64,000 nucleotides of DNA from Cohaesibacter intestini (GTDB taxonomy: Bacteria > Pseudomonadota > Alphaproteobacteria > Rhizobiales > Cohaesibacteraceae), in NCBI RefSeq assembly GCF_003324485.1, contig NZ_QODK01000005.1:124001-188000 (forward strand), read 5' to 3'. The position numbers were made by a program, and so were the translations under genes. This document shows, one piece after another, positions 1 to 64,000 of this stretch. The notes beneath the pieces were generated by a model. The model had not been told where the DNA came from and ran no database searches. It saw only the letters and a program-made list of their open reading frames with translations. How positions within the stretch are numbered: position 1 is the stretch's first letter; each line of letters opens with the position of its first letter.

Positions 1-866
1 TTGCCGAACATCTCTTTGACCTTGGAGATGCGTTTGGAGAAATTGTAGGAAATGAAGGCTGCAATCGTTGCGCCCTCGCCCGGCAGAATGCCGATCACGG
101 TGCCCGTTCCGGATCCCAGAGCGATGAATTTGCTGATGCCTTTTGGCAATGGCTCTTTCTTGCTGGCCTTTTCCAGGATCGACGTGTCGATCGTTTGCTT
201 GTGCATGCCAGCCAGTTCCAGCATCTGGATCATCGAAAACAGACCGATCAGGGCAGGCATGAAGTCGATACCATCGACCAGCTCAATCATCCCCATCGTG
301 TAGCGAAGGCTACCCGACATATCGTCTGTACCGATAATTGCGATGATCATCCCGATCAATCCGGCGATCAGCGCCTTGATCAACGAGGAATTCTCATCAG
401 CAATCGAAACGATGCCGGCCAAACCCATCAGCGCCAGCAAAAAGGTTTCGGCAGGTCCGAATTTCAGGGCCTGCATGGCAAGGAAGGGGGCGAACAGCAG
501 CAGCACGAACGCGGAAAAGGTCCCGCCGCAGAAGGAGGCCACGACCGAAGTCTTGAGCGCCACGCCAGCCCGGCCTTTGCGGCTCATGCGATAGCCTTCA
601 ATCGCTGTGGCGACCGCCGCAGGTGTACCGGGCGTGTTCAGCAGAATTGCAGGGATCGAACCACCATACATGGCCCCGCAATAAATACCGCCAAGCAACA
701 TCAATCCCGGTGTCGGGTCCATGGTATAGGTAAACGGCACCAGAAGGCCCACAGCCATGGTTGCAGTCAAACCGGGCATCCCACCAATGGCGACACCAGC
801 CACGGTCCCGATGAAGATCGTCAGCAGCGATTCGAACGATAAAACAATAGAGATATATTCAAGCAT
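1..866 (-). CDS. tctA: TctA-type large permease of a TTT transporter (partial, 3' end outside window)
   Basis: This is the large membrane subunit of a tripartite tricarboxylate transporter, which imports small carboxylates with a periplasmic binding protein and ion gradient. The frame stays open from the ATG at 866 to the window edge, giving about 288 residues of an expected ~500. Visible family marks are the early GMPGLTATMAVGLL stretch, the LGGIYCGAMYGGSIPAILLNTPG stretch (broken here for length) and a later GSGTGTVIGILPGEGA segment. A GGGAA ribosome site lies six bases before the start. It follows tctB by 15 bases. The C-terminal half is not in the window. Substrate cannot be read from this subunit. 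Confidence 0.93.
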   Translation of the reverse strand, partial: MLEYISIVLSFESLLTIFIGTVAGVAIGGMPGLTATMAVGLLVPFTYTMDPTPGLMLLGGIYCGAMYGGSIPAILLNTPGTPAAVATAIEGYRMSRKGRAGVALKTSVVASFCGGTFSAFVLLLFAPFLAMQALKFGPAETFLLALMGLAGIVSIADENSSLIKALIAGLIGMIIAIIGTDDMSGSLRYTMGMIELVDGIDFMPALIGLFSMIQMLELAGMHKQTIDTSILEKASKKEPLPKGISKFIALGSGTGTVIGILPGEGATIAAFISYNFSKRISKVKEMFG

Positions 867-881
867 TGCGATTCCCGATTC

Positions 882-1331
882 TTAACTGCCGCCGGTTGGC
901 AAGTTCACGGCCAGAAGCTGGATAAACACCAGATACACGAACAACAGGACCCCCAACGTTGTCAGGCCTATCGTCACGTAGCGCCGATATCCAAGGGCAA
1001 CGGAAATGATCGGTATGAAAATACCCGCAGCGACGAAGAAGCCGACATGCTCGAAGGTGATCGCAAACAGGATCAGTCCGACAATCAGGCTGAGGAAACG
1101 TGGAAAGTGATCCGTCAGAACGAGCCGCTCTTGTCCCTTGTCACGAGAAATACTGAAGCCGAGTTGAACAGTGCAGAGTAGGCCAATGGAAACTGCCAGG
1201 AACTGGACATACTTAGCCGACGTCGACACGGCGATACCGGTGTAGGAAGCTGTGCTGTTAAACAACAGCACAGCACCCACGATCATCAGTATGAGAACTG
1301 ATCGATCTACGAGTTTTCTAGTCATTACCAA
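882..1331 (-). CDS. tctB: TctB-type small permease of a TTT transporter
   Basis: Small membrane subunit that pairs with TctA in the inner membrane. The 149-residue product has about four hydrophobic segments and the short basic N terminus usual for TctB, a poorly conserved family recognised mostly by size and position. Two starts are possible: the ATG at 1331, overlapping tctC by seven bases, or the ATG at 1325, which shares one base with the tctC stop (TAATG). The second arrangement suggests translational coupling. Gene order tctC-tctB-tctA is the classical TTT order. Confidence 0.85.
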   Translation of the reverse strand: MVMTRKLVDRSVLILMIVGAVLLFNSTASYTGIAVSTSAKYVQFLAVSIGLLCTVQLGFSISRDKGQERLVLTDHFPRFLSLIVGLILFAITFEHVGFFVAAGIFIPIISVALGYRRYVTIGLTTLGVLLFVYLVFIQLLAVNLPTGGS

Positions 1332-2272
1332 GGCGCTTTGTCATAGACGCTTTGCGTTTTGGTCTGCAGATCTTTCAGATATGCGTGATAGTCATCGCCA
1401 TTTTGCAGCAGCAAGAAAATGTTGCTCTTCGCAGCTTTGGCTTTGAACGCGTCGCTCTCGGTAACCTCTTGCAGAATGGTGTCGAGCTTGCCCTGAATAG
1501 CAGGATCGATACCGGCAGGTGCCACGAAACCGCGGGTTGCGCGCATCTTGACGTCGTATCCCTGCTCAAGAGCGGTCGCAACTTCTTTAAGATGCGGGTC
1601 ACGCTCTTCGGTCAACAAAGCAATGATGAGCGCATCACCAGCAGCATGCTGTTTGATCATCTGCGACAGGTTCATAAAGGCGGCATCCACATGGCCACCC
1701 AAAACGCCGGCTTTCTGCTCGGTCGAGCCTTTGGTTGGCAGCAGATTGAAGGAAACACCAGCGGCTTCTTCAAACGCTTTGGCAGCAAGAAAATCGTCGG
1801 AGCCGATGCCGTTGACAGCAACGGTCAGGGCTTTTTCCTTGGCCAATTTGGCCAGATCATCCATAGACTTGATTGGGCTACCGTTCGGAACCACGACAAT
1901 AGCCGGATCCTGAGCAACGTTGCCCATCACTTTGAAGCTATCAAGCGTGTATTTTGCCCGTTTGGAAACAATGTGAGCAACCAGCTGTGGCGTGAAGTTC
2001 AGGCCAATGGTGTAGCCGTCCGCTTCGGCACGAGCGATCTGCTCAAAACCCTTTTGGCCACCGGAACCGGGAACATTCTTGATGACGAATTCGAATCCGG
2101 GATTGTTCTTTTCCGCCAGCTCAGCAAACATCCGTGCGGTGCTGTCAGTGGAACCGCCAGCCTTTGAAGGCACGACGATGGAGATTGGTTTGCTTGGATA
2201 ATCATCCGCAATGGCGAGCGACGGCAACCCAAGCGCAATGACTGCGCTTGCCAAAAGTGTTTTTGCTAACAT
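1325..2272 (-). CDS. tctC: TctC-type periplasmic substrate-binding protein of a TTT transporter
   Basis: Extracytoplasmic solute receptor of about 315 residues that captures an organic acid and delivers it to TctA/TctB. The ATG at 2272 was chosen because it has an AGGGAG site just upstream and begins a clear signal peptide (about 22 residues ending ...SLAIA before DDYPSKPI). The mature protein starts with the YPSKPISIVVPSKAGGSTD type segment typical of the Bug/TctC family. Family members bind citrate, tartrate, aromatic acids and others, so the ligand is unknown. The 5' leader is about 200 bases and begins near a sigma-54 promoter at 2485-2500. Confidence 0.93.
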   Translation of the reverse strand: MLAKTLLASAVIALGLPSLAIADDYPSKPISIVVPSKAGGSTDSTARMFAELAEKNNPGFEFVIKNVPGSGGQKGFEQIARAEADGYTIGLNFTPQLVAHIVSKRAKYTLDSFKVMGNVAQDPAIVVVPNGSPIKSMDDLAKLAKEKALTVAVNGIGSDDFLAAKAFEEAAGVSFNLLPTKGSTEQKAGVLGGHVDAAFMNLSQMIKQHAAGDALIIALLTEERDPHLKEVATALEQGYDVKMRATRGFVAPAGIDPAIQGKLDTILQEVTESDAFKAKAAKSNIFLLLQNGDDYHAYLKDLQTKTQSVYDKAPW

Positions 2273-2484
2273 GTGATACTCCCTATTTAGTCTGCAAAAT
2301 TTGCCTTGGTGCCACTGTGAGTTTTTTGCGTCGAATCTGGTTGTTTCGACGCCAAACACCGCCTCCCTCGCAACAGGTTTGCCGGTCTGGGGTGTGGTGG
2401 GTCTGACTTGTCGAGCAGTTGGCGCAGAAAATCCTCCCTCACGCGTTGGGTGCGCAAGCCTCCCAACGTGGCGTCAATAGAGGT

Positions 2485-2500
2485 AGCAAGCGTCGTGCCA
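2485..2500 (-). promoter_or_regulatory. Sigma-54 (-24/-12) promoter reading into tctCBA
   Basis: On the minus strand the bases read TGGCACGACGCTTGCT, which matches the RpoN consensus TGGCACG-N4-TTGCW at every fixed position. Transcription would start near 2473 and run left into tctC (start 2272). The next gene upstream on this strand encodes a sigma-54-dependent activator, which makes the match more meaningful. Confidence 0.85.
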
Positions 2501-2543
2501 AGAACTCAAAAAAGAGTCAAAGCATTGAATTATAGAAATAAAT

Positions 2544-2580
2544 ACATAAGGGACTTGTTGCTGAACTTCGCATCTTATGT
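2544..2580. promoter_or_regulatory. Inverted repeat upstream of the sigma-54 promoter (possible enhancer site)
   Basis: ACATAAG at 2544-2550 is repeated inverted as CTTATGT at 2574-2580, with centres 30 bp (about three helical turns) apart, 45-95 bp upstream of the -24 element. Bound activators of this class usually act from such positions. A second, imperfect dyad (TGTCAAAA near 2578-2585 against TTTTGTCACA near 2616-2626) lies next to it. Function is inferred from position only. Confidence 0.4.
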
Positions 2581-2621
2581 CAAAAACGACCCAAAGCCAA
2601 AAGGGCTATCGGTCAATTTTG

Positions 2622-3971
2622 TCACATGAAGTCTTCGCGATTCAGATCATATTTTTGCATCCGCAGATACAGGGTCTTGCGGGGAAGACCGAGTGCATCG
2701 GCAGTAACGCCAATCTGCCCGTTGTGGCATTCCAGCGCCTTGGCGATGGTTGCCCGCTCGAAACAGGCCATCTGTTCACTCAGCGAACTCGACGCCCCTG
2801 CATCCTCTGCGAATCCTTCACCGGCGATGTCATCCGGCTCATTCAAGCCCAGCACAAACCGCTCGGCCACATTGCGCAGCTCGCGCACATTTCCAGGCCA
2901 TGGACGCTGCATCAACTCTTGCAATGTTGCGGTGTCGATATCAGGAATTGGACGACGATATCGGACCGCCGCCGCATCGACGAAATTGCGGAACAGCAAA
3001 GGCACATCCTCAACCCGCCCCCGCAAAGGCGCCAGCATCACCTGTGCCACTTGCAGCCGGTACTGCAAATCCTCCCGGAACGAGCCTGTGGCAACCGCTT
3101 CACGCAGATCGATTTTGGAAGCGGCAATCACCCGAATGTTGACATTCACGCTTTCATTGCCACCCACGCGCTCCAGGGCTCTTTCCTGCAATATCCGCAA
3201 CAGACGAACCTGCATATTGGCGGGCATGCTCTCGATTTCATCCAGAAAAAGCGTCCCACCCTCAGCAAATTCAATCTTTCCGATGCGACGCTTGCTCGCG
3301 CCGGTAAAAGCGCCCTCCTCGTGGCCGAACAGCTCGCTTTCAATCACGCTTTCCGCCAGAGCACCGCAATTGAGCGCGATGAAAGGGTGTTTTCCGCGCC
3401 GCCCGAAATCATGCAGACAACGCGCCGTGACTTCCTTGCCTGTTCCTGTCTCCCCAAGCAACAGGACATCAACATCCGTATCAGCCAGTGTCATCACCAG
3501 ATTGCGCAGTTTTTCCATGGCAGCGGATTTGCCGATCAGCCGACCTTCCAGCTCTCGGGCTGTTCCAAGCTCCCGGCGCAACCCCCGATTTTCCAGCACC
3601 AGACTGCGCTTCTCCAGCGCTCGATAAATAATGGAGATCAAATAGTCAGGCTCGGCGGATTTTTCCATGAAATCATAAGCGCCGTCGCGAATGGTCTGCA
3701 CAGCAATCGGGATATCGCCATGGGCCGTGAGAATGATGACAGGCAAGTCACTGTCAATCGCCATGATGCGCTTGAGGAATTCATGGCCATCCACGCGCGG
3801 CATCTTCAAGTCGGTGATGACAATGCCCGGCCAGTGTGGCGCAAGATTGCGCAAAGCGTCTTCGGCATGAGAATAGGTTTCAACGTCGAACCCGGCCAGT
3901 TCCAGCGTTTGCGCGACAGAGAGACGAACCTCTTCCTCATCATCGACCAACATGACACGATTGATATTCAT
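2622..3971 (-). CDS. Sigma-54-dependent response regulator, PgtA/DctD-like
   Basis: Transcription activator of 449 residues with three domains: receiver (about 1-120, phospho-acceptor Asp54 in VITDLKMP, Lys104), AAA+ sigma-54 interaction domain (Walker A GETGTGKE at 173-180, GAFTGA loop at 220-225, Walker B LFLDEIE near 241-247), and a C-terminal Fis-type helix-turn-helix (LGLPRKTLYLRMQKYDL). All residues needed for contact with sigma-54 are present. The ATG at 3971 has an AAGGA site. It sits 16 bases after its kinase and faces the sigma-54 promoter of tctC. The likely targets are the tct genes. A DctD label would be equally reasonable from sequence alone. Confidence 0.93.
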   Translation of the reverse strand: MNINRVMLVDDEEEVRLSVAQTLELAGFDVETYSHAEDALRNLAPHWPGIVITDLKMPRVDGHEFLKRIMAIDSDLPVIILTAHGDIPIAVQTIRDGAYDFMEKSAEPDYLISIIYRALEKRSLVLENRGLRRELGTARELEGRLIGKSAAMEKLRNLVMTLADTDVDVLLLGETGTGKEVTARCLHDFGRRGKHPFIALNCGALAESVIESELFGHEEGAFTGASKRRIGKIEFAEGGTLFLDEIESMPANMQVRLLRILQERALERVGGNESVNVNIRVIAASKIDLREAVATGSFREDLQYRLQVAQVMLAPLRGRVEDVPLLFRNFVDAAAVRYRRPIPDIDTATLQELMQRPWPGNVRELRNVAERFVLGLNEPDDIAGEGFAEDAGASSSLSEQMACFERATIAKALECHNGQIGVTADALGLPRKTLYLRMQKYDLNREDFM

Positions 3972-3987
3972 GATGTCCTTCTTGCGA

Positions 3988-5892
3988 TCACGACACACGC
4001 TTCAGTTTTATGTTGATCACGGAGCCCTCACCTATCACGCTTTCAGCCCGCATGCTGCCTCCGAATCCCTTGACAAGATTGTACGAAATCGACAATCCCA
4101 ATCCAAGCCCTTCCCCGACATCCTTGGTAGTGAAGAAGGGATCAAAGATCCGCTTGATGATGGTATCAGGAATTCCGCAGCCTGTATCCCGGATGAACAG
4201 GTCGGCCCATTCCCCGCCATGCTTTGCGGTAATGGTCAGACGGCGCACCGGTGCGTCTTTCATGGCGTCGATCGCATTCGTCACCAGATTGAGAATAACC
4301 TGCTCCAAGCGCACCTGACCCGCGATGACTTGCCGACACGCCTCGTCAATCTGCACCTCGGTTTGGATATCATTTTCGCCCAAACGGCGCGCCAAGAGCG
4401 CCAACACTTCATCGACCACCACAACCATATCGGTGGGGCGCAAGTCATGCTTGGCATTGCGGGAGACGGCTCGCAAGCTCTCGGTGATCCGATTGGCTCT
4501 GGCCACTAGCTTGGTGATCTTTTGCAGATTGTCCTTTGCCTCGGCATCCCGTCCCTTGTCGATCAATAACCCGGTATTGCGGGAATAATGGCGGATCGCG
4601 GACAACGGTTGGTTGATTTCGTGGGAAATGCCAGCCGTCAATTGCCCAAGCGCGGCCATTTTGGCGGCCTGAACGAGTTCCGCCTGCGTTTCGCTCAACG
4701 TATCGCGGAATGTGCGAAGAGAGGTCGCCATATCGCCGATCTCGTCACGGCCCCTGACCGGAACCTCTGCCTTGAGATCTCCATCAGCAATGACACGCAT
4801 GCTGGTATCGAGCGTCCTCAAGCGTCCAACCAACCCATGATCGACATAGAGCCACACCACAGGAACCGCAACGACAACGCCGATAAAGACAGCCAAAGTC
4901 AGCCATGCACGCCCTTTGTTGATCGACAAACGAGAGCGCTCCACAGCCCGCAGAGCGTCGGAAGTTTCGGCGGCGACCTGTTTCGAAATCAATTGATCCA
5001 TATGGCTCAACAAGGTCTGGTTCTTCGCCAGCAGGGCCTGCTCTTTATTGACATCGTCCAATTCGCTGGCGCGCAGTTCAAACAAACTCGACTGCCCCTT
5101 GGCAAATGCCTGAATATCCTGAATGGACTGAAGCAGGGACAATGCCCCCGGCACAGCTTTGATCGTCAGATAGTTCTTGTTGATTTGATCGCTGATCTCT
5201 TGGAAATACAACTCGGTCCCGCGCAGGGTATCCTCATCTGGGATGTTGGCGGCCCGACCGATCAGTTCTGCCATCAGGCTGCCATCGGCATGGATCATGA
5301 ACAAAGCTCTCTCCCGGACCAGTTCCTCCTTGAGATAGGCTTTGTTCTCGCCATCACGGCTCAGCGCCAGACTGATGTTGAAACGTGTATCATCGATCAT
5401 CGGCTCGACTTCATTCAGGAAGTCTGACGAAGCCCAGCGCAGACGCTCGCCCAGTTCGCGTTTCTGGGAGCTGCGAAACAGCCGCCTTGAAACAACCGTG
5501 TTGAGTGTCTGCAGGTTCCCCTGCAACGCATTCACATCGTTTCGAAAGTCCTCGACCACGGCTCCGATGTCGGAATCCTCGGAATTGCTGTCCAGGAGCT
5601 GTCCCATATTGTGCAGTCGCTCGGACAAATCGGTCCAGACCCGCTCGCGATCCACATTATCCTGTGCGGCGGCCAAGGCGGGCGCCAAGCCGATGATCCC
5701 GCCGCCATATTCCGCCAGCTGTGCGGCGAAGGTCACCGCCGACACATTGCGTCCAACCACCTCATCAACGGTGTCGCCAAGCCGGGTAAACAAAACCCAG
5801 GCCATGGCTGAAGAAGCGATCATGGCGAAGGTGACGACTCCGAATGCCGAAAACAATCGCCCACGGATGCCAACGCGCAACTTGTCTCTCAT
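3988..5892 (-). CDS. Membrane sensor histidine kinase, PgtB/DctB-like
   Basis: Two-component sensor of 634 residues. It has a first membrane segment at about 15-36, a long helical periplasmic region (about 37-330), a second membrane segment at about 331-350, a HAMP linker (about 350-403), the H box ISHEINQPLSAIRHYSRN with His424, and an ATPase domain with N, G1 and G2 boxes (LVTNAIDAM, DTGCGIP, GLGLGLSIS). The ATG at 5892 overlaps the stop of the upstream binding-protein gene by four bases, so sensor and binding protein are translationally coupled. In the Salmonella Pgt system such a kinase works with a periplasmic binding protein as signal receptor. The same is inferred here. Confidence 0.9.
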   Translation of the reverse strand: MRDKLRVGIRGRLFSAFGVVTFAMIASSAMAWVLFTRLGDTVDEVVGRNVSAVTFAAQLAEYGGGIIGLAPALAAAQDNVDRERVWTDLSERLHNMGQLLDSNSEDSDIGAVVEDFRNDVNALQGNLQTLNTVVSRRLFRSSQKRELGERLRWASSDFLNEVEPMIDDTRFNISLALSRDGENKAYLKEELVRERALFMIHADGSLMAELIGRAANIPDEDTLRGTELYFQEISDQINKNYLTIKAVPGALSLLQSIQDIQAFAKGQSSLFELRASELDDVNKEQALLAKNQTLLSHMDQLISKQVAAETSDALRAVERSRLSINKGRAWLTLAVFIGVVVAVPVVWLYVDHGLVGRLRTLDTSMRVIADGDLKAEVPVRGRDEIGDMATSLRTFRDTLSETQAELVQAAKMAALGQLTAGISHEINQPLSAIRHYSRNTGLLIDKGRDAEAKDNLQKITKLVARANRITESLRAVSRNAKHDLRPTDMVVVVDEVLALLARRLGENDIQTEVQIDEACRQVIAGQVRLEQVILNLVTNAIDAMKDAPVRRLTITAKHGGEWADLFIRDTGCGIPDTIIKRIFDPFFTTKDVGEGLGLGLSISYNLVKGFGGSMRAESVIGEGSVINIKLKRVS

Positions 5893-7277
5893 GGCTGTTC
5901 GATATCCGCAACTTCGAGTTTGGTCAAAACGTCTCTGGCAATGAACAGGGCCTGATCCTGATGTGCCCGCGCAAATCGGACCCATTCTGCTTCGAGACGG
6001 ACCTGAGCTTCGGGCATTGATATACCCGGTTTGTTGCGGGCGAAATGAGAGACAAACTCAGTATCCACGGCTTGAGCACCGCTTACCGGAACCGCGCTCA
6101 TCAATCGGCGCGCCTCACGAATGCGCGCGACCAGATCCGGCAGGTCCCGTTTTTCAAGCAGTCTTTCGGCCTTATGAACCGCATCCCATGTGCGCCTCAC
6201 CGCTGCCTGCCGGTAGGTGAGCATGACGTCAAACAGGGAATTCACCATGTGATAGCGTTGTTGCGACAGGTTCGTGTCGAACTGGATGCTCTTGCGTGCC
6301 AGTTCATCACTGAATGGATTTGGGTAACCCATCGGGGCCTGAGCATAAACCGATCGGGAAACAGGCAACCGACGGATCGTGGGTTCAAACAGGAGTGTTT
6401 GACCTTCCGTGGACAAGACAAAATCGATAAAGGCCATCGCAGCATCCCGATTGCTCGTGCGGGAAACCAGCCCGATATTTGCTGGCAGGAAAACCGTCCC
6501 CTTTGGGTAGAGAAAGTCCATGGGCGCCCCTTGTGCCTTTGCAGATTGACCCAGAAAGTCGATGGAGATGCCAATGCCAAACCGCCCCGCCCGCACACCA
6601 TCAATGACACCAAAACTGCGCGCCGTGATCGTCGCCAGATTGCCGCCGATTTCCGAGAGCAATCGCCAACCTTTCTCCCATCCCTGACTTTGCAATATGC
6701 TCTCAACGATCAAATGGGTGGTGCCAGACCGTGAAGGCGCAGACATGCCGATATGACGTTTGTAGGTTGGGTTGGTCAAGTCCTCCCACTTGGTTGGTAC
6801 AGGCAGGTTGCGTTTGGTGAGATAATCGTTGTTCCACACGATCCCGTACCCGGAAATTGCGCACCCCCTGTAATATCCGTCGGGATCGTCAAGCGGATAG
6901 GACCCGATGCGCGGCACCGAACTGTCCGTACGCTCGAATGCCTGCAATAAATGACCGGACTTTTTGAGAAATTCAAACGCGTCCGGTGACGAGGCCCAAA
7001 ACACATCAGCAGGCTCTGTCGGACGTTCCTTGATGAAAGAAATGGCCGCCGACGTTTTCTTGCTGCGAATGAAAATTTCCAGTTCCGGATACAATTTTTC
7101 GAACTCTGTGCGAAATCGATCGAAAAGTGCCGGTGGAAATGAGGTGACTATCACCAATCTGTCATCTGTTCTGTCTACGTTCGACTGAGCGCGAGCCTGC
7201 GCCGAAGCAACCAAAAACACAGCAGCTGTTAGGCAAACCATGTACAACCAGGTCTTGATGAGGTTTCGAGAGTCCAT
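5889..7277 (-). CDS. Periplasmic binding protein of a sensor trio, PgtC-like
   Basis: A secreted 462-residue protein related to type 1 (iron/phosphonate-style) solute-binding proteins. The ATG at 7277 is preceded by AAGGA and starts a signal peptide ending near residue 31 (VASAQARA). The mature part begins with DRLVIVTSFPPALFDRF, the usual first strand of this fold. About 100 extra helical residues follow the binding core. No ABC permease or ATPase lies nearby. Instead the next two genes are a kinase and its regulator, so a sensing role is more likely than transport. Salmonella PgtC, with the same neighbours, is the best-known precedent. Confidence 0.85.
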   Translation of the reverse strand: MDSRNLIKTWLYMVCLTAAVFLVASAQARAQSNVDRTDDRLVIVTSFPPALFDRFRTEFEKLYPELEIFIRSKKTSAAISFIKERPTEPADVFWASSPDAFEFLKKSGHLLQAFERTDSSVPRIGSYPLDDPDGYYRGCAISGYGIVWNNDYLTKRNLPVPTKWEDLTNPTYKRHIGMSAPSRSGTTHLIVESILQSQGWEKGWRLLSEIGGNLATITARSFGVIDGVRAGRFGIGISIDFLGQSAKAQGAPMDFLYPKGTVFLPANIGLVSRTSNRDAAMAFIDFVLSTEGQTLLFEPTIRRLPVSRSVYAQAPMGYPNPFSDELARKSIQFDTNLSQQRYHMVNSLFDVMLTYRQAAVRRTWDAVHKAERLLEKRDLPDLVARIREARRLMSAVPVSGAQAVDTEFVSHFARNKPGISMPEAQVRLEAEWVRFARAHQDQALFIARDVLTKLEVADIEQP

Positions 7278-7531
7278 TTTGTTCCTTGAAAGTGTGCTCA
7301 GAACCGAAAAATCGTGCGATACACGTCCAGTCGAGCGCTTTTCCACAGAAAGCTCCGTACTTTCCTCTAGGCAACAACTGGAATGATATAGGTCTTCAAT
7401 CCAGTCATTTCGCCTAGTTTGAATGCTTAGGCATTCACGGATAGACTAGCACACTGACAAAAAATCACTATGCAATTTGCGACATATGCACAAACGAACA
7501 TATTTCCACTTGAGCATTTGCAAAAACAAGC

Positions 7532-7551
7532 ATATGTTACACCCAACATAT
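7532..7551. promoter_or_regulatory. Palindromic operator upstream of the ArsR-type gene
   Basis: ATATGTT (7532-7538) and AACATAT (7545-7551) form a perfect 7-6-7 dyad ending 16 bases before the regulator start. Half-site copies (ACATATGC, AACATATT) occur a further 30-50 bases upstream, between this gene and the divergent pgtC-like gene. This is the layout of an autoregulated ArsR-family operator. Confidence 0.5.
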
Positions 7552-7567
7552 AACGGCGAGCCGCAAT

Positions 7568-7864
7568 ATGTCCAATGTTGATAAAGTTATGTCAGCCCTT
7601 AGCAAGCGCGTGCGCAGGGATGTGATGCGGCTACTTGCCGATGGTGGTGAGCATCGCCTGTTTGAGTTGATGGATAAACTGGATATTCCGCAATCCAACA
7701 TGTCCCGTCATCTCAAGAAACTCAAGCTTGCGGGCCTCGTTCAAGATGAACGGGATGGTCAATCTGTTCGATTCCGCATATCGAGCGCATTGGGCAAAAA
7801 GGAAGTTACCTTCCTGAAAGCGGTCCTCGCCCTGTCAGAAAACCATTCGGGTGGCAAAGAGTAG
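7568..7864 (+). CDS. ArsR-family winged-helix transcription regulator
   Basis: A 98-residue DNA-binding protein with the ArsR fold: VMSALSKRVRRDVMRLLADG (helices 1-2), recognition region IPQSNMSRHLKKLKLAGLV and a wing at about 57-70 (VQDERDGQSVRFRIS). It contains no cysteine and no metal-binding cluster, so it is not a thiol-based metal or sulfide sensor of the usual kind. It is divergent from the sensor trio, with an operator-like dyad between them. It may control itself, the trio, or the downstream phosphate-type transporter. The signal is unknown. Confidence 0.85.
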   Translation: MSNVDKVMSALSKRVRRDVMRLLADGGEHRLFELMDKLDIPQSNMSRHLKKLKLAGLVQDERDGQSVRFRISSALGKKEVTFLKAVLALSENHSGGKE

Positions 7865-7901
7865 TAGCAAGCAATCCGCATTGCGAAACCCGCTCAAAAC
7901 C

Positions 7902-7943
7902 AGCCAATGGTGCCCCGGTCAGGTTCACCATGTGGCTTTTTTT
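7902..7943 (+). terminator. Intrinsic terminator after the ArsR-type gene
   Basis: GCCA/TGGC and TGGTG/CACCA pair into a ten-pair stem (7903-7912 with 7926-7936, one bulge), directly followed by seven T residues. It lies 38 bases after the regulator stop. Confidence 0.7.
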
Positions 7944-8046
7944 GTTTCCATTGCCATTCGGTGACCACTTTCCAGCCGTAACACTTCGGCCAAAGACAAA
8001 ACTGAGGCAAACTCAGTGTCACAACCTGTTCGACTTGTCGCCATTA

Positions 8047-8062
8047 AAACAAGCGCTTGTTT
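8047..8062. promoter_or_regulatory. Perfect 16-bp palindrome, possible TetR-type operator
   Basis: AAACAAGCGCTTGTTT reads the same on both strands. A second dyad, GTAATC-AGTC-GATTAC, occurs at 8114-8129. Both lie in the otherwise empty 8.0-8.27 kb stretch ahead of the Na/Pi transporter gene. Such even palindromes with a GCGC centre are typical TetR-family sites, but no TetR gene is in the window. Confidence 0.45.
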
Positions 8063-8271
8063 GAGCAAATTGTGAAGCAATGTGATTCGCCAAGGGTCAC
8101 ATTCAAATTGATAGTAATCAGTCGATTACAGCTCGGCCCGATATCAGGTTCATCCAAACAGGCGATGGCCCGATTTCCAGTTCTCATGACACAGCCGAAC
8201 CATATTGCGAACTGCAACCAAACAATTGCCGGCCGGTATATCCGTTGCTTGCCGGCAAGAAAGGAATCTTC

Positions 8272-9966
8272 ATGCCTACGGTGATGTTTCTTCTCAATCT
8301 CATCGGAGCAACCATGCTGCTACTCTTCGCAGTCAGAATGGTGCGCACCGGCATCGAACGCACATATGGAGCGTCCTTTCAGCACCTGCTAACCAAGCAC
8401 CAAAATCCATTCAACTCGAGCGCGGCAGGCTTCGGACTGGCTGTTGTTCTGCAAAGCTCGGCGGCAGTTGCGCTTCTTGTTGCCGGTTTTGCCGCCAGTA
8501 ATCTGATTGGGTTTGGCGCTGGGCTGGCGGTTGTTCTGGGGGCAGATTTCGGCTCAGCGCTGGTGATTCAGTTGTTGAGTTTCAAACTGGATTGGCTCAT
8601 TCCCCTGCTGTTGGCAACCGGCGGCTGGTTGTTCGTCAAGGTTGAATCCCTCCGCCCGCGCCAGATCGGCCGCATCCTGATGGGCATCGCCTTCATTCTG
8701 CTGTCTCTGCAACTGCTTCGAGATGCCATGACCCCCATTCGGGATAGCGATTTTCTGCCAGCCATCGCTCAGTATTTGTCTGAAGATTATCTGACGGCCT
8801 TTCTCGTTGGCGCGGCCCTTGCATTCGTCATGCATTCGAGTGTCGCGACGATCCTGATGTGCGTCACCTTGGTCAGCATTGGAGCGCTGCCACTGGATGC
8901 AGGGATCTCGCTTGTCATCGGGGCCAATCTGGGCAGCGCGTTCATTCCCTTGTGGTTGAGCCGAGGCATGGGCATCTCCGGACGCAGAATCATGCTCGCC
9001 AATCTTGTCGTGCGCGGAAGCTGGGCTTTGATTGCCGTCCTCTTGGTCAACAATCTGCCCATAACAGACATGTTGCCCAAACAGAATCCCGGTCAGGCGC
9101 TGATTACCAATCACTTGATCTTCAATGGCTTGCTTCTGCTCATGCTGCCCTTCTGCCGGTATATGGAATCGTTCATCATCCTCGTGATGCCTCAACGCAA
9201 CGCGCCAGAAGAAGGCTACAAACTCGAAGCGGTTCACTCCGCTCTGGACCAAAGCAAGATCGGCACGCCAAACTCCGCCGTTGCCAACCTGAAGCGTGAA
9301 TTGTTGCGGATGTCGGATCAGATTGATCGCATGTTCCGACCGATCATGGACATTTATGACACGGGAGATGCAACAAGGATAAAGATGGTTATCGAGCTCG
9401 ACCAGAATGTGAATACCAGTCTGTCTGATGTGCGAGCCTTCATTGCAGCGATCCCGCAAAAGGACCTGGCGAAGAAACAACGCAAACAACTGCATGATCT
9501 GATGGATTACGCGATTGCCCTCAAGTCAGCCGGTGACATTGTGGCACGACGGCTGCTCCCGCTTGCTCAGGAAAAGAACCAGTCAAACCTCCGCTTTTCA
9601 AAAGAAGGGCGCTCCGAACTGGTGTATCTGCATGAAAAAGCCTTGGCCAATATGTCCTTGGCATCCAACGTGCTGATTTCCAGTGATTTGGAAAGCGCCC
9701 GCCTGCTGGTGGCGGAAAAGGGAGATGTGACACGCTACGAACGCCTGAGCCGTCGCTCCCACCTCAAACGTCTTTCCAACGGCAAAGCCTTGTCGTTTGA
9801 AAGCAGCGACATCCATCTGGAGACCCTGCGCGCCCTGCAGGACTTCAACAGCCAGATTGCCAGCATCGCCTATCCGATCCTTTATCAAAAGGGACAATTG
9901 CTCGAGACGCGCCTGATCGAAAATCTGCACGACAATACGCGCCACATGACTGGAGAAAGCTCTTAA
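8272..9966 (+). CDS. Na/Pi cotransporter II-type membrane protein with PhoU-like tail
   Basis: A 564-residue inner-membrane protein of the NptA/YjbB family, which moves phosphate with sodium. Two inverted repeats of the family are visible: the first with VLQSSAAVALLVAGF (about 62-76), the second with VMHSSVATILM (about 184-194). Around residue 330 the membrane part ends and a helical PhoU-like domain follows to the C terminus. The ATG at 8272 has an AAGGA site eight bases upstream. It is a single-gene unit with a 330-base leader region carrying two palindromes. In bacteria this family often works as an exporter, so transport direction is uncertain. Confidence 0.85.
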   Translation: MPTVMFLLNLIGATMLLLFAVRMVRTGIERTYGASFQHLLTKHQNPFNSSAAGFGLAVVLQSSAAVALLVAGFAASNLIGFGAGLAVVLGADFGSALVIQLLSFKLDWLIPLLLATGGWLFVKVESLRPRQIGRILMGIAFILLSLQLLRDAMTPIRDSDFLPAIAQYLSEDYLTAFLVGAALAFVMHSSVATILMCVTLVSIGALPLDAGISLVIGANLGSAFIPLWLSRGMGISGRRIMLANLVVRGSWALIAVLLVNNLPITDMLPKQNPGQALITNHLIFNGLLLLMLPFCRYMESFIILVMPQRNAPEEGYKLEAVHSALDQSKIGTPNSAVANLKRELLRMSDQIDRMFRPIMDIYDTGDATRIKMVIELDQNVNTSLSDVRAFIAAIPQKDLAKKQRKQLHDLMDYAIALKSAGDIVARRLLPLAQEKNQSNLRFSKEGRSELVYLHEKALANMSLASNVLISSDLESARLLVAEKGDVTRYERLSRRSHLKRLSNGKALSFESSDIHLETLRALQDFNSQIASIAYPILYQKGQLLETRLIENLHDNTRHMTGESS

Positions 9967-10141
9967 ACACCGCAACGCATCTGTGCGGTCAGCAGGACGG
10001 AGCACAGGAGCGTCGCGCCCTCTGGTCAGCTCAAATCGGTCGAAGAGTGTTTTTTCGCGGCACTCTTCGGCTGGTATCGTTGCTTTGCTTCCCTACCCCT
10101 GCCCTGAAGCCCCCGGCTATTCCCGGCAATCCGAGCCGTTC

Positions 10142-11056
10142 TTAGCGGCTGCTCGCTTCAACCCCGGTCAGCCTTTCCCGCAGAAAGTCGATCATGACAC
10201 GGACCTTGTTTGGCAGATAGGACCGGGACGGATAGAGCGCCCAAGCGGCGGTGTCAAATTCGGTCGCCGCGCATTCATAATCGGGCAGCAGATTGACCAG
10301 CCTGCCTGTCGCAATATCGGGCCCGACCAGCCAGTCGGGCAGAAGAGCCGGTCCAAGATCATCCAGCACCGCATGGCGCAAGGACAGGGCGTTGGATATC
10401 ACGATAGAACCAGAAATCGGCACCTCGACAATCTCCATCCCCGCCTGCCGAAATCGCCATTTCGTGCGATAGTCTGGCAGCGCAAAACAGAGACAGGCAT
10501 GATCGCGAAGGTCTTCAGGCCGCTCGACCGCAGGATGGTTGGCCACATAATCGGGTGAAGCGCAGACAATATAGCGCGTCTTCATCAATCGCGTGCTGAT
10601 CAGATCGCCTGCCGGCGCTGGGGCAAGACGGATTGCCAGATCGATATTGTTGGCGACCAGATCAATATTGGCGTCTATCGGCAAAAGCTCCAAAGCGATA
10701 TCAGGATATCGTTGCGTGAATGCCTTGAGATAGGGAACCACGCAGACATGAGCAAAGGAGACAGACGTGGTCATTTTCAGGATCCCCCGAGGTCCCTTGA
10801 CCACATTGCGAGCCTCCTCCTGTGCCCGGTCGAACTCTTCCAGCAACGGGATAATCCGCGCAATATAGTTGGCCCCTTCCTCTGTGGTCGACAAGATTCG
10901 CGTTGACCGCTGGAACAGCCGCAATCCCAGCCCGGCCTCGACGTTGGCCACGGTCCGCGAAACCGAAGACGGATCAACATCAAGCACTCTGGCCGCTGCC
11001 GCAAAGCTTCCATGCCGAGCAACGAGTGTCACGATTTTTAGGGCTGATAGATCCAT
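10142..11056 (-). CDS. LysR-family regulator of the adjacent SDR gene
   Basis: A 304-residue LysR-type regulator: N-terminal helix-turn-helix (FAAAARVLDVDPSSVSRTVANVE at about 18-40, interrupted here for description), linker helix, then a periplasmic-binding-like effector domain with the TLVPD/LLPDWLVG type C-terminal segment. The CrgA/YhjC-like subgroup is likely. It is divergent from the short-chain dehydrogenase gene at 11160, and a LysR-style dyad starts one base upstream of its ATG. Autorepression and control of the SDR gene are the natural inference. Confidence 0.9.
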   Translation of the reverse strand: MDLSALKIVTLVARHGSFAAAARVLDVDPSSVSRTVANVEAGLGLRLFQRSTRILSTTEEGANYIARIIPLLEEFDRAQEEARNVVKGPRGILKMTTSVSFAHVCVVPYLKAFTQRYPDIALELLPIDANIDLVANNIDLAIRLAPAPAGDLISTRLMKTRYIVCASPDYVANHPAVERPEDLRDHACLCFALPDYRTKWRFRQAGMEIVEVPISGSIVISNALSLRHAVLDDLGPALLPDWLVGPDIATGRLVNLLPDYECAATEFDTAAWALYPSRSYLPNKVRVMIDFLRERLTGVEASSR

Positions 11057-11075
11057 TCGTGCAGAATACGCACGA
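11057..11075. promoter_or_regulatory. LysR-type binding box between lysR and SDR genes
   Basis: TCGTGC-AGAATAC-GCACGA is a perfect 6-7-6 dyad that contains the T-N11-A core (T11060, A11072) of LysR operators. It abuts the regulator start codon and lies 85 bases before the divergent SDR gene. Confidence 0.6.
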
Positions 11076-11159
11076 CTACAATGACAATCAATCCATTTCT
11101 CGGATGAACCCGCACGGATATCTCTTGCATCACCAACGCAAACCAATCGGAGATTTCAA

Positions 11160-11885
11160 ATGGAAATTCAGAACTCAATTGCTTTCGTGACGGGGGCCAA
11201 TCGCGGGGTTGGCAAGGAATATGTTGCACAACTGATCCTTGGCGGGGCAGCAAAAGTCTATGCTGGCGCCCGCAACGTCGACAGCCTCGCAGACGTGATT
11301 GCCATCAATCCAGACAAGGTGGTGCCCATCAAGCTGGACGTGACAAACAGCGAACTGATTGAGAAAGCGGCGCAACAGGCCCAAGACGTCACCCTGCTCA
11401 TCAACAATGCCGGATCCCTGACCTTCGGCGGCGCCCTTGACATCACAAAGGACGGACTGGACCGCGACATGGCTGTCAATCTCGAAGGCCTGCACAACAT
11501 GACCCGACGTTTCACGCCTGTGCTGGCTGCCAATGGAGGCGGCACCATCGTCAATATGCTGTCGCTGCTTTCCTTCCTCAGCGCTCCGGGATTTTCAGGC
11601 TACAACGCATCAAAGGCCGCAGCCTGGTCCATGACCATGTCCCTGCGGGCCTATCTGGCACCCAAGGGCATTGCCATTTTGAACGCCTTCCCCGCCGGGA
11701 TCGATACGGACATGCTGGCTGGCGTTGATGGACCAAAGGACAGCGCCCATGATGTCGCCCGCGATGTATTAAAGGCGGTCATTGCAGGTGATGAGGATGT
11801 CTATCCAGCCATGGCTGCGGGAGTCTACGAGGCCTGGCGTCAGGATCAAAAAGCCGTCGAGGCTTCCTTTGCACAAATGATGTGA
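11160..11885 (+). CDS. Short-chain dehydrogenase/reductase
   Basis: A 241-residue classical SDR. It shows the nucleotide-binding TGANRGVG (residues 10-17), the NNAG strand motif, and the catalytic Tyr-x3-Lys in SGYNASKAAAW. The NADP/NAD preference and substrate cannot be assigned. Its promoter region is shared with the divergent LysR gene. It is likely an oxidoreductase induced by a small aldehyde or ketone, as is usual for lysR-SDR pairs, but this is inference. Confidence 0.88.
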   Translation: MEIQNSIAFVTGANRGVGKEYVAQLILGGAAKVYAGARNVDSLADVIAINPDKVVPIKLDVTNSELIEKAAQQAQDVTLLINNAGSLTFGGALDITKDGLDRDMAVNLEGLHNMTRRFTPVLAANGGGTIVNMLSLLSFLSAPGFSGYNASKAAAWSMTMSLRAYLAPKGIAILNAFPAGIDTDMLAGVDGPKDSAHDVARDVLKAVIAGDEDVYPAMAAGVYEAWRQDQKAVEASFAQMM

Positions 11886-11895
11886 CCCGCCCCCC

Positions 11896-11927
11896 AAAAA
11901 AAGGGCAGGGTTGTTTCTCCCCTGCCC
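11896..11927 (-). terminator. Terminator of the minus-strand kinase-deoR-aldolase operon
   Basis: GGGCAGGG (11903-11910) pairs with CCCTGCCC (11920-11927). Read leftward the hairpin is followed by seven T residues (A run at 11896-11902). On the plus strand no T run follows, so it serves the minus-strand aldolase operon ending at 11951. Confidence 0.8.
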
Positions 11928-11950
11928 GATTGCTCATCTGGTGGCGATCG

Positions 11951-12799
11951 TCACGGTCGCAGACCGACGAGGTCGGCAGCGTCCTGGGCCGTTTTGCTGT
12001 CGTGAATAACAGCGCGACAGGCCTTCATGAGGGCCAGAGGATCATCGGACTGAAAAACCGAACGGCCAAACAGGATGCCCGCAGCCCCCGCGCCGATAAT
12101 TGTCGAGACCATTTCCAGCGTACCGAAATCGCTGTTTGTTTTTGGCCCCCCGGCCAGCATGATGGGCACCGGCAATTGTTTGGTGATGCGTTTGAGGGCA
12201 TCGGCGCTCCCGGGCCAGTCCGTCTTGATGATATCGGCCCCCATTTCCATGCCGATGCGGGCGTGAAAGCTGACAAAGTCACCATCATGGATATCAGGTG
12301 CCAAAGCATGGCGTGCGCCCATCGTCTCGATAATATGAACAATGCCGAGACGGCGTGCTGCCTGATTGACGTCTGCATTGGCACGAAAGCTTGCCGTTTC
12401 GACAGCCGGATCATTGTGCCCGACAAACATGTAGGTGATCACGGCCTCTGCCCCGAGGGCAACCGCATCCTCGACGCAAGCAACCAGCCTTGAATGTCCA
12501 TCTTCGTAGCTAAGGGCCGTGCCTTCTCTCCACATGGTGGTCTGATCAAGCCGCAGGATCAGCGCGGGGCCGCCATTCTGCACCAGCCTTGGCCCATAAT
12601 GCAGAGCGGATCCAAGCGGCAGAATGACCGCATCCACTCCGGCCTCGTTCATATTGTCCAGCATCTGCTCTGGATGCTCCATGCCCGGACAGGTGCCCAA
12701 TTGCAAGGCATGGTCAAATGCAATGCAAAAACCACGTCGGGTTGCAGGGTTCAGGATTCGGGACAGGCGAATTTGTTGGCCTAGGGTCTGAAGCATCAT
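11951..12799 (-). CDS. Class I aldolase of the DeoC/FbaB/LsrF superfamily
   Basis: TIM-barrel Schiff-base aldolase of 282 residues. Strand segments CIAFDHALQLG, GVDAVILPLG, AVITYMFVG and the lysine-bearing GADIIKTDWPGS fit the FbaB/LsrF family, followed by the phosphate-binding AGGPKT and AAGILFGRSVFQ. Several ATGs lie in frame (12805, 12799, 12796). TAAGG ends immediately before 12805, so 12799 or 12796 gives proper spacing. It is the third gene after a DUF1537 kinase and a DeoR regulator. Because the kinase/PdxA2 route yields dihydroxyacetone phosphate, an aldolase using that compound fits, but its true substrate is open. Confidence 0.85.
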   Translation of the reverse strand: MMLQTLGQQIRLSRILNPATRRGFCIAFDHALQLGTCPGMEHPEQMLDNMNEAGVDAVILPLGSALHYGPRLVQNGGPALILRLDQTTMWREGTALSYEDGHSRLVACVEDAVALGAEAVITYMFVGHNDPAVETASFRANADVNQAARRLGIVHIIETMGARHALAPDIHDGDFVSFHARIGMEMGADIIKTDWPGSADALKRITKQLPVPIMLAGGPKTNSDFGTLEMVSTIIGAGAAGILFGRSVFQSDDPLALMKACRAVIHDSKTAQDAADLVGLRP

Positions 12800-12810
12800 C
12801 TTCATCCTTA

Positions 12811-13605
12811 CTATATGAGTTTGAAAGAGAGCGCCGTTTGATGAAGCTGACTGGCGATCGTCTCATCAAGTGTCTTGCTAATCAGGATGTGATCGAACTC
12901 GGACAATTCGGCAAACTGGTTGAGCGCCCGCGTCCTGAACTTGCCAGCCGTCAGCAGCAGAGCTGTGCGCTCCGATGCCTGCATGAAAGCACGCTTGACG
13001 CGCAAGATGTCCTGATCCTGATGGAACAGACACTCACCAATCACGGACGCTGCGGACAGAAAGGCCCAGTCAGAACGCAATTGGCCGATCACATTCTCAC
13101 AGACAAGACCCGAAAAACTCTGGTGGGTATCATTATAGTCACCACCCGTGATGACCAGATGGACATTGGCAACATCCCGCAGGCGATCACACACGGCCAG
13201 TGAGTTGGAAATAACGGTGACATTCTCGATTGCCTCAAGATAGTCACACATCATCAGCGTCGTTGTGCTTTCATCCAGCATGATTACATTGCCCGGCTCG
13301 ATCAACGCCACGGCAGCGCGTGCCAGCTCCCGCTTTGCGCCTTCATCCGTTTGGCGCCGATAATGAAAATTGCTTTCAAACAGCAACGAGCTTTCCGCAG
13401 TCACCCCACCGCGTTGTTTGCGCAGAAGGCCCCGACTTTCCAGCACATCCAGATCCCGGTGGATGGTCATGCGGCTGACATTCAGCTCGGTGGTCAGTTG
13501 AGTGAGGGAGACGGATTTTTGCGCCTGCACCACCGACAAGATCTTTTGGCGCCGCGCCTCGCCTTTCAACCGGGCATCATCCTGCTTCGAAGGTGCCATC
13601 GTCAT
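12811..13605 (-). CDS. DeoR-family transcription regulator
   Basis: A 264-residue repressor with the DeoR N-terminal helix-turn-helix (LTQLTTELNVSRMTIHRDLD at about 35-54) and the sugar-phosphate-sensing ISOCOT domain (VIMLDESTTTLMM and VISNSLAVCDRL segments). It overlaps the kinase stop by four bases (ATGA). Targets are likely the divergent kinase and pdxA2-like promoters, where two TTGT/ACAA dyads are seen. The probable effector is a phosphorylated acid sugar, as for relatives. Confidence 0.92.
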   Translation of the reverse strand: MTMAPSKQDDARLKGEARRQKILSVVQAQKSVSLTQLTTELNVSRMTIHRDLDVLESRGLLRKQRGGVTAESSLLFESNFHYRRQTDEGAKRELARAAVALIEPGNVIMLDESTTTLMMCDYLEAIENVTVISNSLAVCDRLRDVANVHLVITGGDYNDTHQSFSGLVCENVIGQLRSDWAFLSAASVIGECLFHQDQDILRVKRAFMQASERTALLLTAGKFRTRALNQFAELSEFDHILISKTLDETIASQLHQTALSFKLI

Positions 13606-14978
13606 GATGCGTCACCATTCATCGCCCGCCCGAAAAAGTCATCCCCGCCGACCTGCCCGCCTTTCAAGGCCACCTGCAGATTGTTGATTGCCTCATCCTC
13701 TGAGTGGATGCGGCACAAAGGAGCACCGACGACCAGCGGACCCGCAACCTCCAGAGCCTTCACATGCATCGCGCTCATCGCATGACTTGAACTGTCGCCG
13801 CCAGCCAGAACCGTACGCTTCAGGTTGGTTTGCTTCACCACCGCATGCAGGACACGCCCAAGACTGCCACCCAGAATGGCGGAGCTGTCAGCCCCTTGCA
13901 TTCCATGGCGGTCCAGCGCCGCCAATGTCTCAGCAATCTTTGGATCATTGGGCCCTCTGGCGGTGTGAAGAACAACGCCCGGACGGTCTGAAGTGAGCGC
14001 CACCAGCTTTTGCACCAGCGCTTGCTCGGCTTGTGCGCCCTGTTCGATGAGAGCAACGGTGTCGACCGCCTCGACATGAAATCCATGGGCTTCAGCCCAT
14101 GTGATCTGCCGATCCGTTGTTGGCGAACAACTGCCACAAATCGCAATCAGGCGATCAACCGCACCGCATGGAGCGGGCGGTGGTGCGATGGGCAGGCGTC
14201 CTGTGTCTGTAAGATAGTCGGCCAGCGCATATTCCACACCGGACGAGCCAACAACAAAGGCCGGATGGTCTCGACAATGGTCAAACAGCAACTGCCCGGT
14301 CTTGTAAGTCGTGGCCTCATCGAACGTATCCAGAATAACCAGATCATTCTGTGCGCATTCCAAGGCAAAGTCTTGTGCAGCATCGGCCTTCAGCATGCGT
14401 CTGAAATCGAAAGACCCGATCTTGCGCTGCGTCTGTCGTGCCAGATGCAAACGCAAGTCCGCTTCATCCATGGGCGTGGCAGGATGCTTGCTCATGGTCG
14501 GATGGCGGTCGATCCGAAAAGCTTCGCTCTCGCCCGCGACACTTGCAGCAGCAAACAGGGTGGAAAAAACCACATAGCGGCGCAGACGCGTCACCCCGAC
14601 AACCACAGGAACACAGGCCCCAAAAATGTCCTGCCCGATCTCGATCGCCTTGCCTATGCTGCCGATCCTTGGTGAAGAATCGAAGGTGGAGCATGTCTTG
14701 TAGTGACAGAGGGGCGCTCCGAGCGCCTTCAGCTTTTCAAGAATGGGGGCCAAGTCAGTATCCATCCATTCGGGACTGCGGCTCCGACTGGTTCCGGCCA
14801 CGCCGACCGCGCGCAAGTGCGGATGGGCCGCCAGATCCTCTTTTTCGGGCGGCTCAAGAAACAACATGGACGGAATCCCGGCCATTGTGACCGACTCCAG
14901 CGCATCTGTAGAGCCTGTAAAATCGTCACCATAGAAGGACAGCAGCAACTCGGACTGAGCGTCAGGCTTTTTGGTCAT
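13602..14978 (-). CDS. Four-carbon acid sugar kinase (DUF1537, DtnK/OtnK-like)
   Basis: Kinase of 458 residues that phosphorylates four-carbon acid sugars such as threonate or erythronate with ATP. The N-terminal SFYGDDFTGSTDALE segment is the hallmark of the sugar-binding domain. The C-terminal nucleotide-binding domain carries VLHTARGPND and LAGGDSSSHAM. The ATG at 14978 was chosen because GGGAGG lies about 12 bases upstream and homologous sequence starts there. Upstream codons lack family similarity. It heads an operon with deoR and an aldolase. A divergent pdxA2-like gene completes the D-threonate route described for DtnK/PdxA2. Exact stereochemistry cannot be read. Confidence 0.92.
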   Translation of the reverse strand: MTKKPDAQSELLLSFYGDDFTGSTDALESVTMAGIPSMLFLEPPEKEDLAAHPHLRAVGVAGTSRSRSPEWMDTDLAPILEKLKALGAPLCHYKTCSTFDSSPRIGSIGKAIEIGQDIFGACVPVVVGVTRLRRYVVFSTLFAAASVAGESEAFRIDRHPTMSKHPATPMDEADLRLHLARQTQRKIGSFDFRRMLKADAAQDFALECAQNDLVILDTFDEATTYKTGQLLFDHCRDHPAFVVGSSGVEYALADYLTDTGRLPIAPPPAPCGAVDRLIAICGSCSPTTDRQITWAEAHGFHVEAVDTVALIEQGAQAEQALVQKLVALTSDRPGVVLHTARGPNDPKIAETLAALDRHGMQGADSSAILGGSLGRVLHAVVKQTNLKRTVLAGGDSSSHAMSAMHVKALEVAGPLVVGAPLCRIHSEDEAINNLQVALKGGQVGGDDFFGRAMNGDAS

Positions 14979-15058
14979 GATGGTTTGGAGCCTCCCGACA
15001 TATTGAGACGTGATTGGATTGGTCCAGTTGCCGGAAAATGTAGCATATGAGACCATTT

Positions 15059-15104
15059 TTACAACATCATTCCGTTTTATTGTAACTAAATTTGTGATAC
15101 AAAT
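15059..15104. promoter_or_regulatory. Two DeoR-type operator dyads between kinase and pdxA2 genes
   Basis: ATTTGT-GAT-ACAAAT at 15090-15104 is a perfect 6-3-6 dyad. TTACAA (15059-15064) and TTGTAA (15080-15085) form another pair just beside it. Both carry the TTGT/ACAA half-site and lie in the 227-bp divergent promoter region. The linked deoR product is the obvious binder. Confidence 0.5.
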
Positions 15105-15205
15105 GCAAACCGTCTGCCATGGCATATTGGCGCAGTCCTGCAAAGGCCGATTGCACCACACAAAAGGACGCATCATGGCAGCAAGACACAAAGGAGTTGG
15201 TCGCT

Positions 15206-16177
15206 ATGAATAGAATCGGAATCACAATGGGCGATCCGTCAGGCATAGGCCCCGAAGTCATCTGCAAAGCACTAAGCGCAATGACCCCAGAGGAGCGCTC
15301 TGGCGTGCTGGTCATCGGCGACCGGCTTTTCATGGACCGCGCAAGAGATCTGATCAAAAGTGACTTTCAGTTCTCTTGCGAAGAAAAACCAGCAGATGGC
15401 GATGTGCCATTTTTGCAGGTCGACGCCCCCAACGCCGCACAGATCCGCCCCGGTGAAATTCAGCCAGATGCGGGCGAAGCTGCCTGCCGGTGCGTGAAGA
15501 AAGCCGTGGAGCTGGCCCTCGCCGGAGAGATCGATGTCGTTTGCACCGCATCCCTGCACAAAACCGCCTTACGTGAAGCCGGATACAATCTCAGCGGCCA
15601 CGCCGGTCTGCTGAAGTTGTTCACCGGCGTTAAAAAGAACTTCGCCGTTCTCGCAGGACCCAAGCTTTCCGTCATTCATGTTTCTACCCATGTTTCTTTG
15701 GCAGATGCAGCCAAATACTGCACAAAAGATACGGTGCTGGAGACGATCCGCGTGGCCAACGAGCATGTGAAGACAACAGGGATCGCCACCCCGCGCGTTG
15801 CCATTGCCGGCATCAACCCCCATTGCGGTGAAAATGGCCACTATGGGTCAGAGGATGACGACTATGTTGTCCCGGCCGTTGCCGCCGCGCGCGCAGAAGG
15901 CATCGAGGCGTTCGGCCCCATTCCCGGCGACCTGGTTTTCGAGCAGGCAATTGCCGGCAAATACGACATTGTCGTCGCCCAATATCACGATCAGGGCCAC
16001 ATTCCCGCCAAGCTGATTGGCGGTCATGAATGCGTCAACATCACCGCCGGCCTCCCCATCCTCCGCACCTCGGTGGATCATGGAACGGCATTCGACATCG
16101 CGTGGCAAGGGATTGCAAACCCGGAAAACATGCAGGCTGCCATCACCATGGCCCGCCGGATGAAACCTCTGAAATAG
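15206..16177 (+). CDS. pdxA2: PdxA2-like 4-phospho-acid-sugar dehydrogenase
   Basis: A 323-residue member of the PdxA family. The start MNRIGITMGDPSGIGPE matches the family N terminus and has AAGGAG upstream of the ATG at 15206. Metal-site histidines are seen in NLSGHAGLL and in AQYHDQGHIPAKL, with the GINPHCGENG segment between them. True PdxA makes vitamin B6, while the PdxA2 branch oxidises and decarboxylates 4-phospho-D-threonate to dihydroxyacetone phosphate. The divergent DUF1537 kinase argues for the latter here. A terminator follows at 16215. Confidence 0.9.
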   Translation: MNRIGITMGDPSGIGPEVICKALSAMTPEERSGVLVIGDRLFMDRARDLIKSDFQFSCEEKPADGDVPFLQVDAPNAAQIRPGEIQPDAGEAACRCVKKAVELALAGEIDVVCTASLHKTALREAGYNLSGHAGLLKLFTGVKKNFAVLAGPKLSVIHVSTHVSLADAAKYCTKDTVLETIRVANEHVKTTGIATPRVAIAGINPHCGENGHYGSEDDDYVVPAVAAARAEGIEAFGPIPGDLVFEQAIAGKYDIVVAQYHDQGHIPAKLIGGHECVNITAGLPILRTSVDHGTAFDIAWQGIANPENMQAAITMARRMKPLK

Positions 16178-16214
16178 CCCCATAGGCCCACACATCAAAA
16201 AAACAACACCACAA

Positions 16215-16246
16215 AAAACCCGCTGAAACTGTTCTCAGCGGGTTTT
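16215..16246. terminator. Bidirectional terminator between convergent pdxA2-like and VOC genes
   Basis: AAAACCCGCTGA (16215-16226) pairs perfectly with TCAGCGGGTTTT (16235-16246) around an eight-base loop. A or T runs occur on both sides, so it works in both directions. Confidence 0.9.
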
Positions 16247-16307
16247 CTTGTGTGGGGACCGTATAATTTATCAATTATCAGGTAACTTATAACATAAAAA
16301 TGTTACA

Positions 16308-16850
16308 TTAGATTTGCGTCAGATCAGGAAATGGCCGGACAGGATCTGTCTTGCCATCCCACCCTTCACTGGTTTCCCGGATCAGGTCGAACATGCGACC
16401 CTTGGGACCAAGAACCTCGGACAGCTCGATCACCGTTCCGGGATGGCTTTCCTGCTCAAAATAGACGAACCGACCATCGGCGCCTACTTTGCCGCTCATC
16501 TTCACGGTGAAACCCGCATCCAGCATACCCTGAAGATCTTCATCGAAATTCTGCGTCCAGTAGGCAACATGCTGAAGCCCGCGCAGTTGCCGTTCCTTGA
16601 AGTCACGATACATCGACGGTGCATCGTTACGCGTCTGGATCAGTTCCACCTGAATATAGCCATCATTGGCCAAGGCGACGGAATTGTGGACCTCGTGATG
16701 CTCACCGTCGAACTGATAGTCCTCAATCGGCACGCGAGGATTATAGAACCACGGCCCGACACCCATCACGCTTGACCAATATTCCATTTCGGCCTCGATA
16801 TCGTCGACGACGAATCCGAGCTGACGAATTGGTCCAATATGCTTAGTCAT
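16308..16850 (-). CDS. VOC-superfamily protein (glyoxalase-like), TRAP-operon member
   Basis: A 180-residue vicinal-oxygen-chelate protein. The two beta-alpha-beta-beta-beta modules place likely metal ligands at Gln10 (RQLGFVVDD), Glu69 (IQVELIQ), His94 (LQHVAYW) and Glu142 (TVIELSEV), the Q/E/H/E set known from human-type glyoxalase I. It is last in a minus-strand operon, ten bases after the TRAP large permease. The substrate is probably a product or epimer of the compound imported by the TRAP system. Isomerase, lyase or dioxygenase chemistry cannot be separated from sequence. Confidence 0.85.
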   Translation of the reverse strand: MTKHIGPIRQLGFVVDDIEAEMEYWSSVMGVGPWFYNPRVPIEDYQFDGEHHEVHNSVALANDGYIQVELIQTRNDAPSMYRDFKERQLRGLQHVAYWTQNFDEDLQGMLDAGFTVKMSGKVGADGRFVYFEQESHPGTVIELSEVLGPKGRMFDLIRETSEGWDGKTDPVRPFPDLTQI

Positions 16851-16860
16851 GCGACCCTCC

Positions 16861-18138
16861 TTACTTAATCATTACACTTGGGAGCCAGTTAGACAGCTCA
16901 GGGATTGCGGATACCAAAATCAACGACATCAACAGCGGCAGGAAGAATGGCATCACACCTCGGATGACATTGGCGACCGGCATTTTGGTGATGATCGCCA
17001 CCATATAAAGGCTCATGCCCACCGGTGGCGTCAGCAGACCGATCATCAGATTGAGAACGAAAACGATGCCCAATTGCAGCGGATCAACACCGGCGGATAC
17101 CAGAGCGGGAGCGATGATTGGCGCAATGATCAGGATGGCCGCGATGGATTCCAGGATCATGCCAACGACCAGCAGAAGAATATTGACCAGCAACAACAAC
17201 AGGAACGGATTGTCCGTGATGCCCAGCAGAAGAGCAGAAGCCTTCATGGGAACCTGATCAAGGGTCAGAACCCATGCAAACAGGGCTGCGGCCGCAACGA
17301 TCATTAGGATATTGGCCGTGGCCTCCACCGTTTCACGCAGACAGTCGAGCATCTTTTTCCACGTCAGGGTGCGGTAGATGAAAATGCCGATCACAACGGC
17401 ATAGGCGACTGTGATCCCGGCCACTTCTGTGGGGCCGAAATAGCCACTGAGCAGTCCGCCGACCAGCAACACAGGCGCAAGCAAGGCCGGGAAGGAAAAG
17501 ACGAACTTCGACGCAACCGCCTTTTTGGTTGGTTTGACCGTGTCGCGCGGCAAATTGTAAATCCGCGCCATGATACCGATCTGGACCATCAGCAGCGCCG
17601 TTAGCAGCAAGGCTGGCACGATGCCTGCGAGCAGCAGCTTGACCGCCGAAACGTTGGCAACGCTGGCATAGATGATGATCGGGATGGAAGGTGGAAAGAT
17701 CGGGCCGATCGTCGCTGCGGCAATCGTCAATCCAGCCGCAAAGTCCTCACGGTAGCCCTGCGTCTTCATCTGGCCAATCTGGATGGCACCAATCGCGCCG
17801 ATATCAGCCAGAGCCGCACCGGAAATGCCGGAAAAGACGAGGGAAACAAGCACTCCAACCTGAGCAATCGCCCCGCGGATCCGGCCAAGGATCATGCGAA
17901 CGAGATCAAACAGATGGGCCGTCACCCCCATGCTGTTCAGCAGGTTCGCCGCCAGAATGAACAAGGGGACAGCCAGCAGAGGAGAGCTGTCAAGCGAATT
18001 GACGGCGCGTTGCGCCAGAACGCTGATCGGAAGGTTATTGAGATACACCATCAAGGCGGCTGACAAACCAAGCGCCGCCGCAACCGGGGCGCCAACGATC
18101 AGCAAACCAAGAAAGAGGAGAAGAAGCGTAAGGCTCAT
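16861..18138 (-). CDS. dctM: TRAP transporter large permease (DctM)
   Basis: A 425-residue, roughly 12-segment membrane protein of the DctM family, the ion-coupled transport subunit of TRAP systems. Family segments include LFILAANLLNSMG, GAALADIGAIGAIQI and FPPSIPIIIYASV. It overlaps the small-permease stop by four bases (ATGA). Together with DctP and DctQ it imports one organic acid or acid sugar bound by DctP. Confidence 0.95.
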   Translation of the reverse strand: MSLTLLLLFLGLLIVGAPVAAALGLSAALMVYLNNLPISVLAQRAVNSLDSSPLLAVPLFILAANLLNSMGVTAHLFDLVRMILGRIRGAIAQVGVLVSLVFSGISGAALADIGAIGAIQIGQMKTQGYREDFAAGLTIAAATIGPIFPPSIPIIIYASVANVSAVKLLLAGIVPALLLTALLMVQIGIMARIYNLPRDTVKPTKKAVASKFVFSFPALLAPVLLVGGLLSGYFGPTEVAGITVAYAVVIGIFIYRTLTWKKMLDCLRETVEATANILMIVAAAALFAWVLTLDQVPMKASALLLGITDNPFLLLLLVNILLLVVGMILESIAAILIIAPIIAPALVSAGVDPLQLGIVFVLNLMIGLLTPPVGMSLYMVAIITKMPVANVIRGVMPFFLPLLMSLILVSAIPELSNWLPSVMIK

Positions 18139-18653
18139 AATTCAGTCTCTTCTGGTGGTATGGGCGCCGTGCCCGACAGGGTTTCAACAATCAGCAGAAT
18201 GACAGTCAGGGCCAACATGATCGTGCCGACAAGAGCAAGGCTGTAGAACCACCAGTTGGGCATCCCCATCGCCGGGGTCAGAAACTTGCCCGCACGAGGC
18301 AGATAGGCCGCGAAGCCCCACAGCATGAAGCCCGCAAAGGCCAGCAATGCCAGCTCGCTCAACAGGTGCAGCAAGCGCTTGACCCGCTCGCCAACCATTT
18401 CCTGCAACAGGGTAACCGACACCATCGAACGCCGCAGCGCAAGAAGCGGAACGCAGAGGAAAACCAGAGAGAAGCTGCAAAAACGTGCCAGTTCATCGGC
18501 CCAGGGAAGCCCTTTGTCAAAAAAGTTCCTGGCAACGACCTGAACGACAATCAGACTGGCAAGAAGCGCCAAAAGCCCCACACCTGCCCAAAGGCCTGTC
18601 TGATTGAGCCGTGTCATGAAGACACGGCCCTTTGTTGTGACATTCGCAAGCAT
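18135..18653 (-). CDS. dctQ: TRAP transporter small permease (DctQ)
   Basis: Small TRAP membrane subunit of about 172 residues with four hydrophobic segments and the family stretch FFDKGLPWADELARF (about 52-66), close to the conserved ...W..E..R. motif. The ATG at 18653 lies four bases after the DctP stop. An alternative ATG at 18617 has a somewhat clearer AAAGGG site, so the first 12 residues are uncertain. Confidence 0.9.
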   Translation of the reverse strand: MLANVTTKGRVFMTRLNQTGLWAGVGLLALLASLIVVQVVARNFFDKGLPWADELARFCSFSLVFLCVPLLALRRSMVSVTLLQEMVGERVKRLLHLLSELALLAFAGFMLWGFAAYLPRAGKFLTPAMGMPNWWFYSLALVGTIMLALTVILLIVETLSGTAPIPPEETEL

Positions 18654-18657
18654 GGCG

Positions 18658-19692
18658 TTATTTGACCGCTGCGATTTTCTTGTACAGATCGCCATACTTC
18701 TCGCCAAAGCGCTCTTGCACAAGCTTCTGAACCGAAGACCGGAAGGCTTCAAGGTCGAGCCCTTCATCAGGACCGATGACAGTCATACCCAGATCACGCA
18801 GGGCTTGGGTTTCTTCCTCTTCCTTGTCCTGAATGGCCTTGGTAGCCTTCTGACGAGTTTCTTCAGCGGCCTGCTTCACAGCAGCCTTCTGCTCGTCGCT
18901 CAGGCTCTGCCAGGCATCTTCGTTCATGACCACGACTTCGGCGTTGGACATGTGGCCCGTCAGCATCAAATGGCTCTGCACATCATACAGTTTGACGGAC
19001 AGCACAACATTGACCGGGTTTTCCTGCCCCTGCGCAACACCGGTTGCCAGAGCAGTCGGCACTTCAGACCAATCGACAGGAATAGCAACGGCGCCCATGC
19101 CTTCAACGGCGGTGGTATAGATCGGGAATGGCACAGCGCGCACCTTCACCCCGGCAAGATCCGCAGGTGACTTCACAGGCAGGTTGGCAGTCAGATTTCT
19201 GCGCCCGAAATAGTGCGCATAGATGACCCGAACATTGGCGGCTTCGATCAGCCCCTTGTTCAACTCCTGCATGACAGGAGAATCCACATCCGTCACTTTC
19301 ATCAAGTGATCGATGTCCCGATAAAGATAAGGCGTGTCGAGTGCAGCAAAGGGTTCATAGAGCGAGCCGATGCCGCCTGCCGTGTTATGCGAAAATGCAA
19401 TGGTGCCGATGGAAACCGCTTCAGCCAGTTCCTGCAATTTGCCCAACTGCGAGGCCGGAAAGACCTGAACCGCGATATCACCGCCAGATGCTTTCTGAAG
19501 GGCTTCGGCGAACCAATCAGCCTGCGCCCCAGCGACAGAGGCTGGCTCGTTATTGTGGCCATAGCGCAAGGTCAGCGATTGCGCATCCGCGCCAATCGGA
19601 GCCATTGCCATGATCCCGGCAGCGACACCCAAAGTCAGCGCCATCCGCCGTGTCCAACCATTCGGACGTTTCTTCGAATTTCTGTAAGTCAT
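18658..19692 (-). CDS. dctP: TRAP transporter substrate-binding protein (DctP)
   Basis: Periplasmic receptor of 344 residues. The ATG at 19692 has a strong GGAGG five bases upstream. A GTG two codons earlier is too close. A twin-arginine-like basic start and hydrophobic core end at ADAQ near residue 38. The DctP fold is shown by LRYGHNNEP, the substrate-carboxylate arginine region GVKVRAVPFPIY (about 170-181), and VAQGQENPVNVV. The mid-domain arginine supports a carboxylate ligand. It heads the operon dctP-dctQ-dctM-VOC, divergent from a LacI-family gene. Confidence 0.94.
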   Translation of the reverse strand: MTYRNSKKRPNGWTRRMALTLGVAAGIMAMAPIGADAQSLTLRYGHNNEPASVAGAQADWFAEALQKASGGDIAVQVFPASQLGKLQELAEAVSIGTIAFSHNTAGGIGSLYEPFAALDTPYLYRDIDHLMKVTDVDSPVMQELNKGLIEAANVRVIYAHYFGRRNLTANLPVKSPADLAGVKVRAVPFPIYTTAVEGMGAVAIPVDWSEVPTALATGVAQGQENPVNVVLSVKLYDVQSHLMLTGHMSNAEVVVMNEDAWQSLSDEQKAAVKQAAEETRQKATKAIQDKEEEETQALRDLGMTVIGPDEGLDLEAFRSSVQKLVQERFGEKYGDLYKKIAAVK

Positions 19693-19741
19693 GATCACCT
19701 CCCATGATGCCTTTTGAGGTACTTCTTTCCCTCATACCAAC

Positions 19742-19754
19742 TGTAAAGCTTTCA
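19742..19754. promoter_or_regulatory. LacI-family operator candidate
   Basis: TGTAAAGCTTTCA is a near-palindrome with a GC centre, the style of LacI/GalR sites. It lies in the 120-bp region between dctP and the divergent lacI-like gene, 50 bases upstream of dctP. Confidence 0.45.
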
Positions 19755-19812
19755 AACAATTGGCTTGACGTTGAGTGTGAGAGTTGGTCAACTTCAAGTC
19801 AAACTTCATTTA

Positions 19813-20874
19813 ATGATGGGTTTTGATGTGTCTGAAGGATCAAACAAGAAAAAGTTCGTCGGCATGGCTGAAGTGGCCGAGCGGGCTCAGGTCTCCCTTG
19901 CAACCGTCGACCGGGCTCTCAATCGACGCAAAGGCGTTAAGCCCCGGACGCTACAGCGGGTTTTGGATGTCGCCCTTGAGCTTGGTTTCATTACGAAAGA
20001 CGAGTTCACCTCTCTGTCCGGCACCAGACCGATGAATGTCGCGGTGCTTCTTCCCGCTGGCACAAATCCCTATTTGCGGTTGCTTGGCGAAAAAGTACAC
20101 GAGCGCGCCGCCAAGCCAAATCAGGACACCGTATCGCTGCGTTGCTTCTTCATCGAGAGCTTTGATGCCAACGCACTGGCCGCCGCATTGCGTCATCACG
20201 CCGCATGGGCAGACGGCATCATCTTCATGGCGATCGATCATCCCACGGTGCGGGCAGCGATTGAAGACATCACCTCGAAAGGCACGCGAATCGTCACCAT
20301 CATCTCGGATGTACCGCACCCCGCGCGCAGCGCCTATGTCGGACTGGAAAACCAGATGGCCGGACGGACTGCCGGTTTGTTGATGGGTCGGTTCTGCCGG
20401 ACCGAAGTGGGCAGCGTCGCCATGCTGGCGGGCAGCCGAAACTATCGGGCCCATTCCGAGCGTGTCGCCGGGTTTCATGCCCTGATGGAAGAGATGTTCC
20501 CGGGCCTGACGGTAATCGGCATGCGAGAAGGCCACGACAATGCCGCGGAAAACTATCACCACTCGGTTTCCATGATCGACAACACGCCAGATTTGGTTGG
20601 GATTTACAATGTCGGAGGATCGTCCGACGGCATTGCCCGCGCCATTGCCGAGAAGCAAAGAGACGATCTCGTCTTCATTGGGCATGGCCTGACCAAAGAC
20701 ACCCGCCGGATGCTGGTTGACGGAACAATGGATGCGGTGATTGATTCCGATCCCGTCTCCATATTTGAAACCGCCTTGCAACTTGTCACCGACACCAAAG
20801 ACAGCCAGACGCGTCACGCCGTGAAGATGGACATTTTTCTGAGGGAAAATCTGATGCCGATGAACTGTCCCTAG
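19813..20874 (+). CDS. LacI-family transcription regulator
   Basis: A regulator of about 353 residues with an N-terminal LacI helix-turn-helix (GMAEVAERAQVSLATVDRAL at about 17-36) and a ribose-binding-protein-like effector domain. The bound-ligand region includes MAIDHPTVRAAI and YNVGGSSDGIARAI. The start is uncertain: ATGs at 19813 and 19816 both lack a strong ribosome site. It is divergent from the TRAP operon and most likely controls it in response to the transported sugar acid. Confidence 0.88.
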   Translation: MMGFDVSEGSNKKKFVGMAEVAERAQVSLATVDRALNRRKGVKPRTLQRVLDVALELGFITKDEFTSLSGTRPMNVAVLLPAGTNPYLRLLGEKVHERAAKPNQDTVSLRCFFIESFDANALAAALRHHAAWADGIIFMAIDHPTVRAAIEDITSKGTRIVTIISDVPHPARSAYVGLENQMAGRTAGLLMGRFCRTEVGSVAMLAGSRNYRAHSERVAGFHALMEEMFPGLTVIGMREGHDNAAENYHHSVSMIDNTPDLVGIYNVGGSSDGIARAIAEKQRDDLVFIGHGLTKDTRRMLVDGTMDAVIDSDPVSIFETALQLVTDTKDSQTRHAVKMDIFLRENLMPMNCP

Positions 20875-20914
20875 ACCTGCGAGCGATGGCAGGGGCAGGT
20901 TTTGCACCCCCATC

Positions 20915-20945
20915 GCGCAACTGACAGATGCATTGCGCAGTTTTT
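20915..20945 (+). terminator. Probable terminator after the lacI-like gene
   Basis: GCGCAA (20915-20920) pairs with TTGCGC (20933-20938), followed by AGTTTTT. A larger stem, GCGATGG with CCATCGC (20883-20889, 20910-20916), lies just before it. Either could end the transcript. Confidence 0.5.
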
Positions 20946-21555
20946 GCATGAAAAATTCAGCACTAAATCTTAATCATCTCGTTAGACTGGCTTAATTTGC
21001 AGATAAACTGAAGTGGAGCATACGCTCACCAAGCACGCCTCTCGGCACGCCAATTAGAAGACTGTTTTTTCTTGTCCCAATAATTTATATATATATTTCA
21101 AACAACTAAAAAAAGATCCTTTTGATAGCCAGTCATTTTCACGCCTATCTGGAAATCTATCCTAGCTGCATTTCTAACAATTTAGATGAATTCATTTCAT
21201 GATTTTGAGAAATGAATTTGTTTGAAATTCTCTGCCATCAATCTCACAATCATGACAACAAATGATGGTTTCTCCATCTGCGAACCCGCACCGATCGTCT
21301 TGGAAAGCGATCTGAAACAGTGCGGCATCGACTGGACCGCAGATGCAGACCCTTCACATCATTTCAGGGAGATCTGGGAGGATTGACCATGTGCCCGGCT
21401 GAATGGCTGGCGTGCAAACGGTATAACTTTGTCTGCATTCCTCTTTGCTTCTCTCAATGAACGCACCGACGCGTAGATCATCCTCTGATGGTTCCATCTT
21501 GAGGGCTTTTCTCGCGCACCGGCGCCCAAGACTGTGCGTAGCAAAGGACTCAGAC
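20946..21555. other. 610-bp AT-rich non-coding region with a perfect inverted repeat
   Basis: No convincing gene is seen here. The stretch is much richer in A and T than its surroundings (for example the TTTATATATATATTT region near 21085). AATTCATTTC (21189-21198) and GAAATGAATT (21209-21218) form a perfect 10-10-10 dyad, a strong operator candidate for the isomerase-tct operon that starts at 21556. An AAGGA ribosome site precedes that start. Confidence 0.6.
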
Positions 21556-22524
21556 ATGTTCAAACATGCGGTGATTACCCCCTTCCTCGGGCAAACCAAA
21601 GACCGGTTTGCCGACTATAATTCTCCGCTCACCCTTGAAGAGAAATTCAAGCTGTTGCGGCAAATTGACGGGATGACCGGCGCTGAGCTCATCTATCCTT
21701 ATGAAGTGAACTTTGAAACCATCGACGAGGTTTCCGCACTGCTGAAAAAATATGACGTCAAGCTCGCTGCAATCAACGTCAATGTGAAAGCGGAAGAAGA
21801 GTTCAAATCGGGCGGCCTCACCTCCCCCGATGCCGCTATTCGGGCTCGCGCCGTGCAGTTCATCAAGGAAGCGAAGGATTTTGCCGAAGCACTGGGCGCC
21901 GACAAGGTCACCTGTTGCCCCTTGAGCGATGGCTATGAGTTTCATTTTCAGGCCGACTATGGAGAGATCTGGAACCACCTGCTCGACACCTTTGCCGAAG
22001 CAGGCAGCTACAAGCCGCACATTCCGCTTTTCATTGAATACAAGCCCAATGAAGTGCGCGGACGCTGCTATCTCGAAAATGCTGCCAAGACCATTGTTCT
22101 GATCAAGCGGATGGGTGTCCAATCGATCGGCGTGACGATGGATTATGGCCATTCGCTTTATGGCGACAACAACCCGGCCGAAGAACTGGCCCTGCTCCAT
22201 GCGGAGAGCATCCCGACCTACGTGCATATCAACGACAATGATGGCAAATGGGACTGGGACTTCTTCTGCGGCAGTCGCAACCTGATGAGCTACATCGAGT
22301 TCGTCTATTATCTCAAGAAATACAAATATCAGGACTGGCTGACCTCGGACGCGTCCCCGACCCGCGTCGACATCGCCAAGATGTTCGCAGCCAATGTCCG
22401 CATCACCAACAAGATCTCCGCTCGCATTGATGCCATCGGCATGTCCACCTTCGAAGAGCTTTTGAAGAAGAAGGAATATATGGACGTCTGGGCCGAGCTG
22501 GAAAGTGGTTTCCTCAAACTTTGA
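21556..22524 (+). CDS. Xylose-isomerase-like TIM-barrel sugar isomerase/epimerase
   Basis: A 322-residue enzyme of the AP endonuclease 2/xylose isomerase-like superfamily. Likely metal-site residues are in FIEYKPNE (Glu), VTMDYGHSLYG (Asp, His) and YVHINDNDGKWDWD (His, Asp). The last two segments resemble ketose/aldose isomerases rather than DNA endonucleases. The ATG at 21556 has AAGGA ten bases upstream. It opens a long plus-strand unit with a TTT transporter, a second TIM-barrel enzyme and a ketose kinase. Its substrate is unknown. Confidence 0.85.
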   Translation: MFKHAVITPFLGQTKDRFADYNSPLTLEEKFKLLRQIDGMTGAELIYPYEVNFETIDEVSALLKKYDVKLAAINVNVKAEEEFKSGGLTSPDAAIRARAVQFIKEAKDFAEALGADKVTCCPLSDGYEFHFQADYGEIWNHLLDTFAEAGSYKPHIPLFIEYKPNEVRGRCYLENAAKTIVLIKRMGVQSIGVTMDYGHSLYGDNNPAEELALLHAESIPTYVHINDNDGKWDWDFFCGSRNLMSYIEFVYYLKKYKYQDWLTSDASPTRVDIAKMFAANVRITNKISARIDAIGMSTFEELLKKKEYMDVWAELESGFLKL

Positions 22525-22608
22525 ACCCTTCACTTTGCGCCATGTAAAGGCGGGAAGGAAACAGAGAAGTCTAAAGTCAATCCAACACTGTCAACCAGGG
22601 AGGATACA

Positions 22609-23622
22609 GTGAAATCTAAGACCCTATTTACCGGACTAGTCATCGCAGCCGCGACGTGGGCAGCAGGCTCTGCGCTTGCCGCAGAGAATTTCCCAAGCCG
22701 CAACATCACCGATGTGGTAACTTGGTCGGCAGGCGGGGGCACCGATGTGACCAACCGCGTCATCACCGCCGCCATGTCGAAATATATCGGCACCAACATC
22801 AATGTCGTCAACAAAACCGGCGGGGTGTCCGGGTCTGTCGGCCTCTTGGAAGGCTTTGCAGCCAAACCGGATGGCTACACCCTGATCGGTCTTTCCGAAT
22901 CCAATACGACGGCCGCAGTCATGGGCGGCTGGGACAAGCGCGTCGACGTGTTCGATTTCTTCATCGCGACAAGCTCCCCCGACATTGTCTCCGTTGGCAA
23001 AAACACCCCTTGGAAGAGCCTTGATGAACTCGTTGCCTTCATCAAGGAAAATCCGGGCAAGGTCCGCGTCGGTGCCGGTGGCGCCGGCTCCCTGCACCAC
23101 ATCAACGTGCTGGCCTTTGAAAAAGGCATCGAAGGGGAAATGAACTTCATCCCTTATCCTGGATCCTCTGCCAGTCAGAATGCGGCCCTGAGCGGTGAAA
23201 TCGATGTGGTCATCACCACTGTTGCCGAGCAGAACCAGCTGATCCAGTCCGGAGACTTCCGCCCTCTGGGGACCCTCACAGAAAAACCCTACGCGCTGGG
23301 TGACATGGTCATTCCGTCCGCTCTGGAAGCCTATCCGTCCCTGAAGAAGCATCTGCCAATCTCTCAGGCCATCGGCTTTGCCGTGCGCAAGGAAGTGCCA
23401 ACAGACGTGAAGAAAACCATTGCCAAGGCCTTCATTTCGGCCATCGGCAGCGATGAAGTCAAAAAATTCGCAGCTGAAAACCACTATGAACTGGTTGGTG
23501 CCTTTGGCGCTGAAGCCAACAAGAAAATGACACGCCTTGAATCCCTTTTCTCCTGGACCCTCTGGGAACTCGGCGCAGCAAAAGTGGATCCCTCTACCTT
23601 GGGCATTCCAAAACCGGAATAG
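22609..23622 (+). CDS. tctC: TctC-type substrate-binding protein (second TTT system)
   Basis: Periplasmic receptor of 337 residues using a GTG start at 22609, eight bases after AGGGAGG. The signal peptide ends at GSALA-AENF. The mature start NFPSRNITDVVTWSAGGGTD matches the family's first strand and carboxylate-binding loop. It differs strongly from the tctC at 1325-2272, so the two transporters probably take different ligands. A stable hairpin follows 18 bases after the stop, and then 180 bases precede tctB. Confidence 0.92.
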   Translation: MKSKTLFTGLVIAAATWAAGSALAAENFPSRNITDVVTWSAGGGTDVTNRVITAAMSKYIGTNINVVNKTGGVSGSVGLLEGFAAKPDGYTLIGLSESNTTAAVMGGWDKRVDVFDFFIATSSPDIVSVGKNTPWKSLDELVAFIKENPGKVRVGAGGAGSLHHINVLAFEKGIEGEMNFIPYPGSSASQNAALSGEIDVVITTVAEQNQLIQSGDFRPLGTLTEKPYALGDMVIPSALEAYPSLKKHLPISQAIGFAVRKEVPTDVKKTIAKAFISAIGSDEVKKFAAENHYELVGAFGAEANKKMTRLESLFSWTLWELGAAKVDPSTLGIPKPE

Positions 23623-23639
23623 TCCCCCCCCAAGAAGGG

Positions 23640-23662
23640 CAGAGGTGCGCCGAGCGCCTCTG
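23640..23662 (+). other. Hairpin between tctC and tctB genes
   Basis: CAGAGGTGC pairs with GCGCCTCTG (one T-G pair) around a five-base loop, with no T run behind it. Such elements after binding-protein genes usually stabilise the upstream message or thin transcription of the permeases. The other 160 bases up to 23845 hold nothing recognisable. Confidence 0.55.
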
Positions 23663-23845
23663 TCCACTTTCAAGCCAGACCTTTTTCCCTCACAGGAAGA
23701 AGCACAGAGCAACCTTAAGACCCGCACCCTTCTCTGGCACACATGCCTCACACAGCCAGCCATGCTATTGGCATTGGGAACGATGTGTGCAGCCGCAGAC
23801 CATCAAGCGGCAAGGACCAGATGAAATACTGGCGGGGAGATGATC

Positions 23846-24700
23846 ATGTCCAATCCAAGCGAGACTTCGCCTGAGCTCAATCCGAGCGAGCAGGAGAAAC
23901 TGGAAGCAGAGCGGTTGATCGGTTGGGACTTCGTGTTTTCAATCGTCGTTCTCATTTTTTCCATCTTTGTCATTGCCAATTCGCTGACCATGCCCTTTTC
24001 GGGCAATGTCGGCGGGGTGACCACTGTCTGGTATGAATCACCGGGCCTGTTGCCGCTCTTCATTGGCTGTTGCCTTTTTCTGGCGGGGATCACGGTTTTC
24101 CTCAAAAGTGCCAGAGAAGGGGGCCGCAAGCTGTTCCAGCAGCATTTTGCCGATGTCAATCCGACCGGCTTCCTTCTGTCAGGCGGCGGTATCCTGAGCT
24201 ACATTTTCGTCTTTATCACCTGGTTCGACTTCTTTCTGGGCTCCTTTGTTTTCCTGCTCTTCTATATCAGCCTCTATTATCTGGAAGACGACAAGCTTTC
24301 GCGCAAACTGATTGCCGTCTATTACGGCATCATCCTGCTTTGCCTGACTGTCTTTTTCAGTGGCCTCGATAAGGTGATTAACGCGCAGTATGACTATGCG
24401 ACGGACTTCATTCTGGTCGCCGCCGCCCTGCTGCTCATCCTGATGCTCGCCCACTATGCACACCAGAGCAAAGGGGCCGCGAGCCGCAAGGTGCGCACCG
24501 TCATTCTGGTGGCGCTGCTGTTTCCCTCCATTCTGGTGCCTGCCTTCCGCTATTTCCTGCTGGTGCCGATGCCAAAGGAAGGGCTGGTCGTCGAACAGGT
24601 CTTCAACCACACCTATTACACCTATCTCGCGCCGGTCAAAGAAGTCGAGGATGGCAATCTCTCCGCTGATCAGCTTGATGCGCTAGAGAATGCATTCTGA
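23846..24700 (+). CDS. tctB: TctB-like small permease of the second TTT system, unusually long
   Basis: A 284-residue membrane protein. The ATG at 23846 is preferred over 23840 because GGGGAG lies eight bases upstream of it. TctB proteins are usually 140-180 residues. Here about six or seven hydrophobic segments are followed by a ~60-residue C-terminal tail (VEQVFNHTYYTYLAPVKEVE region) that may be periplasmic. Position between tctC and tctA and the N-terminal layout support the TctB call. The extra C-terminal part is an oddity. Confidence 0.8.
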   Translation: MSNPSETSPELNPSEQEKLEAERLIGWDFVFSIVVLIFSIFVIANSLTMPFSGNVGGVTTVWYESPGLLPLFIGCCLFLAGITVFLKSAREGGRKLFQQHFADVNPTGFLLSGGGILSYIFVFITWFDFFLGSFVFLLFYISLYYLEDDKLSRKLIAVYYGIILLCLTVFFSGLDKVINAQYDYATDFILVAAALLLILMLAHYAHQSKGAASRKVRTVILVALLFPSILVPAFRYFLLVPMPKEGLVVEQVFNHTYYTYLAPVKEVEDGNLSADQLDALENAF

Positions 24701-24710
24701 GGAGGTTCTG

Positions 24711-26249
24711 ATGGATATTCTACCGATTTTCGGCGCGACTCTGTTGGATATATTCCTGTCGCCAACCTTGCTGCTCATTCTGATCGGCAGCACCTTTCTG
24801 GGTATTGTCTTTGGCGCCATGCCGGGCCTGACGGCGACTTTGGGCGTCGCCCTGCTGACGACTCTGACCTATGGCCTTGACCATGAGACCGCCCTCGTGG
24901 CGCTGCTCGCCATTTATGTCGGCGGGGTCTATGGCGGCATGTATACCGCGATCCTGATCAACATTCCCGGCACCGCCGCCTCCGCAGCAACTGCAATGGA
25001 TGGCTATCCGATGGCCCGGCAAGGGCAAGCGGGGCGCGCCTTTGGCCTTGCCACGACTTCATCCCTGATCGGCTCTCTGACGGGAATGGTCTTTGTGGCC
25101 CTGCTCTCCCCGATGATCGCACAGGTCGCCCTGCAATTCACCTCATACGAGTATTTCCTGCTGGCCCTGTTCGGCATTCTGATTTCAGGCAGCCTGACCT
25201 CCCCGGATCTGGCCATCAAGGGCTGGATCGCCGGCCTGTTCGGAATCTGGCTGTCAACCATTGGTCAGGATCACATCCAGATGTATCCGCGCTTTACCTT
25301 TGGCATGCATGATCTGGACAATGGCATTGACGTGGTGCCGGTGCTGATCGGAGCCTTCGGCATTCCGCAAATCATGATGGTTCTGGAATCCAAGCTCAAA
25401 CTGGGCAACATGAGCGGCACGAAGCTGGGTCGACTGTTGCCAGATTTCAGCACAATGCTCAAGAATGGCCGCAACATCATCACCTCCGCCCTGACCGGGG
25501 TCGGCATTGGCGCGGTGCCCGGCATCGGCGAGGATATCGCCGCATGGGTGGCCTATGGTTTTTCCCGCAAAAGCAGCAAGGAACCTGAAAAGTTCGGCAA
25601 AGGCGCACCGGAAGGCGTGATTTCCACCTCGGTTGCCAATCAGGCCTGCGTCGGTGGGGCGATGATCCCGCTTTTGAGCCTCGGCATCCCCGGCTCTCCG
25701 CCAGCGGTCATGCTGCTGGGCGCCCTGATGCTGCACAATGTGGCCCCCGGCCCCATGCTGCTCAAGCAGAATCCCGATTTTGTGCCACAGGTCACCGCCA
25801 TCCTGTTTGCAGCAGGCATTGCAATGTTCATCTGCGGCATGATCCTGTCCAAACAGGTCATTCACATCCTGCGCGTGCCGCAATCCCTGTTCATGCCACT
25901 GATTGCTGTGCTTTGTGTGATTGGCTCCTTCGCACTCGGTCTGCATGTCTTCAACCTGTATCTGATGGGCATCATCGGCATCATCTCCTACTTCTTCATC
26001 AAGCTTCAGCTTCCCATCGCACCTTTGGTGATTGGGGTCATTCTTGGCCCGATGGCCGACACGGCCCTCAGAACCGGACTGAAGACGACGGATGGCAGCC
26101 TCTGGCCACTGGTTCAGCGCCCCATCTCGCTCATTCTGGTGCTGATCATTCTCAGCATCGTTTGCAGTCAGATCCCGTTCGTCAACAAGGCAATCCGGTC
26201 TCTGTTCGGAGCATTGAAGTCGATCTTGTCGCGCAAGGGAGCAGCCTGA
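24711..26249 (+). CDS. tctA: TctA-type large permease of the second TTT system
   Basis: A 512-residue, about 12-segment permease. It has all TctA signatures: FGAMPGLTATLGVALL, AIYVGGVYGGMYTAILINIPG split across two helices, and the second repeat GVGIGAVPGIGEDIAAWV plus GIPGSPPAVMLLGAL. The ATG at 24711 follows GAGGAGG by six bases, ten bases after the tctB stop. It is complete, unlike the tctA at the left edge. Confidence 0.95.
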   Translation: MDILPIFGATLLDIFLSPTLLLILIGSTFLGIVFGAMPGLTATLGVALLTTLTYGLDHETALVALLAIYVGGVYGGMYTAILINIPGTAASAATAMDGYPMARQGQAGRAFGLATTSSLIGSLTGMVFVALLSPMIAQVALQFTSYEYFLLALFGILISGSLTSPDLAIKGWIAGLFGIWLSTIGQDHIQMYPRFTFGMHDLDNGIDVVPVLIGAFGIPQIMMVLESKLKLGNMSGTKLGRLLPDFSTMLKNGRNIITSALTGVGIGAVPGIGEDIAAWVAYGFSRKSSKEPEKFGKGAPEGVISTSVANQACVGGAMIPLLSLGIPGSPPAVMLLGALMLHNVAPGPMLLKQNPDFVPQVTAILFAAGIAMFICGMILSKQVIHILRVPQSLFMPLIAVLCVIGSFALGLHVFNLYLMGIIGIISYFFIKLQLPIAPLVIGVILGPMADTALRTGLKTTDGSLWPLVQRPISLILVLIILSIVCSQIPFVNKAIRSLFGALKSILSRKGAA

Positions 26250-26399
26250 CCTTCAAAGGAACAAGCCGCACCCCAAGGAAGAGCGTGTGAAGGCACTCTT
26301 CCTATCCAAACCTTGAAAAGCCGTCAGCGCACCGTCCTTTCGGAACGGCACAGGCTCCATGCGGCCTGCGTCAGGCGGAACAAAGACAGATGCAATCCT

Positions 26400-26422
26400 C
26401 AAACCATGCCTGAGATGGTTTG
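26400..26422. promoter_or_regulatory. Perfect inverted repeat before the second isomerase gene
   Basis: CAAACCAT (26400-26407) and ATGGTTTG (26415-26422) form an 8-7-8 dyad, 42 bases before the GTG start at 26464. The 210-base gap also holds GGAAGAG/CTCTTCC (26277-26302), a hairpin that may end part of the tctA transcript. The dyad could be an internal operator or an mRNA hairpin. Confidence 0.45.
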
Positions 26423-26463
26423 ACAGCTGCTGCAAAAAGCAGGCTTAGAAACAGGAGATACCA

Positions 26464-27264
26464 GTGAAACTTGGACTTGGTAGCTATGCCTTCCGCTGGT
26501 CAATCGGGATCAAGGACCGCGTTCCCACACACCCCATGACAGCCTTTGATGTTCTGCAAGCTGCGAGTGAGTACGGACTGGGCGTTGTCCAATATGCCGA
26601 CAACATGCCCCTGGACCGCCTCAGCGAGGCAGAGCACCATCGCCTCTATGAGCAAGCCCAGCAAAAAGGCATCGCGCTTGAACTGGGAACCCAGAGTTTC
26701 CATGCGGAGGAAATCGAACGCTATCTGGCGATTGGCCAACGCCTCCATGCCCGCATCATGCGTGTCGCGCTGGATGCCGATGACGCGAAGATGCCGGTGT
26801 CTGATCTTGTGGACCAGATGCGGCCTTTGCTGGATACCGCACGCAAGGCCGGGATCCGCATTGCGATTGAAAATCACTTCAACTTTCCCTCGCCAAGGAT
26901 GGTTGAGGTTCTGGAGGTGGCCAATGACGACACCCTCGGGGTCTGCCTCGACGTCGCCAATTCCATCTGTGCGGGCGAATGGCCAGAGGAGACCGTCCAG
27001 CTGCTGGCGCCCTACACCATCAATTTTCACCTCAAGGATTATGTCATCATCCCGGATGAGCACGGCGTGGGCTTCACCATTCAAGGGGTGCCGCTTGGAC
27101 AGGGGCGAGCGCCCATTGCATGGATTCTTGACCAATTGTCCCATTGCGATCCCGACATGAGCGTGCTGCTGGAACACTGGCTGCCCTATGACATGGCAGC
27201 CAGCGAACGGCAGTGGCTCGACCAGACGGTGGCGGAAGCCAAGAAGGTTTTAGGAGGACGATGA
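26464..27264 (+). CDS. TIM-barrel sugar isomerase/epimerase or decarboxylase-like enzyme
   Basis: A 266-residue protein of the xylose isomerase-like TIM-barrel superfamily. It starts at GTG 26464, seven bases after CAGGAG. The typical metal set is visible: Glu in IAIENHFNF, Asp in VCLDVANS, His in INFHLKDY and Glu in LLEHWLPYD. One base separates it from the kinase gene, whose ribosome site lies inside this gene. Relatives include hydroxypyruvate-type isomerases, tetrulose-phosphate isomerases and, as I recall, the 3-oxo-isoapionate decarboxylase of apiose breakdown. The choice between these is open. Confidence 0.85.
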   Translation: MKLGLGSYAFRWSIGIKDRVPTHPMTAFDVLQAASEYGLGVVQYADNMPLDRLSEAEHHRLYEQAQQKGIALELGTQSFHAEEIERYLAIGQRLHARIMRVALDADDAKMPVSDLVDQMRPLLDTARKAGIRIAIENHFNFPSPRMVEVLEVANDDTLGVCLDVANSICAGEWPEETVQLLAPYTINFHLKDYVIIPDEHGVGFTIQGVPLGQGRAPIAWILDQLSHCDPDMSVLLEHWLPYDMAASERQWLDQTVAEAKKVLGGR

Positions 27265-27265
27265 C

Positions 27266-29011
27266 ATGAGCGATATCAGGACGAAGAAACTCATCAATGA
27301 GCCTGAAGGCATTATCGCCGAAGCCATTGAAGGCATGATACTGGCCTATCCCGACAGGCTGCGTGTGGAAGGCGCGACCGGACGTGCCGTGGTGGCCATC
27401 AACGGTCCGCGCGATGACAAGGTTGGCATCGTTGTCGGTGGTGGCTCAGGCCATGAGCCGATGTTTGCAGGCTATGTGGGACGCGGTCTGGCCGATGCGG
27501 CGGCGGTGGGCAATGTCTTTGCCTCCCCAAGCCCGGACCATATCATGGATGCAGCCAGAGCCGTGGATGGGGGAGCGGGTGTCTTGTTCCTTTATGGCAA
27601 CTATACCGGCGATGTTCTCAACTTTGACATGGCCGTTGAGGAATGCGAGGCCAGCGGCATCCCTGCACGCTCCATCGCGATCCATGATGACGTTGCCAGC
27701 GCCCCCGCTGACCGGATGCAAGAGCGGCGCGGCGTCGCAGGCAACTTTTTTGTCTTCAAGGTGGCAGGAGCCGCCGCTGAACAAGGCCGCAACCTTGAGG
27801 CATGCGAGGCCATCGGACGGCATGCCCTCGCCAACACCCGCTCGATGGGCGTGGCGTTGACCGCCTGCTCCCTGCCCCAGACTGGCAAGCCCAATTTCGA
27901 CATCGGCCATGATGAAATGGAAATCGGCATGGGGGTCCATGGCGAGCCGGGCATGCGGCGCGGCAAACTCAAAAAGGCCGATGCGGTCACCGACGAATTG
28001 CTCGACACCATCCTTGCCGAGATGCAACTCGAACGCGGCGATAGCGTTTCGGTTCTGGTCAATGGACTGGGCGCAACGGGTCAGTTGGAGCTCTTCATCC
28101 TTCATCGCCGGGTTGCCAAGCGTCTTGAAGAGCTGGGTATTTCGATCTATCGCAGCTGGGTCGGTGAATATGCCACCTCGCTCGAAATGGCTGGTGCATC
28201 GATCTCTTTGATGAAGATGGATGACGAGTTGAAAAGCCTGCTTTCCGCTCCGTGTCAGGCCCCTTGCCTGACCGTTGCCGGACCTTTGGCCCCACAAGGC
28301 AAACACACCCCAAGAGCGTCTGAAGCCGTAGCCGGGTCCACCGCGATTGATCGGTCCAAGCTGATCACCAAGGGCCCGGTCACCCCGGTTATTTTCCGCG
28401 ATGCTATGCTGTCCGTAGCGGCTGCCATAGCTGAAAATCGCGACTGGCTGTCAAAGCTCGACGGGGTGATTGGCGACGGAGACCATGGCGTTACCATGGA
28501 TATCGGCTGGACTGCCGTCAAGCAGGCCCTTGCGGACAGTGGCGACGAGACGATCACCGACATTTCCAACCGGATGGCACGGGCGTTTCTGAACGCGGTG
28601 GGCGCATCCACCGGGCCTCTTTATGCCAGTGCCTTCAAAGCGGCTGCGGTGAAGGTCGAGGATCGATTGAATCTGGATGCCACCGGCATGGTGGCCTGGA
28701 TCGAAGGCATCAGCACGGGCATTCTGTCGCGCGGTGGGGCGGCTGCCGGTGACAAGACGATGATCGACGCTTGGATCCCGGCGGTTGCGCAGGCGCAAAC
28801 AGCGCTGCGCAATGGCGGCGATCTAATGGCATGTCTGGAAGCCGCCTGCAAAGGGGCAAAGGAAGGACGCGATTACACAGCCGGGATTGAAAGCAAACGC
28901 GGACGCTCCAAGAAGCTGGGCGCAAGATCCATTGGTCATATGGATCCCGGCGCGGCATCCGCCCACCTGATGCTGGTCGCCCTGACGCAATCAATCCGTC
29001 AGGCGACGTGA
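27266..29011 (+). CDS. Fused DhaK-DhaL dihydroxyacetone/ketose kinase
   Basis: An ATP-dependent kinase of 581 residues for dihydroxyacetone or another short ketose. The N-terminal DhaK domain shows VGGGSGHEPMFAGYVG (56-71) and the covalent substrate histidine His225 in GMGVHGEPG. The C-terminal DhaL domain shows the magnesium-ADP loop GDGDHG (403-408) and SRGGAAAGDKTMID. The fused form is typical of L-erythrulose or other tetrulose kinases as well as glycerone kinases. It is downstream of a TTT transporter and two isomerase-like enzymes, so a C4 or C3 ketose made in this pathway is the likely substrate. Confidence 0.93.
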   Translation: MSDIRTKKLINEPEGIIAEAIEGMILAYPDRLRVEGATGRAVVAINGPRDDKVGIVVGGGSGHEPMFAGYVGRGLADAAAVGNVFASPSPDHIMDAARAVDGGAGVLFLYGNYTGDVLNFDMAVEECEASGIPARSIAIHDDVASAPADRMQERRGVAGNFFVFKVAGAAAEQGRNLEACEAIGRHALANTRSMGVALTACSLPQTGKPNFDIGHDEMEIGMGVHGEPGMRRGKLKKADAVTDELLDTILAEMQLERGDSVSVLVNGLGATGQLELFILHRRVAKRLEELGISIYRSWVGEYATSLEMAGASISLMKMDDELKSLLSAPCQAPCLTVAGPLAPQGKHTPRASEAVAGSTAIDRSKLITKGPVTPVIFRDAMLSVAAAIAENRDWLSKLDGVIGDGDHGVTMDIGWTAVKQALADSGDETITDISNRMARAFLNAVGASTGPLYASAFKAAAVKVEDRLNLDATGMVAWIEGISTGILSRGGAAAGDKTMIDAWIPAVAQAQTALRNGGDLMACLEAACKGAKEGRDYTAGIESKRGRSKKLGARSIGHMDPGAASAHLMLVALTQSIRQAT

Positions 29012-29030
29012 TGCCTGTCCCCGCAATCAG

Positions 29031-29054
29031 CTCCCTGATGCCCCCATCAGGGAG
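29031..29054 (+). other. Hairpin between the ketose kinase and epimerase genes
   Basis: CTCCCTGAT (29031-29039) pairs perfectly with ATCAGGGAG (29046-29054) around six bases. Only a weak T content follows (TTGATAC), so it is either a partial terminator or a message-stabilising stem. Confidence 0.5.
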
Positions 29055-29107
29055 TTGATACGACCCTTTGGGCAATACTTGCCCGTGGCTTCCGCAAAGA
29101 GCTTATC

Positions 29108-30163
29108 ATGAAGATCGCATGTGACGGTTTCGGCCATTTCTACAATCAGCCGGTGCGCAAGATAAGGCTGGAAAACGACCATGGCATGTCGGTGGAGATC
29201 CTCGAGCTTGGCGGTATCATCACCTCCCTTCTGGTGCCTGATAACAAGGGGGACATTGCCGACATTGTGCTCGGCTTTGATGATCTGCCATCCTATGTGC
29301 GAGACCGGCATTATTTTGGCGCGCTGATCGGGCGGGTGGCCAATCGCGTCGAAGGAGCACAGTTCCGCCTGAATGGCGAGACAGTCCGGGTTGATGCCAA
29401 TGCCCATGAGGCGCGACACTGTGTGCATGGTGGCCGATTTGGCTATCATCGCCGGGTCTGGCGCCTTCTATCATCGCAAGAAATGGCCGATAGCGTCGCC
29501 ATCACCCTGGGGCTGTTGGATGGCGACGGGGAAGAAGGATTTCCCCATTCGGTTGACGTGACAGCGCGCTATCACCTAGACAATGACAATTGCCTGTCGC
29601 TGACCTTTGAGGCTGCAGCCGACGGCCTCACGCCAATCAACCTGACCGCCCACAGCTATTTCAATCTTCTGGGCCATGACACAGGGTCGATTGCAGATCA
29701 CCGGCTGGATATCTTTGCCGATCATGGTCTGGAGCAAGGCGCAGATCGCGTGCCCACCGGTCGCCTGCTTCCCCTCTCGGACATGGGGCTCGCCCTTGAT
29801 GGCCGATATTCGCTGCGCGAAATGGTGGACCAGGGTCTGGCTTTCAATCACTCCTACATTCCGGATCGCTCGCTGACATCGCAACCGATCGCCACCCGGC
29901 GCATGGCACGGCTCGAAGCCGGTGGCCGGGCGCTAGAAATATGGTCAAACGAGCTGACCCTGCATTTCTACAATGGGCACAATCTGGATGGGGTCAGGGG
30001 CAAGGACGGGGCGATCTATCCTCCCTTTTCCGGCCTGTGTCTGGAGCCCAAAGGCTATGTCAATGCCATCAACCAGCCCGCCTTTCCCGCTCGACTGATC
30101 GATCAGAACACGCGCTACCAGCATCGCATTGAATATCAGTTTTCTCCCGGCAACAGAGCCTAG
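29108..30163 (+). CDS. Aldose 1-epimerase (mutarotase) family protein
   Basis: A 351-residue galactose-mutarotase-like protein that would interconvert alpha and beta anomers of an aldose. Expected active-site parts are present: the arginine-bearing GRVANRVEGAQF, histidines in HCVHGGRFGYHRRVW and NLTAHSYFNLLG, Asp in NLDGVRGKDG and the C-terminal catalytic glutamate in GLCLEPKGYVNA. It follows the kinase by 96 bases. A cyclic sugar as imported or intermediate compound is therefore implied for this operon. Confidence 0.88.
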   Translation: MKIACDGFGHFYNQPVRKIRLENDHGMSVEILELGGIITSLLVPDNKGDIADIVLGFDDLPSYVRDRHYFGALIGRVANRVEGAQFRLNGETVRVDANAHEARHCVHGGRFGYHRRVWRLLSSQEMADSVAITLGLLDGDGEEGFPHSVDVTARYHLDNDNCLSLTFEAAADGLTPINLTAHSYFNLLGHDTGSIADHRLDIFADHGLEQGADRVPTGRLLPLSDMGLALDGRYSLREMVDQGLAFNHSYIPDRSLTSQPIATRRMARLEAGGRALEIWSNELTLHFYNGHNLDGVRGKDGAIYPPFSGLCLEPKGYVNAINQPAFPARLIDQNTRYQHRIEYQFSPGNRA

Positions 30164-30294
30164 GAACGGGATAGGGCAAGCGCCAGCCCATTCGATCATC
30201 AGTTTTGCACCCAAATCGTAAGACATAGCCAGACATCACGTCTATAGTGAGGGCGCACTCGACCAGACAAGATCCCGCGGGACGATAAAAGACC

Positions 30295-31203
30295 ATGCGC
30301 AAGCTTCCGTCTCTCAAAGCACTTCAGGCCTTTGATGCCGCCGCCCGGCTTGGCTCCTTTTCGGCTGCGGCCGAGGAAATGAGCGTATCGCCGTCGGCCG
30401 TCAGTCATCAGATCCGGGCCTTGGAAGTGGAACTTGGCGTGATGTTGTTTGAGCGCATCAATCGCACGATTGTCCTCACCGATCTTGGCAATGCATTTGC
30501 GGACAGAGTCGGGCGGGGCTTCAGCGAACTTGAGGCTGCCTCGGTCGCCATCGGGCGCACCACACGATTTGACATTCTGACCATTCATTGCGCCCCCAGT
30601 CTGGCAAAGCAGTGGCTGATGCCAAGGCTCAAACAATTCTGCAATGCCAATCCGGATCTGGATGTGCGACTGAATGCAACGCCCAACCCGATTAATTTGC
30701 TGTCCATCGAAGCTGATTTTGACATTCGTTTTGGGCACTTTCCCTCGCAACCGGGCGTGCGACGCATCGCTTTCCCGCCAGAAACCATGCTGGTCCTCTG
30801 CGCGCCAGAACTGTTGAACGGCGCTGTTCCGATCCGGGCACCAATCGACATGGCCCGACAGTCCCTGATCCATTCGGAACTCAATTTGTTCAGCTGGAAT
30901 GACTGGTTCAAGGCAGAAGGCTTGTCCGATCTGTTTGATGAAAAGGGTTTGCGATTTGATTCCTCCTTCATGGCCATCGATGCGGCCGTCGACGGACAGG
31001 GCGCAATCCTTGAAAGCCACCTTCACGTGCAGAATGAACTGAAAAGCAAGCGACTTGTCGCGCCCTTCGGGCTCGCTGGCTATACGGTTCAAGGTCATAG
31101 TTTGAATTTCGTCCAGTCCAGAACCCGGTTGCCCAAGGTCGAAGCCTTCAAAAGCTGGATTCTAGCAGAACTGGGCATTGACGATGGGAGTGAGGCATTA
31201 TGA
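30295..31203 (+). CDS. LysR-family regulator (GcvA-like), first of an overlapping pair
   Basis: A 302-residue LysR-type regulator of the GcvA subgroup: helix-turn-helix FSAAAEEMSVSPSAVSHQIR (about 22-41), then FERINRTIVLTDLG and an effector domain. It starts 131 bases after the epimerase gene and its stop overlaps the next lysR start by four bases. Because the two LysR genes lie directly behind the transport/kinase operon, control of that operon is likely. Confidence 0.9.
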   Translation: MRKLPSLKALQAFDAAARLGSFSAAAEEMSVSPSAVSHQIRALEVELGVMLFERINRTIVLTDLGNAFADRVGRGFSELEAASVAIGRTTRFDILTIHCAPSLAKQWLMPRLKQFCNANPDLDVRLNATPNPINLLSIEADFDIRFGHFPSQPGVRRIAFPPETMLVLCAPELLNGAVPIRAPIDMARQSLIHSELNLFSWNDWFKAEGLSDLFDEKGLRFDSSFMAIDAAVDGQGAILESHLHVQNELKSKRLVAPFGLAGYTVQGHSLNFVQSRTRLPKVEAFKSWILAELGIDDGSEAL

Positions 31204-32153
31204 TGCATCTCAGTTCGCGCCTGCCGCTCAAGGCCATTGTCTATTTCGAAGCCGTGGCGCGTCTTCGAACCCTGACGCGGGCATCCGAAGAATTATCGGT
31301 TTCCTCCTCCGCAATCAGCCAGCAGATCAAGTTGCTCGAAAATTCGCTGGGCATTGCCCTGTTTCGCCGGGTGAAGCGCAATCTGGTTCTGACCGAAGAC
31401 GGAGAACGCCTGTTCAAGGCCACCTCCGAAGCCCTATCCATCATTCGCAGAACCGAACGCCAGATCTCGCGGCGCATGCAGCAACGCCCGTTGATGGTGC
31501 GTGTGGCACCATCATTCGGAACCTTGTGGCTGACCAAGCGGCTGCCTGATTTCATTCGCGCCAATCCAGACATCGACATTCGCGTTGATGCCACATCCGA
31601 GCTGACCGATTTCGACAAGGAACAGGTCGATATCGAAATCCGCTATGGGCGTGAAACCATCGACCGACAATCCTCGCAATTGCTTGTTGAAGACACCGTG
31701 CTGCCTTTGTGCAATCAGGAAATATATAGCCATTTCGCCTATCGGGACCCTGCCGAGGTGTTGCAATCCATTAGCCTGATCCAGTCGGTCAAATCGGACG
31801 TGTCTTGGGAACGCTGGATGGTCGAAAATGGTCTCAATGTCGACAATGCGGCACGGATACAGCAATTTGACCGCTCGGCGATGGCTATTTTCATGGCTCA
31901 GGAAGGGCTTGGTGTGACGTTGGAAAGCACCACATTGACCCATGATGCAATTGTCGATGGAAGCTTGCGTCCGCTCTTTCCGATGCTCAAACCAGTCCGC
32001 AATGCCTCCTATTGGATGATCTGTCCGAGCCATCATCTGTCTCGGCGCCCTGTCCATGAGTTCCGCGCCTGGCTGCTGGAGGAAGTCGCCCGTGACAAGG
32101 CGGCTCTCACCGAGTTGCAAGACCAGATGTTCCGCATTCACACGCTGGAATGA
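31200..32153 (+). CDS. LysR-family regulator (GcvA-like), second of an overlapping pair
   Basis: A full-length 317-residue LysR protein with its own helix-turn-helix (LTRASEELSVSSSAISQQIK, about 24-43) and effector domain (LTKRLPDFIRANPDIDIRVD). ATGs at 31200 and 31203 are both possible. The first gives an ATGA overlap with the preceding lysR. The two proteins are clearly related yet diverged, so this is a duplicated pair, not a frameshifted single gene. The pair may act as a heteromer or sense two signals. Confidence 0.9.
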   Translation: MMHLSSRLPLKAIVYFEAVARLRTLTRASEELSVSSSAISQQIKLLENSLGIALFRRVKRNLVLTEDGERLFKATSEALSIIRRTERQISRRMQQRPLMVRVAPSFGTLWLTKRLPDFIRANPDIDIRVDATSELTDFDKEQVDIEIRYGRETIDRQSSQLLVEDTVLPLCNQEIYSHFAYRDPAEVLQSISLIQSVKSDVSWERWMVENGLNVDNAARIQQFDRSAMAIFMAQEGLGVTLESTTLTHDAIVDGSLRPLFPMLKPVRNASYWMICPSHHLSRRPVHEFRAWLLEEVARDKAALTELQDQMFRIHTLE

Positions 32154-32359
32154 CCGCACTGGTGTGAAGGAATGTTAGGGAGCGCCCCACCACCCAAGAT
32201 GCGGACCAAGACACTCCGACAGCACATCAGAGGCCGCGAGGAATGGCAACATTGTCCAACTTCCGGTATACATTGCCGAACACTGAATCCACCATCGTCG
32301 GCACGAACTAACAAGCCATGCCGAAAAGGGCAGTAGTTTGGGAGAGATCAGGAACCCGA

Positions 32360-33247
32360 ATGGACAAGCTTTCCGTCATGCACGCCTTTCGCCGCATCGT
32401 CGAGCGCGGCAGCTTTGCCCGCGCCGCAGAGGATCTTGGTGTCTCGCCCGCACTTCTCAGCCGTGAAATCAAGTTGCTTGAGGAAAGTCTGGGGACCACG
32501 CTCCTCACGCGAACCACCCGTTCCATGTCGCTCACGGATGCCGGTCGTCTCTATTACGACGAGGCAAGCGGCATTCTTGATGCGGTGGCCCAGACCGAGA
32601 CCCGTATTCGTGAGGGGGCAGGCGCGATACGCGGACATCTCAAGGTCAATGCATCTAGTTCCTTCGGGCAAACGGTCATTGCGCCGATGCTTCCGGCATT
32701 TCTTGAAGCCTATCCAGACTTGCGTCTGACCATGTCGATGGATGATCGGGTGGTGGACATGGTCGAGGGAGGGTTCGATGTGTCGATCCGCATCCGTTCC
32801 GTCATGCCGGATTCCGCGCTCGTGGCCCGCAAGATCGGCACGATGCATCAGCGAATCTTTGCGGCACCTGCCTATTTGCGAAAGATGGGCACCCCAGCCA
32901 CCCCCCAAGACATCAGGCAACATCGGATCATCGGCTTCCTGCTGGCCGATCATTTGACCAATTGGGCCCTGCATGGACCATCGGGTCAGGCCAGCATCGA
33001 TCTCGACCCGCCTGTGCGTGTGGGCAACAGTCTGGTCTTGCGTGATCTTTTGATCGCGGGCGCAGGGATGGGAACCTTGCCGGACTTTGTCTCCAAAGAC
33101 GCTGAAGCGACGGGCGCACTGGTCCGTGTCCTGCCAAATTGGGAGCTTCCAGCACCGGAGATTTATGCAGTGACGGCCTCAAGGCTGGGCATGGATGCTC
33201 GGGTGACGGCATTTCTCGATCATCTCCGAGCCGCGTTGCAATCTTAG
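32360..33247 (+). CDS. LysR-family regulator (CrgA-like), wrbA-proximal
   Basis: A 295-residue LysR protein. The ATG at 32360 is six bases after CAGGA. An upstream in-frame ATG at 32318 lacks such a site. Helix-turn-helix: FARAAEDLGVSPALLSREIK (about 19-38). Effector domain segments IRGHLKVNASSSFG and DVSIRIRSVMPDSALVARKIG mark the CrgA/DmlR-like subgroup, often linked to quinone or aldehyde stress genes. It lies upstream of wrbA on the same strand. Confidence 0.9.
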   Translation: MDKLSVMHAFRRIVERGSFARAAEDLGVSPALLSREIKLLEESLGTTLLTRTTRSMSLTDAGRLYYDEASGILDAVAQTETRIREGAGAIRGHLKVNASSSFGQTVIAPMLPAFLEAYPDLRLTMSMDDRVVDMVEGGFDVSIRIRSVMPDSALVARKIGTMHQRIFAAPAYLRKMGTPATPQDIRQHRIIGFLLADHLTNWALHGPSGQASIDLDPPVRVGNSLVLRDLLIAGAGMGTLPDFVSKDAEATGALVRVLPNWELPAPEIYAVTASRLGMDARVTAFLDHLRAALQS

Positions 33248-33316
33248 CATTCTTCAACGGGCGTAAAGAATGAAGTGACACAGGGTCGGTTTTTCCAACC
33301 CGGCTCCTCCCCCATT

Positions 33317-33347
33317 CTCTCGGGCATGGAAACCCAACCCCCGAGAG
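33317..33347 (+). promoter_or_regulatory. Hairpin that buries the wrbA ribosome-binding site
   Basis: CTCTCGGG (33317-33324) pairs perfectly with CCCGAGAG (33340-33347). The 3' arm contains most of the GAGAGG ribosome site for the ATG at 33354. In the folded state translation start would be blocked. A smaller dyad, CATTCTT/AAGAATG, lies at 33248-33272 right after the lysR stop. Confidence 0.55.
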
Positions 33348-33353
33348 GATCCC

Positions 33354-33977
33354 ATGACCAATATTCTTGTTCTTTATTACTCCAGCTATGGCCATGTCCG
33401 CACCCTTGCCGAGGCCGAGGCTGAAGGCGCCCGCCATGTGCCGGGCACACAGGTCGATGTGCGCCGTGTCCCCGAAACCGTGCCCGATGCAATCCGTCAA
33501 CAAGCAGGATTCGTCGAAGACGATACCCCGGTCGCCAGTCCTGCCGACCTCGAACAGTATGATGCCATCATTTTCGGCACACCGACCCAGTTCGGCATGA
33601 TGGCCGGACAAATGAAAACCTTCCTTGATCAGGCAGGTGGACTTTGGGCCCGCAACGCCTTGGTGGGCAAGGTTGGTGCGGTGTTTGCGTCAACCGGCTC
33701 GCAGCATGGTGGCCATGAGGCAACGCTGCTCTCGACGCAAATTCCGCTTCAGCATTTCGGCATGCTGATTGCAGGCATGCCCTATAGTTTTGCTGGGCAA
33801 ACGACGGCCGACGAGATTATCGGCGGTGCCCCCTATGGGGCAGGCACCATTGCTGGCGGCGACGGATCGCGCGCACCGTCCGCCATCGATTTGGCCGGAG
33901 CCCGTTTTCAAGGTGCCCATGTGGCCCGGATCGCCCGAGCCTTGGCCGGAGCCAATCTTGTTGAGGAGGCTGCATGA
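33354..33977 (+). CDS. wrbA: NAD(P)H:quinone oxidoreductase, WrbA type
   Basis: A 207-residue flavodoxin-like FMN enzyme that reduces quinones by two electrons. The N-terminal FMN-phosphate loop reads [16 protein letters not shown] (5-20). Later FMN contacts are [29 protein letters not shown] and PMPYSF-type GMPYSFAGQ. The length is as expected. It overlaps the next gene by four bases. Likely role is protection against quinone stress, with translation possibly held back by the leader hairpin. Confidence 0.92.
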
Positions 33978-34615
33978 TGTCCTCGCTCACCATTGATTTC
34001 TTTCATGATGTTGTCTGCTGCTGGTGCTTCAACATTTCCTCGCGGATGCGCTCGCTTGCCGCCGAGTTCGACCTGACGGTTCAACACAAAACCTTTGTCC
34101 TGCAAGCCAGTCGGGCAGAAATGGCACAAAGATGGGGGTCGCCGGAAAAGGCCCGTGAAACGATCCTCGGCCATTGGTCGGTTTGTCGCAATGTCAGCGA
34201 TCAACCCGACCAAGTTGATATCGAGGCGATGCGGTCAGCACCCTTCGACTATCCGCACGGCATGACCGCAGCGCTTGGCTGCAAGGCTGCCGAACGCCTT
34301 GGCGGACAGACGGCCCATTGGGACATGTTTGACCGGCTCCAGCGGGCCCATCTCTCAGAGGCGCGAAACATCGCTGATCCAGACACGGTGATACAGGCAG
34401 CTCGCACGCTCGAACTCGATATACCGGCTTTCATCGGCCAGCTTGAAGATCCGTCCACCCTAAAGGCTGTTGAAGCCGACCGGCAACAGGCCCGTCGCCT
34501 TCAGGTCCAGTCTGTACCGACCCTGATTGTCCGCGAAACCGGTGCCCGACTCGTCAATGGGCCGCGCGACGATCTGGCCGCTCAATTGCGCACCGCGCTT
34601 CGATCAGTTGCTTGA
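33974..34615 (+). CDS. DsbA/FrnE-family thioredoxin-fold protein
   Basis: A 213-residue cytoplasmic protein (no signal peptide) with the CxxC motif as CCWC in [12 protein letters not shown] (about 11-22) and the helical insert of the FrnE/2-hydroxychromene-isomerase group. The cis-proline strand is [12 protein letters not shown]. It overlaps wrbA (ATGA). FrnE-like proteins act as thiol oxidoreductases under oxidative stress, which fits the wrbA context. An extra cysteine before the Trp pair is unusual. Confidence 0.85.
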
Positions 34616-34744
34616 CAGGAGGTTCTATTGTTACTTTCCCTCTTTGGCCGCCGCAAATTTCACCCTCAGGGCCCGCAAAGACAGTCCCCTCGTGGCCTGC
34701 CCTTTCACTTGCTCAGATGAGCCACCGACAAGGAGATGAGAGCC

Positions 34745-35644
34745 ATGTCACGAACAACTGACATTTTTCTAACGGCGCTCGCCCCGGCCATCTGGGGCAG
34801 CACCTATCTGGTGACCACCGAAATGCTGCCAGACGGCTATCCGATCACCGTCGCAGCTTTGAGGGCACTGCCTGCGGGCTTGTTGCTGATTGCCATCACC
34901 CGTTCGCTGCCTCCCCGTCACTGGTTGGGGCGAACCTTCCTCTTGGGCAGTTTCAATTTCTCGCTTTTCTGGGTTCTTCTCTTCGTGGCGGCTTATCGCC
35001 TGCCCGGCGGAGTGGCGGCAACGCTTGGTGCCCTGCAGGCCATGATCGTCATTTTCATGGCGCGTGGCTGGCTTGGAACCCCCATCCGTTCAAGCGCGGT
35101 GGCGGCCGCCGCAACGGGTGTCTTCGGTGTGGCCCTGCTTCTCATTGGCCCTGATGCAAGCCTTGATCCGATTGGGGTCGCGGCAGGGATTGGTGGTGCA
35201 GCCTCGATGGCTGCGGGCACGGTCCTCAGTCGCAAATGGCTGCCGCCGGTTTCCGCGCTCAGTTTCACAGCCTGGCAACTGACAGCAGGTGGTTTGATTC
35301 TGATGCCGCTTGCCTTGGTGTTTGAACCGGCCCTGCCACCCCTGACCACCTTGAATCTTGCTGGATTTGTCTGGTTGGGACTGATCGGGGCAGCCTTGAC
35401 CTATGCGATTTGGTTTCGAGGAGTCGCTCGGATCGAACCCGGCGCGGTCTCGATGCTTGGCATGATGAGTCCGTTGACGGCGGTGCTGCTTGGCTGGGGG
35501 CTGCTCGGTCAGTCCTTGAGCCCGATGCAGATTGCTGGTGCCGTGATTATCATCGGCTCTGTCTGGGCGGGCCAACGGGCAAACCGTCCGCCGCCGACAA
35601 AAACGGCCCTGCCCCCGGTCTGTGAGCGCCCCGAGACCGCCTGA
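34745..35644 (+). CDS. EamA-family (DMT) transporter
   Basis: A 299-residue inner-membrane protein with ten hydrophobic segments in two EamA repeats, starting with ALAPAIWGSTYLVTTEMLP, the usual YdcZ/RhaT-like first helix. The ATG at 34745 was chosen because AGGAG lies nine bases upstream. The ATG at 34736 touches that site. EamA exporters handle amino acids, metabolites or toxic amines, and the substrate is unknown. It closes the wrbA block, 130 bases after the DsbA-like gene. Confidence 0.88.
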   Translation: MSRTTDIFLTALAPAIWGSTYLVTTEMLPDGYPITVAALRALPAGLLLIAITRSLPPRHWLGRTFLLGSFNFSLFWVLLFVAAYRLPGGVAATLGALQAMIVIFMARGWLGTPIRSSAVAAAATGVFGVALLLIGPDASLDPIGVAAGIGGAASMAAGTVLSRKWLPPVSALSFTAWQLTAGGLILMPLALVFEPALPPLTTLNLAGFVWLGLIGAALTYAIWFRGVARIEPGAVSMLGMMSPLTAVLLGWGLLGQSLSPMQIAGAVIIIGSVWAGQRANRPPPTKTALPPVCERPETA

Positions 35645-35670
35645 TGTCTATCCCCGAAAGGAAGATTGCG

Positions 35671-36348
35671 ATGTCTCTTCTCACTCCCACTCCGGATATG
35701 ATCGCCAAGATCAGATTGGCCGGCTTGCTCTATCTGGTGGTGATCCTGACGGGACTGGGCGGAGAGCTTGGTCTGCGTGCCCCCTTGATCGATCTGGCAG
35801 ATGCCGATGGCACAGCCGCCGCGATCCTCGGGGCACCGGGACAATTCCGGCTGGCCATTGCCGCCGACATCCTTATGGCACTCTGTGATGCCGGATTGGC
35901 AGTCCTGTTCTATTTGATCTTTCGCCCCATGGCACCGGCTCTTGCCTTGCTGACTATGATATTGCGATTGATCCAGACCGTGCTGATTGCGGTCAGCGTG
36001 ATGGCATTGCTGACCGCATGGCTGATTTTAACCAAGGGCAATGACCTGACAAACGCGGCGCCTCTTGCCTTGATATTTCTGGATCTTCATGCCCATGGCT
36101 ACGATTTGGGGCTGATTTTCTTTGGCTTCAACAGCCTTTTCATGGCAGTGCTTGTTTGGCGATCCGGGCAGTTTGCCAGAATTTTCGCACTGGGCCTCGC
36201 CGCCGCCGGTGGTGTCTATCTGGTCGGCAGTGGGCTGCGCTTCTTCGCGCCCGAATGGTCGACGCCCTTCACTCCGGTCTATCTGGTGACAATCCTCGCC
36301 GAGACGGCCTTCTGCCTGCGTTTGCTGTTCCAGAAGAAGAGCCCTTAA
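35671..36348 (+). CDS. DUF4386 membrane protein
   Basis: A 225-residue protein with about six hydrophobic segments that matches the DUF4386 pattern (RLAGLLYLVVILTG at the first helix, HAHGYDLGLIFFGFN in the middle). Function unknown. AAAGGAAG seven bases before the ATG at 35671 favours this start. An ATG at 35644 sharing one base with the EamA stop is also possible and would add nine residues. Co-transcription with the EamA gene is likely. Confidence 0.8.
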   Translation: MSLLTPTPDMIAKIRLAGLLYLVVILTGLGGELGLRAPLIDLADADGTAAAILGAPGQFRLAIAADILMALCDAGLAVLFYLIFRPMAPALALLTMILRLIQTVLIAVSVMALLTAWLILTKGNDLTNAAPLALIFLDLHAHGYDLGLIFFGFNSLFMAVLVWRSGQFARIFALGLAAAGGVYLVGSGLRFFAPEWSTPFTPVYLVTILAETAFCLRLLFQKKSP

Positions 36349-36430
36349 GCACGCGAGATTGGCTGAAAGATCATTCGATTGTGCCCTGGGCGGGCGGCCC
36401 AGGAGTGCGAAGATCAAACCCATTACAAAC

Positions 36431-36468
36431 AGAGGAGGCAGGCCAACGGAGCGTGGCCTGCCTCCTCT
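36431..36468. terminator. Strong hairpin between convergent DUF4386 and SDR genes
   Basis: A 15-base arm at 36431-36445 (AGAGGAGGCAGGCCA) is matched perfectly by 36454-36468 around an eight-base loop. There is no T run on either side, so it may stop transcription only partly or protect both 3' ends. Confidence 0.65.
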
Positions 36469-36488
36469 GATCGGTCACTTGGTGTGCG

Positions 36489-37232
36489 TTACCAAGGCTG
36501 GTTTGCTGGGCCAACGGTGAATTCGTTGATCGTGGTGTCTTCCGGCAGATCCAGAGCGAACGCAACGATGTCCGCAATGCGATCAGCAGAAATTCCATAG
36601 GTATCATACATACCCTGATAGGCTTCAGCGGTCGCTTTGTCGGAGATCGTATCAAGCAGCTCGGTGTTGATCGCAGCCGGATAGATGGTTGCAGTGCGGA
36701 TGTTGGTGCCTTCCATTGCGGATTCCATGCGCACAACTTCCATGAAGGATTTGACGAACCATTTGGTGCCGCAATAAACGCCATTGCTTGGATAGGCTTT
36801 GAGGCCAGCAACGGAAGATGTTGCCAGAACATGGCCTGATTTTTGCTCGGTGAAGGTTGGCAGAACAGCGGCAACACCGTTCAGCACACCTTTGATATTC
36901 ACATCAACCATCTGGTCCCACTCATCGGTCTTGAGAGCCGAGACGTTGGAGGCTGGCATGACACCGGCATTCAGGAAGATCGCATCGACCTTGCCATAAG
37001 TGTCCTTGGCAAGCGCCACGATGGCTTCATTCTGGGCCTTATCGGTCACATCCAGAACCTGATAAACCGCGTTACCTCCGGCTTTGGAGATGTCTTCGGC
37101 AATCTGCTTGAGCTTGTCTTCACGGCGGGCACCCAGAACGATTTTCGCGCCTTTGCTGGCCAGCAACTTGGCTGACGCTTCGCCGATACCGGACGATGCG
37201 CCGGTGATGATGACGACTTTATCCTTGATCAT
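36489..37232 (-). CDS. Short-chain dehydrogenase/reductase
   Basis: A 247-residue SDR of the YdfG/serine-dehydrogenase-like type. Nucleotide loop TGASSGIGEA (9-18), NAG motif in FLNAGVMPAS, catalytic Ser in LATSSVAGLK and Tyr-x3-Lys in YCGTKWFVKS. The ATG at 37232 follows GAGGAGAG. It is divergent from the lysR gene at 37630. A LysR-like dyad lies between them. The substrate is unknown. Confidence 0.88.
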   Translation of the reverse strand: MIKDKVVIITGASSGIGEASAKLLASKGAKIVLGARREDKLKQIAEDISKAGGNAVYQVLDVTDKAQNEAIVALAKDTYGKVDAIFLNAGVMPASNVSALKTDEWDQMVDVNIKGVLNGVAAVLPTFTEQKSGHVLATSSVAGLKAYPSNGVYCGTKWFVKSFMEVVRMESAMEGTNIRTATIYPAAINTELLDTISDKATAEAYQGMYDTYGISADRIADIVAFALDLPEDTTINEFTVGPANQPW

Positions 37233-37498
37233 GATCTCTCTCCTCATAGTCTCAAACCAGCGAACAGACGATGCTGTGCGTTTGATACAGACATGCGGCA
37301 AACAGAAACGACCCGTTTGCGTTGCTTCCAATATAATGGCACATCGACCGCCTGTTTATGGGGCTGTTTCCACAAACACTCATGACCAACACTCATCAAT
37401 GGATCGCCGATCTACGATAAATATCCTCCCCCTCGCACATGCAGGGTGATGCGCGAATGGGGCGATTTGCTGCCCCGCAGCGGCTATATATGAATCCT

Positions 37499-37524
37499 GC
37501 ACATATGTGCTATCATTTCATAGC
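37499..37524. promoter_or_regulatory. Double palindrome in the SDR-lysR divergent region
   Basis: GCACATATGTGC (37499-37510) is a perfect 12-bp palindrome. It overlaps GCTAT-CATTTC-ATAGC (37509-37524), a 5-6-5 dyad. The 400-bp gap 37233-37629 also carries a repeated AACACTCAT (about 37375-37398). The dyads are good binding-site candidates for the adjacent LysR protein. Nothing else is seen in the gap. Confidence 0.5.
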
Positions 37525-37629
37525 AATTATTCCGTGATAACAGCCTGATAGAATGGATTCCTCTTCAGGATCATTCTGTCTGAAGCCCCACCCCAGTCAG
37601 GCGCTTTGACAGCGAGCATTGGTCAGCAT

Positions 37630-38571
37630 ATGCCGGAAAAACAGGATACCTACCAAAAAGATCTGTCACGCGTACTGCGCGACAACATCACCGATCTTAT
37701 TGCCTTGATGGCGGTTGCCGAAGAGCGCAGCTTCACCAAGGCGGCTGCCCGGCTGAATGTGTCTCAGTCAGCCCTGAGCCACACAATCAAGGCCTTGGAA
37801 GAGCGGCTTGGCCTGCGACTTTTGACCCGAACAACGCGCTCGGTCGCCCCCACCATTGAGGGCGAGGACCTGATCGCAACGCTGGCGCCATGCCTGACCA
37901 CCATCGAAGACCGCCTGATCGCCCTGACCGACAGTCAGGGGGCGCCCAGCGGCACCGTGCGCATTGCAGCCACAGATTATACGATCGAGACCCTGCTTTG
38001 GCCCAAACTGGCCCCTGCCCTGAAAGCCAATCCCGAAGTCAAAGTCGAGTTTGTCATGGACTATGGCTACACCGATCTGGCGTCCGCCCAGTGCGACGCC
38101 GGGGTGCGTTATGGGGAACAGGTCAGCGATGGAATGATCTCCATGCGCATCGGACCCGATGAGCGGATGGTCTGCGTCGGATCGCCTGACTATTTTGCCC
38201 AATATGGCAGACCCGAGACCCCCACAGATCTCGACCAGCATGAATGCATCAATCTGCGCCTGTCGACCCATGGTGCGCTCTATGCTTGGGAATTCGAGGA
38301 TGAGGACGGGCGCGAGCTGCGGATCAAGGTCAAGGGACAGGCCTGCTTTGATACGGTGATGCCGATCCATACCGCTTGCCGGGACGGCCATGGTCTGGCC
38401 TTGCTGCCGGAATTGCTGGTTCAGGCGGATCTCAAGGCGGGTAGACTGGACATCTGCCTGGGGGACTATTCGCCCTATTTTCCGGGCTTTCACCTTTACT
38501 ATCCCAGCCGTCTGCGCAGCTCGTCAGCCTTTCAGGTTGTCCTCGATGCCTTGCGGCAACGGGACAAGTAA
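37630..38571 (+). CDS. LysR-family regulator
   Basis: A 313-residue LysR-type protein with an N-terminal extension of about 20 residues before the helix-turn-helix (FTKAAARLNVSQSALSHTIK, about 35-54). Effector-domain marks are GTVRIAATDYTIETLLWPKL and GHGLALLPELLVQADL. It belongs to the large group that controls divergent SDR or oxidoreductase genes. The ATG at 37630 is used. No good ribosome site is visible, so the exact start is uncertain. Confidence 0.88.
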   Translation: MPEKQDTYQKDLSRVLRDNITDLIALMAVAEERSFTKAAARLNVSQSALSHTIKALEERLGLRLLTRTTRSVAPTIEGEDLIATLAPCLTTIEDRLIALTDSQGAPSGTVRIAATDYTIETLLWPKLAPALKANPEVKVEFVMDYGYTDLASAQCDAGVRYGEQVSDGMISMRIGPDERMVCVGSPDYFAQYGRPETPTDLDQHECINLRLSTHGALYAWEFEDEDGRELRIKVKGQACFDTVMPIHTACRDGHGLALLPELLVQADLKAGRLDICLGDYSPYFPGFHLYYPSRLRSSSAFQVVLDALRQRDK

Positions 38572-38707
38572 GGCGGGAAAAGGAAGATTAATTAGCTCTG
38601 ATCATGACTGGGATCACATCTTCAGTCATTAAGTTTGCCAACCGCATGCCCACCTTATTGAACGAAGCCCACAGCATCCAAGGCCTCTTACATAAGGATA
38701 GTGATTG

Positions 38708-39478
38708 ATGAAAAGTCTCAAGACAATTGCAGCCGCCTCCACCTTCGCCATGATGCCTTTCAGCGCATTTGCAGAAGACGTGACCAAGACCTTCCCCAAT
38801 GCCGTCGCCAAGGTTTCTCCTGCTTTGCAAGCCTATTCCGCGCAAGCCTTGGCCGGGTCCGTCTGGCAGGATGAAGCCTTGTCCAAGCGTGACCGGGCGC
38901 TGGTCACCTTTGCAGCCCTGTTGACCCGCCATGAAGCAGAGGCACTTGCCGATCATTCCGCCTTGGCTCTGGATGTTGGCGTCAAGCCGGCCGAGCTATC
39001 CGAGACCATCACCCATTTGGCTTTTTACACCGGCTGGGGCAATGCCATGGCGGCCGCCAAGGCGGTCGCTCCGGTCTTTGAAGCCCGCAACATTGCAGCC
39101 GAAGATCTGCCAGCTGCCGAAGTCGATCTTCTGGCACTGAATGAGGAAGCCGAGGCCGCTCGCCAGACCTTTGTGTCCGATACATATGGTTCGGTCAGCG
39201 CGGGGGTTGTGCGCGACACAGAACAACTGCTGTTTCTCGACCTCTGGCTACGCCCCGATCTGGCACCGCGCGACCGCAGCCTGATCACCGTCGCCGCCTT
39301 GATCGCTGCCGGGCAGCCCGAGCAAATGACGTTCCATCTCAACAGAGCCATGGACAATGGACTGACCAAGGGCGAAGCCGGTGCGGTTCTCTCTCATCTG
39401 GCTTTCTATGCGGGCTGGCCGAAAGTGTTCTCAGCCATGCCCGTCGCCAAGAAGGTATTTGAAGCCAGAACGGACTAA
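38708..39478 (+). CDS. Secreted carboxymuconolactone-decarboxylase-family protein, two repeats
   Basis: A 256-residue protein with a signal peptide (MKSLKTIAAASTFAMM... ending at AFA-ED) and two CMD-type repeats, each with the alignment mark LSKRDRALVTFAAL (about 58-71) and LAPRDRSLITVAAL (about 189-202). No cysteine is present, so it cannot be an AhpD-like peroxidase. Related proteins often sit with cupins and SDRs under LysR control, as here. The periplasmic location is unusual for the family. The reaction is unknown. Confidence 0.82.
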   Translation: MKSLKTIAAASTFAMMPFSAFAEDVTKTFPNAVAKVSPALQAYSAQALAGSVWQDEALSKRDRALVTFAALLTRHEAEALADHSALALDVGVKPAELSETITHLAFYTGWGNAMAAAKAVAPVFEARNIAAEDLPAAEVDLLALNEEAEAARQTFVSDTYGSVSAGVVRDTEQLLFLDLWLRPDLAPRDRSLITVAALIAAGQPEQMTFHLNRAMDNGLTKGEAGAVLSHLAFYAGWPKVFSAMPVAKKVFEARTD

Positions 39479-39606
39479 CCGAGCACCACCTGCCAATCGG
39501 CCAAACCGAACTGGACCCAGTCATGACAATGGCCGGGTCCTTGGCCATTTGACCTCTGGCCAGCCACAGAAGCGCCACAACAGGGGCGCAACACAGGAAT
39601 GGACGC

Positions 39607-40245
39607 ATGAAAATCGCAATTGTCGGATCTGGTCGGATGGGCACAGCCCTTGGAACCATTTGGGCCAAGTGCGGCCATGACATCATCTTTTCTTATGCGC
39701 GGAGCGACAAACGGCTCGCGGCCTTGGCCGCTCGACTTGATGCCCGGTGGGCGGATGTGGCCAGCGCAGTTGAACAGGCGGATGCAATCCTGCTTGCTGT
39801 GCATTGGTCTCGCATCGAAGACGTGCTGTCGCAGACCGGTGCAATGACAGGCAAGATCGTGCTGAATTGCTGTGTGCCGCTCGATCCATCAGACAGCAGG
39901 CTGGTGCTCGGAACCGACAGGTCCGGCGCAGAATATCTTGCCGAACACCACCCCGAGGCGGCTTGGGTCGGCTGTTTCAACACCGCCCCTTCCGAAAGCT
40001 TTGACGCTGTCTTTGCCCGCAGAGACCGGCAGCCACGCCCGCAAAGCCTCTGTTATGGCGATCATCCCGAAGCCAAACGGCAGGCCAAAAAACTCATTGA
40101 ACAGGTGGGCTTTGACCCGGTCGATCTTGGTGACCTTGCCAATGCTCGCTTTGTTGAACCCTTCGCCATGGTGACGGCAGTTCTGGCCTATGAGCAGACC
40201 GGCGGACCGAACCTCACCTATCGATTTGAAAAGCTGCGGGACTGA
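39607..40245 (+). CDS. NADPH-dependent F420 reductase-like / coenzyme-binding oxidoreductase
   Basis: A 212-residue protein with a Rossmann start [20 protein letters not shown] (2-21) and the [14 protein letters not shown] strand, typical of the F420-dependent NADP reductase-like group (COG2085). F420 is not expected in this lineage, so the enzyme probably uses NADP with another partner. The C-terminal [19 protein letters not shown] fits the family. It is 129 bases after the CMD gene and 22 before the cupin gene. Confidence 0.82.
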
Positions 40246-40267
40246 ACCCGCACAGAAAGGAAAGACC

Positions 40268-40663
40268 ATGAAAATCATTCGCGGCGGCAGCGCCCCATCC
40301 TTTGCAGGACCAAAAGACTGGTTTACCGGCACGGTGCGTGTGGATCCTCTGTTTCAGGCCGAAGATCCCGGACGCGCGGGCGGAGCCCATGTGACCTTTG
40401 AGCCCGGCGCTCGCACCGCCTGGCACACCCATCCGGCAGGCCAGACCCTGATTGTCACCTTTGGCTGCGGTCGCGTACAGCGTGAAGGTGGTCCGATCGA
40501 GGAAATCCGTCAGGGCGACATTGTCTGGTTCCCGGCAGGCGAAAAGCACTGGCATGGGGCCTCACCGGAAACCGCCATGAGCCATATCGCAATACAGGAA
40601 AGCGTTGAGGGATCAGCGGTAACCTGGATGGAGCACGTCTCTGACAAAGACTATCAAGGCTAA
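40268..40663 (+). CDS. Small cupin protein
   Basis: A 131-residue single-domain cupin. Motif 1 is [18 protein letters not shown] (about 40-57) with two histidines, and motif 2 is [16 protein letters not shown] (about 79-94) with a further histidine. This fits the (R)-mandelonitrile-lyase/quercetinase-like subgroup often encoded beside CMD and SDR genes. Metal binding is expected, while the reaction is unknown. GAAAGGAAAG precedes the ATG at 40268. Confidence 0.88.
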
Positions 40664-40697
40664 AAACCACGCCAGACCAAACTTGGTTTCACCCAAA

Positions 40698-40737
40698 CAA
40701 GGCGGACCGAGAAGCAATGGTTTCGCAATCCGCCTTG
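40698..40737. repeat. Inverted repeat between cupin and RibD-like genes
   Basis: CAAGGCGGA (40698-40706) and TCCGCCTTG (40729-40737) are perfect inverted copies with a 22-base loop and no T run. It may end or trim the cupin transcript, since no other terminator is visible there. Confidence 0.45.
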
Positions 40738-40781
40738 CTGCTGATCGACCCATCAGCGCCGTACGAAAGCTATCCGTCCCC

Positions 40782-41489
40782 ATGCAAGCCACGACCCCTC
40801 AAAGACCCGAAATCATTTGCCACATGATCAGTTCGCTCGATGGTCGGCTGTTGCCCGACCGGTGGCAAGGCCTGCCTGAAGCGGCCATTGATCTTTATGA
40901 AGAAGTGGCTGAAAAATACAAAGCAGACGGCTGGATTGTCGGTCGCAAGACAATGGAAGCCTATCTGCCGACCGGACCCGCTGCCCTTGCGCCGCAGCCC
41001 GCAGCCAGCTCCGCCACTTTGACCTCCTATATCGGCCAAAGAGGCAACCGCCCCTTATGCGTGTGCTTTGATCGCACAGGCGTCCTGCGCCCACAAAGCG
41101 ATGAGGTGGATGGCAGTCACTTGGTGTTGGTTCTGTCTACCGGGGTTAGTCAGGACCACGTCACAGCATTGGCTGCCAAAGGCATAACGGTCTTGTTTGC
41201 TGGCGCGGATGGAGATGATATTGCCGCAGCCCTGCAATCCCTCGCATATGCCTTTGGCAAGCAGCGCCTTTTGCTCGAAGGGGGCGGCATACTCAATGGA
41301 GCCTTTCTGGCCAAAGGCCTGATTGATGAAACCAGTACCCTGATCGTGCCCTATCTCGATGGTCAATCCGGCATTCCAACCATTTATGATCATCAGAAAG
41401 AAACACAAGGCCAGCTGGTTGAACTTGTGGGTGTCGAACGCCTCGATCACGGGGTCGTTTGGCTGCGCCATCATGTGAAGCACAGATGA
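40782..41489 (+). CDS. RibD C-terminal/dihydrofolate-reductase-like protein
   Basis: A 235-residue reductase-fold protein: PEIICHMISSLDGRLLPD (about 8-25) is the family's first strand, followed by DGWIVGRKTMEAYLP and RLLLEGGGILNGAFLAKGLIDE, the NADPH-binding region of RibD-type reductases. Such stand-alone proteins reduce pyrimidine or pterin-like compounds in some cases, but most have no known role. The ATG at 40782 is the first supported by family similarity. Its ribosome site is weak. Confidence 0.83.
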   Translation: MQATTPQRPEIICHMISSLDGRLLPDRWQGLPEAAIDLYEEVAEKYKADGWIVGRKTMEAYLPTGPAALAPQPAASSATLTSYIGQRGNRPLCVCFDRTGVLRPQSDEVDGSHLVLVLSTGVSQDHVTALAAKGITVLFAGADGDDIAAALQSLAYAFGKQRLLLEGGGILNGAFLAKGLIDETSTLIVPYLDGQSGIPTIYDHQKETQGQLVELVGVERLDHGVVWLRHHVKHR

Positions 41490-41649
41490 TTCCTGCCATG
41501 CGCCTCATGATGATTGGATTTGGGCGCAAGAGCCTTGCCGGTTCGATGATTGACGGCATGGCATAGACACAGGAACTGGTCGGTTAATCCGCTTTTTCAT
41601 CGACATGCGCAGCGTCTAGAGGCGCGCAACCCAACGCGTGAAGATGCCA

Positions 41650-41677
41650 AGGCGAGGGCAGAAAGCTGTCCTCGCCT
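41650..41677. terminator. Stable hairpin between convergent RibD-like and cyclophilin-like genes
   Basis: AGGCGAGGGCAG (41650-41661) pairs with CTGTCCTCGCCT (41666-41677), one G-T pair, around an AAAG tetraloop. T runs are weak on both sides. The rest of 41490-41700 shows nothing else. Confidence 0.6.
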
Positions 41678-41700
41678 GAATGATTTTGAACCCGGACAGC

Positions 41701-42144
41701 TCACTCCGCGATTTCTATGCGCACCGGACCTTTATCCAGTTTAGACAATTGGGCCACGGCTCCTGCCTCAAATCGACCAAGCCGCACAAGCCCACGTGAA
41801 TAGCCGAAATCACGATAGAAAATGGCCACATCGCCCCATGGCGCATAATAGGTGATATCGCCCGGGTCTGGATCGATCCCGTCTGGTGTGTCGGTCGTCG
41901 CAAGCTTTTGGGGTGGATAAAAGATCTTTTCAATCCCCGCATAATCTTCCAGCTCCACCTCCAGCGGCAATTGCTTGAGAAAATCTCTGCTGGCCGAATT
42001 GTCTTCGATCGTTGCCCTCAAAGTGGTTTCTCCAATGACAAATTGAATCTTCATGTCGTCTGCCGCTCCTTGTCCGCTCCACAAGACCAGTGGAACCAAA
42101 ATCGTCAGCGCAGAATGGAGCCTTTGTCGGCGCAAAAATCTCAT
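41701..42144 (-). CDS. Secreted cyclophilin-like domain protein
   Basis: A 147-residue protein with an N-terminal signal (RFLRRQRLHSALTILVPLVLW..., cleavage near AA-DD) and a compact cyclophilin-like fold of the DUF3830/cyclophilin_like type: KIQFVIGETTLRATIEDNSAS, then FLKQLPLEVELEDYAGIEKIFY and GDITYYAPWGDVAIFYRDFGYS (each quoted in parts). AGGAG lies 11 bases before the ATG at 42144. Such proteins have no proven isomerase activity. It is a lone gene. Confidence 0.8.
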   Translation of the reverse strand: MRFLRRQRLHSALTILVPLVLWSGQGAADDMKIQFVIGETTLRATIEDNSASRDFLKQLPLEVELEDYAGIEKIFYPPQKLATTDTPDGIDPDPGDITYYAPWGDVAIFYRDFGYSRGLVRLGRFEAGAVAQLSKLDKGPVRIEIAE

Positions 42145-42567
42145 CACAGCGCATCTCCTGTCATCCGGAAAGAAATCAAGAGAATGAGGCTCCCCGCCTC
42201 TTTCGGCAAGATCAAAGTCTCTCAAAACACTTATGAAGAGCACGCATGAATGTCATGGATGCAGTCTTCAGCCTGATCGAAACAGCCAATCAGCGCCATG
42301 GGCATAAACTGTGGGTTTCCAGAGCATCACGGGGCGACGGAAACCCAAAGTTAGCAGTTTACTGTTATCGACTAATTACAAAGTTGGCACATTTTAATGC
42401 GCTGACCTGAATCGAACCTTGTCGAACCATGCTGCTGATAAGCCGTTCGATGCCCAAATGCGACATGCCAACCGGTTGGACGCCAAAGGATGCCAACGAA
42501 TGAATGAAACGCCATTCGGACCTGTATTGCATCACGATGGATTTCTGCAAACTGATGGGAAGCAGCA
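42145..42567. other. Intergenic region with a 9-bp inverted repeat
   Basis: TGGGTTTCC (42312-42320) and GGAAACCCA (42339-42347) are perfect inverted copies around 18 bases. The stretch 42350-42400 is AT-rich and may hold the promoter of the GGDEF-EAL gene at 42568. A minus-strand open frame of 67 codons (42365-42568) overlaps that gene start and has no supporting feature. Confidence 0.5.
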
Positions 42568-45384
42568 ATGAATCCCCTTCATTATAGACCGGTTCAGGAC
42601 TATTGGCCCGTATTTGGTGCCTTGATCTTTCTGATCGCCATGACGGTCGTTGCGTCTCATATCAACGAAACGCACAAATCGATGCTGTCGCTCGCAGACC
42701 AGAGCTTTCTGACGTCGGCTCAGAAAAAGGTCCAAGATGTCGAACTTCATTTTGACCGCTTGAAGCAGACAGGGGAGCGCATCGCCGCGTCTCATTCCGT
42801 TGAAAGCTACATAACCGGCAAAAAGAGCGAAGACGGAACCGAACAGGTCCTCTCAAAGAGAATTGACGAAATCGAGCAGCGTTTCAATCGCTTCCTGAGA
42901 AACTCAAACTCGCTCGAATACAACGTCTTCAGTTATCTTGCTTTCATTGATCGCGACGGCACACTGATAGCCAGTTCGGGCCACGCACAATCCCGCAAAA
43001 CTTGCGGCGAGGCCATGTCAAAATTCGAAGCCAAGGTCAGTCTGGACTTCGAGCATCGCTTTGTCGTTGCGACCGCCCCGGTTTACCACCGCGCCGCCTA
43101 TCAAGGCTGTATTCTGACACTCAGTGCCTTTGATGAGGTTCTTGATCTGCTGCAGCCCAGCCTTTCGGAACCCGACATCTTCGCTCATTTGGTGATGGAT
43201 GATGGCCAGCTCATTATAGGCTCGGATGAAGTGGCTGCCTCCCACGGCGTGCATCTGAACGCCGATATACTGACGGCACATAGCAAGAAAACAGTCCTGC
43301 ATGATCTCCAGCTAGCCGAAGGACGTGGCAAGATGGTGGGGGTTTCCGTGCCGCTCAGAAATATGGCTGCATCCATGCACATGCTGCAGCCCGCATCCGG
43401 GTTTGCTGGGGGGGCCTTGTCGGACAATTTCGCTCTGCCGCTGTTTGGATTTTCCTGCTTCATGCTGATCTTTACGATCGGCATTAATCATCTGAGAATA
43501 AAGAACAACCGATTGAAAACCGAGTTCGGCATCATCAGAGAGCAGAGCCGGTTGCTTGCAAGGAAAAACAACAAGCTCTCCAGAGAGATCGAGCGCAGAA
43601 AGTCGGCGGAGGCAGATTCGCGCGAAAAGGCGCTTGAGCTGGAATCGCTGAACACGGATCTGCAAATTGCAGCCACCGCATTCGAGAGCATCGAAGGGAT
43701 GGCAGTGATCGATACGAAGAAAACAATTCTCAAGGTGAACTCAGCGCTGCTGGACATGCTGCAAACTGATGAAGCCACGCTCTTGAACAGACCCATTCTC
43801 GACTTGTTAGACTACACTCTGGAATTAGAGAATGCATTCTCCGAAGTCTGGGAAACCTTGGAAGCCAGACAGGGCTGGCAAAGAGAGGTTCAGGTCAGAA
43901 ACAAATCCGGTGATAAAATTGAACGTTGGATGGCGGTCTCTCCGGTTTTGAACAAACACGGCAATCCAACCCACTATATTCTCACTTTCTATGACCTGTC
44001 GGCGCAAAAACAGGCAGAAGACAGAGTGCGCCAATTGGCATTCCATGACCAGTTGACCGACTTGCCCAACCGTTCCCTGCTGATCGATCGCTTGCAGCTT
44101 GCCATGAAGGCCAATGCACTGAAGGGCACCTATTCAGCGGTAATGTTCCTCGATCTTGATAACTTCAAGACCCTCAATGACACCTTGGGTCATGATGCAG
44201 GGGATGAACTCCTCATTGCCGCCGCAAGACGACTGCAAGCCAGCGTCGGAAAAGAGCAAACCGTCGCCAGATTCGGTGGAGATGAATTCGTCATCTTGAT
44301 GCCGAAGCTCAATGGCCAAACGGCCAAAGAGGCTGCTCTGGATGCAGAAATCTTCTCATTCAGTATATTGGACGCTTTTGAGCAGCCATTCCAACTTGCC
44401 GGCGTCGCACATCGCTGTACGACAAGCATCGGCATCGCAACATTTGGCCCTGAAGTAAAAACCTATGAAGACATCCTGAAGCATGCCGACATTGCCATGT
44501 ATCAGGCAAAGAGGGACGGGCGGAATGCCGTGCGCTTCTATGACCCCGCACTTCAGGAAAACCTGTCGCACAGGATGCGGCTGGAACGAGATCTGCGAAC
44601 AGCCGTCAAACAGCAGGAATTGACGCTATTCTACCAGCCTCAGGTCAGTTTCCAAGGCGCGGTGACCGGCGCAGAAGCGCTGCTACGCTGGAAGCATACT
44701 GAACTGGGCTATGTGTCGCCCGCCGAGTTCATTCCCATAGCGGAAAGCTGCGGACTGATACCGGAGCTGGGCAACTGGATTCTGGATACCGCGTGTCAGC
44801 ACCTGGCTGAATGGCAAAACAATCCGGACCTGCGCGATCTGACACTTTCAGTCAATGTGAGCGCCATTCAACTGCATCATTTCAATTTTGTCGATCAGGT
44901 CCTGACAAGGCTGGCAAAGCACAAGGCTCCCGCCACCAAGCTGAAGCTTGAAATTACGGAAAGCCATCTGGTGGACAATGTCGAAGACGCAATCACCAAG
45001 ATGGAACAGTTGCGCCAACAAGGTGTCCGTTTCGCGCTTGACGATTTCGGCACCGGCTACTCCTCGCTCTCCTATCTCAAGAAGCTGCCTCTTGATCAAT
45101 TAAAGATCGATCAGAGCTTTGTCCGATCGCTACCCTGCGAACCGAACGATGCCGCCATTGCCAAGATGATCGTCGCGTTGAGTGAAACGCTTGAACTGTC
45201 GGTGATCGCGGAAGGCGTTGAAACGGAAGAGCAGCGCGATTTTCTCCACTCCGTAGGCTGTGACGACTATCAGGGCTTCTTTTTCGCCAAACCATTGCCA
45301 CATGACGAATATGTCGAGTTTGCCTCTCTCTTTTCAGGCAAGTCACCCCATCAGACTGATAGCGCGAACCGCGCTGCCAGTTGA
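42568..45384 (+). CDS. Membrane-anchored PAS-GGDEF-EAL cyclic-di-GMP protein
   Basis: A 938-residue signalling protein that may make or break cyclic di-GMP. It has membrane segments at about 13-31 and 288-306 enclosing a periplasmic sensor region, a coiled coil (about 310-365), a PAS domain (about 366-485), GGDEF (catalytic motif intact as RFGGDEF near 567-573) and EAL (GAEALLRW near 700-707, ITESHLVDN, DDFGTGYSSL, IAEGVETEEQ). Catalytic residues of both halves look complete. The inhibitory RxxD site before GGDEF is missing (VGKE instead). A GGGAAG site precedes the ATG. It is a single-gene unit. Confidence 0.94.
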   Translation: MNPLHYRPVQDYWPVFGALIFLIAMTVVASHINETHKSMLSLADQSFLTSAQKKVQDVELHFDRLKQTGERIAASHSVESYITGKKSEDGTEQVLSKRIDEIEQRFNRFLRNSNSLEYNVFSYLAFIDRDGTLIASSGHAQSRKTCGEAMSKFEAKVSLDFEHRFVVATAPVYHRAAYQGCILTLSAFDEVLDLLQPSLSEPDIFAHLVMDDGQLIIGSDEVAASHGVHLNADILTAHSKKTVLHDLQLAEGRGKMVGVSVPLRNMAASMHMLQPASGFAGGALSDNFALPLFGFSCFMLIFTIGINHLRIKNNRLKTEFGIIREQSRLLARKNNKLSREIERRKSAEADSREKALELESLNTDLQIAATAFESIEGMAVIDTKKTILKVNSALLDMLQTDEATLLNRPILDLLDYTLELENAFSEVWETLEARQGWQREVQVRNKSGDKIERWMAVSPVLNKHGNPTHYILTFYDLSAQKQAEDRVRQLAFHDQLTDLPNRSLLIDRLQLAMKANALKGTYSAVMFLDLDNFKTLNDTLGHDAGDELLIAAARRLQASVGKEQTVARFGGDEFVILMPKLNGQTAKEAALDAEIFSFSILDAFEQPFQLAGVAHRCTTSIGIATFGPEVKTYEDILKHADIAMYQAKRDGRNAVRFYDPALQENLSHRMRLERDLRTAVKQQELTLFYQPQVSFQGAVTGAEALLRWKHTELGYVSPAEFIPIAESCGLIPELGNWILDTACQHLAEWQNNPDLRDLTLSVNVSAIQLHHFNFVDQVLTRLAKHKAPATKLKLEITESHLVDNVEDAITKMEQLRQQGVRFALDDFGTGYSSLSYLKKLPLDQLKIDQSFVRSLPCEPNDAAIAKMIVALSETLELSVIAEGVETEEQRDFLHSVGCDDYQGFFFAKPLPHDEYVEFASLFSGKSPHQTDSANRAAS

Positions 45385-45473
45385 TCAGGTGGAGCCGAGG
45401 ATGCAGGCACCCCCGGCAGAGCAATCTAGGCCCTTCCAACAAAAGCACCCGTCACCGCTGGGTTGCCCGTCCC

Positions 45474-48400
45474 TCATGTTTTCGGCTTGCCATAACCGAA
45501 ATCCGTGAGAATGGCGAACAGGCTTGGCACCAGGAACAGAGACAGGACCGTGGCCGTCAGCAAACCGAATGCAAGGCTGTTGACGAGCGGGATGAGAAAC
45601 TGCGCCTGCGTACTGCTTTCTGCCAGCAATGGCAACAACCCGGCAATCGTGGTCATTGACGTCATCACCACGGCTCTGAAGCGGGCTTTTGCGGCCTGTT
45701 TGGTGGCTTCCATCGGGTCATGCCCGGCTTCCATTTCCCCATGTATGAAGGAGACCAGAAGGATCGAATTGTTGACCACCACCCCCGACAGGGTCGCCAG
45801 ACCGACAAGACTTGGAATGGAGATGTCCAGTCCCATTGCCAGATGCCCGAGGACCATGCCGATGGCCCCAAGAGGGATCGCGGCAAGGACAATGATCGGC
45901 AAGACATAACTCTTGAACTGGAAGCTGAGCAGAATAAAGACAAAGGCAAGGCCAATCAGGAAGTTGGTCCGCAAGGAGCTGCCCGTTGTTGACGCTTCTT
46001 TGCCCTGACCGTTGAAGGCCATGGACACACCGGGATAGTTCTTCTTCAGGGCCGGAGCGAACTTGCTCTTCACCTCCATCATCAATTCACGCGCATTGAC
46101 GATGTTGGGCTTGATCGCCCCGATGACAGACACGGTACGCATGCCATCGACACGGTTGATGCGCGCATAGCCGCGACTTTCGGTGACATCAGCCACCGTG
46201 GCCAGAGGCACCTTCGAGCCGTCCGCGGCGGTTACATAGATCGCATTGATGCCACCACGGCTGTCAATTGCGCCATCGGCAAGCCGCACACGCACATCAA
46301 CACCATAGCGACCGGTCTGAACCTCAAGGCCAGTATTGCCCTGCACGATAGAGCGCAATTCTTCTGACACGCCCTTGCCCGTCAGCCCAAGACTCCCCGC
46401 ATCGTCATGCAGCTTGACAACATATTCAGGCTTGCCAGGACGCAGATCATCAAGCACATCGACAACTCCGTTATAGCCATAGAGAAAGACCTTTAGATCA
46501 TCGGCCGCTTTCTTGATTTGCTCCAGATTGCCGCCCCGCAGACGCAGATCGATGGCATTGCCAGCAACACCGCGCTCCTTGTCGGTGAATTTCATGGCAA
46601 GGCTCCCCGGTACAGGCCCGGTCAGTTTCCGCCAACTCGAAAGCATCTCCTGCAAGGAGCCTTTGCGTTTCTGCGCTCGGATCAGGTCGGCACTGATGGT
46701 CGCCTGATGCGGCCCTTTCTCATGAGAGTCTGCATTGACCCCATAATAGACCAGAATATTGTTGACCAGATCGCGCTGTTCGCTCTGCAGGGGTTTGAAC
46801 TTGTCATTGACCTTCTTGAGCGCTGCAACAACCTGCTGCACCGCCACTTCGGTCTCCGCAAGCGGCGTTCCCTGTGGCATCAGAATACGGGCCTGAATGG
46901 TATCGCTTTCCAGTTTCGGGAAGGAACGGAATTTCAGCATCCCACTGGAAAAGGCCCCGTAAGACAGGATCAGCATGGCAAGGATCAGCCCGGTGGTCAG
47001 ATAGCGCCAGGATATCGCCCAATCGATCATTCGGCCAAAGACCCCATTGCGAAAGCCTTCGAACCCACGATCAAAGGCGGCGTGGAACCGAGATGGCTTT
47101 CTCTCTCCCTGTTTTTTGAGAGAATGATACAGATGGGACGGCAGAATCAGGAAGGCCTCGATGAGACTGATTGCCAGCGTGATGACAAGGATCACCGGCA
47201 GGACCTTGAGCACCGCCCCGATTTTACCGGCCATCAGAGCCAATGGGCCGACAATCAAAATCGTCGTGAGGAAGGACGAAATGACGCTTGGCAACACCTG
47301 CAAGGTGCCTTTCACCGCCGCATCCAGTTCATCTTCGCCCTTTTTGAGACGCGCGCCGATATTTTCCGAAATGACGATGGCATCGTCCATCAGCAAGCCA
47401 GTCGACACGATCAGCCCGACCATGGTCATGGTGTTGAGCGTATAGCCCAGCCCCTGCATGGCAAAGATGGCCCCGAGAAAGGAAACCGGCAGCCCCATCG
47501 CCACCCAGAAACTGTAACGCAGCGAGAAGAACAGCCACATCACCAGAAAGACGAGCGCCAGACCCTGAAGGCCATTCTCGGAAAGGATGCGCAACCGATC
47601 CACAATGTTGGGGGAGACATCCTGAGAGATGTTGAGACTGACGCCCGGAGGCGCCATGGACCGTTCATTTTCCAGAATGGTATCAATCAGCGCCTTGACC
47701 TTCAGGGTATCCTGTTTGGGGGTCTTGGCAATTTCGATCAACGCGGCACGCTGGCCGTTGAACGTGACCTTGTCTTCGGCAAATTCAAACGCACGGGATA
47801 ATGCTGCAATATCCTTCAGGCGCACCACACCACCATTGGCCGAGCTTTTGACGACGATATTGGCAAATTCGCGCGGTTTTCTGCGCTGGTCGGCATAGCG
47901 CAGAACCAGATCACCGCTTTTGGTCTCCAACGTACCCGATGGCAAGTCGACACTCTGGGCCTTGATGGCAGACGTGACGTCATTGATGCTCATGCCCAGA
48001 TCCCGCAGCGCGGCTTCGGACACGCGAATATCAATCACCGGATCAGAAAACCCCTTCAGGGTTGCCTGAGCGATCTGCTTGTTACGCATCACCCGCGAGA
48101 GGACCTTGTCGGCATAGGCAAACAAACCGCCCGGATCATCGATGCCCGTGATGGCAATCGTCGAAATGATTGCAGTCCGCTCCATCTTGGTGACTGAGGG
48201 CCGTTCAACATTGGCCGGGAAGCCGGTTATGGCTTCGATTTCGCTCTTGATGTCATTGTAAAAGGTATCGAAGTCCCGCCCCTCGATCATCGTGACCACG
48301 CCAATGGCCAGATTTTCCCGTGCTTCACAGGTCAGTTCCAGCTTGTCGGGAATGACCCCGAGGGCTTCCTCGACGCGCAAACAGATCGCCTCTTCCACAT

Positions 48401-48566
48401 CGAGCGCCGTTGCCCCCGGATAGGTGACGCGCACTTCCACCTGCGTCGGATCAGTGATGGGAAAGGTATCCCGTTGCAGCTTGGGCAGCGCCAGCACGCC
48501 GACAAGCAGGATTGCGACCATCAGCAGATTGGCTGCTGTGGGATGCTTTGCAAAATAGCGGATCAT
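45474..48566 (-). CDS. RND efflux pump inner-membrane transporter (AcrB/HAE-like)
   Basis: A 1030-residue proton-driven exporter of the resistance-nodulation-division family. The N terminus (IRYFAKHPTAANLLMVAILL), the paired aspartates of helix 4 (STGLLMDDAIVISENIG) and the second-half helix GLATLSGVVVNNSILLV are all present. Two large periplasmic loops match the porter domains. Sequence fits the HAE-1/HAE-2-like group without MFS-type heavy-metal marks, so drugs or small organics are likelier than metals. The start is two bases after the adaptor stop. No outer-membrane factor gene is nearby. Confidence 0.95.
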   Translation of the reverse strand: MIRYFAKHPTAANLLMVAILLVGVLALPKLQRDTFPITDPTQVEVRVTYPGATALDVEEAICLRVEEALGVIPDKLELTCEARENLAIGVVTMIEGRDFDTFYNDIKSEIEAITGFPANVERPSVTKMERTAIISTIAITGIDDPGGLFAYADKVLSRVMRNKQIAQATLKGFSDPVIDIRVSEAALRDLGMSINDVTSAIKAQSVDLPSGTLETKSGDLVLRYADQRRKPREFANIVVKSSANGGVVRLKDIAALSRAFEFAEDKVTFNGQRAALIEIAKTPKQDTLKVKALIDTILENERSMAPPGVSLNISQDVSPNIVDRLRILSENGLQGLALVFLVMWLFFSLRYSFWVAMGLPVSFLGAIFAMQGLGYTLNTMTMVGLIVSTGLLMDDAIVISENIGARLKKGEDELDAAVKGTLQVLPSVISSFLTTILIVGPLALMAGKIGAVLKVLPVILVITLAISLIEAFLILPSHLYHSLKKQGERKPSRFHAAFDRGFEGFRNGVFGRMIDWAISWRYLTTGLILAMLILSYGAFSSGMLKFRSFPKLESDTIQARILMPQGTPLAETEVAVQQVVAALKKVNDKFKPLQSEQRDLVNNILVYYGVNADSHEKGPHQATISADLIRAQKRKGSLQEMLSSWRKLTGPVPGSLAMKFTDKERGVAGNAIDLRLRGGNLEQIKKAADDLKVFLYGYNGVVDVLDDLRPGKPEYVVKLHDDAGSLGLTGKGVSEELRSIVQGNTGLEVQTGRYGVDVRVRLADGAIDSRGGINAIYVTAADGSKVPLATVADVTESRGYARINRVDGMRTVSVIGAIKPNIVNARELMMEVKSKFAPALKKNYPGVSMAFNGQGKEASTTGSSLRTNFLIGLAFVFILLSFQFKSYVLPIIVLAAIPLGAIGMVLGHLAMGLDISIPSLVGLATLSGVVVNNSILLVSFIHGEMEAGHDPMEATKQAAKARFRAVVMTSMTTIAGLLPLLAESSTQAQFLIPLVNSLAFGLLTATVLSLFLVPSLFAILTDFGYGKPKT

Positions 48567-48568
48567 GA

Positions 48569-49909
48569 TTATTTTGCCCCTTTGCTTGGCGCTTTGCCAG
48601 AGGCTTCTGCCATCACGCGTTCGAGCAATTTCTTGTCAGGCTTGGGTCCCACCAGCATGCCGTCGACAGGGGCGGGCATATCGGACACGATCACCTTCTC
48701 CTTTGGCTCCAGACCAGACATCAAAACGGCGATGTCTCCCTGAATATAGGCCACCTTGACCGGCTTGAAGCGAAGGCGCTTTTCCGCATCGACCACCATC
48801 ACCTTGCCTTTGCGAATGGCAGAGGCTGGAAGCGCGAACATGTTCTTTCTCGGCATCCCCTGAAGAATGACCTCGACCGCAGTATCCGTCACCAGAGGCG
48901 GTTTCTGCCCCGGGCTGGCCTGCCCATAGGGGTCCTGCACGGTCAGCACGATCCCTCGCGTTCGGGTTTTGGGATCCATCGCCGCAGTCACGCGGTCAAC
49001 CCTTGCCTCCCAGAGGATGTCGGACCGGGGTGTATGCAGAACCACCTTGGCTTTCATGGCCGTGTGGCGGTTGGCATCCGCTCCCTCCTGAGAAGACAAG
49101 GCATTGAGTGGTGCGCCGTCTTCGCCCGCTTTTCCGATCAGGGGACGCAACGCCCCGATGGGCAATTGTGCGACAATCTCCGCAACAGCAATGCCATCTC
49201 CTGAAAACAGCTTCTGCCCTTTATTGACATATTGGCCCACCGAAATATCAACCGACGACAACCGCACATCAAACGGCGCCTTGAGCTCGGTGCGTTTGAG
49301 GTTGAGCAGCGAGATCTCGCGTTGCTGCTGGAGAACTTTACCTTCCGCTTCGTTGAGCTTCAGGGTGCTTTTGAGCGTCTGCACCTTGGCATCTTGAGTC
49401 AGCAATGCCCGTTCCGCAGCATCAACACCGGCCTGCGAAGTCGAGCCGCGCGAAAGCAGGGATTTCTTTCGGCCCAGATCATCCTCAAGCAGAGCCAAGG
49501 CTCGTTGTTCGATTTTCAACGAAGCCGCAATTGTGTCCGTTTTGGTGTTCAACGCCTCGATCTGGGCCTCGATCTGGGCGAGCGCCAGTTCATATTCCCG
49601 CTCGTCGATTTTCAAAAGGCTTGCGCCTTTCGCAATGAGCAACCCATCCCTCAGACTGTCTGCCGTCCAGATAACCGGACCGGCCACCTGCGCCACAGCG
49701 TCCCATTTGCGATCCGGCTGCACCTTGCCATAGGCCGACACGGACGGGACAACCGTCATTGGCTTGGCACCAATGACTTTGACCGGCGTCGGCTTTTCCT
49801 TCCCTTGCGTTGCGACTTGAGGAGATTTGGCCGATTGCCCGGACAAAACGAAAAGGCCGATTGCGAGGGCCACCGGAGGAACAATCAGGAGTTTTTTCAG
49901 GATACTCAT
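48569..49909 (-). CDS. RND efflux periplasmic adaptor (HlyD/MFP family)
   Basis: A 446-residue membrane-fusion protein with a single N-terminal membrane anchor (LLIVPPVALAIGLFVLSG), lipoyl half-domains (VSAYGKVQPDRKWDAVAQVAG), a long coiled-coil hairpin at about 125-225 and beta-barrel parts (FDVRLSSVDISVGQYVNKGQ). It links the RND pump to an outer-membrane channel. Operon order adaptor then pump is standard. The region upstream carries a 31-bp dyad likely used by a regulator. Confidence 0.92.
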   Translation of the reverse strand: MSILKKLLIVPPVALAIGLFVLSGQSAKSPQVATQGKEKPTPVKVIGAKPMTVVPSVSAYGKVQPDRKWDAVAQVAGPVIWTADSLRDGLLIAKGASLLKIDEREYELALAQIEAQIEALNTKTDTIAASLKIEQRALALLEDDLGRKKSLLSRGSTSQAGVDAAERALLTQDAKVQTLKSTLKLNEAEGKVLQQQREISLLNLKRTELKAPFDVRLSSVDISVGQYVNKGQKLFSGDGIAVAEIVAQLPIGALRPLIGKAGEDGAPLNALSSQEGADANRHTAMKAKVVLHTPRSDILWEARVDRVTAAMDPKTRTRGIVLTVQDPYGQASPGQKPPLVTDTAVEVILQGMPRKNMFALPASAIRKGKVMVVDAEKRLRFKPVKVAYIQGDIAVLMSGLEPKEKVIVSDMPAPVDGMLVGPKPDKKLLERVMAEASGKAPSKGAK

Positions 49910-50005
49910 ATCGAAGCTCTTTGCGCAGCTATGGAAGGGAAAACCGCGTGCCCGCGATCATGTTTATTATTTCGAAAATACTGTAACAGAAAATTTAGCT
50001 CAAGA

Positions 50006-50036
50006 TACAAAGCGTAACGAAGCGTATCGCTTTGTA
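50006..50036. promoter_or_regulatory. 31-bp dyad between RND and cytochrome c genes
   Basis: TACAAAGCG (50006-50014) and CGCTTTGTA (50028-50036) are perfect inverted copies with 13 bases between. It sits about 100 bases from both divergent starts. The size fits a TetR/AcrR-type operator, but no such regulator is in the window. Confidence 0.55.
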
Positions 50037-50134
50037 ATCGAATGTCGATCGAAGGCATCATGTGCGCTGGACAAAATAAAATAATTGCGAATAAATGAAT
50101 ATTATGACCCAACCCCAGAGACCGGACAAACCAT

Positions 50135-50548
50135 ATGACCAACAAACTCGGACCTATTGCCCTTGTGGCCGCAACCTGCCTTTCAGCCCCCGCCGCCGCA
50201 CAGAGCGGCATCGCGCTTTATGAAGACAATTGTGCTGCCTGCCATGGCGGCTACGAAATGGGAGATGATCGTGTTGCTCCGCCGATTTTCGCGGTTCAGG
50301 GCCATTACCTTTCGGCCTATCCAGACAAGACCACCTTCACCAAAGCCATTGTGGCATGGGCAAAGGACCCAAGTCTGGCCCGCGCCCGCATGCCCGGCGC
50401 CATTCGTCGGTTCGGCTTGATGCCAGCGGTCGAACTCTCCGATGAGGATGCGGCAAAAATCGCAGAATTCATCTATGACGGTCAGTTTGATCGCCCGGGA
50501 TGGTATGCCGATCACTATCGTCAAGAGCATGGCAAGGCGCCCAAATGA
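50135..50548 (+). CDS. Small periplasmic c-type cytochrome
   Basis: A 137-residue protein with a signal peptide (cleavage near AAAQ at residue 23), one haem site CAACH (33-37), and methionines 86 and 96 as possible axial ligands. It is an electron carrier in the periplasm. It lies upstream of the DUF2946/NosL genes on the same strand, but 163 bases apart with a promoter between, so joint regulation is only inferred. Confidence 0.88.
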   Translation: MTNKLGPIALVAATCLSAPAAAQSGIALYEDNCAACHGGYEMGDDRVAPPIFAVQGHYLSAYPDKTTFTKAIVAWAKDPSLARARMPGAIRRFGLMPAVELSDEDAAKIAEFIYDGQFDRPGWYADHYRQEHGKAPK

Positions 50549-50601
50549 TCGCCGGACCCTCAGCTTGGTCAAAATGACGCAGCATAACCATGCATATGTT
50601 T

Positions 50602-50624
50602 GTCATTTTTGACTTTCGTATAAT
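50602..50624 (+). promoter_or_regulatory. Promoter with dyad ahead of the DUF2946-like gene
   Basis: A consensus TATAAT (50619-50624) is preceded by the dyad GTCA-TTTT-TGAC (50602-50613). A related dyad, GTCA-AAA-TGAC, lies at 50568-50578. A repressor or MerR-like activator overlapping the promoter spacer is plausible. The -35 box is weak. Confidence 0.4.
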
Positions 50625-50680
50625 TTCTTCACAGAGATGCATCCTGTTTGCTAACACGGAATCAAATCTGATGAAGGGGG

Positions 50681-50698
50681 AGCCGGTCCAAACCGGCT
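50681..50698 (+). other. Leader hairpin before the DUF2946-like gene
   Basis: AGCCGGT (50681-50687) pairs with ACCGGCT (50692-50698) around CCAA, 14 bases before the ATG at 50712. It would lie in the 5' leader of the message from the promoter above and close to the start codon. Confidence 0.45.
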
Positions 50699-50711
50699 TC
50701 TTGATCTGACA

Positions 50712-51116
50712 ATGCAATCCATACGCAAGGACATGTTGGCCCTGTGCATCACGCTGATCGCGCTGATCAGCCAGATGTTCTTTGGCATTGTTCATGCGAC
50801 ATCGATCTGGACCGCAGCCGCCGGCCCGATCGCTCAGGTTGAAGTCGGGTCCGTTGCACATAGTTTCCTTCAGATTTGTTCTGCCGGTGGTCTCGTCACC
50901 CTTGAGGGCGAGACCGAGAGCTCTGGAACCTTTGATCCAAGCCTCTGTTCTGTCTGTTCTTCTGCTGTCGCCTCTCCCACACTGGAAGGCGAGGAACCGG
51001 TTCTGCCGACGACACAGCAGGTCTTCACAACAGTCTCTTTCAAGTCCGGTGACCAAATTGGCACACCAAGGCTGGCGCAGGCCAACTTCGCTCGCGGTCC
51101 TCCTCTCTTTTCCTGA
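50712..51116 (+). CDS. DUF2946-like exported small protein
   Basis: A 134-residue protein with one N-terminal hydrophobic segment (LCITLIALISQMFFG) and three cysteines in the remainder: Cys56 and the pair C79-x2-C82 in DPSLCSVCSSA. The C terminus ANFARGPPLFS matches the RGPP ending common in DUF2946 proteins, which often lie in copper-related loci. Function unknown, and metal binding by the cysteines is inferred. The gap 51117-51249 holds no clear terminator, so it may be co-transcribed with the NosL genes. Confidence 0.72.
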   Translation: MQSIRKDMLALCITLIALISQMFFGIVHATSIWTAAAGPIAQVEVGSVAHSFLQICSAGGLVTLEGETESSGTFDPSLCSVCSSAVASPTLEGEEPVLPTTQQVFTTVSFKSGDQIGTPRLAQANFARGPPLFS

Positions 51117-51249
51117 CATTGATGCAAGGCCAGACCAACTGCACCCATTTCCCATGGGCGCATGCGCCAGATATTGAGCCATCGTCGGCTATTGCCCGCG
51201 GTTGGTCTTGCCTTTCCCTTTATTCCGTTTTGAAAAGAGAGACCAACTC

Positions 51250-51873
51250 ATGAACCGTCGTACCCTTTTGACCTCGGCAGCGCTCGCCCCTGTTGCGCTG
51301 GCCCTGTCCTCCCTCGCCGCCGCTGCCAAGATGGTCACCCCTTGGGAGTGGACCCGCAAGAATGGCGTCACGGGCCATATGCAAAAAGACCCCGATCCGA
51401 CCGACAAGGAATTCGAGAAATATCCGCGCTGCACCTATTGCGGCATGGTGCGTGAACAATGGAGCCACTCGCGCCATCTCATTCAGTATGACGATGACTC
51501 GACCGAGGGCACCTGTTCGATCCATTGCGCCTCCTTGTCCATCGGCCTCAATATGGATCGTGCACCCAAAAACATCTGGGTGGGAGACGCAGGATCAGAC
51601 GCCGAGGTCAAACCGTTGATCAAGGTTGAAGATGCCCACTACGCCCTCGATCCCTCCAAGCCCGGCACCATGTCAGCAACGCGCAAATGGGCCTATGCCG
51701 ACCCGGCCAAGGCTGCTGCGGTTGGAGCAGAGCGCGTGGTGCCTTTCGAACAGGCGCTGGAAGCGGCTTATTCCGACATGGCGAAAAACACGCTGATGAT
51801 CCGCAAGCGCCGGGCTGAGAAGCGAGCCCACATGGCCAAAAAAATGAAGATGATGAAAGACAAGGCCAACTAA
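51250..51873 (+). CDS. NosL-like protein 1, Tat-exported, CxxC metal site
   Basis: A 207-residue protein of the NosL family (copper-binding accessory proteins). The ATG at 51250 starts a twin-arginine signal (MNRRTLLTSAALAPVAL). The NosL core has CTYCGM (61-66), HSRH (73-76), and a second pair C89/C93 in TCSIHCAS, which suggests a four-cysteine or Cys-Met-His site. The C terminus is rich in Lys and Met (KKMKMMKDK), possibly a metal-loading tail. No nosZ gene is in the window, so a role outside nitrous oxide reduction is likely. Confidence 0.85.
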   Translation: MNRRTLLTSAALAPVALALSSLAAAAKMVTPWEWTRKNGVTGHMQKDPDPTDKEFEKYPRCTYCGMVREQWSHSRHLIQYDDDSTEGTCSIHCASLSIGLNMDRAPKNIWVGDAGSDAEVKPLIKVEDAHYALDPSKPGTMSATRKWAYADPAKAAAVGAERVVPFEQALEAAYSDMAKNTLMIRKRRAEKRAHMAKKMKMMKDKAN

Positions 51874-51904
51874 GCCACAACCTCCATCATCTTGATGGAA
51901 TGGA

Positions 51905-51950
51905 GGACAAGCCAACGGCGGAGTGAGCCCCGTCACGGCTTGTCCTTTAT
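51905..51950 (+). terminator. Attenuator-like hairpin between the two nosL-like genes
   Basis: GGACAAGCC (51905-51913) pairs with GGCTTGTCC (51937-51945), with an inner ACGG/CCGT helix, followed by TTTATT. It is 30 bases after the first nosL stop and 30 before the second start. Partial termination would make the first protein in excess over the transporter genes. Confidence 0.65.
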
Positions 51951-51979
51951 TCGCATCCTCTTGCCGCGGGAGCGCGCCA

Positions 51980-52519
51980 ATGTGCACAAGACCCAATCTG
52001 ACCAGACGCAGCCTGATTGCCGCCGGGTTGTCAGCGCCAATGATGCTGCACGCAGCAAAGGCATCGGCCTCCGAGCTGCTTTTCACACCCTTTGGCACGC
52101 CTATGCCGCATGATCGCGACGCCTGCCCGGTTTGCGGCATGTTTCCCGCGCGGTATCCAGACTGGATTGCGACGGTGCTCTACAAAGACGGCCATGCCGA
52201 CCATTTCGACGGAGCAAAGGACCTGTTCAAATATCTGCTCGATATGGACAAATATGCCTCGGGGCGCAAAAGGGAAGACATCCTGCATGTGGGCGTAACG
52301 GACTATTATGCAATCGAGCGGATAGACGCCCGTAAAGCCCTCTATGTCATAGGCTCCGACATTTTGGGACCGATGGGCCATGAACTTGTGCCCCATCCGG
52401 ATCGCTATGATGCGGATGAGTTCATGAAGGACCATCAAGGCAAGCGCATCCTGACCTTTGGGGATGTGACGATGGATCTTCTGCTTGGCCTGGACAACGG
52501 GGAGTTCCGGCTCAAATGA
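51980..52519 (+). CDS. NosL-like protein 2, Tat-exported
   Basis: A 179-residue NosL-family protein. The ATG at 51980 gives a twin-arginine signal (LTRRSLIAAGLSAPMML). The metal motif is CPVCGM (49-54), followed by HADHFDGAKDLFKYL (72-86) and GPMGHELVPH (130-139), the M/H-rich end typical of NosL. It differs strongly from NosL-like protein 1. It overlaps the next small gene by four bases, so both are translated together with the ABC genes. Confidence 0.87.
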   Translation: MCTRPNLTRRSLIAAGLSAPMMLHAAKASASELLFTPFGTPMPHDRDACPVCGMFPARYPDWIATVLYKDGHADHFDGAKDLFKYLLDMDKYASGRKREDILHVGVTDYYAIERIDARKALYVIGSDILGPMGHELVPHPDRYDADEFMKDHQGKRILTFGDVTMDLLLGLDNGEFRLK

Positions 52520-52839
52520 CCCTCCGTCCATCCCTCGCCATCGTCTCCTTGCTTTGCGTCCTGACGGTCCTGCTTGGTGCAGCCCTGCTCCATGCCGGCC
52601 TGTCCCCCATGCGCCAGCAACATGCAAGCAGCCCGGTCCGACAGTTGGGCTTGAGCGATCTCGCGCTGTTCACCGAAGCCCGCTACACACGCCACCCGAC
52701 CATGGCTGACCTTCACACCCCCTTTCAGGATCATCCGGTCTCTATTGATCACTTTCCCACCGGCTCGCTGATCGGACCGCCACAGCATCTGCGACAGCTT
52801 GGTGGACAGATGACAATCGAGGGAGTGTCAAGACCATGA
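52516..52839 (+). CDS. Small anchored protein of the NosL-ABC operon
   Basis: I do not recognise this 107-residue protein. It has one N-terminal membrane segment (SLAIVSLLCVLTVLLGAALL) and a periplasmic tail with the histidine-rich stretch FTEARYTRHPTMADLHTPF and DHPVSIDHFPTGS. Overlaps of four bases on both sides (ATGA) show that it belongs to the operon. It could be an adaptor between NosL-like proteins and the permease. Confidence 0.75.
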   Translation: MTLRPSLAIVSLLCVLTVLLGAALLHAGLSPMRQQHASSPVRQLGLSDLALFTEARYTRHPTMADLHTPFQDHPVSIDHFPTGSLIGPPQHLRQLGGQMTIEGVSRP

Positions 52840-53984
52840 CCCATTCTCCTCTCCGGCGACAGTTGAACTTGATCGACTTCACACTCGCCGCGATGCGCCG
52901 ACGCCTCGGGCGCAACGCCATTCTCTTTGTCGTTTATGTGCTCGTTATTTTTCTCCTCGCCTCCGTCATGTTCTTCTCCCATGCCATCCGGCGCGAGGCG
53001 TCTGTGATGCTTGCCGACGCCCCGGAAATCACCATCCAGCACCTTGTCATGGGGCGTCACGATCTGGTGCCCCTCTCCTATCTCGACAAGATAGGCAAGA
53101 TCCGCGGCGTTCGATCGGCAGAGGGGCGGCTCTGGGGTTACTATTATGACCGGGGCACCAAGGCGAATTATACCCTGATGGTGCCGGGCAAGAACGCAAC
53201 AAACCTCAAGCTGGAGGAAGGCCAAACCATTCTTGGCGAAGGGGTTGCCCGTCTGCGCAAGGCCCAAAAGGGGCGCATACTGGCTCTCAGCTCACCGACA
53301 GGCAAACCGCTTGTCATGCGCATCAAGGACATTCTGACCAGCGACAGCGCTCTGGTCACCTCTGATCTGGTGCTGGTCAGCGAAGCGGACTTCCGCAAAT
53401 TTTTCAACCTGCCGCAAGATGTCTATACCGATCTGGTCCTCAGCGTGCGCAATCAGCGTGAAGTCGCAACGATTGTGGGAAAAGTATCCTATCGTCTACC
53501 TGATGCCCGCATCGTCACCCGCAGCGATGTGTTGCGCACTTATGAGGCCATTTTCTCCTGGCGCGAAGGCTTGCTGCTGGCCCTGCTCGGCACCTCGATC
53601 ATTGCCTTCACGATTTTCGTCTTTGACAAGGCGTCGGGTTTGTCCGGAGAAGAGAGACGGGAAATCGGCATCTTGAAAGCCATTGGCTGGGACACCGGAG
53701 ACATTCTGGCGATGAAAGTCTGGGAGGCAGCACTGCTGTCCGGCCTGTCCTTCCTGACGGGAACATTGACAGCCTATGCTCATGTCTTCCTGTTTGACGC
53801 TGGATTGCTCAAGCCGGTCTTGCAGGGCTGGGGCGTGCTCTATCCCGACTTCACCCTTCCCCCCGCGATTGATGGCTTGCAATTGGCGACGCTCGCCTTT
53901 TTCACCATTGTGCCCTTCACGGCCGCCACCATTGTGCCGATCTGGCGGGCCGCCATCACAGACCCGGAACAGGTGATGCGATGA
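52836..53984 (+). CDS. FtsX/MacB-type ABC transporter permease
   Basis: A 382-residue permease with the four-helix FtsX layout: one helix at about 27-48, a large periplasmic domain (about 50-240), and three C-terminal helices (from LLLALLGTSIIAFTIF at about 248, then two more ending near WRAAITDPEQVMR). The cytoplasmic coupling segment EERREIGILKAIGW is typical. Such permeases usually move lipoproteins or act mechanically on periplasmic partners and do not import small molecules. It overlaps both neighbours by four bases. Confidence 0.9.
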   Translation: MTHSPLRRQLNLIDFTLAAMRRRLGRNAILFVVYVLVIFLLASVMFFSHAIRREASVMLADAPEITIQHLVMGRHDLVPLSYLDKIGKIRGVRSAEGRLWGYYYDRGTKANYTLMVPGKNATNLKLEEGQTILGEGVARLRKAQKGRILALSSPTGKPLVMRIKDILTSDSALVTSDLVLVSEADFRKFFNLPQDVYTDLVLSVRNQREVATIVGKVSYRLPDARIVTRSDVLRTYEAIFSWREGLLLALLGTSIIAFTIFVFDKASGLSGEERREIGILKAIGWDTGDILAMKVWEAALLSGLSFLTGTLTAYAHVFLFDAGLLKPVLQGWGVLYPDFTLPPAIDGLQLATLAFFTIVPFTAATIVPIWRAAITDPEQVMR

Positions 53985-54688
53985 TCACACTTGAAAATGT
54001 GTCCAAGTCCTATAATGACGGCCAGCCAAACGAGGTCCGGGCCGTCCAGTCTGTCTCCCTGTCCCTCCCCCTCAACCAGACGACTGTCTTCAAGGGTCCA
54101 AGTGGCTCTGGCAAGACGACCCTTCTTAGCGTGATCGGCTGCCTCGCGCGACCGACATCAGGTCGCGTGCATCTGAAAGGAGAGCTGATTTCCGGGTTGC
54201 CCGAGAAGTTCATGACCGACATTCGCCGTCAGACATTCGGCTTCATCTTCCAGCGTTTCAATCTCATTCGCGGCATGACGGCCCTTGAGAATGTCATGGC
54301 CCCGGCCTTGCCACTGGGGCTTGACCATGGAGCACTCAAGCGAAAAGCTCTGGATTTGCTCACCCAATTGCGACTTGATCACCGCGCCTCTGCCCCATCC
54401 GAGCTTCTGTCCGGCGGCGAAGCGCAACGGGTCGCCATTGCCCGTGCGCTGATCAACGATCCCGCCATCCTCATTGCTGATGAGCCGACCGCCAATCTCG
54501 ACACCACCCTCACCACAGACTTTCTCGCCACCATGGACACGCTGCGTCAGGCAGGCAAGACCCTGTTGATGACCAGTCATGACCCACGCATTTGGCAGGC
54601 CCCGTTGGTCGACAGGATTGTCAGCATGGAAGATGGGGCTGTTGTCGAGATCGAGCTCGGAACCAAGACGGGACATGCGCCATCATGA
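53981..54688 (+). CDS. ABC transporter ATPase (LolD/MacB type)
   Basis: A 235-residue ATP-binding subunit. Walker A GPSGSGKTT (39-47), Q loop FQRFNL, signature LLSGGEAQRVAIARAL (about 141-156), Walker B ILIADEPTANLD and switch histidine in MTSHDPR. It pairs with the FtsX-type permease just upstream. The stop overlaps the next gene by four bases. Confidence 0.95.
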   Translation: MITLENVSKSYNDGQPNEVRAVQSVSLSLPLNQTTVFKGPSGSGKTTLLSVIGCLARPTSGRVHLKGELISGLPEKFMTDIRRQTFGFIFQRFNLIRGMTALENVMAPALPLGLDHGALKRKALDLLTQLRLDHRASAPSELLSGGEAQRVAIARALINDPAILIADEPTANLDTTLTTDFLATMDTLRQAGKTLLMTSHDPRIWQAPLVDRIVSMEDGAVVEIELGTKTGHAPS

Positions 54689-55692
54689 TTTTCCAAAGCA
54701 CGATTCTGGCGCTCTTGCTGGTGGCGAGCCTTTCCAGCCTCATCCTGCTCTGGGCGGCGCATTTTTCCTATCAGATCCTCCAGCGTTGGAATCTGGAAAG
54801 CGGGTTGGCGCAGCAAATCCGGATGGAACGCAAGACCTACCTCGTCTCCACGGCGCTGGCTTTCGTCATGGGGATCGAGCTGATCAGCCTGTTGCTGTTT
54901 GTCTATAATGCGGACCGGATGGCGGTGATGTTCACCGGCGCCATGTGTGCGGTCGGCACCCTCAATGTCAACGCCTATGGTTTTCCGGCCTTGCTGTTCA
55001 AACTGGCAGCCTTTTTCGGGGCCTTTGTCTGGCTCATTCTCAACAAAGTGGATGGCAAGGGGCGCGATTATCCCCTCACCCGTTTTAAATATGCCTTCCT
55101 GATTGGATTGGCCCCCGTGATGCTCGCCAGTGCCGGGCTGCAACTGGCCTATTTCCTCAATCTGGAAACCGAAGTCATCACCTCCTGTTGCTCGCGCCTC
55201 TTCACCCCGGAGGTGGCCGGCCTTGAAGCCCAGCTGGCATCAATGGATGCCGAGTTGGCTTTGTGGCTACTCTATGCCGGTCTTGGTGTCCTGACCTTGC
55301 TGGCAACGCTTGGGCTGTGGCGATCCCGCCTGTCTGCCCTCTATGCTTTTGTCAGCCCTTTCTATTTTCTAGCGGCCATCACGGCGATCATCTCGGTGAT
55401 TGCCCCCTACATTTATGCCCAGCCGCACCATCACTGCCCGTTCTGCATCCTCAAACCTGAATATGACTTTATCGGCTATGGGCTTTATCTCAGCTTGTTC
55501 ATTGGCACCGGTTTCGCCTTGGCAGCGGGCTTTCTGTCTTTGCCCATCAAGGCCACACGGGCCGCAAGCCTGACATCTCACCTGCCGCAAGCTGTCTCAC
55601 GCTATATCGGATATTCAATCGCCGCCTATCTGACCTTTGGCGCCCTGTGTCTCTTTGCGATCTGGACGTCCAATCTACGGCTCTTTGGCTAA
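54685..55692 (+). CDS. Polytopic membrane protein with CC and HHHCPFC motifs (unknown)
   Basis: I cannot assign this 335-residue protein to a known family. It has about eight hydrophobic segments. Possible metal-binding residues are Cys88 (FTGAMCAVGTLN), the pair Cys168-Cys169 (VITSCCSRLF) and the cluster His248-250, Cys251, Cys254 (QPHHHCPFCIL), the last two sites probably in or near periplasmic loops. It is coupled to the ABC ATPase by a four-base overlap and ends the operon. With two NosL-like chaperones upstream, it may be a copper channel, reductase or sensor. This is inference only. Confidence 0.78.
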   Translation: MIFQSTILALLLVASLSSLILLWAAHFSYQILQRWNLESGLAQQIRMERKTYLVSTALAFVMGIELISLLLFVYNADRMAVMFTGAMCAVGTLNVNAYGFPALLFKLAAFFGAFVWLILNKVDGKGRDYPLTRFKYAFLIGLAPVMLASAGLQLAYFLNLETEVITSCCSRLFTPEVAGLEAQLASMDAELALWLLYAGLGVLTLLATLGLWRSRLSALYAFVSPFYFLAAITAIISVIAPYIYAQPHHHCPFCILKPEYDFIGYGLYLSLFIGTGFALAAGFLSLPIKATRAASLTSHLPQAVSRYIGYSIAAYLTFGALCLFAIWTSNLRLFG

Positions 55693-55774
55693 ATGACCTT
55701 GCCCGGTGCAGGCAAAGGTGCGATGTCACATTATCCGCCCTGTTCTCGCAGGCACTGTCATTCTGGGGGTCATC

Positions 55775-56761
55775 ATGAAGATTCACATTCTCGACGACTG
55801 GTTCGACACCTTGAAAACGCTGCCATGCTTTGGAAAGCTGGACCAGCATCAGGTGACGGTCTGGACAGACCATGTCGAGGATGAGGCCCGTCTGGCAGAG
55901 CGCCTCAGGGAGGCCGACATGTTGGTCCTGTTCCGGGAGCGAACAAATATCACCCGCGCCCTGATCGAAAGACTGCCCAATCTCAAACTGATCAGCCAAC
56001 GGGGCGCTTACCCCCATATTGATGTCGATGCCCTGACCGAAAAGCGTATATTGCTATGCTCGAAAAAGCCTGCCAATGAGCCGAATTACGCAGCGGCCGA
56101 ATTGACCTTTGCCCTCATTCTGTCCGCCATGCGGCAATTGCCCCAGCAAATGGCATCGCTCAAGGCCGGACACTGGCAAATGGGTGTCGGCAAAGGCCTG
56201 CGGCACCGGACCCTTGGATTGTATGGCTATGGCAAGATCGCCAAGGCTGTCGCCCACTATGCCCAAAGCTTCGGCATGAAGGTGGTTTGGTGGGCGTCCG
56301 AGGAAGGCCGGGCACGGGCCTTGAAAGAGGGTCAAATGGTTGCAGCATCCCGGCAGGCCTTTTTTGCCAACAGCGATGTGGTGTCCCTGCATGTGCGCCT
56401 GACGCCTGAGACACGTGGGCTCATCACCGCCGATGATCTGGCCGCAATGAAACCCGACGCCCTGCTGGTCAACACGTCCCGCTCAGGCCTCATGCTGCCA
56501 AATATACTGCTTGAGGCGCTCAAGGCCGGTCGCCCCGGCATGGCCGCTGTCGATGTCTTCGACAAGGAGCCTGTCACGGATCCTCATGATCCGCTGCTCT
56601 GCCACCCCAATCTCATTGCCACTCCGCATATCGGTTTTGTCACCGAGGATGAGCTAGATATCCAGTTCGCGGACATCTTTGATCAGATCAACGCCTATGC
56701 CAACGGGGCACCTGTCCACATGATCAACCCTGAAATATGGCCTCAAGTGCAGCCCGATTGA
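55775..56761 (+). CDS. D-2-hydroxyacid dehydrogenase family protein
   Basis: A 328-residue NAD(P)-dependent dehydrogenase. The nucleotide loop LGLYGYGKIAKAVA (about 145-158) and the catalytic trio are intact: Arg in LVNTSRSGLM, Glu in DVFDKEPVTD and His in IATPHIGFVT. The N-terminal domain (LISQRGAYPHIDVDAL) has QRGA in place of the usual T-G-V-G, as in the phosphoglycerate dehydrogenase-like subgroup. The ATG at 55775 follows GGGGG. It starts 82 bases after the ABC block and may be separate. The substrate is unknown. Confidence 0.88.
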   Translation: MKIHILDDWFDTLKTLPCFGKLDQHQVTVWTDHVEDEARLAERLREADMLVLFRERTNITRALIERLPNLKLISQRGAYPHIDVDALTEKRILLCSKKPANEPNYAAAELTFALILSAMRQLPQQMASLKAGHWQMGVGKGLRHRTLGLYGYGKIAKAVAHYAQSFGMKVVWWASEEGRARALKEGQMVAASRQAFFANSDVVSLHVRLTPETRGLITADDLAAMKPDALLVNTSRSGLMLPNILLEALKAGRPGMAAVDVFDKEPVTDPHDPLLCHPNLIATPHIGFVTEDELDIQFADIFDQINAYANGAPVHMINPEIWPQVQPD

Positions 56762-56815
56762 GCAATCCTGCCCACTCTGACGAAACCCAATTTCAGGCCT
56801 CTGGCCAAAACGCAA

Positions 56816-57706
56816 TCAGGCTTCCGGTACGAAGCCGTTATGCTTGGTGATCACCTCCAGCATGGCTGAATCATCCTCTTCTGCGACACTGGACAGAGCC
56901 TCCTTATACCAGCTATAGGCGGTCTCGCCGATGGACAGACCCGTCTCGTGCGCCTTGGCCATAGCCATGCAATAGCGCGTGTCCTTTTCCCTTAGCCCAA
57001 TGGCAAGACCGGCCTGATCGGACAGTTTGTTATGCGCCATGGCGCGGATCATCCGTACCGTGTGGCGGCTCGCACAAGGGCCACTTTCCACTGCCGCAAC
57101 CAATGTGTCTGGATCCAGTTCCAACTTGTGCGCCAAATGGGTGGCCTCGGCGATCGCGGCAACATGCACCGCCCCCAGCATATTGTTGATCAGCTTGAAG
57201 CTGGTGCCCGTCCCCACCGCCCCAAAATGCAGAATTGACTCCGAGAAAACCTCCAGAACGGGGCGCGCCTTTGCCAGCACGTCCGCATCGGTTCCAACCA
57301 GCAGAACAAGGCTGCCACTGGCCGCGCTGGCAGGAGGGCCGAGCACCGGACAATCGATATAATGCACACCATGGGCTTTGGCGGCTTCTGCAAGCCGTGT
57401 CACATGAACATGCGAGATCGTGGAACATTCCACCGCCATCATACCCGGCTTGGCAGCAGACAGAGCCCCATCCTCAGCCATCCAGACCTGTTCCGAAGCG
57501 CCGTCGTCGGCCACCATGGAAATGACCATATCAGCCTCTTTCGCAGCCCCTGCAGGATTATGCGCCACGCTGGCACCCAACGCAGCTAGCGCGTCGCATT
57601 TGTCCAAAGACCGGTTCCACACCGTCACCTCATGACCTGCCTTCAAAAGGCACGCCGCCATGCCGCGTCCCATGAGGCCGAGGCCCAGAAATCCGATTTT
57701 TGCCAT
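56816..57706 (-). CDS. 3-hydroxyisobutyrate dehydrogenase-family oxidoreductase
   Basis: A 296-residue beta-hydroxyacid dehydrogenase. N-terminal GFLGLGLMGRGMAACLLKAG (4-23) binds the nucleotide, and catalytic Lys is in GTSFKLINNML. The substrate motif usually reading DAPVSGG is DCPVLGPP here, so the acid it acts on probably differs from hydroxyisobutyrate or tartronate semialdehyde. AAGGAG precedes the ATG at 57706. It is divergent from the sugar ABC operon. Family relatives include threonate dehydrogenases. Confidence 0.87.
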   Translation of the reverse strand: MAKIGFLGLGLMGRGMAACLLKAGHEVTVWNRSLDKCDALAALGASVAHNPAGAAKEADMVISMVADDGASEQVWMAEDGALSAAKPGMMAVECSTISHVHVTRLAEAAKAHGVHYIDCPVLGPPASAASGSLVLLVGTDADVLAKARPVLEVFSESILHFGAVGTGTSFKLINNMLGAVHVAAIAEATHLAHKLELDPDTLVAAVESGPCASRHTVRMIRAMAHNKLSDQAGLAIGLREKDTRYCMAMAKAHETGLSIGETAYSWYKEALSSVAEEDDSAMLEVITKHNGFVPEA

Positions 57707-58196
57707 GAGTTTCTCCTTTTTATGGGTCCCTGAAAGGGCGCACAAAACCGTGCCGCCAAGGCGGTCTGACCGACAGGGCGTAGAAAGTGACAACAAACCA
57801 GCATGCAGGATTCGCAGGAAAATTCCAGTTTGCTGATTTTTATCAGATCCCGGATCAACCACCCGACAAACGACCCCAGCGCTTTGTCCGTCATTTCGGC
57901 CCTTAAGCCATTATGGACCAAAGCCATGGCGCATCTCCCACCCAAGCATTTTACAGCAAATTTCGCGGCATGATCGTGCCAACAGCTAGGGCAAAGTGGA
58001 AATAATGCACAATGATCATGGGAGAATGCTTAGTCAGCAACTGCGACAAAAGAGTAGAAGAGGCGGCACGAAATCAGTCGGGAGGATTATGCCTTCTGGT
58101 TTCCTCCAATGGCTTTTGAGGCAGAGGGACAAAGCGTCTTCTGTCAACACTCCCACATGGTCATTGGAGATCATTCTGTCCATGATGGAGGAAAAA
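57707..58196. other. 490-bp divergent control region
   Basis: Non-coding as far as I can tell. It separates the minus-strand dehydrogenase from the sugar ABC operon. A small CCGCC-AA-GGCGG dyad lies near 57753-57764. I see no clear promoter boxes. Open codons continue upstream of the binding-protein start but lack family features. Confidence 0.45.
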
Positions 58197-59165
58197 TTGT
58201 TCAAATCTTTGAATACCTTACTCGCAGCCGCCACCGTAGCCATAGGCCTCTCCACCGCCGCTCAAGCCGCTGATGCGCTGAAGATCGGCTTCTCCAACCG
58301 CACGCTGAATGGTGCCTTCTTTGTCGGCCTGACCGAGTATATGAAGCTCAAGGGCGAAGAGGCAGGATATGAAATTCTGACCACCGATGCAGCCGGCAAC
58401 CTCGACAAACAGGTCTCTGACGTTGAAGATATGCTTGCTCAGGGCATCGACTATCTGGTGCTCAATCCGCAAGATCCGGCAGCTGGTGTCCGCATCGTTG
58501 ACATGGCCACCAAAGCAGGCATTCCAGTCATCGATCTGGACAGCGACATCTCGCTCAACGCCCCGGTCGTCACCCGTGTGATGGCCAACAATGCCGCCAA
58601 CAACCGCCTGATCGGTGACTTCGCTGTCGAACAGTTTGGCGATGCACCTATCAACGCGGTGGTCATTTCCGGCAATCAGGGCAATCTGGTCGGCGAAGCC
58701 CGCCGCGTCAACTTCATGTCCGGTGTGATGGAAGCCCAGATCCGCGATCATGGCTCTTCCAATTTCACCATTCTTGCTCAGAGCTGGGGCAACTGGGACC
58801 AGCAGGGCGGCCTCAAAGCCATGGAAGACGCCCTTGTGGCCCACGGCGACAAGATCAACGCTGTCTATTCCGAAATGGATGACATGGCGCTGGGTGCCAT
58901 TCGCGCCCTGAAAGCCGCTGGCAAATTGGGCGACGTCAAGGTCTTTGCCCATGATGGTTACAAATTCGCCCTCGACTCCATCGAACGGGGCGAGTTGCAG
59001 GCAACCGCCTCCAACAACCCCAAACTGCTGATCGAAAAAGTGATCGAAGTGATCAAGGGCTATGAGGCCGGCAAACGCGACTTCAGCGATTATGAATATA
59101 TCGCGCCGCTGCTGATCACCAAAGACAACGTCACTGAATATTACGACCCTGATTCCCTTTACTAA
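58197..59165 (+). CDS. Sugar ABC transporter substrate-binding protein (RbsB-like)
   Basis: A 322-residue periplasmic sugar-binding protein of the ribose-type family. The best start is TTG at 58197: GGAGG lies five bases upstream and the signal peptide then begins correctly (FKSLNTLLAAATVAIGLSTAAQA). ATGs at 58182 and 58185 are overlapping that site. The mature protein shows LKIGFSNRTLNGAFF, GIDYLVLNPQDPAAG and NAVYSEMDDMALGAIRAL, as in RbsB relatives. Downstream polyol dehydrogenase and xylulokinase suggest a pentitol or related sugar alcohol as ligand. Confidence 0.92.
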   Translation: MFKSLNTLLAAATVAIGLSTAAQAADALKIGFSNRTLNGAFFVGLTEYMKLKGEEAGYEILTTDAAGNLDKQVSDVEDMLAQGIDYLVLNPQDPAAGVRIVDMATKAGIPVIDLDSDISLNAPVVTRVMANNAANNRLIGDFAVEQFGDAPINAVVISGNQGNLVGEARRVNFMSGVMEAQIRDHGSSNFTILAQSWGNWDQQGGLKAMEDALVAHGDKINAVYSEMDDMALGAIRALKAAGKLGDVKVFAHDGYKFALDSIERGELQATASNNPKLLIEKVIEVIKGYEAGKRDFSDYEYIAPLLITKDNVTEYYDPDSLY

Positions 59166-59173
59166 AATTCAGG

Positions 59174-59199
59174 CAGGTGGGCAGATCCCTGCCCACCTG
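59174..59199 (+). other. Stable hairpin between binding-protein and ATPase genes
   Basis: CAGGTGGGCAG (59174-59184) pairs perfectly with CTGCCCACCTG (59189-59199) around ATCC. No T run follows. It likely protects the binding-protein message so that it exceeds that of the membrane parts. Confidence 0.7.
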
Positions 59200-59233
59200 A
59201 TCGTTACCGGATAAGCGACGGGAGGATCAATCC

Positions 59234-60730
59234 ATGACACACCCTGCGATTGTCGTTGAAGGTGTCAAGAAGCGCTTTGGCGGTGTCCGTGCCCTTTCAG
59301 ATTTCAACCTGCGGGTCGACAAAGGCACCATCCATGCCATTGTCGGAGAGAACGGCGCTGGAAAATCCACTTTCATGAATATCTTGTCGGGGATCATTCG
59401 GCGCGATGCCGGGCGGGTCCTGCTTGACAATGTCGACGTCCATTTCGAGAACCCGCAACAGAGCCAGCAGGCGGGTGTCGGAATTGTCCATCAGGAACTG
59501 GCCCTGTCGCCAGACCTGTCGGTTGCAGAGAATATCTTTCTCGACGATATGGGTCTGGGGCGCAGCACCATCAACTGGGCCATCATCAATGCCCGTGCAG
59601 GCGAATTGCTGAAATCATTTGGCTTTCCCATTGATCCGCGCACCCGCGCTGGCGATCTCTCGGTTGCCTATCAGCAGATGGTGGAAATCACCAAGTCGCT
59701 GGCCAAGGATGTCAGCATTCTCATTCTCGATGAGCCGACCGCCGTTCTGACCGACCCGGAAATCGACCTGCTCTTTGCCAATCTCAACAAGCTGAAGGCC
59801 AAGGGCGTCACCATCCTTTATATCTCGCACCGCTTGGAAGAAATTTTCCGCATCGCCGATGGCATCACCGTCATCAAGGATGGGGTGACCGTGCGCGATC
59901 TCGACCCCAAGACCTGCACAGAAGCCGACATCATTCAGGCAATGGTCGGGCGTGAGCTGAAATCCCTCTTCCCGATCAAGAAACCGGCCAGTGAGGAAAA
60001 ACTGCTCGAGGTGCGCAACCTCACCCGCCGGGGTCTGATCGACGACATCAACTTGCATATCCGCAAGGGTGAGGTGGTCGGTCTGGCTGGTCTGGTGGGA
60101 TCGGGACGCACCGAAATCGCCGAATGCATCTTTGGCTTGTCCGGCTACCAATCCGGCGAAATTCTCAAATCAGGCAAGCCCATCAAGGTCGCCCATCCGG
60201 CGGATGCAGTGGCTAAGGGCATCGGCCTCGTGCCGGAAAATCGCAAAGAACAAGGCGTCGTCCTACCCATCGGCATCGATGTCAATATGACCATGTCGCG
60301 TCTGTCCGGGGTTTCCACCTTCGGCATCTTGCAAAATGGTCGGGAAAAGTCCCTCACCCAGCGTCTGCGCGAGCAATTGGTCATCAAGCTCGGCCGCCTC
60401 AGCGACCCGGTTTCCAGCCTGTCTGGCGGCAACCAGCAAAAGGTGGTGCTGGCCAAGTGGCTCAATGTCGGCTGCGACGTCCTGATCTTTGACGAACCCA
60501 CCCGCGGCGTCGATGTCGGAGCAAAGTCCGAAATCTACAATCTCATCCATAATCTGGCGGAAAATGGCTGTGGCCTGCTCGTCATCTCTTCTGAACTGCC
60601 CGAAGTCATCGGTTTGTGCCACCGCGTCTATGTCATGAGCGACGGACAAGTGGCCGGCGAGCTTCAAGGCGATGAACTGACCGAAGAGAATATCATGCAC
60701 CACGCCATCCCGAAACGCAGCATCCAATGA
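59234..60730 (+). CDS. Sugar ABC transporter ATPase with two domains (RbsA-like)
   Basis: A 498-residue ATPase made of two nucleotide-binding domains. The first has Walker A GENGAGKST (36-44), a degenerate signature (LSVAYQQMVEI) and ILDEPTAVL. The second has a degenerate Walker A (LAGLVGSGRTEI), the signature LSGGNQQKVVLAKWL and FDEPTRGVDVG. This asymmetry is normal for ribose/galactose-type importers. A CGGGAGG site precedes the ATG. Confidence 0.95.
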   Translation: MTHPAIVVEGVKKRFGGVRALSDFNLRVDKGTIHAIVGENGAGKSTFMNILSGIIRRDAGRVLLDNVDVHFENPQQSQQAGVGIVHQELALSPDLSVAENIFLDDMGLGRSTINWAIINARAGELLKSFGFPIDPRTRAGDLSVAYQQMVEITKSLAKDVSILILDEPTAVLTDPEIDLLFANLNKLKAKGVTILYISHRLEEIFRIADGITVIKDGVTVRDLDPKTCTEADIIQAMVGRELKSLFPIKKPASEEKLLEVRNLTRRGLIDDINLHIRKGEVVGLAGLVGSGRTEIAECIFGLSGYQSGEILKSGKPIKVAHPADAVAKGIGLVPENRKEQGVVLPIGIDVNMTMSRLSGVSTFGILQNGREKSLTQRLREQLVIKLGRLSDPVSSLSGGNQQKVVLAKWLNVGCDVLIFDEPTRGVDVGAKSEIYNLIHNLAENGCGLLVISSELPEVIGLCHRVYVMSDGQVAGELQGDELTEENIMHHAIPKRSIQ

Positions 60731-60779
60731 GAAGGCGTCCGTGTCCAAACGGTCCCGATCTCAAGGGAGTGAAACAACC

Positions 60780-61781
60780 ATGACGAATTTGACCTCGCAA
60801 AGCAGCGCATCCGCAGAGTTCGAAGGCTGGAGCCGCACCAGGATCACCCGCCTGCTGCTCAACCAATCGACCCTGATTGCCTTCATTGTCATGCTTCTGG
60901 TAGCAATGGCCCTGACGGATCGCTTTTTCACCTACCAGAACTTTGCCAACATCATGCGCCAGTGTGTGCCGCTTGGCATCGTGTCTCTTGGCCTCTTGTT
61001 TGTCATTCTGACCGGCGGCATTGACCTGTCGGTCGGCTCGCTGATGGCCATTGTCTCGGTCGGAGTGGCCCTGTCCATTCCGCTCTACGGGCTTGTCCCG
61101 GCGCTGGCCATCGGCCTGATGATCGGCACCGTCTTTGGCGCTTTTTCCGGCATATTGGTCGCCTATTTCCGCGTTGCGCCCTTCATAGCGACATTGGCGG
61201 TGATGACCATTGCCCGCGGCGGAGCGCTGATCGTCTCCAAAGGTCAGCCGCAATTCATCAACGACTATACCTTCAACGACTTCGGTGTCAGCTCGCTGTT
61301 CGGGCTGCCCTCGACGCTCTATGTGCTGCTGGCCTGCTTCATCGTCGCCCTGTTTCTCTATGGCAAGACCGTCTTTGGCCGGCTGGTCATCTCGATCGGG
61401 TCGAACGAGATCGCCACACGCTTTGCCGGCATTCGGGTCGAACGCTACAAGTTCGGCGTCTATGTGCTATCCGGCTTTGCCTGCGCCATTGCCGGGATCA
61501 TCGCCTCGACCCGAACCGGGGTCGGCTCGCCCATTCTCGCCCTTGGCTTTGAGCTCGACGCCATCGCGGCAGTCGTGGTGGGCGGTGCCAGCCTGTCTGG
61601 TGGCCGGGGTCGGGTGCTGGACACCCTGATCGGTGCCCTGATCCTGTCGGTGATCTCCAACGTGATGAATCTGCTCAACATTCCCGGCTACAACCAGCAG
61701 GTCGTCAAGGGGGTCATCATCATTCTGGCCGTGCTGCTTGAAAGCCTCAAGCTGCGGCTTCTCTACTCCACCCGCTCATAA
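60780..61781 (+). CDS. Sugar ABC transporter permease (RbsC-like)
   Basis: A 333-residue permease with about eight to ten helices. The family motif VILTGGIDLSVGSLMA (about 74-89) and the C-terminal AVVVGGASLSGGRGRVLDTL (about 262-281) are typical. The ATG at 60780 has GGGAG ten bases upstream. A GTG at 60741 is less likely. It follows the ATPase by 49 bases and forms the channel with it. Confidence 0.95.
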   Translation: MTNLTSQSSASAEFEGWSRTRITRLLLNQSTLIAFIVMLLVAMALTDRFFTYQNFANIMRQCVPLGIVSLGLLFVILTGGIDLSVGSLMAIVSVGVALSIPLYGLVPALAIGLMIGTVFGAFSGILVAYFRVAPFIATLAVMTIARGGALIVSKGQPQFINDYTFNDFGVSSLFGLPSTLYVLLACFIVALFLYGKTVFGRLVISIGSNEIATRFAGIRVERYKFGVYVLSGFACAIAGIIASTRTGVGSPILALGFELDAIAAVVVGGASLSGGRGRVLDTLIGALILSVISNVMNLLNIPGYNQQVVKGVIIILAVLLESLKLRLLYSTRS

Positions 61782-61802
61782 CCCATTGAGGAGGGTTCGA
61801 AC

Positions 61803-63272
61803 ATGACAAAACTCAGCAACACCACGCTTGCAGCGCTACCCGAAGGCGTGAGCCGGCCAACCTATGACCGCGCAAAAGCCTCCATCGGCATCGTCCATTT
61901 CGGTGTCGGCGGCTTCCACCGCGCCCATCAGGCGATGTATCTCGACCAGCTGATGAATCGCGGCGAAGCGCTCGATTGGGGCATTTGCGGCGTCGGCGTC
62001 ATGCCCGGCGACATGCGCATCCGCGATGCGTTGAAAAGTCAGGATTGTCTCTATAGCCTGATGGTCAAGAATCCCCACGGACGCTATGAAGCCAGCGTCA
62101 TCGGCTCAATCCTCGACTTCAAATATGCCCCCGATGACCCGGAAGCCGTGATCGAATTGATGGCATCCAAAGGCGTGCGCATCGTCTCGCTGACCATCAC
62201 GGAAGGCGGCTACAATTTCCATCACGTGACCGGCAAGTTCAATCTCGACAATCCGGACGTCGTCAAGGAACTGGCCGATGGGGCCACCCCGATCACGGTC
62301 TTTGGCTATGTGACCGAGGCGCTCCGCCGCCGTCGCGAGCGGGGCATCGCCCCCTTCACCGTGTCGAGCTGCGACAATATCCAGAGCAACGGCGATGTCG
62401 CCAAAGAAATGGTCTGCGCCTTTGCCAAGGCCAAGGATGCGGAGCTCGGCGCTTGGATAGACTCCAATGTCGCCTTCCCCAGTGCCATGGTCGACCGCAT
62501 CACCCCAGTCACTGCACCCGAAGACATCACCGAGCTGGAAAAACGCTTTGGCATCGTCGATGCATGGCCCGTGGTCTGCGAGCCCTTCACCCAGTGGGTG
62601 GTGGAAGATCACTTCCCGCAAGGGCGTCCGGCCTATGAAAAGGTCGGCGTGCAAATGGTCGAAGATGTCGTCCCCTATGAGTTGATGAAGCTGCGCCTGC
62701 TCAATGCCAGCCATCAGGCCCTGACCTATTTCGGTTATCTCGCCGGGCGGCGCTATGCCCATGAAGTGGCAGGCGATCCGATTTTCGCGACTTTCCTGCT
62801 CAATTATATGGAAATCGAGGCCACCCCAACCCTGTCTCCGGTGCCGGGCATCGACCTCGATGCCTATCGCCACACGCTCATCGAGCGCTTTTCCAACCCG
62901 GAAGTCCGCGACACATTGGCGCGTCTGTGCGCCGAAAGTTCCGACCGCATTCCCAAATGGCTGCTGCCTGTGGTGCATGCCGAACTCGAAAAAGGCGGCG
63001 ATATCTCCCGTTCTGCGGCAGTCGTGGCCAGTTGGGCACGCTATGCCGAGGGCAAGGATGAGCAAGGAGCACCCATCGAAATCGTCGACCGGCTGAAGGA
63101 CGAACTGATGGAAATTGCATCCCATAACAACGACAATGCTATTGCCTTCATTGAGAACCGCGAGGTCTTTGGTGATCTGGTGGATCAGCCGCGCTTTGTC
63201 AGTGCCTATCGTCAGGCACTGGATTCGCTGCACAGTGTTGGCGCTCTGGAGACGGTTCGCCGCTTCTCCTGA
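61803..63272 (+). CDS. Mannitol dehydrogenase-family polyol dehydrogenase
   Basis: A 489-residue long-chain polyol dehydrogenase that oxidises a sugar alcohol (mannitol, arabinitol, sorbitol or similar) to a ketose with NAD. The nucleotide-binding IVHFGVGGFHRAHQAMYLD (30-48) and the catalytic Lys-Asn-His set in ELMKLRLLNASHQALTYFG are present. GAGGAGG precedes the ATG by six bases. Between a sugar importer and xylulokinase, D-arabinitol to D-xylulose (or a related polyol) is the most likely reaction. Confidence 0.93.
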   Translation: MTKLSNTTLAALPEGVSRPTYDRAKASIGIVHFGVGGFHRAHQAMYLDQLMNRGEALDWGICGVGVMPGDMRIRDALKSQDCLYSLMVKNPHGRYEASVIGSILDFKYAPDDPEAVIELMASKGVRIVSLTITEGGYNFHHVTGKFNLDNPDVVKELADGATPITVFGYVTEALRRRRERGIAPFTVSSCDNIQSNGDVAKEMVCAFAKAKDAELGAWIDSNVAFPSAMVDRITPVTAPEDITELEKRFGIVDAWPVVCEPFTQWVVEDHFPQGRPAYEKVGVQMVEDVVPYELMKLRLLNASHQALTYFGYLAGRRYAHEVAGDPIFATFLLNYMEIEATPTLSPVPGIDLDAYRHTLIERFSNPEVRDTLARLCAESSDRIPKWLLPVVHAELEKGGDISRSAAVVASWARYAEGKDEQGAPIEIVDRLKDELMEIASHNNDNAIAFIENREVFGDLVDQPRFVSAYRQALDSLHSVGALETVRRFS

Positions 63273-63350
63273 TCTTTTCCGGGTGGTGGTTTCGCGCATT
63301 TTGAGACGCAAACGACCCTCCCAAGTGTCGCTACCCGGATCCCATGTCCG

Positions 63351-63380
63351 CCACACCCGTTTGATAACAGACGGGTGTGG
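63351..63380 (+). other. Hairpin between polyol dehydrogenase and xylulokinase genes
   Basis: CCACACCCGT (63351-63360) pairs perfectly with ACGGGTGTGG (63371-63380) around ten bases. No T run follows, so processing or partial termination inside the operon is plausible. Confidence 0.55.
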
Positions 63381-63430
63381 TGGCCTATCGGCCTTTGCCA
63401 TCAGTTGGGAGGAAATGCGAGGAGGATTGC

Positions 63431-64000
63431 ATGCTATTTCTGGGAGTTGACTGCGGCACGCAGGGAACCAAAGCGCTGATCATCGATGAAGACGGTAACA
63501 CGCTCGGGCGAGGACAGGCTGCGCATGACCTGATCGAGCAGGCCAACGGGGCACGGGAACAACAGCCCCAATGGTGGATCGATGCCATGATCACCGCCGT
63601 CAGGGGCGCAATCAAGGATGCCGATATCGACGGGAGCGCAGTGACAGCCCTTGGCATTTCCGGCCAGCAGCATGGCCTTGTGGTGCTCGATGATGCGGTC
63701 CAGCCCATCCGCGCCGCCAAATTGTGGAATGACACCGAAACCGCCCCTCAGAATGAAGCACTGATTGAAGCCTTTGGCGGTCGCGCCAGCTGGACCAGAA
63801 AGCTCGGCATCGTACCGCGCACCGGTTACACCATCTCCAAGCTGCTTTGGCTGAAAGACAATGAGCCGGACAATTTCGCCAAAATCGCGTCCATCCTGCT
63901 GCCTCACGACTATCTCAATTTCTGGCTGACCGGTCGCCGTGTTGCCGAATATGGCGATGCATCGGGCACCGGTTTCTTTGATATCCGCAGCCGCAGCTGG
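63431..64000 (+). CDS. xylB: Xylulokinase-like FGGY kinase (partial, cut by window end)
   Basis: The first 190 residues of an FGGY-family kinase. LFLGVDCGTQGTKALIID (2-19) is the phosphate-binding start, and ALGISGQQHGLVVLD with ITA/LWNDTET and VPRTGYTISKLLWLK matches xylulokinases, including the early QQHG substrate segment. It would make ketose 5-phosphate from the product of the dehydrogenase upstream. GAGGAGG lies six bases before the ATG. The C-terminal ~300 residues are beyond the window. Confidence 0.9.
   Translation, partial: MLFLGVDCGTQGTKALIIDEDGNTLGRGQAAHDLIEQANGAREQQPQWWIDAMITAVRGAIKDADIDGSAVTALGISGQQHGLVVLDDAVQPIRAAKLWNDTETAPQNEALIEAFGGRASWTRKLGIVPRTGYTISKLLWLKDNEPDNFAKIASILLPHDYLNFWLTGRRVAEYGDASGTGFFDIRSRSW

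Follow-up and report, generated by a model that had tools for sequence, protein, structure and literature searches.

What does an operon do that joins two NosL-like proteins to an ABC transporter and a polytopic membrane protein? The question is raised by a locus of the alphaproteobacterium Cohaesibacter intestini, lying in a stretch of 64,000 nucleotides (NCBI RefSeq assembly GCF_003324485.1, contig NZ_QODK01000005.1, positions 124,001 to 188,000 of the forward strand), hereafter the window, to which all coordinates refer. A first reading of the letters alone (the sequence-only reading) described here a NosL-NosL-ABC-membrane protein operon, and its ORFs and ATGA overlaps are as stated there. 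The cassette occupies 51250-55692 and comprises six genes, the last five of which (NosL2 to TM335) are linked via four ATGA overlaps:

51250..51873, plus strand: NosL1, 207 aa, with an N-terminal RR, the motif C61-TYC-G-M66 and a second Cys pair, CSIHC (Pfam NosL, 6.7e-5)
51980..52519, plus strand: NosL2, 179 aa, with an N-terminal RR and the motif C49-PVC-G-M54 (Pfam NosL, 1.1e-28, 100.7 bits)
52516..52839, plus strand: small protein, 107 aa, with a single hydrophobic segment near its N-terminus and the motifs AR(Y)xR..D and HFP (HMM in 72/81 loci)
52836..53984, plus strand: ABC permease of LolCE/MacB type (FtsX superfamily), 382 aa (Pfam FtsX, 1.3e-7)
53981..54688, plus strand: ATPase of LolD/FtsE type, 235 aa (Pfam ABC_tran, 1.3e-29)
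54685..55692, plus strand: TM335, polytopic membrane protein of 335 residues with eight predicted TM helices (AF2 model, pLDDT 88.4, pTM 0.88)

These genes recur together. HMMs built here were applied to 81 loci, namely the window and 80 loci retrieved from genome contigs, some of which end near the cassette; they recover TM335 in 81, the ATPase in 81, the permease in 79, the small protein in 72, NosL2 in 67 and NosL1 in 65, so the cassette is more than a chance grouping. The co-occurrence of TM335 with NosL and FtsX/LolD genes in other genomes, put forward as a check by the sequence-only reading, is thereby borne out. Gene order is preserved in 32+20+8 of the 81 loci, in two arrangements, and the cassette is common to alpha-, beta- and gammaproteobacteria. 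A TM335 homologue of only 25% identity (locus L149) is adjoined by NosL2, the small protein, the permease and the ATPase, NosL1 not being found there. Literature searches limited to CC-licensed PubMed Central papers brought up no account of the operon, which is widespread in bacteria and apparently undescribed so far. The c-type cytochrome that had been noted ahead of the genes is present only in the window among the 81 loci (blastp, E<=1e-4) and is rejected as a component of the system.

Neither Pfam, NCBIfam, PHROGs nor the PDB has a significant match to TM335; structure searches with it against the PDB and viral models likewise return nothing significant, and it has no match on PLSDB plasmids or INPHARED phages. 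One homologue has a weak TgpA_N match, at 18.7 bits against a cut-off of 30, which we attribute to chance. The profile searches suggested earlier for the 335-residue protein thus found no family with a non-metal role. As judged from sequence, TM335 is a member of a new membrane-protein family, and the pattern matches of one GTDB scan include 567 of its relatives. Three loops carry its motifs, of which GAMC and HHCPFC are conserved partly by construction, because the 80 loci were picked by sequence patterns covering them, SCC lying outside these patterns (the searches of the host order and the phylum sample used whole TM335 sequences as query):

54937..54948, plus strand: GAMC, residues 85-88, in the loop following TM2 (60/60 in set A3)
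55186..55191, plus strand: CC, residues 168-169, within SCC, in the loop following TM4 (SCC in 60/60 of set A3)
55429..55446, plus strand: HHCPFC, residues 249-254, in the loop following TM6 (set A3: HHCPFC in 59/60, HHCPFD in 1/60)

The sequence-only reading had given CC at 168-169 and HHHCPFC at 248-254; both are present, but position 248 is not conserved (H in 34/60, N in 21/60), so the motif is HHCPFC, and GAMC had been missed. Loss of the Cys/His motifs from homologues in the same neighbourhood had been named as the observation that would count against a metal role; the motifs persist even at 25% identity, the remote homologue of L149 also having HHCPFD, with Asp for the last Cys. In the confident eight-helix AF2 model all near-invariant Cys and His residues, together with M87, lie on one face, and the fraction of K/R is 0.034 on this face vs 0.175 on the opposite one, so that by charge the motif-bearing face is probably periplasmic.

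NosL2 is related in sequence to PDB NosL chains 7og7, 7osf and 7znq (E 1e-6 to 1e-5), and NosL1, with 23.7 bits, narrowly misses the Pfam NosL cut-off of 24 bits; 11 further genomes have, next to NosL2 on the same contig, a weaker second NosL that exceeds it. CxxCGM is kept in 62/65 NosL1 and 66/67 NosL2 proteins, and a second Met is conserved as well (M157 in 100% of NosL1, M151 in 99% of NosL2, in the numbering of the longer ORFs). A CXXCXM motif has been described for clade II NosL (PMC6530538). The earlier claim of two Tat-exported NosL-like proteins holds for the NosL relationship, the Tat signals being predicted by eye from an N-terminal RR, which is found in 61/65 NosL1 and 49/67 NosL2 ORFs. 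The small protein has no significant Pfam family and had been called His-rich; what is conserved instead is AR(Y)xR..D (near-invariant) and HFP (72/72), with ARYTRH-type sequences in 60/72 and QDHP in 44/72.

Pfam agrees with the earlier assignment of an FtsX-type permease and its ATPase. The permease model (pLDDT 82.9) has LolCDE as its best Foldseek match (3.5e-16), other matches being MacB (TM-score 0.67), HrtBA, BceAB and FtsX. An FtsX-type permease with a large periplasmic domain and four TM helices, beside a LolD-like ATPase, places the pair in the LolCDE/MacB class (type VII ABC systems), below the equivalog cut-offs of LolCE (permease, 25.9 vs 362 bits) and LolD (ATPase, 2.1e-53, 181 vs 308 bits). 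Systems of this class work on the periplasmic side of the membrane. The passage of metal through the final membrane protein, as had been supposed, is unsupported, because the near-invariant Cys/His residues and M87 of TM335 lie on one, probably periplasmic, face and the permease is of this class.

Two further elements precede the cassette:

50712..51116, plus strand: DUF2946-like leader ORF, 134 aa, with CxxC at 79-82, RGPP at 128-131 and 45 residues between them (Pfam DUF2946, 18.3 bits, below the cut-off of 23.7)
51126..51214, plus strand: predicted long RNA hairpin in the gap between leader ORF and NosL1 (fold of 51085-51270)

The leader ORF, which the sequence-only reading had rightly seen as Cys-rich and DUF2946-like, recurs in 34/81 loci with a CxxC-RxPP spacing of 45-49 residues. 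The spacing is also 45 in CruR, which in Bordetella turns a copper-acquisition operon off when copper is present (PMC9426467); CutF governs an oxidase that copper induces (PMC9973294). The leader ORF resembles both in spacing and in being the first gene of a copper-type operon, and differs in the window by RGPP in place of their RAPP. It is a candidate uORF for copper sensing in the manner of CruR and CutF, and copper probably controls the operon in many alphaproteobacteria. The word 'NosL' is absent from the main texts of PMC9426467 and PMC9973294, so these papers do not seem to place a NosL cassette downstream of such leaders. The fold of the following gap reaches -57.9 kcal/mol (z -4.17, equalled by 0/200 shuffles), and locus L021 has a strong stem at the corresponding place. 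In the window, a third stretch of pairing close to the start of NosL1 (z only -1.05) hints at a switch, but it could not be discerned in relatives, and we make no claim of a switch.

The distribution of the cassette points to a client. In the host order, NosZ above the TIGR04246 cut-off occurs in 8/10 TM335 genomes vs 4/140 others (p=4e-9), and any NosZ in 6/7 vs 54/391 in the phylum sample, association p-values being too small because genomes share ancestry. Within the host-order sample the copper nitrite reductase is not associated (NirK, 2/10 vs 24/140, p 0.55) and the cbb3 oxidase is not specific (CcoN, 10/10 vs 111/140, p 0.11), and neither is retained as a tracking client. TM335 is thus strongly associated with N2O reductase, mostly of the Sec type, unlike nirK or ccoN. 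Any NosZ was found in 45/79 searched genomes behind the 80 loci and none in 34/79; TM335-bearing isolates without NosZ include named Thioclava, Rhodobacter and Cohaesibacter haloalkalitolerans. Rhodobium, Thioclava and Rhodobacter are among the carriers of the cassette that can be cultured. NosZ would therefore not be the sole client, many genomes having the cassette without detected nosZ. Five of seven phylum-sample genomes with over-cut-off NosZ lack TM335, as does G096 of the host order (99% complete, 1250 contigs), which also has such a NosZ. A nosZ gene lies within 4/80 loci (L029, L068, L100 and, as an edge fragment, L081). That the window's locus has no nosZ, as first noted, is correct, but the same genome has nosZ, only of the lower-scoring type, with nosL and nos-like neighbours on a separate contig, and the family tracks nosZ; the absence of nosD and nosY was also well observed, no NosD- or NosY-like ORF occurring in the window at 43001-64000 (blastp). 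Among 18 genomes with over-cut-off NosZ, a weak NosL lies on the nosZ contig in 10 (3 below the Pfam cut-off) and elsewhere in G014. Five of the nine that also have TM335 carry such a NosL of their own on the nosZ contig, and there the cassette is an addition rather than a replacement. In G027, G137 and G402 the NosL of the cassette are the only ones found, and there the cassette might stand in for an absent NosL of the nos cluster, though a weak NosL can escape detection.

We consider the chances about even that NosL, ABC transporter and TM335 together form a periplasmic copper relay, powered by ATP and serving cuproenzyme assembly. NosL1 and NosL2 would be exported and hold Cu(I) at their CxxCGM sites; ATP use by the LolD-type ATPase would move the periplasmic domain of the LolCE-type permease and so take copper off NosL (or put it on), with the small anchored protein as a docking or relay subunit. 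In TM335 a thiol/imidazole site on the periplasmic side, formed by M87-C88, C168-C169 and H249-H250-C251(-C254), would accept copper or hand it on, and the protein would pass it to apo-cuproenzymes, most commonly N2O reductase and chiefly its Sec-exported clade II form, while the leader ORF would place the operon under copper control in many alphaproteobacteria. The conservation of the cassette and its motifs, the topology model, the class of the ABC engine, the nearby copper genes and the statistical tie to nosZ are results of the analysis, whereas we infer metal binding by TM335, the direction of transfer, docking, clients and regulation.

An ATP-powered role in copper (soft-metal) handling, as had been proposed from the letters alone, is well supported, because the Cys/His motifs are kept, copper genes lie near the cassette in some relatives, and the copper-sensor-type leader ORF occurs in 34/81 loci. 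By blastp over the 81 loci (<=19 kb each), SCO occurs in 16, DsbD_2 in 20 and TlpA-like genes in 31; a P-type ATPase is present in 18 loci and a TonB receptor in 6. These last two would suit copper import, in which NosL captures periplasmic copper, an ABC-energised TM335 moves it to the cytoplasm and a P-type ATPase then supplies cuproenzymes, as might serve high-affinity acquisition under copper starvation. The one P-type ATPase tested (L041) passes the cut-off for copper-translocating ATPases (571 vs 397 bits), one of three TonB receptors tested (L097) exceeds the TonB-copper cut-off (776 vs 472 bits; L074 falls below), with related receptors in five more loci, and the CruR-like leader recalls the acquisition operon of Bordetella (PMC9426467). 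Import is nevertheless unlikely: receptor and ATPase are missing from the window and most loci, the near-invariant Cys/His of TM335 are confined to one face, and permeases of its partner's class act on periplasmic substrates.

The TlpA-like and DsbD_2 genes would fit a TM335 that acts, in the manner of CcdA/DsbD or VKOR/DsbB, as a membrane thiol-disulfide enzyme (CC, CPFC) keeping the Cys of NosL and SCO reduced. CPxC is a redox-like motif, which CPFC matches. Its last Cys is, however, Asp in 1/60 sequences and in L149, hardly tolerable for a CxxC redox site; the two His and M87 equal the Cys in invariance, and several relatives already own TlpA-like and DsbD_2 genes for such work. We regard this role as slightly less likely again than import. 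Detoxification, the stripping of excess periplasmic copper towards an efflux path, might be read from the RND pump and adaptor genes at 45474-49909, divergently adjacent to the cassette in the window, and from the copper-induced oxidase under CutF (PMC9973294), but it is improbable, since the RND cluster occurs in only 5/81 loci and it is N2O reductase and factors of the assembly type (SCO, TlpA-like) that the cassette is seen to go with. A last reading would have the ABC engine transport lipoproteins or some other non-metal substrate, with the NosL genes as passengers. LolCDE being the best structural match of the permease might suggest it, but it is very improbable, given that the cassette retains its NosL genes in alpha-, beta- and gammaproteobacteria alike (NosL2 even in the remote homologue) and that copper genes recur nearby.

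The periplasmic copper relay may be compared with NosDFYL, the ABC machine that loads copper into N2O reductase and acts on periplasmic copper. Both set a NosL-type copper chaperone beside an ABC engine; the cassette differs in having no NosD or NosY and in its LolCE/MacB-class permease, two RR-bearing NosL proteins, small anchored protein and TM335, and in the window genome nosZ sits in a cluster apart, which includes another NosL. From LolCDE and MacB it differs in its single permease gene and its NosL and copper neighbours. NosB, a polytopic membrane protein of unexplained role that goes with clade II NosZ, has been suggested to serve electron transport or copper management (PMC9697520). 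TM335 is likewise polytopic and tied to NosZ, but its identity with NosB is ruled out (hhalign probability 0.1% vs three NosB sequences), and the loci L029 and L068 each contain both proteins. Somewhat short of even, in our estimate, is the probability that TM335 founds a new copper-relay family which, joined to paired NosL proteins and an engine repurposed from the LolCDE type, forms a second, independently evolved ABC machine metallating cuproenzymes, N2O reductase included, beside NosDFY.

Copper supply to N2O reductase helps to set whether denitrifiers emit or destroy N2O, a greenhouse gas. If the proposal is true, hundreds of loci would encode a second copper system driven by an ABC engine, unannotated so far and enriched among genomes with the Sec-type enzyme, that would supply a missing accessory factor; TM335 would define a novel family of metal proteins in the membrane, and engines of the LolCDE/MacB type would have a new job, the transfer of metal between periplasmic proteins.

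The cassette lies on one strand of the window, in a genome of 4.79 Mb, and encodes two NosL-like proteins (NosL1 and NosL2), a small anchored protein, a permease, an ATPase and a polytopic membrane protein of 335 residues (TM335). The ORF coordinates bear out the ATGA overlaps noticed in the sequence-only reading, with four overlaps linking the last five genes.

Genes of the cassette and the preceding cytochrome gene (window positions)
50135-50548, +, c-type cytochrome
50712-51116, +, DUF2946-like leader ORF
51250-51873, +, NosL1
51980-52519, +, NosL2
52516-52839, +, small anchored protein
52836-53984, +, FtsX/LolCE-type permease
53981-54688, +, LolD-type ATPase
54685-55692, +, TM335

An RND efflux pump (Pfam ACR_tran, 3.6e-158) and HlyD-type adaptor (45474-49909, - strand) divergently adjoin the cassette; this RND cluster recurs in five of 81 loci, namely the window and 80 retrieved TM335 loci. 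Just 5' of the DUF2946-like ORF, a stable predicted hairpin at 50655-50730 (-21.6 kcal/mol, z -1.9) with a purine-rich 5' side (AAGGGGGAG) could either terminate transcription of the cytochrome gene or belong to the leader.

TM335 represents a new family: neither sequence searches (Pfam, NCBIfam, PHROGs, PDB) nor structure searches against PDB and viral models gave a significant hit. Of 150 genomes from the order searched as a whole, 10 encode it, and one pattern scan of GTDB representatives yielded at least 595 matches, at least 567 of them TM335 relatives, from which the 80 loci (L021-L100) were kept. By record title, these span alpha-, beta- and gammaproteobacteria; a few TM335-carrying MAGs are labelled Gemmatimonadetes, Deltaproteobacteria or Stygiobacter, labels that are also record titles and may reflect wrong binning. 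Among the matches listed, the named homologue nearest to the window protein comes from Cohaesibacter haloalkalitolerans (77% identity). When the window protein was aligned with those of 59 of the 80 loci (alignment A3), GAMC was present in 60/60 sequences and HHCPFC in 59/60 (HHCPFD in 1/60), conservation that is partly by construction because the retrieval patterns spanned both motifs; SCC, which lies outside these patterns, was present in 60/60, and position 248 is H in only 34/60. Homologues aligned from pattern-free whole-protein and profile searches of the order and phylum samples retain the motifs; in L149, the remotest homologue detected, which is 25% identical to the window protein (alignment A5), they read GAMC, TCC and HHCPFD. 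The AlphaFold2 model (mean pLDDT 88.4, pTM 0.88) has eight long helices and places the three motifs in loops following TM2, TM4 and TM6, and thus on one face of the protein. Lysine and arginine make up 3.4% of loop residues on this face and 17.5% on the other (A3), indicating that the motif face is probably periplasmic.

The cassette is conserved. HMMs made from the window proteins and run on the 81 loci matched NosL1 in 65, NosL2 in 67, the small protein in 72, the permease in 79, the ATPase and TM335 in all 81 and the DUF2946-like protein in 34. The order DUF2946-NosL1-NosL2-small-permease-ATPase-TM335 occurs in 32 loci, the same order without DUF2946 in eight and small-permease-ATPase-TM335-NosL1-NosL2 in 20; the remaining 21 have other or incomplete orders, some close to contig ends. 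NosL2, the small protein, permease, ATPase and TM335 homologue again lie close together in L149, in which neighbourhood NosL1 was not found; a 273-residue protein without a Pfam family (L149:11105-11926, - strand) separates NosL2 from the small protein. The permease model (pLDDT 82.9) structurally matches chains of LolCDE (3.5e-16), MacB, HrtBA, BceAB and FtsX. Transporters of the LolCDE/MacB class couple cytoplasmic ATP hydrolysis to periplasmic movement.

Several features point to copper. NosL1 (62/65) and NosL2 (66/67) contain CxxCGM, which fits the CXXCXM motif that has been described in NosL proteins of clade II (PMC6530538). In the leader ORF, 45 residues separate CxxC from RGPP, the same spacing as between CxxC and RAPP in the Bordetella copper sensor CruR (PMC9426467), and CutF is reported as a second DUF2946 leader responding to copper (PMC9973294). 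A long predicted hairpin (z -4.17) lies 3' of the leader ORF. Across the 81 loci, blastp identified SCO (16), TlpA-like (31), DsbD_2 (20), P-type ATPase (18), ATPase-cat_bd/TRASH (15) and TonB receptor (6) proteins, none of them in the window itself. One P-type ATPase (L041) exceeds the copper-translocating cut-off and one receptor (L097) the TonB-copper cut-off, below which the receptors of L074 and L048 fall. In the latter locus, from a gammaproteobacterial MAG, the gene group directly downstream of NosL2 (12632-16439) holds the TonB receptor (Pfam) and, judged by sequence, putative ECF sigma factor-like and FecR-like genes; this group suggests that metal-regulated receptor expression is tied to the cassette.

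TM335 is also associated with N2O reductase (NosZ). In the 150 order genomes searched for TM335, NosZ above the TIGR04246 cut-off was found in 12, comprising 8/10 TM335 genomes vs 4/140 others (p 4e-9, too optimistic because the genomes are phylogenetically non-independent). Such NosZ is called Sec-type/clade II, a label resting on nosB/C/D/G/H-like gene order at L131 and L132, where the genes were putatively named by their order. Rhodobium orientis, which is culturable and non-pathogenic, is one carrier with Sec-type NosZ. Three of the four over-cut-off genomes without TM335 are 84-88% complete; the fourth, G096, reaches 99% completeness but is split into 1250 contigs. In the window genome, NosZ is of a lower-scoring type and adjoins nosR-, nosD-, nosF-, nosY- and nosL-like genes (L137), and no NosZ was found at E<=1e-30 in one TM335 carrier (G119). 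Copper nitrite reductase occurs in 2/10 TM335 genomes vs 24/140 others, and CcoN in 10/10 vs 111/140. In the phylum sample (398 genomes; TM335 E<=1e-20, NosZ E<=1e-60), any NosZ was found in 6/7 TM335 genomes vs 54/391 others, and over-cut-off NosZ in 2/7 vs 5/391; the seventh TM335 is the remote homologue of L149, in a genome without NosZ. Among the 79 genomes searched behind the 80 loci (L042 left out), 45 have NosZ, 34 over the cut-off; the corresponding counts for the 398 genomes of the phylum sample are 60 and 7. Four of the 80 loci contain nosZ: L029 (with TM335, SCO, nosZ, two cytochromes, nosB and nosD), L068, L081 (a 63-residue fragment at the locus edge) and L100 (in a clade I-like cluster). 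Carrier G402 has two full Sec-type nosZ genes of equal score (922.5 bits) ~3 kb apart. Preceding the nosZ cluster of the window genome (contig C7) is a small Cys-rich ORF (CNRCPDC; L137:5833-6387) that has no NCBIfam match and by eye resembles DUF2946 leaders; copper-leader control of this nos operon is possible.

In the proposed mechanism, NosL1 and NosL2 would, as their family suggests, keep Cu(I) in the periplasm, where the ABC engine would act as expected of its class. TM335, given its motifs and modelled topology, would present a putative Cys/His/Met site on the periplasmic side and may hand copper to apo-enzymes, the link to NosZ being statistical and positional. Where present, TlpA-like and DsbD_2 proteins could maintain reduced thiols, SCO could supply CuA sites, and Cu(I) could arrive from the cytoplasm by way of the P-type ATPase. 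Copper import, a redox function and detoxification are possible alternative roles of the cassette. NosL-NosDFY operates by ABC-assisted periplasmic copper transfer. The cassette would work likewise, but is not a member of that system, since it lacks NosD and NosY, uses a different ABC class and has an additional membrane protein of unknown family. No description of the operon or TM335 was found in the parts of the openly (CC-)licensed PubMed Central literature consulted.

NosZ was not found in 34/79 TM335 carriers, among which are Thioclava and Rhodobacter aestuarii isolates as well as R. capsulatus DSM 1710. Since another report lists a nosZ gene for R. capsulatus (rcp00075; PMC5359404), loss in the strain or gaps in the assembly may account for part of this absence. 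Conversely, 5/7 over-cut-off NosZ genomes in the phylum sample are without TM335. Of the genomes examined with TM335 and over-cut-off NosZ, 5/9 have a separate, weak NosL on the nosZ contig, and in G027, G137 and G402 the cassette NosL proteins are the sole NosL found. The cassette may thus help NosZ maturation but, given NosZ-free carriers, TM335-free NosZ genomes and separate NosL proteins, it does not define this process and must have other clients. In Parageobacillus, the NosL-ABC set of NosDFY has been suggested to serve a non-NosZ recipient (PMC13068155).
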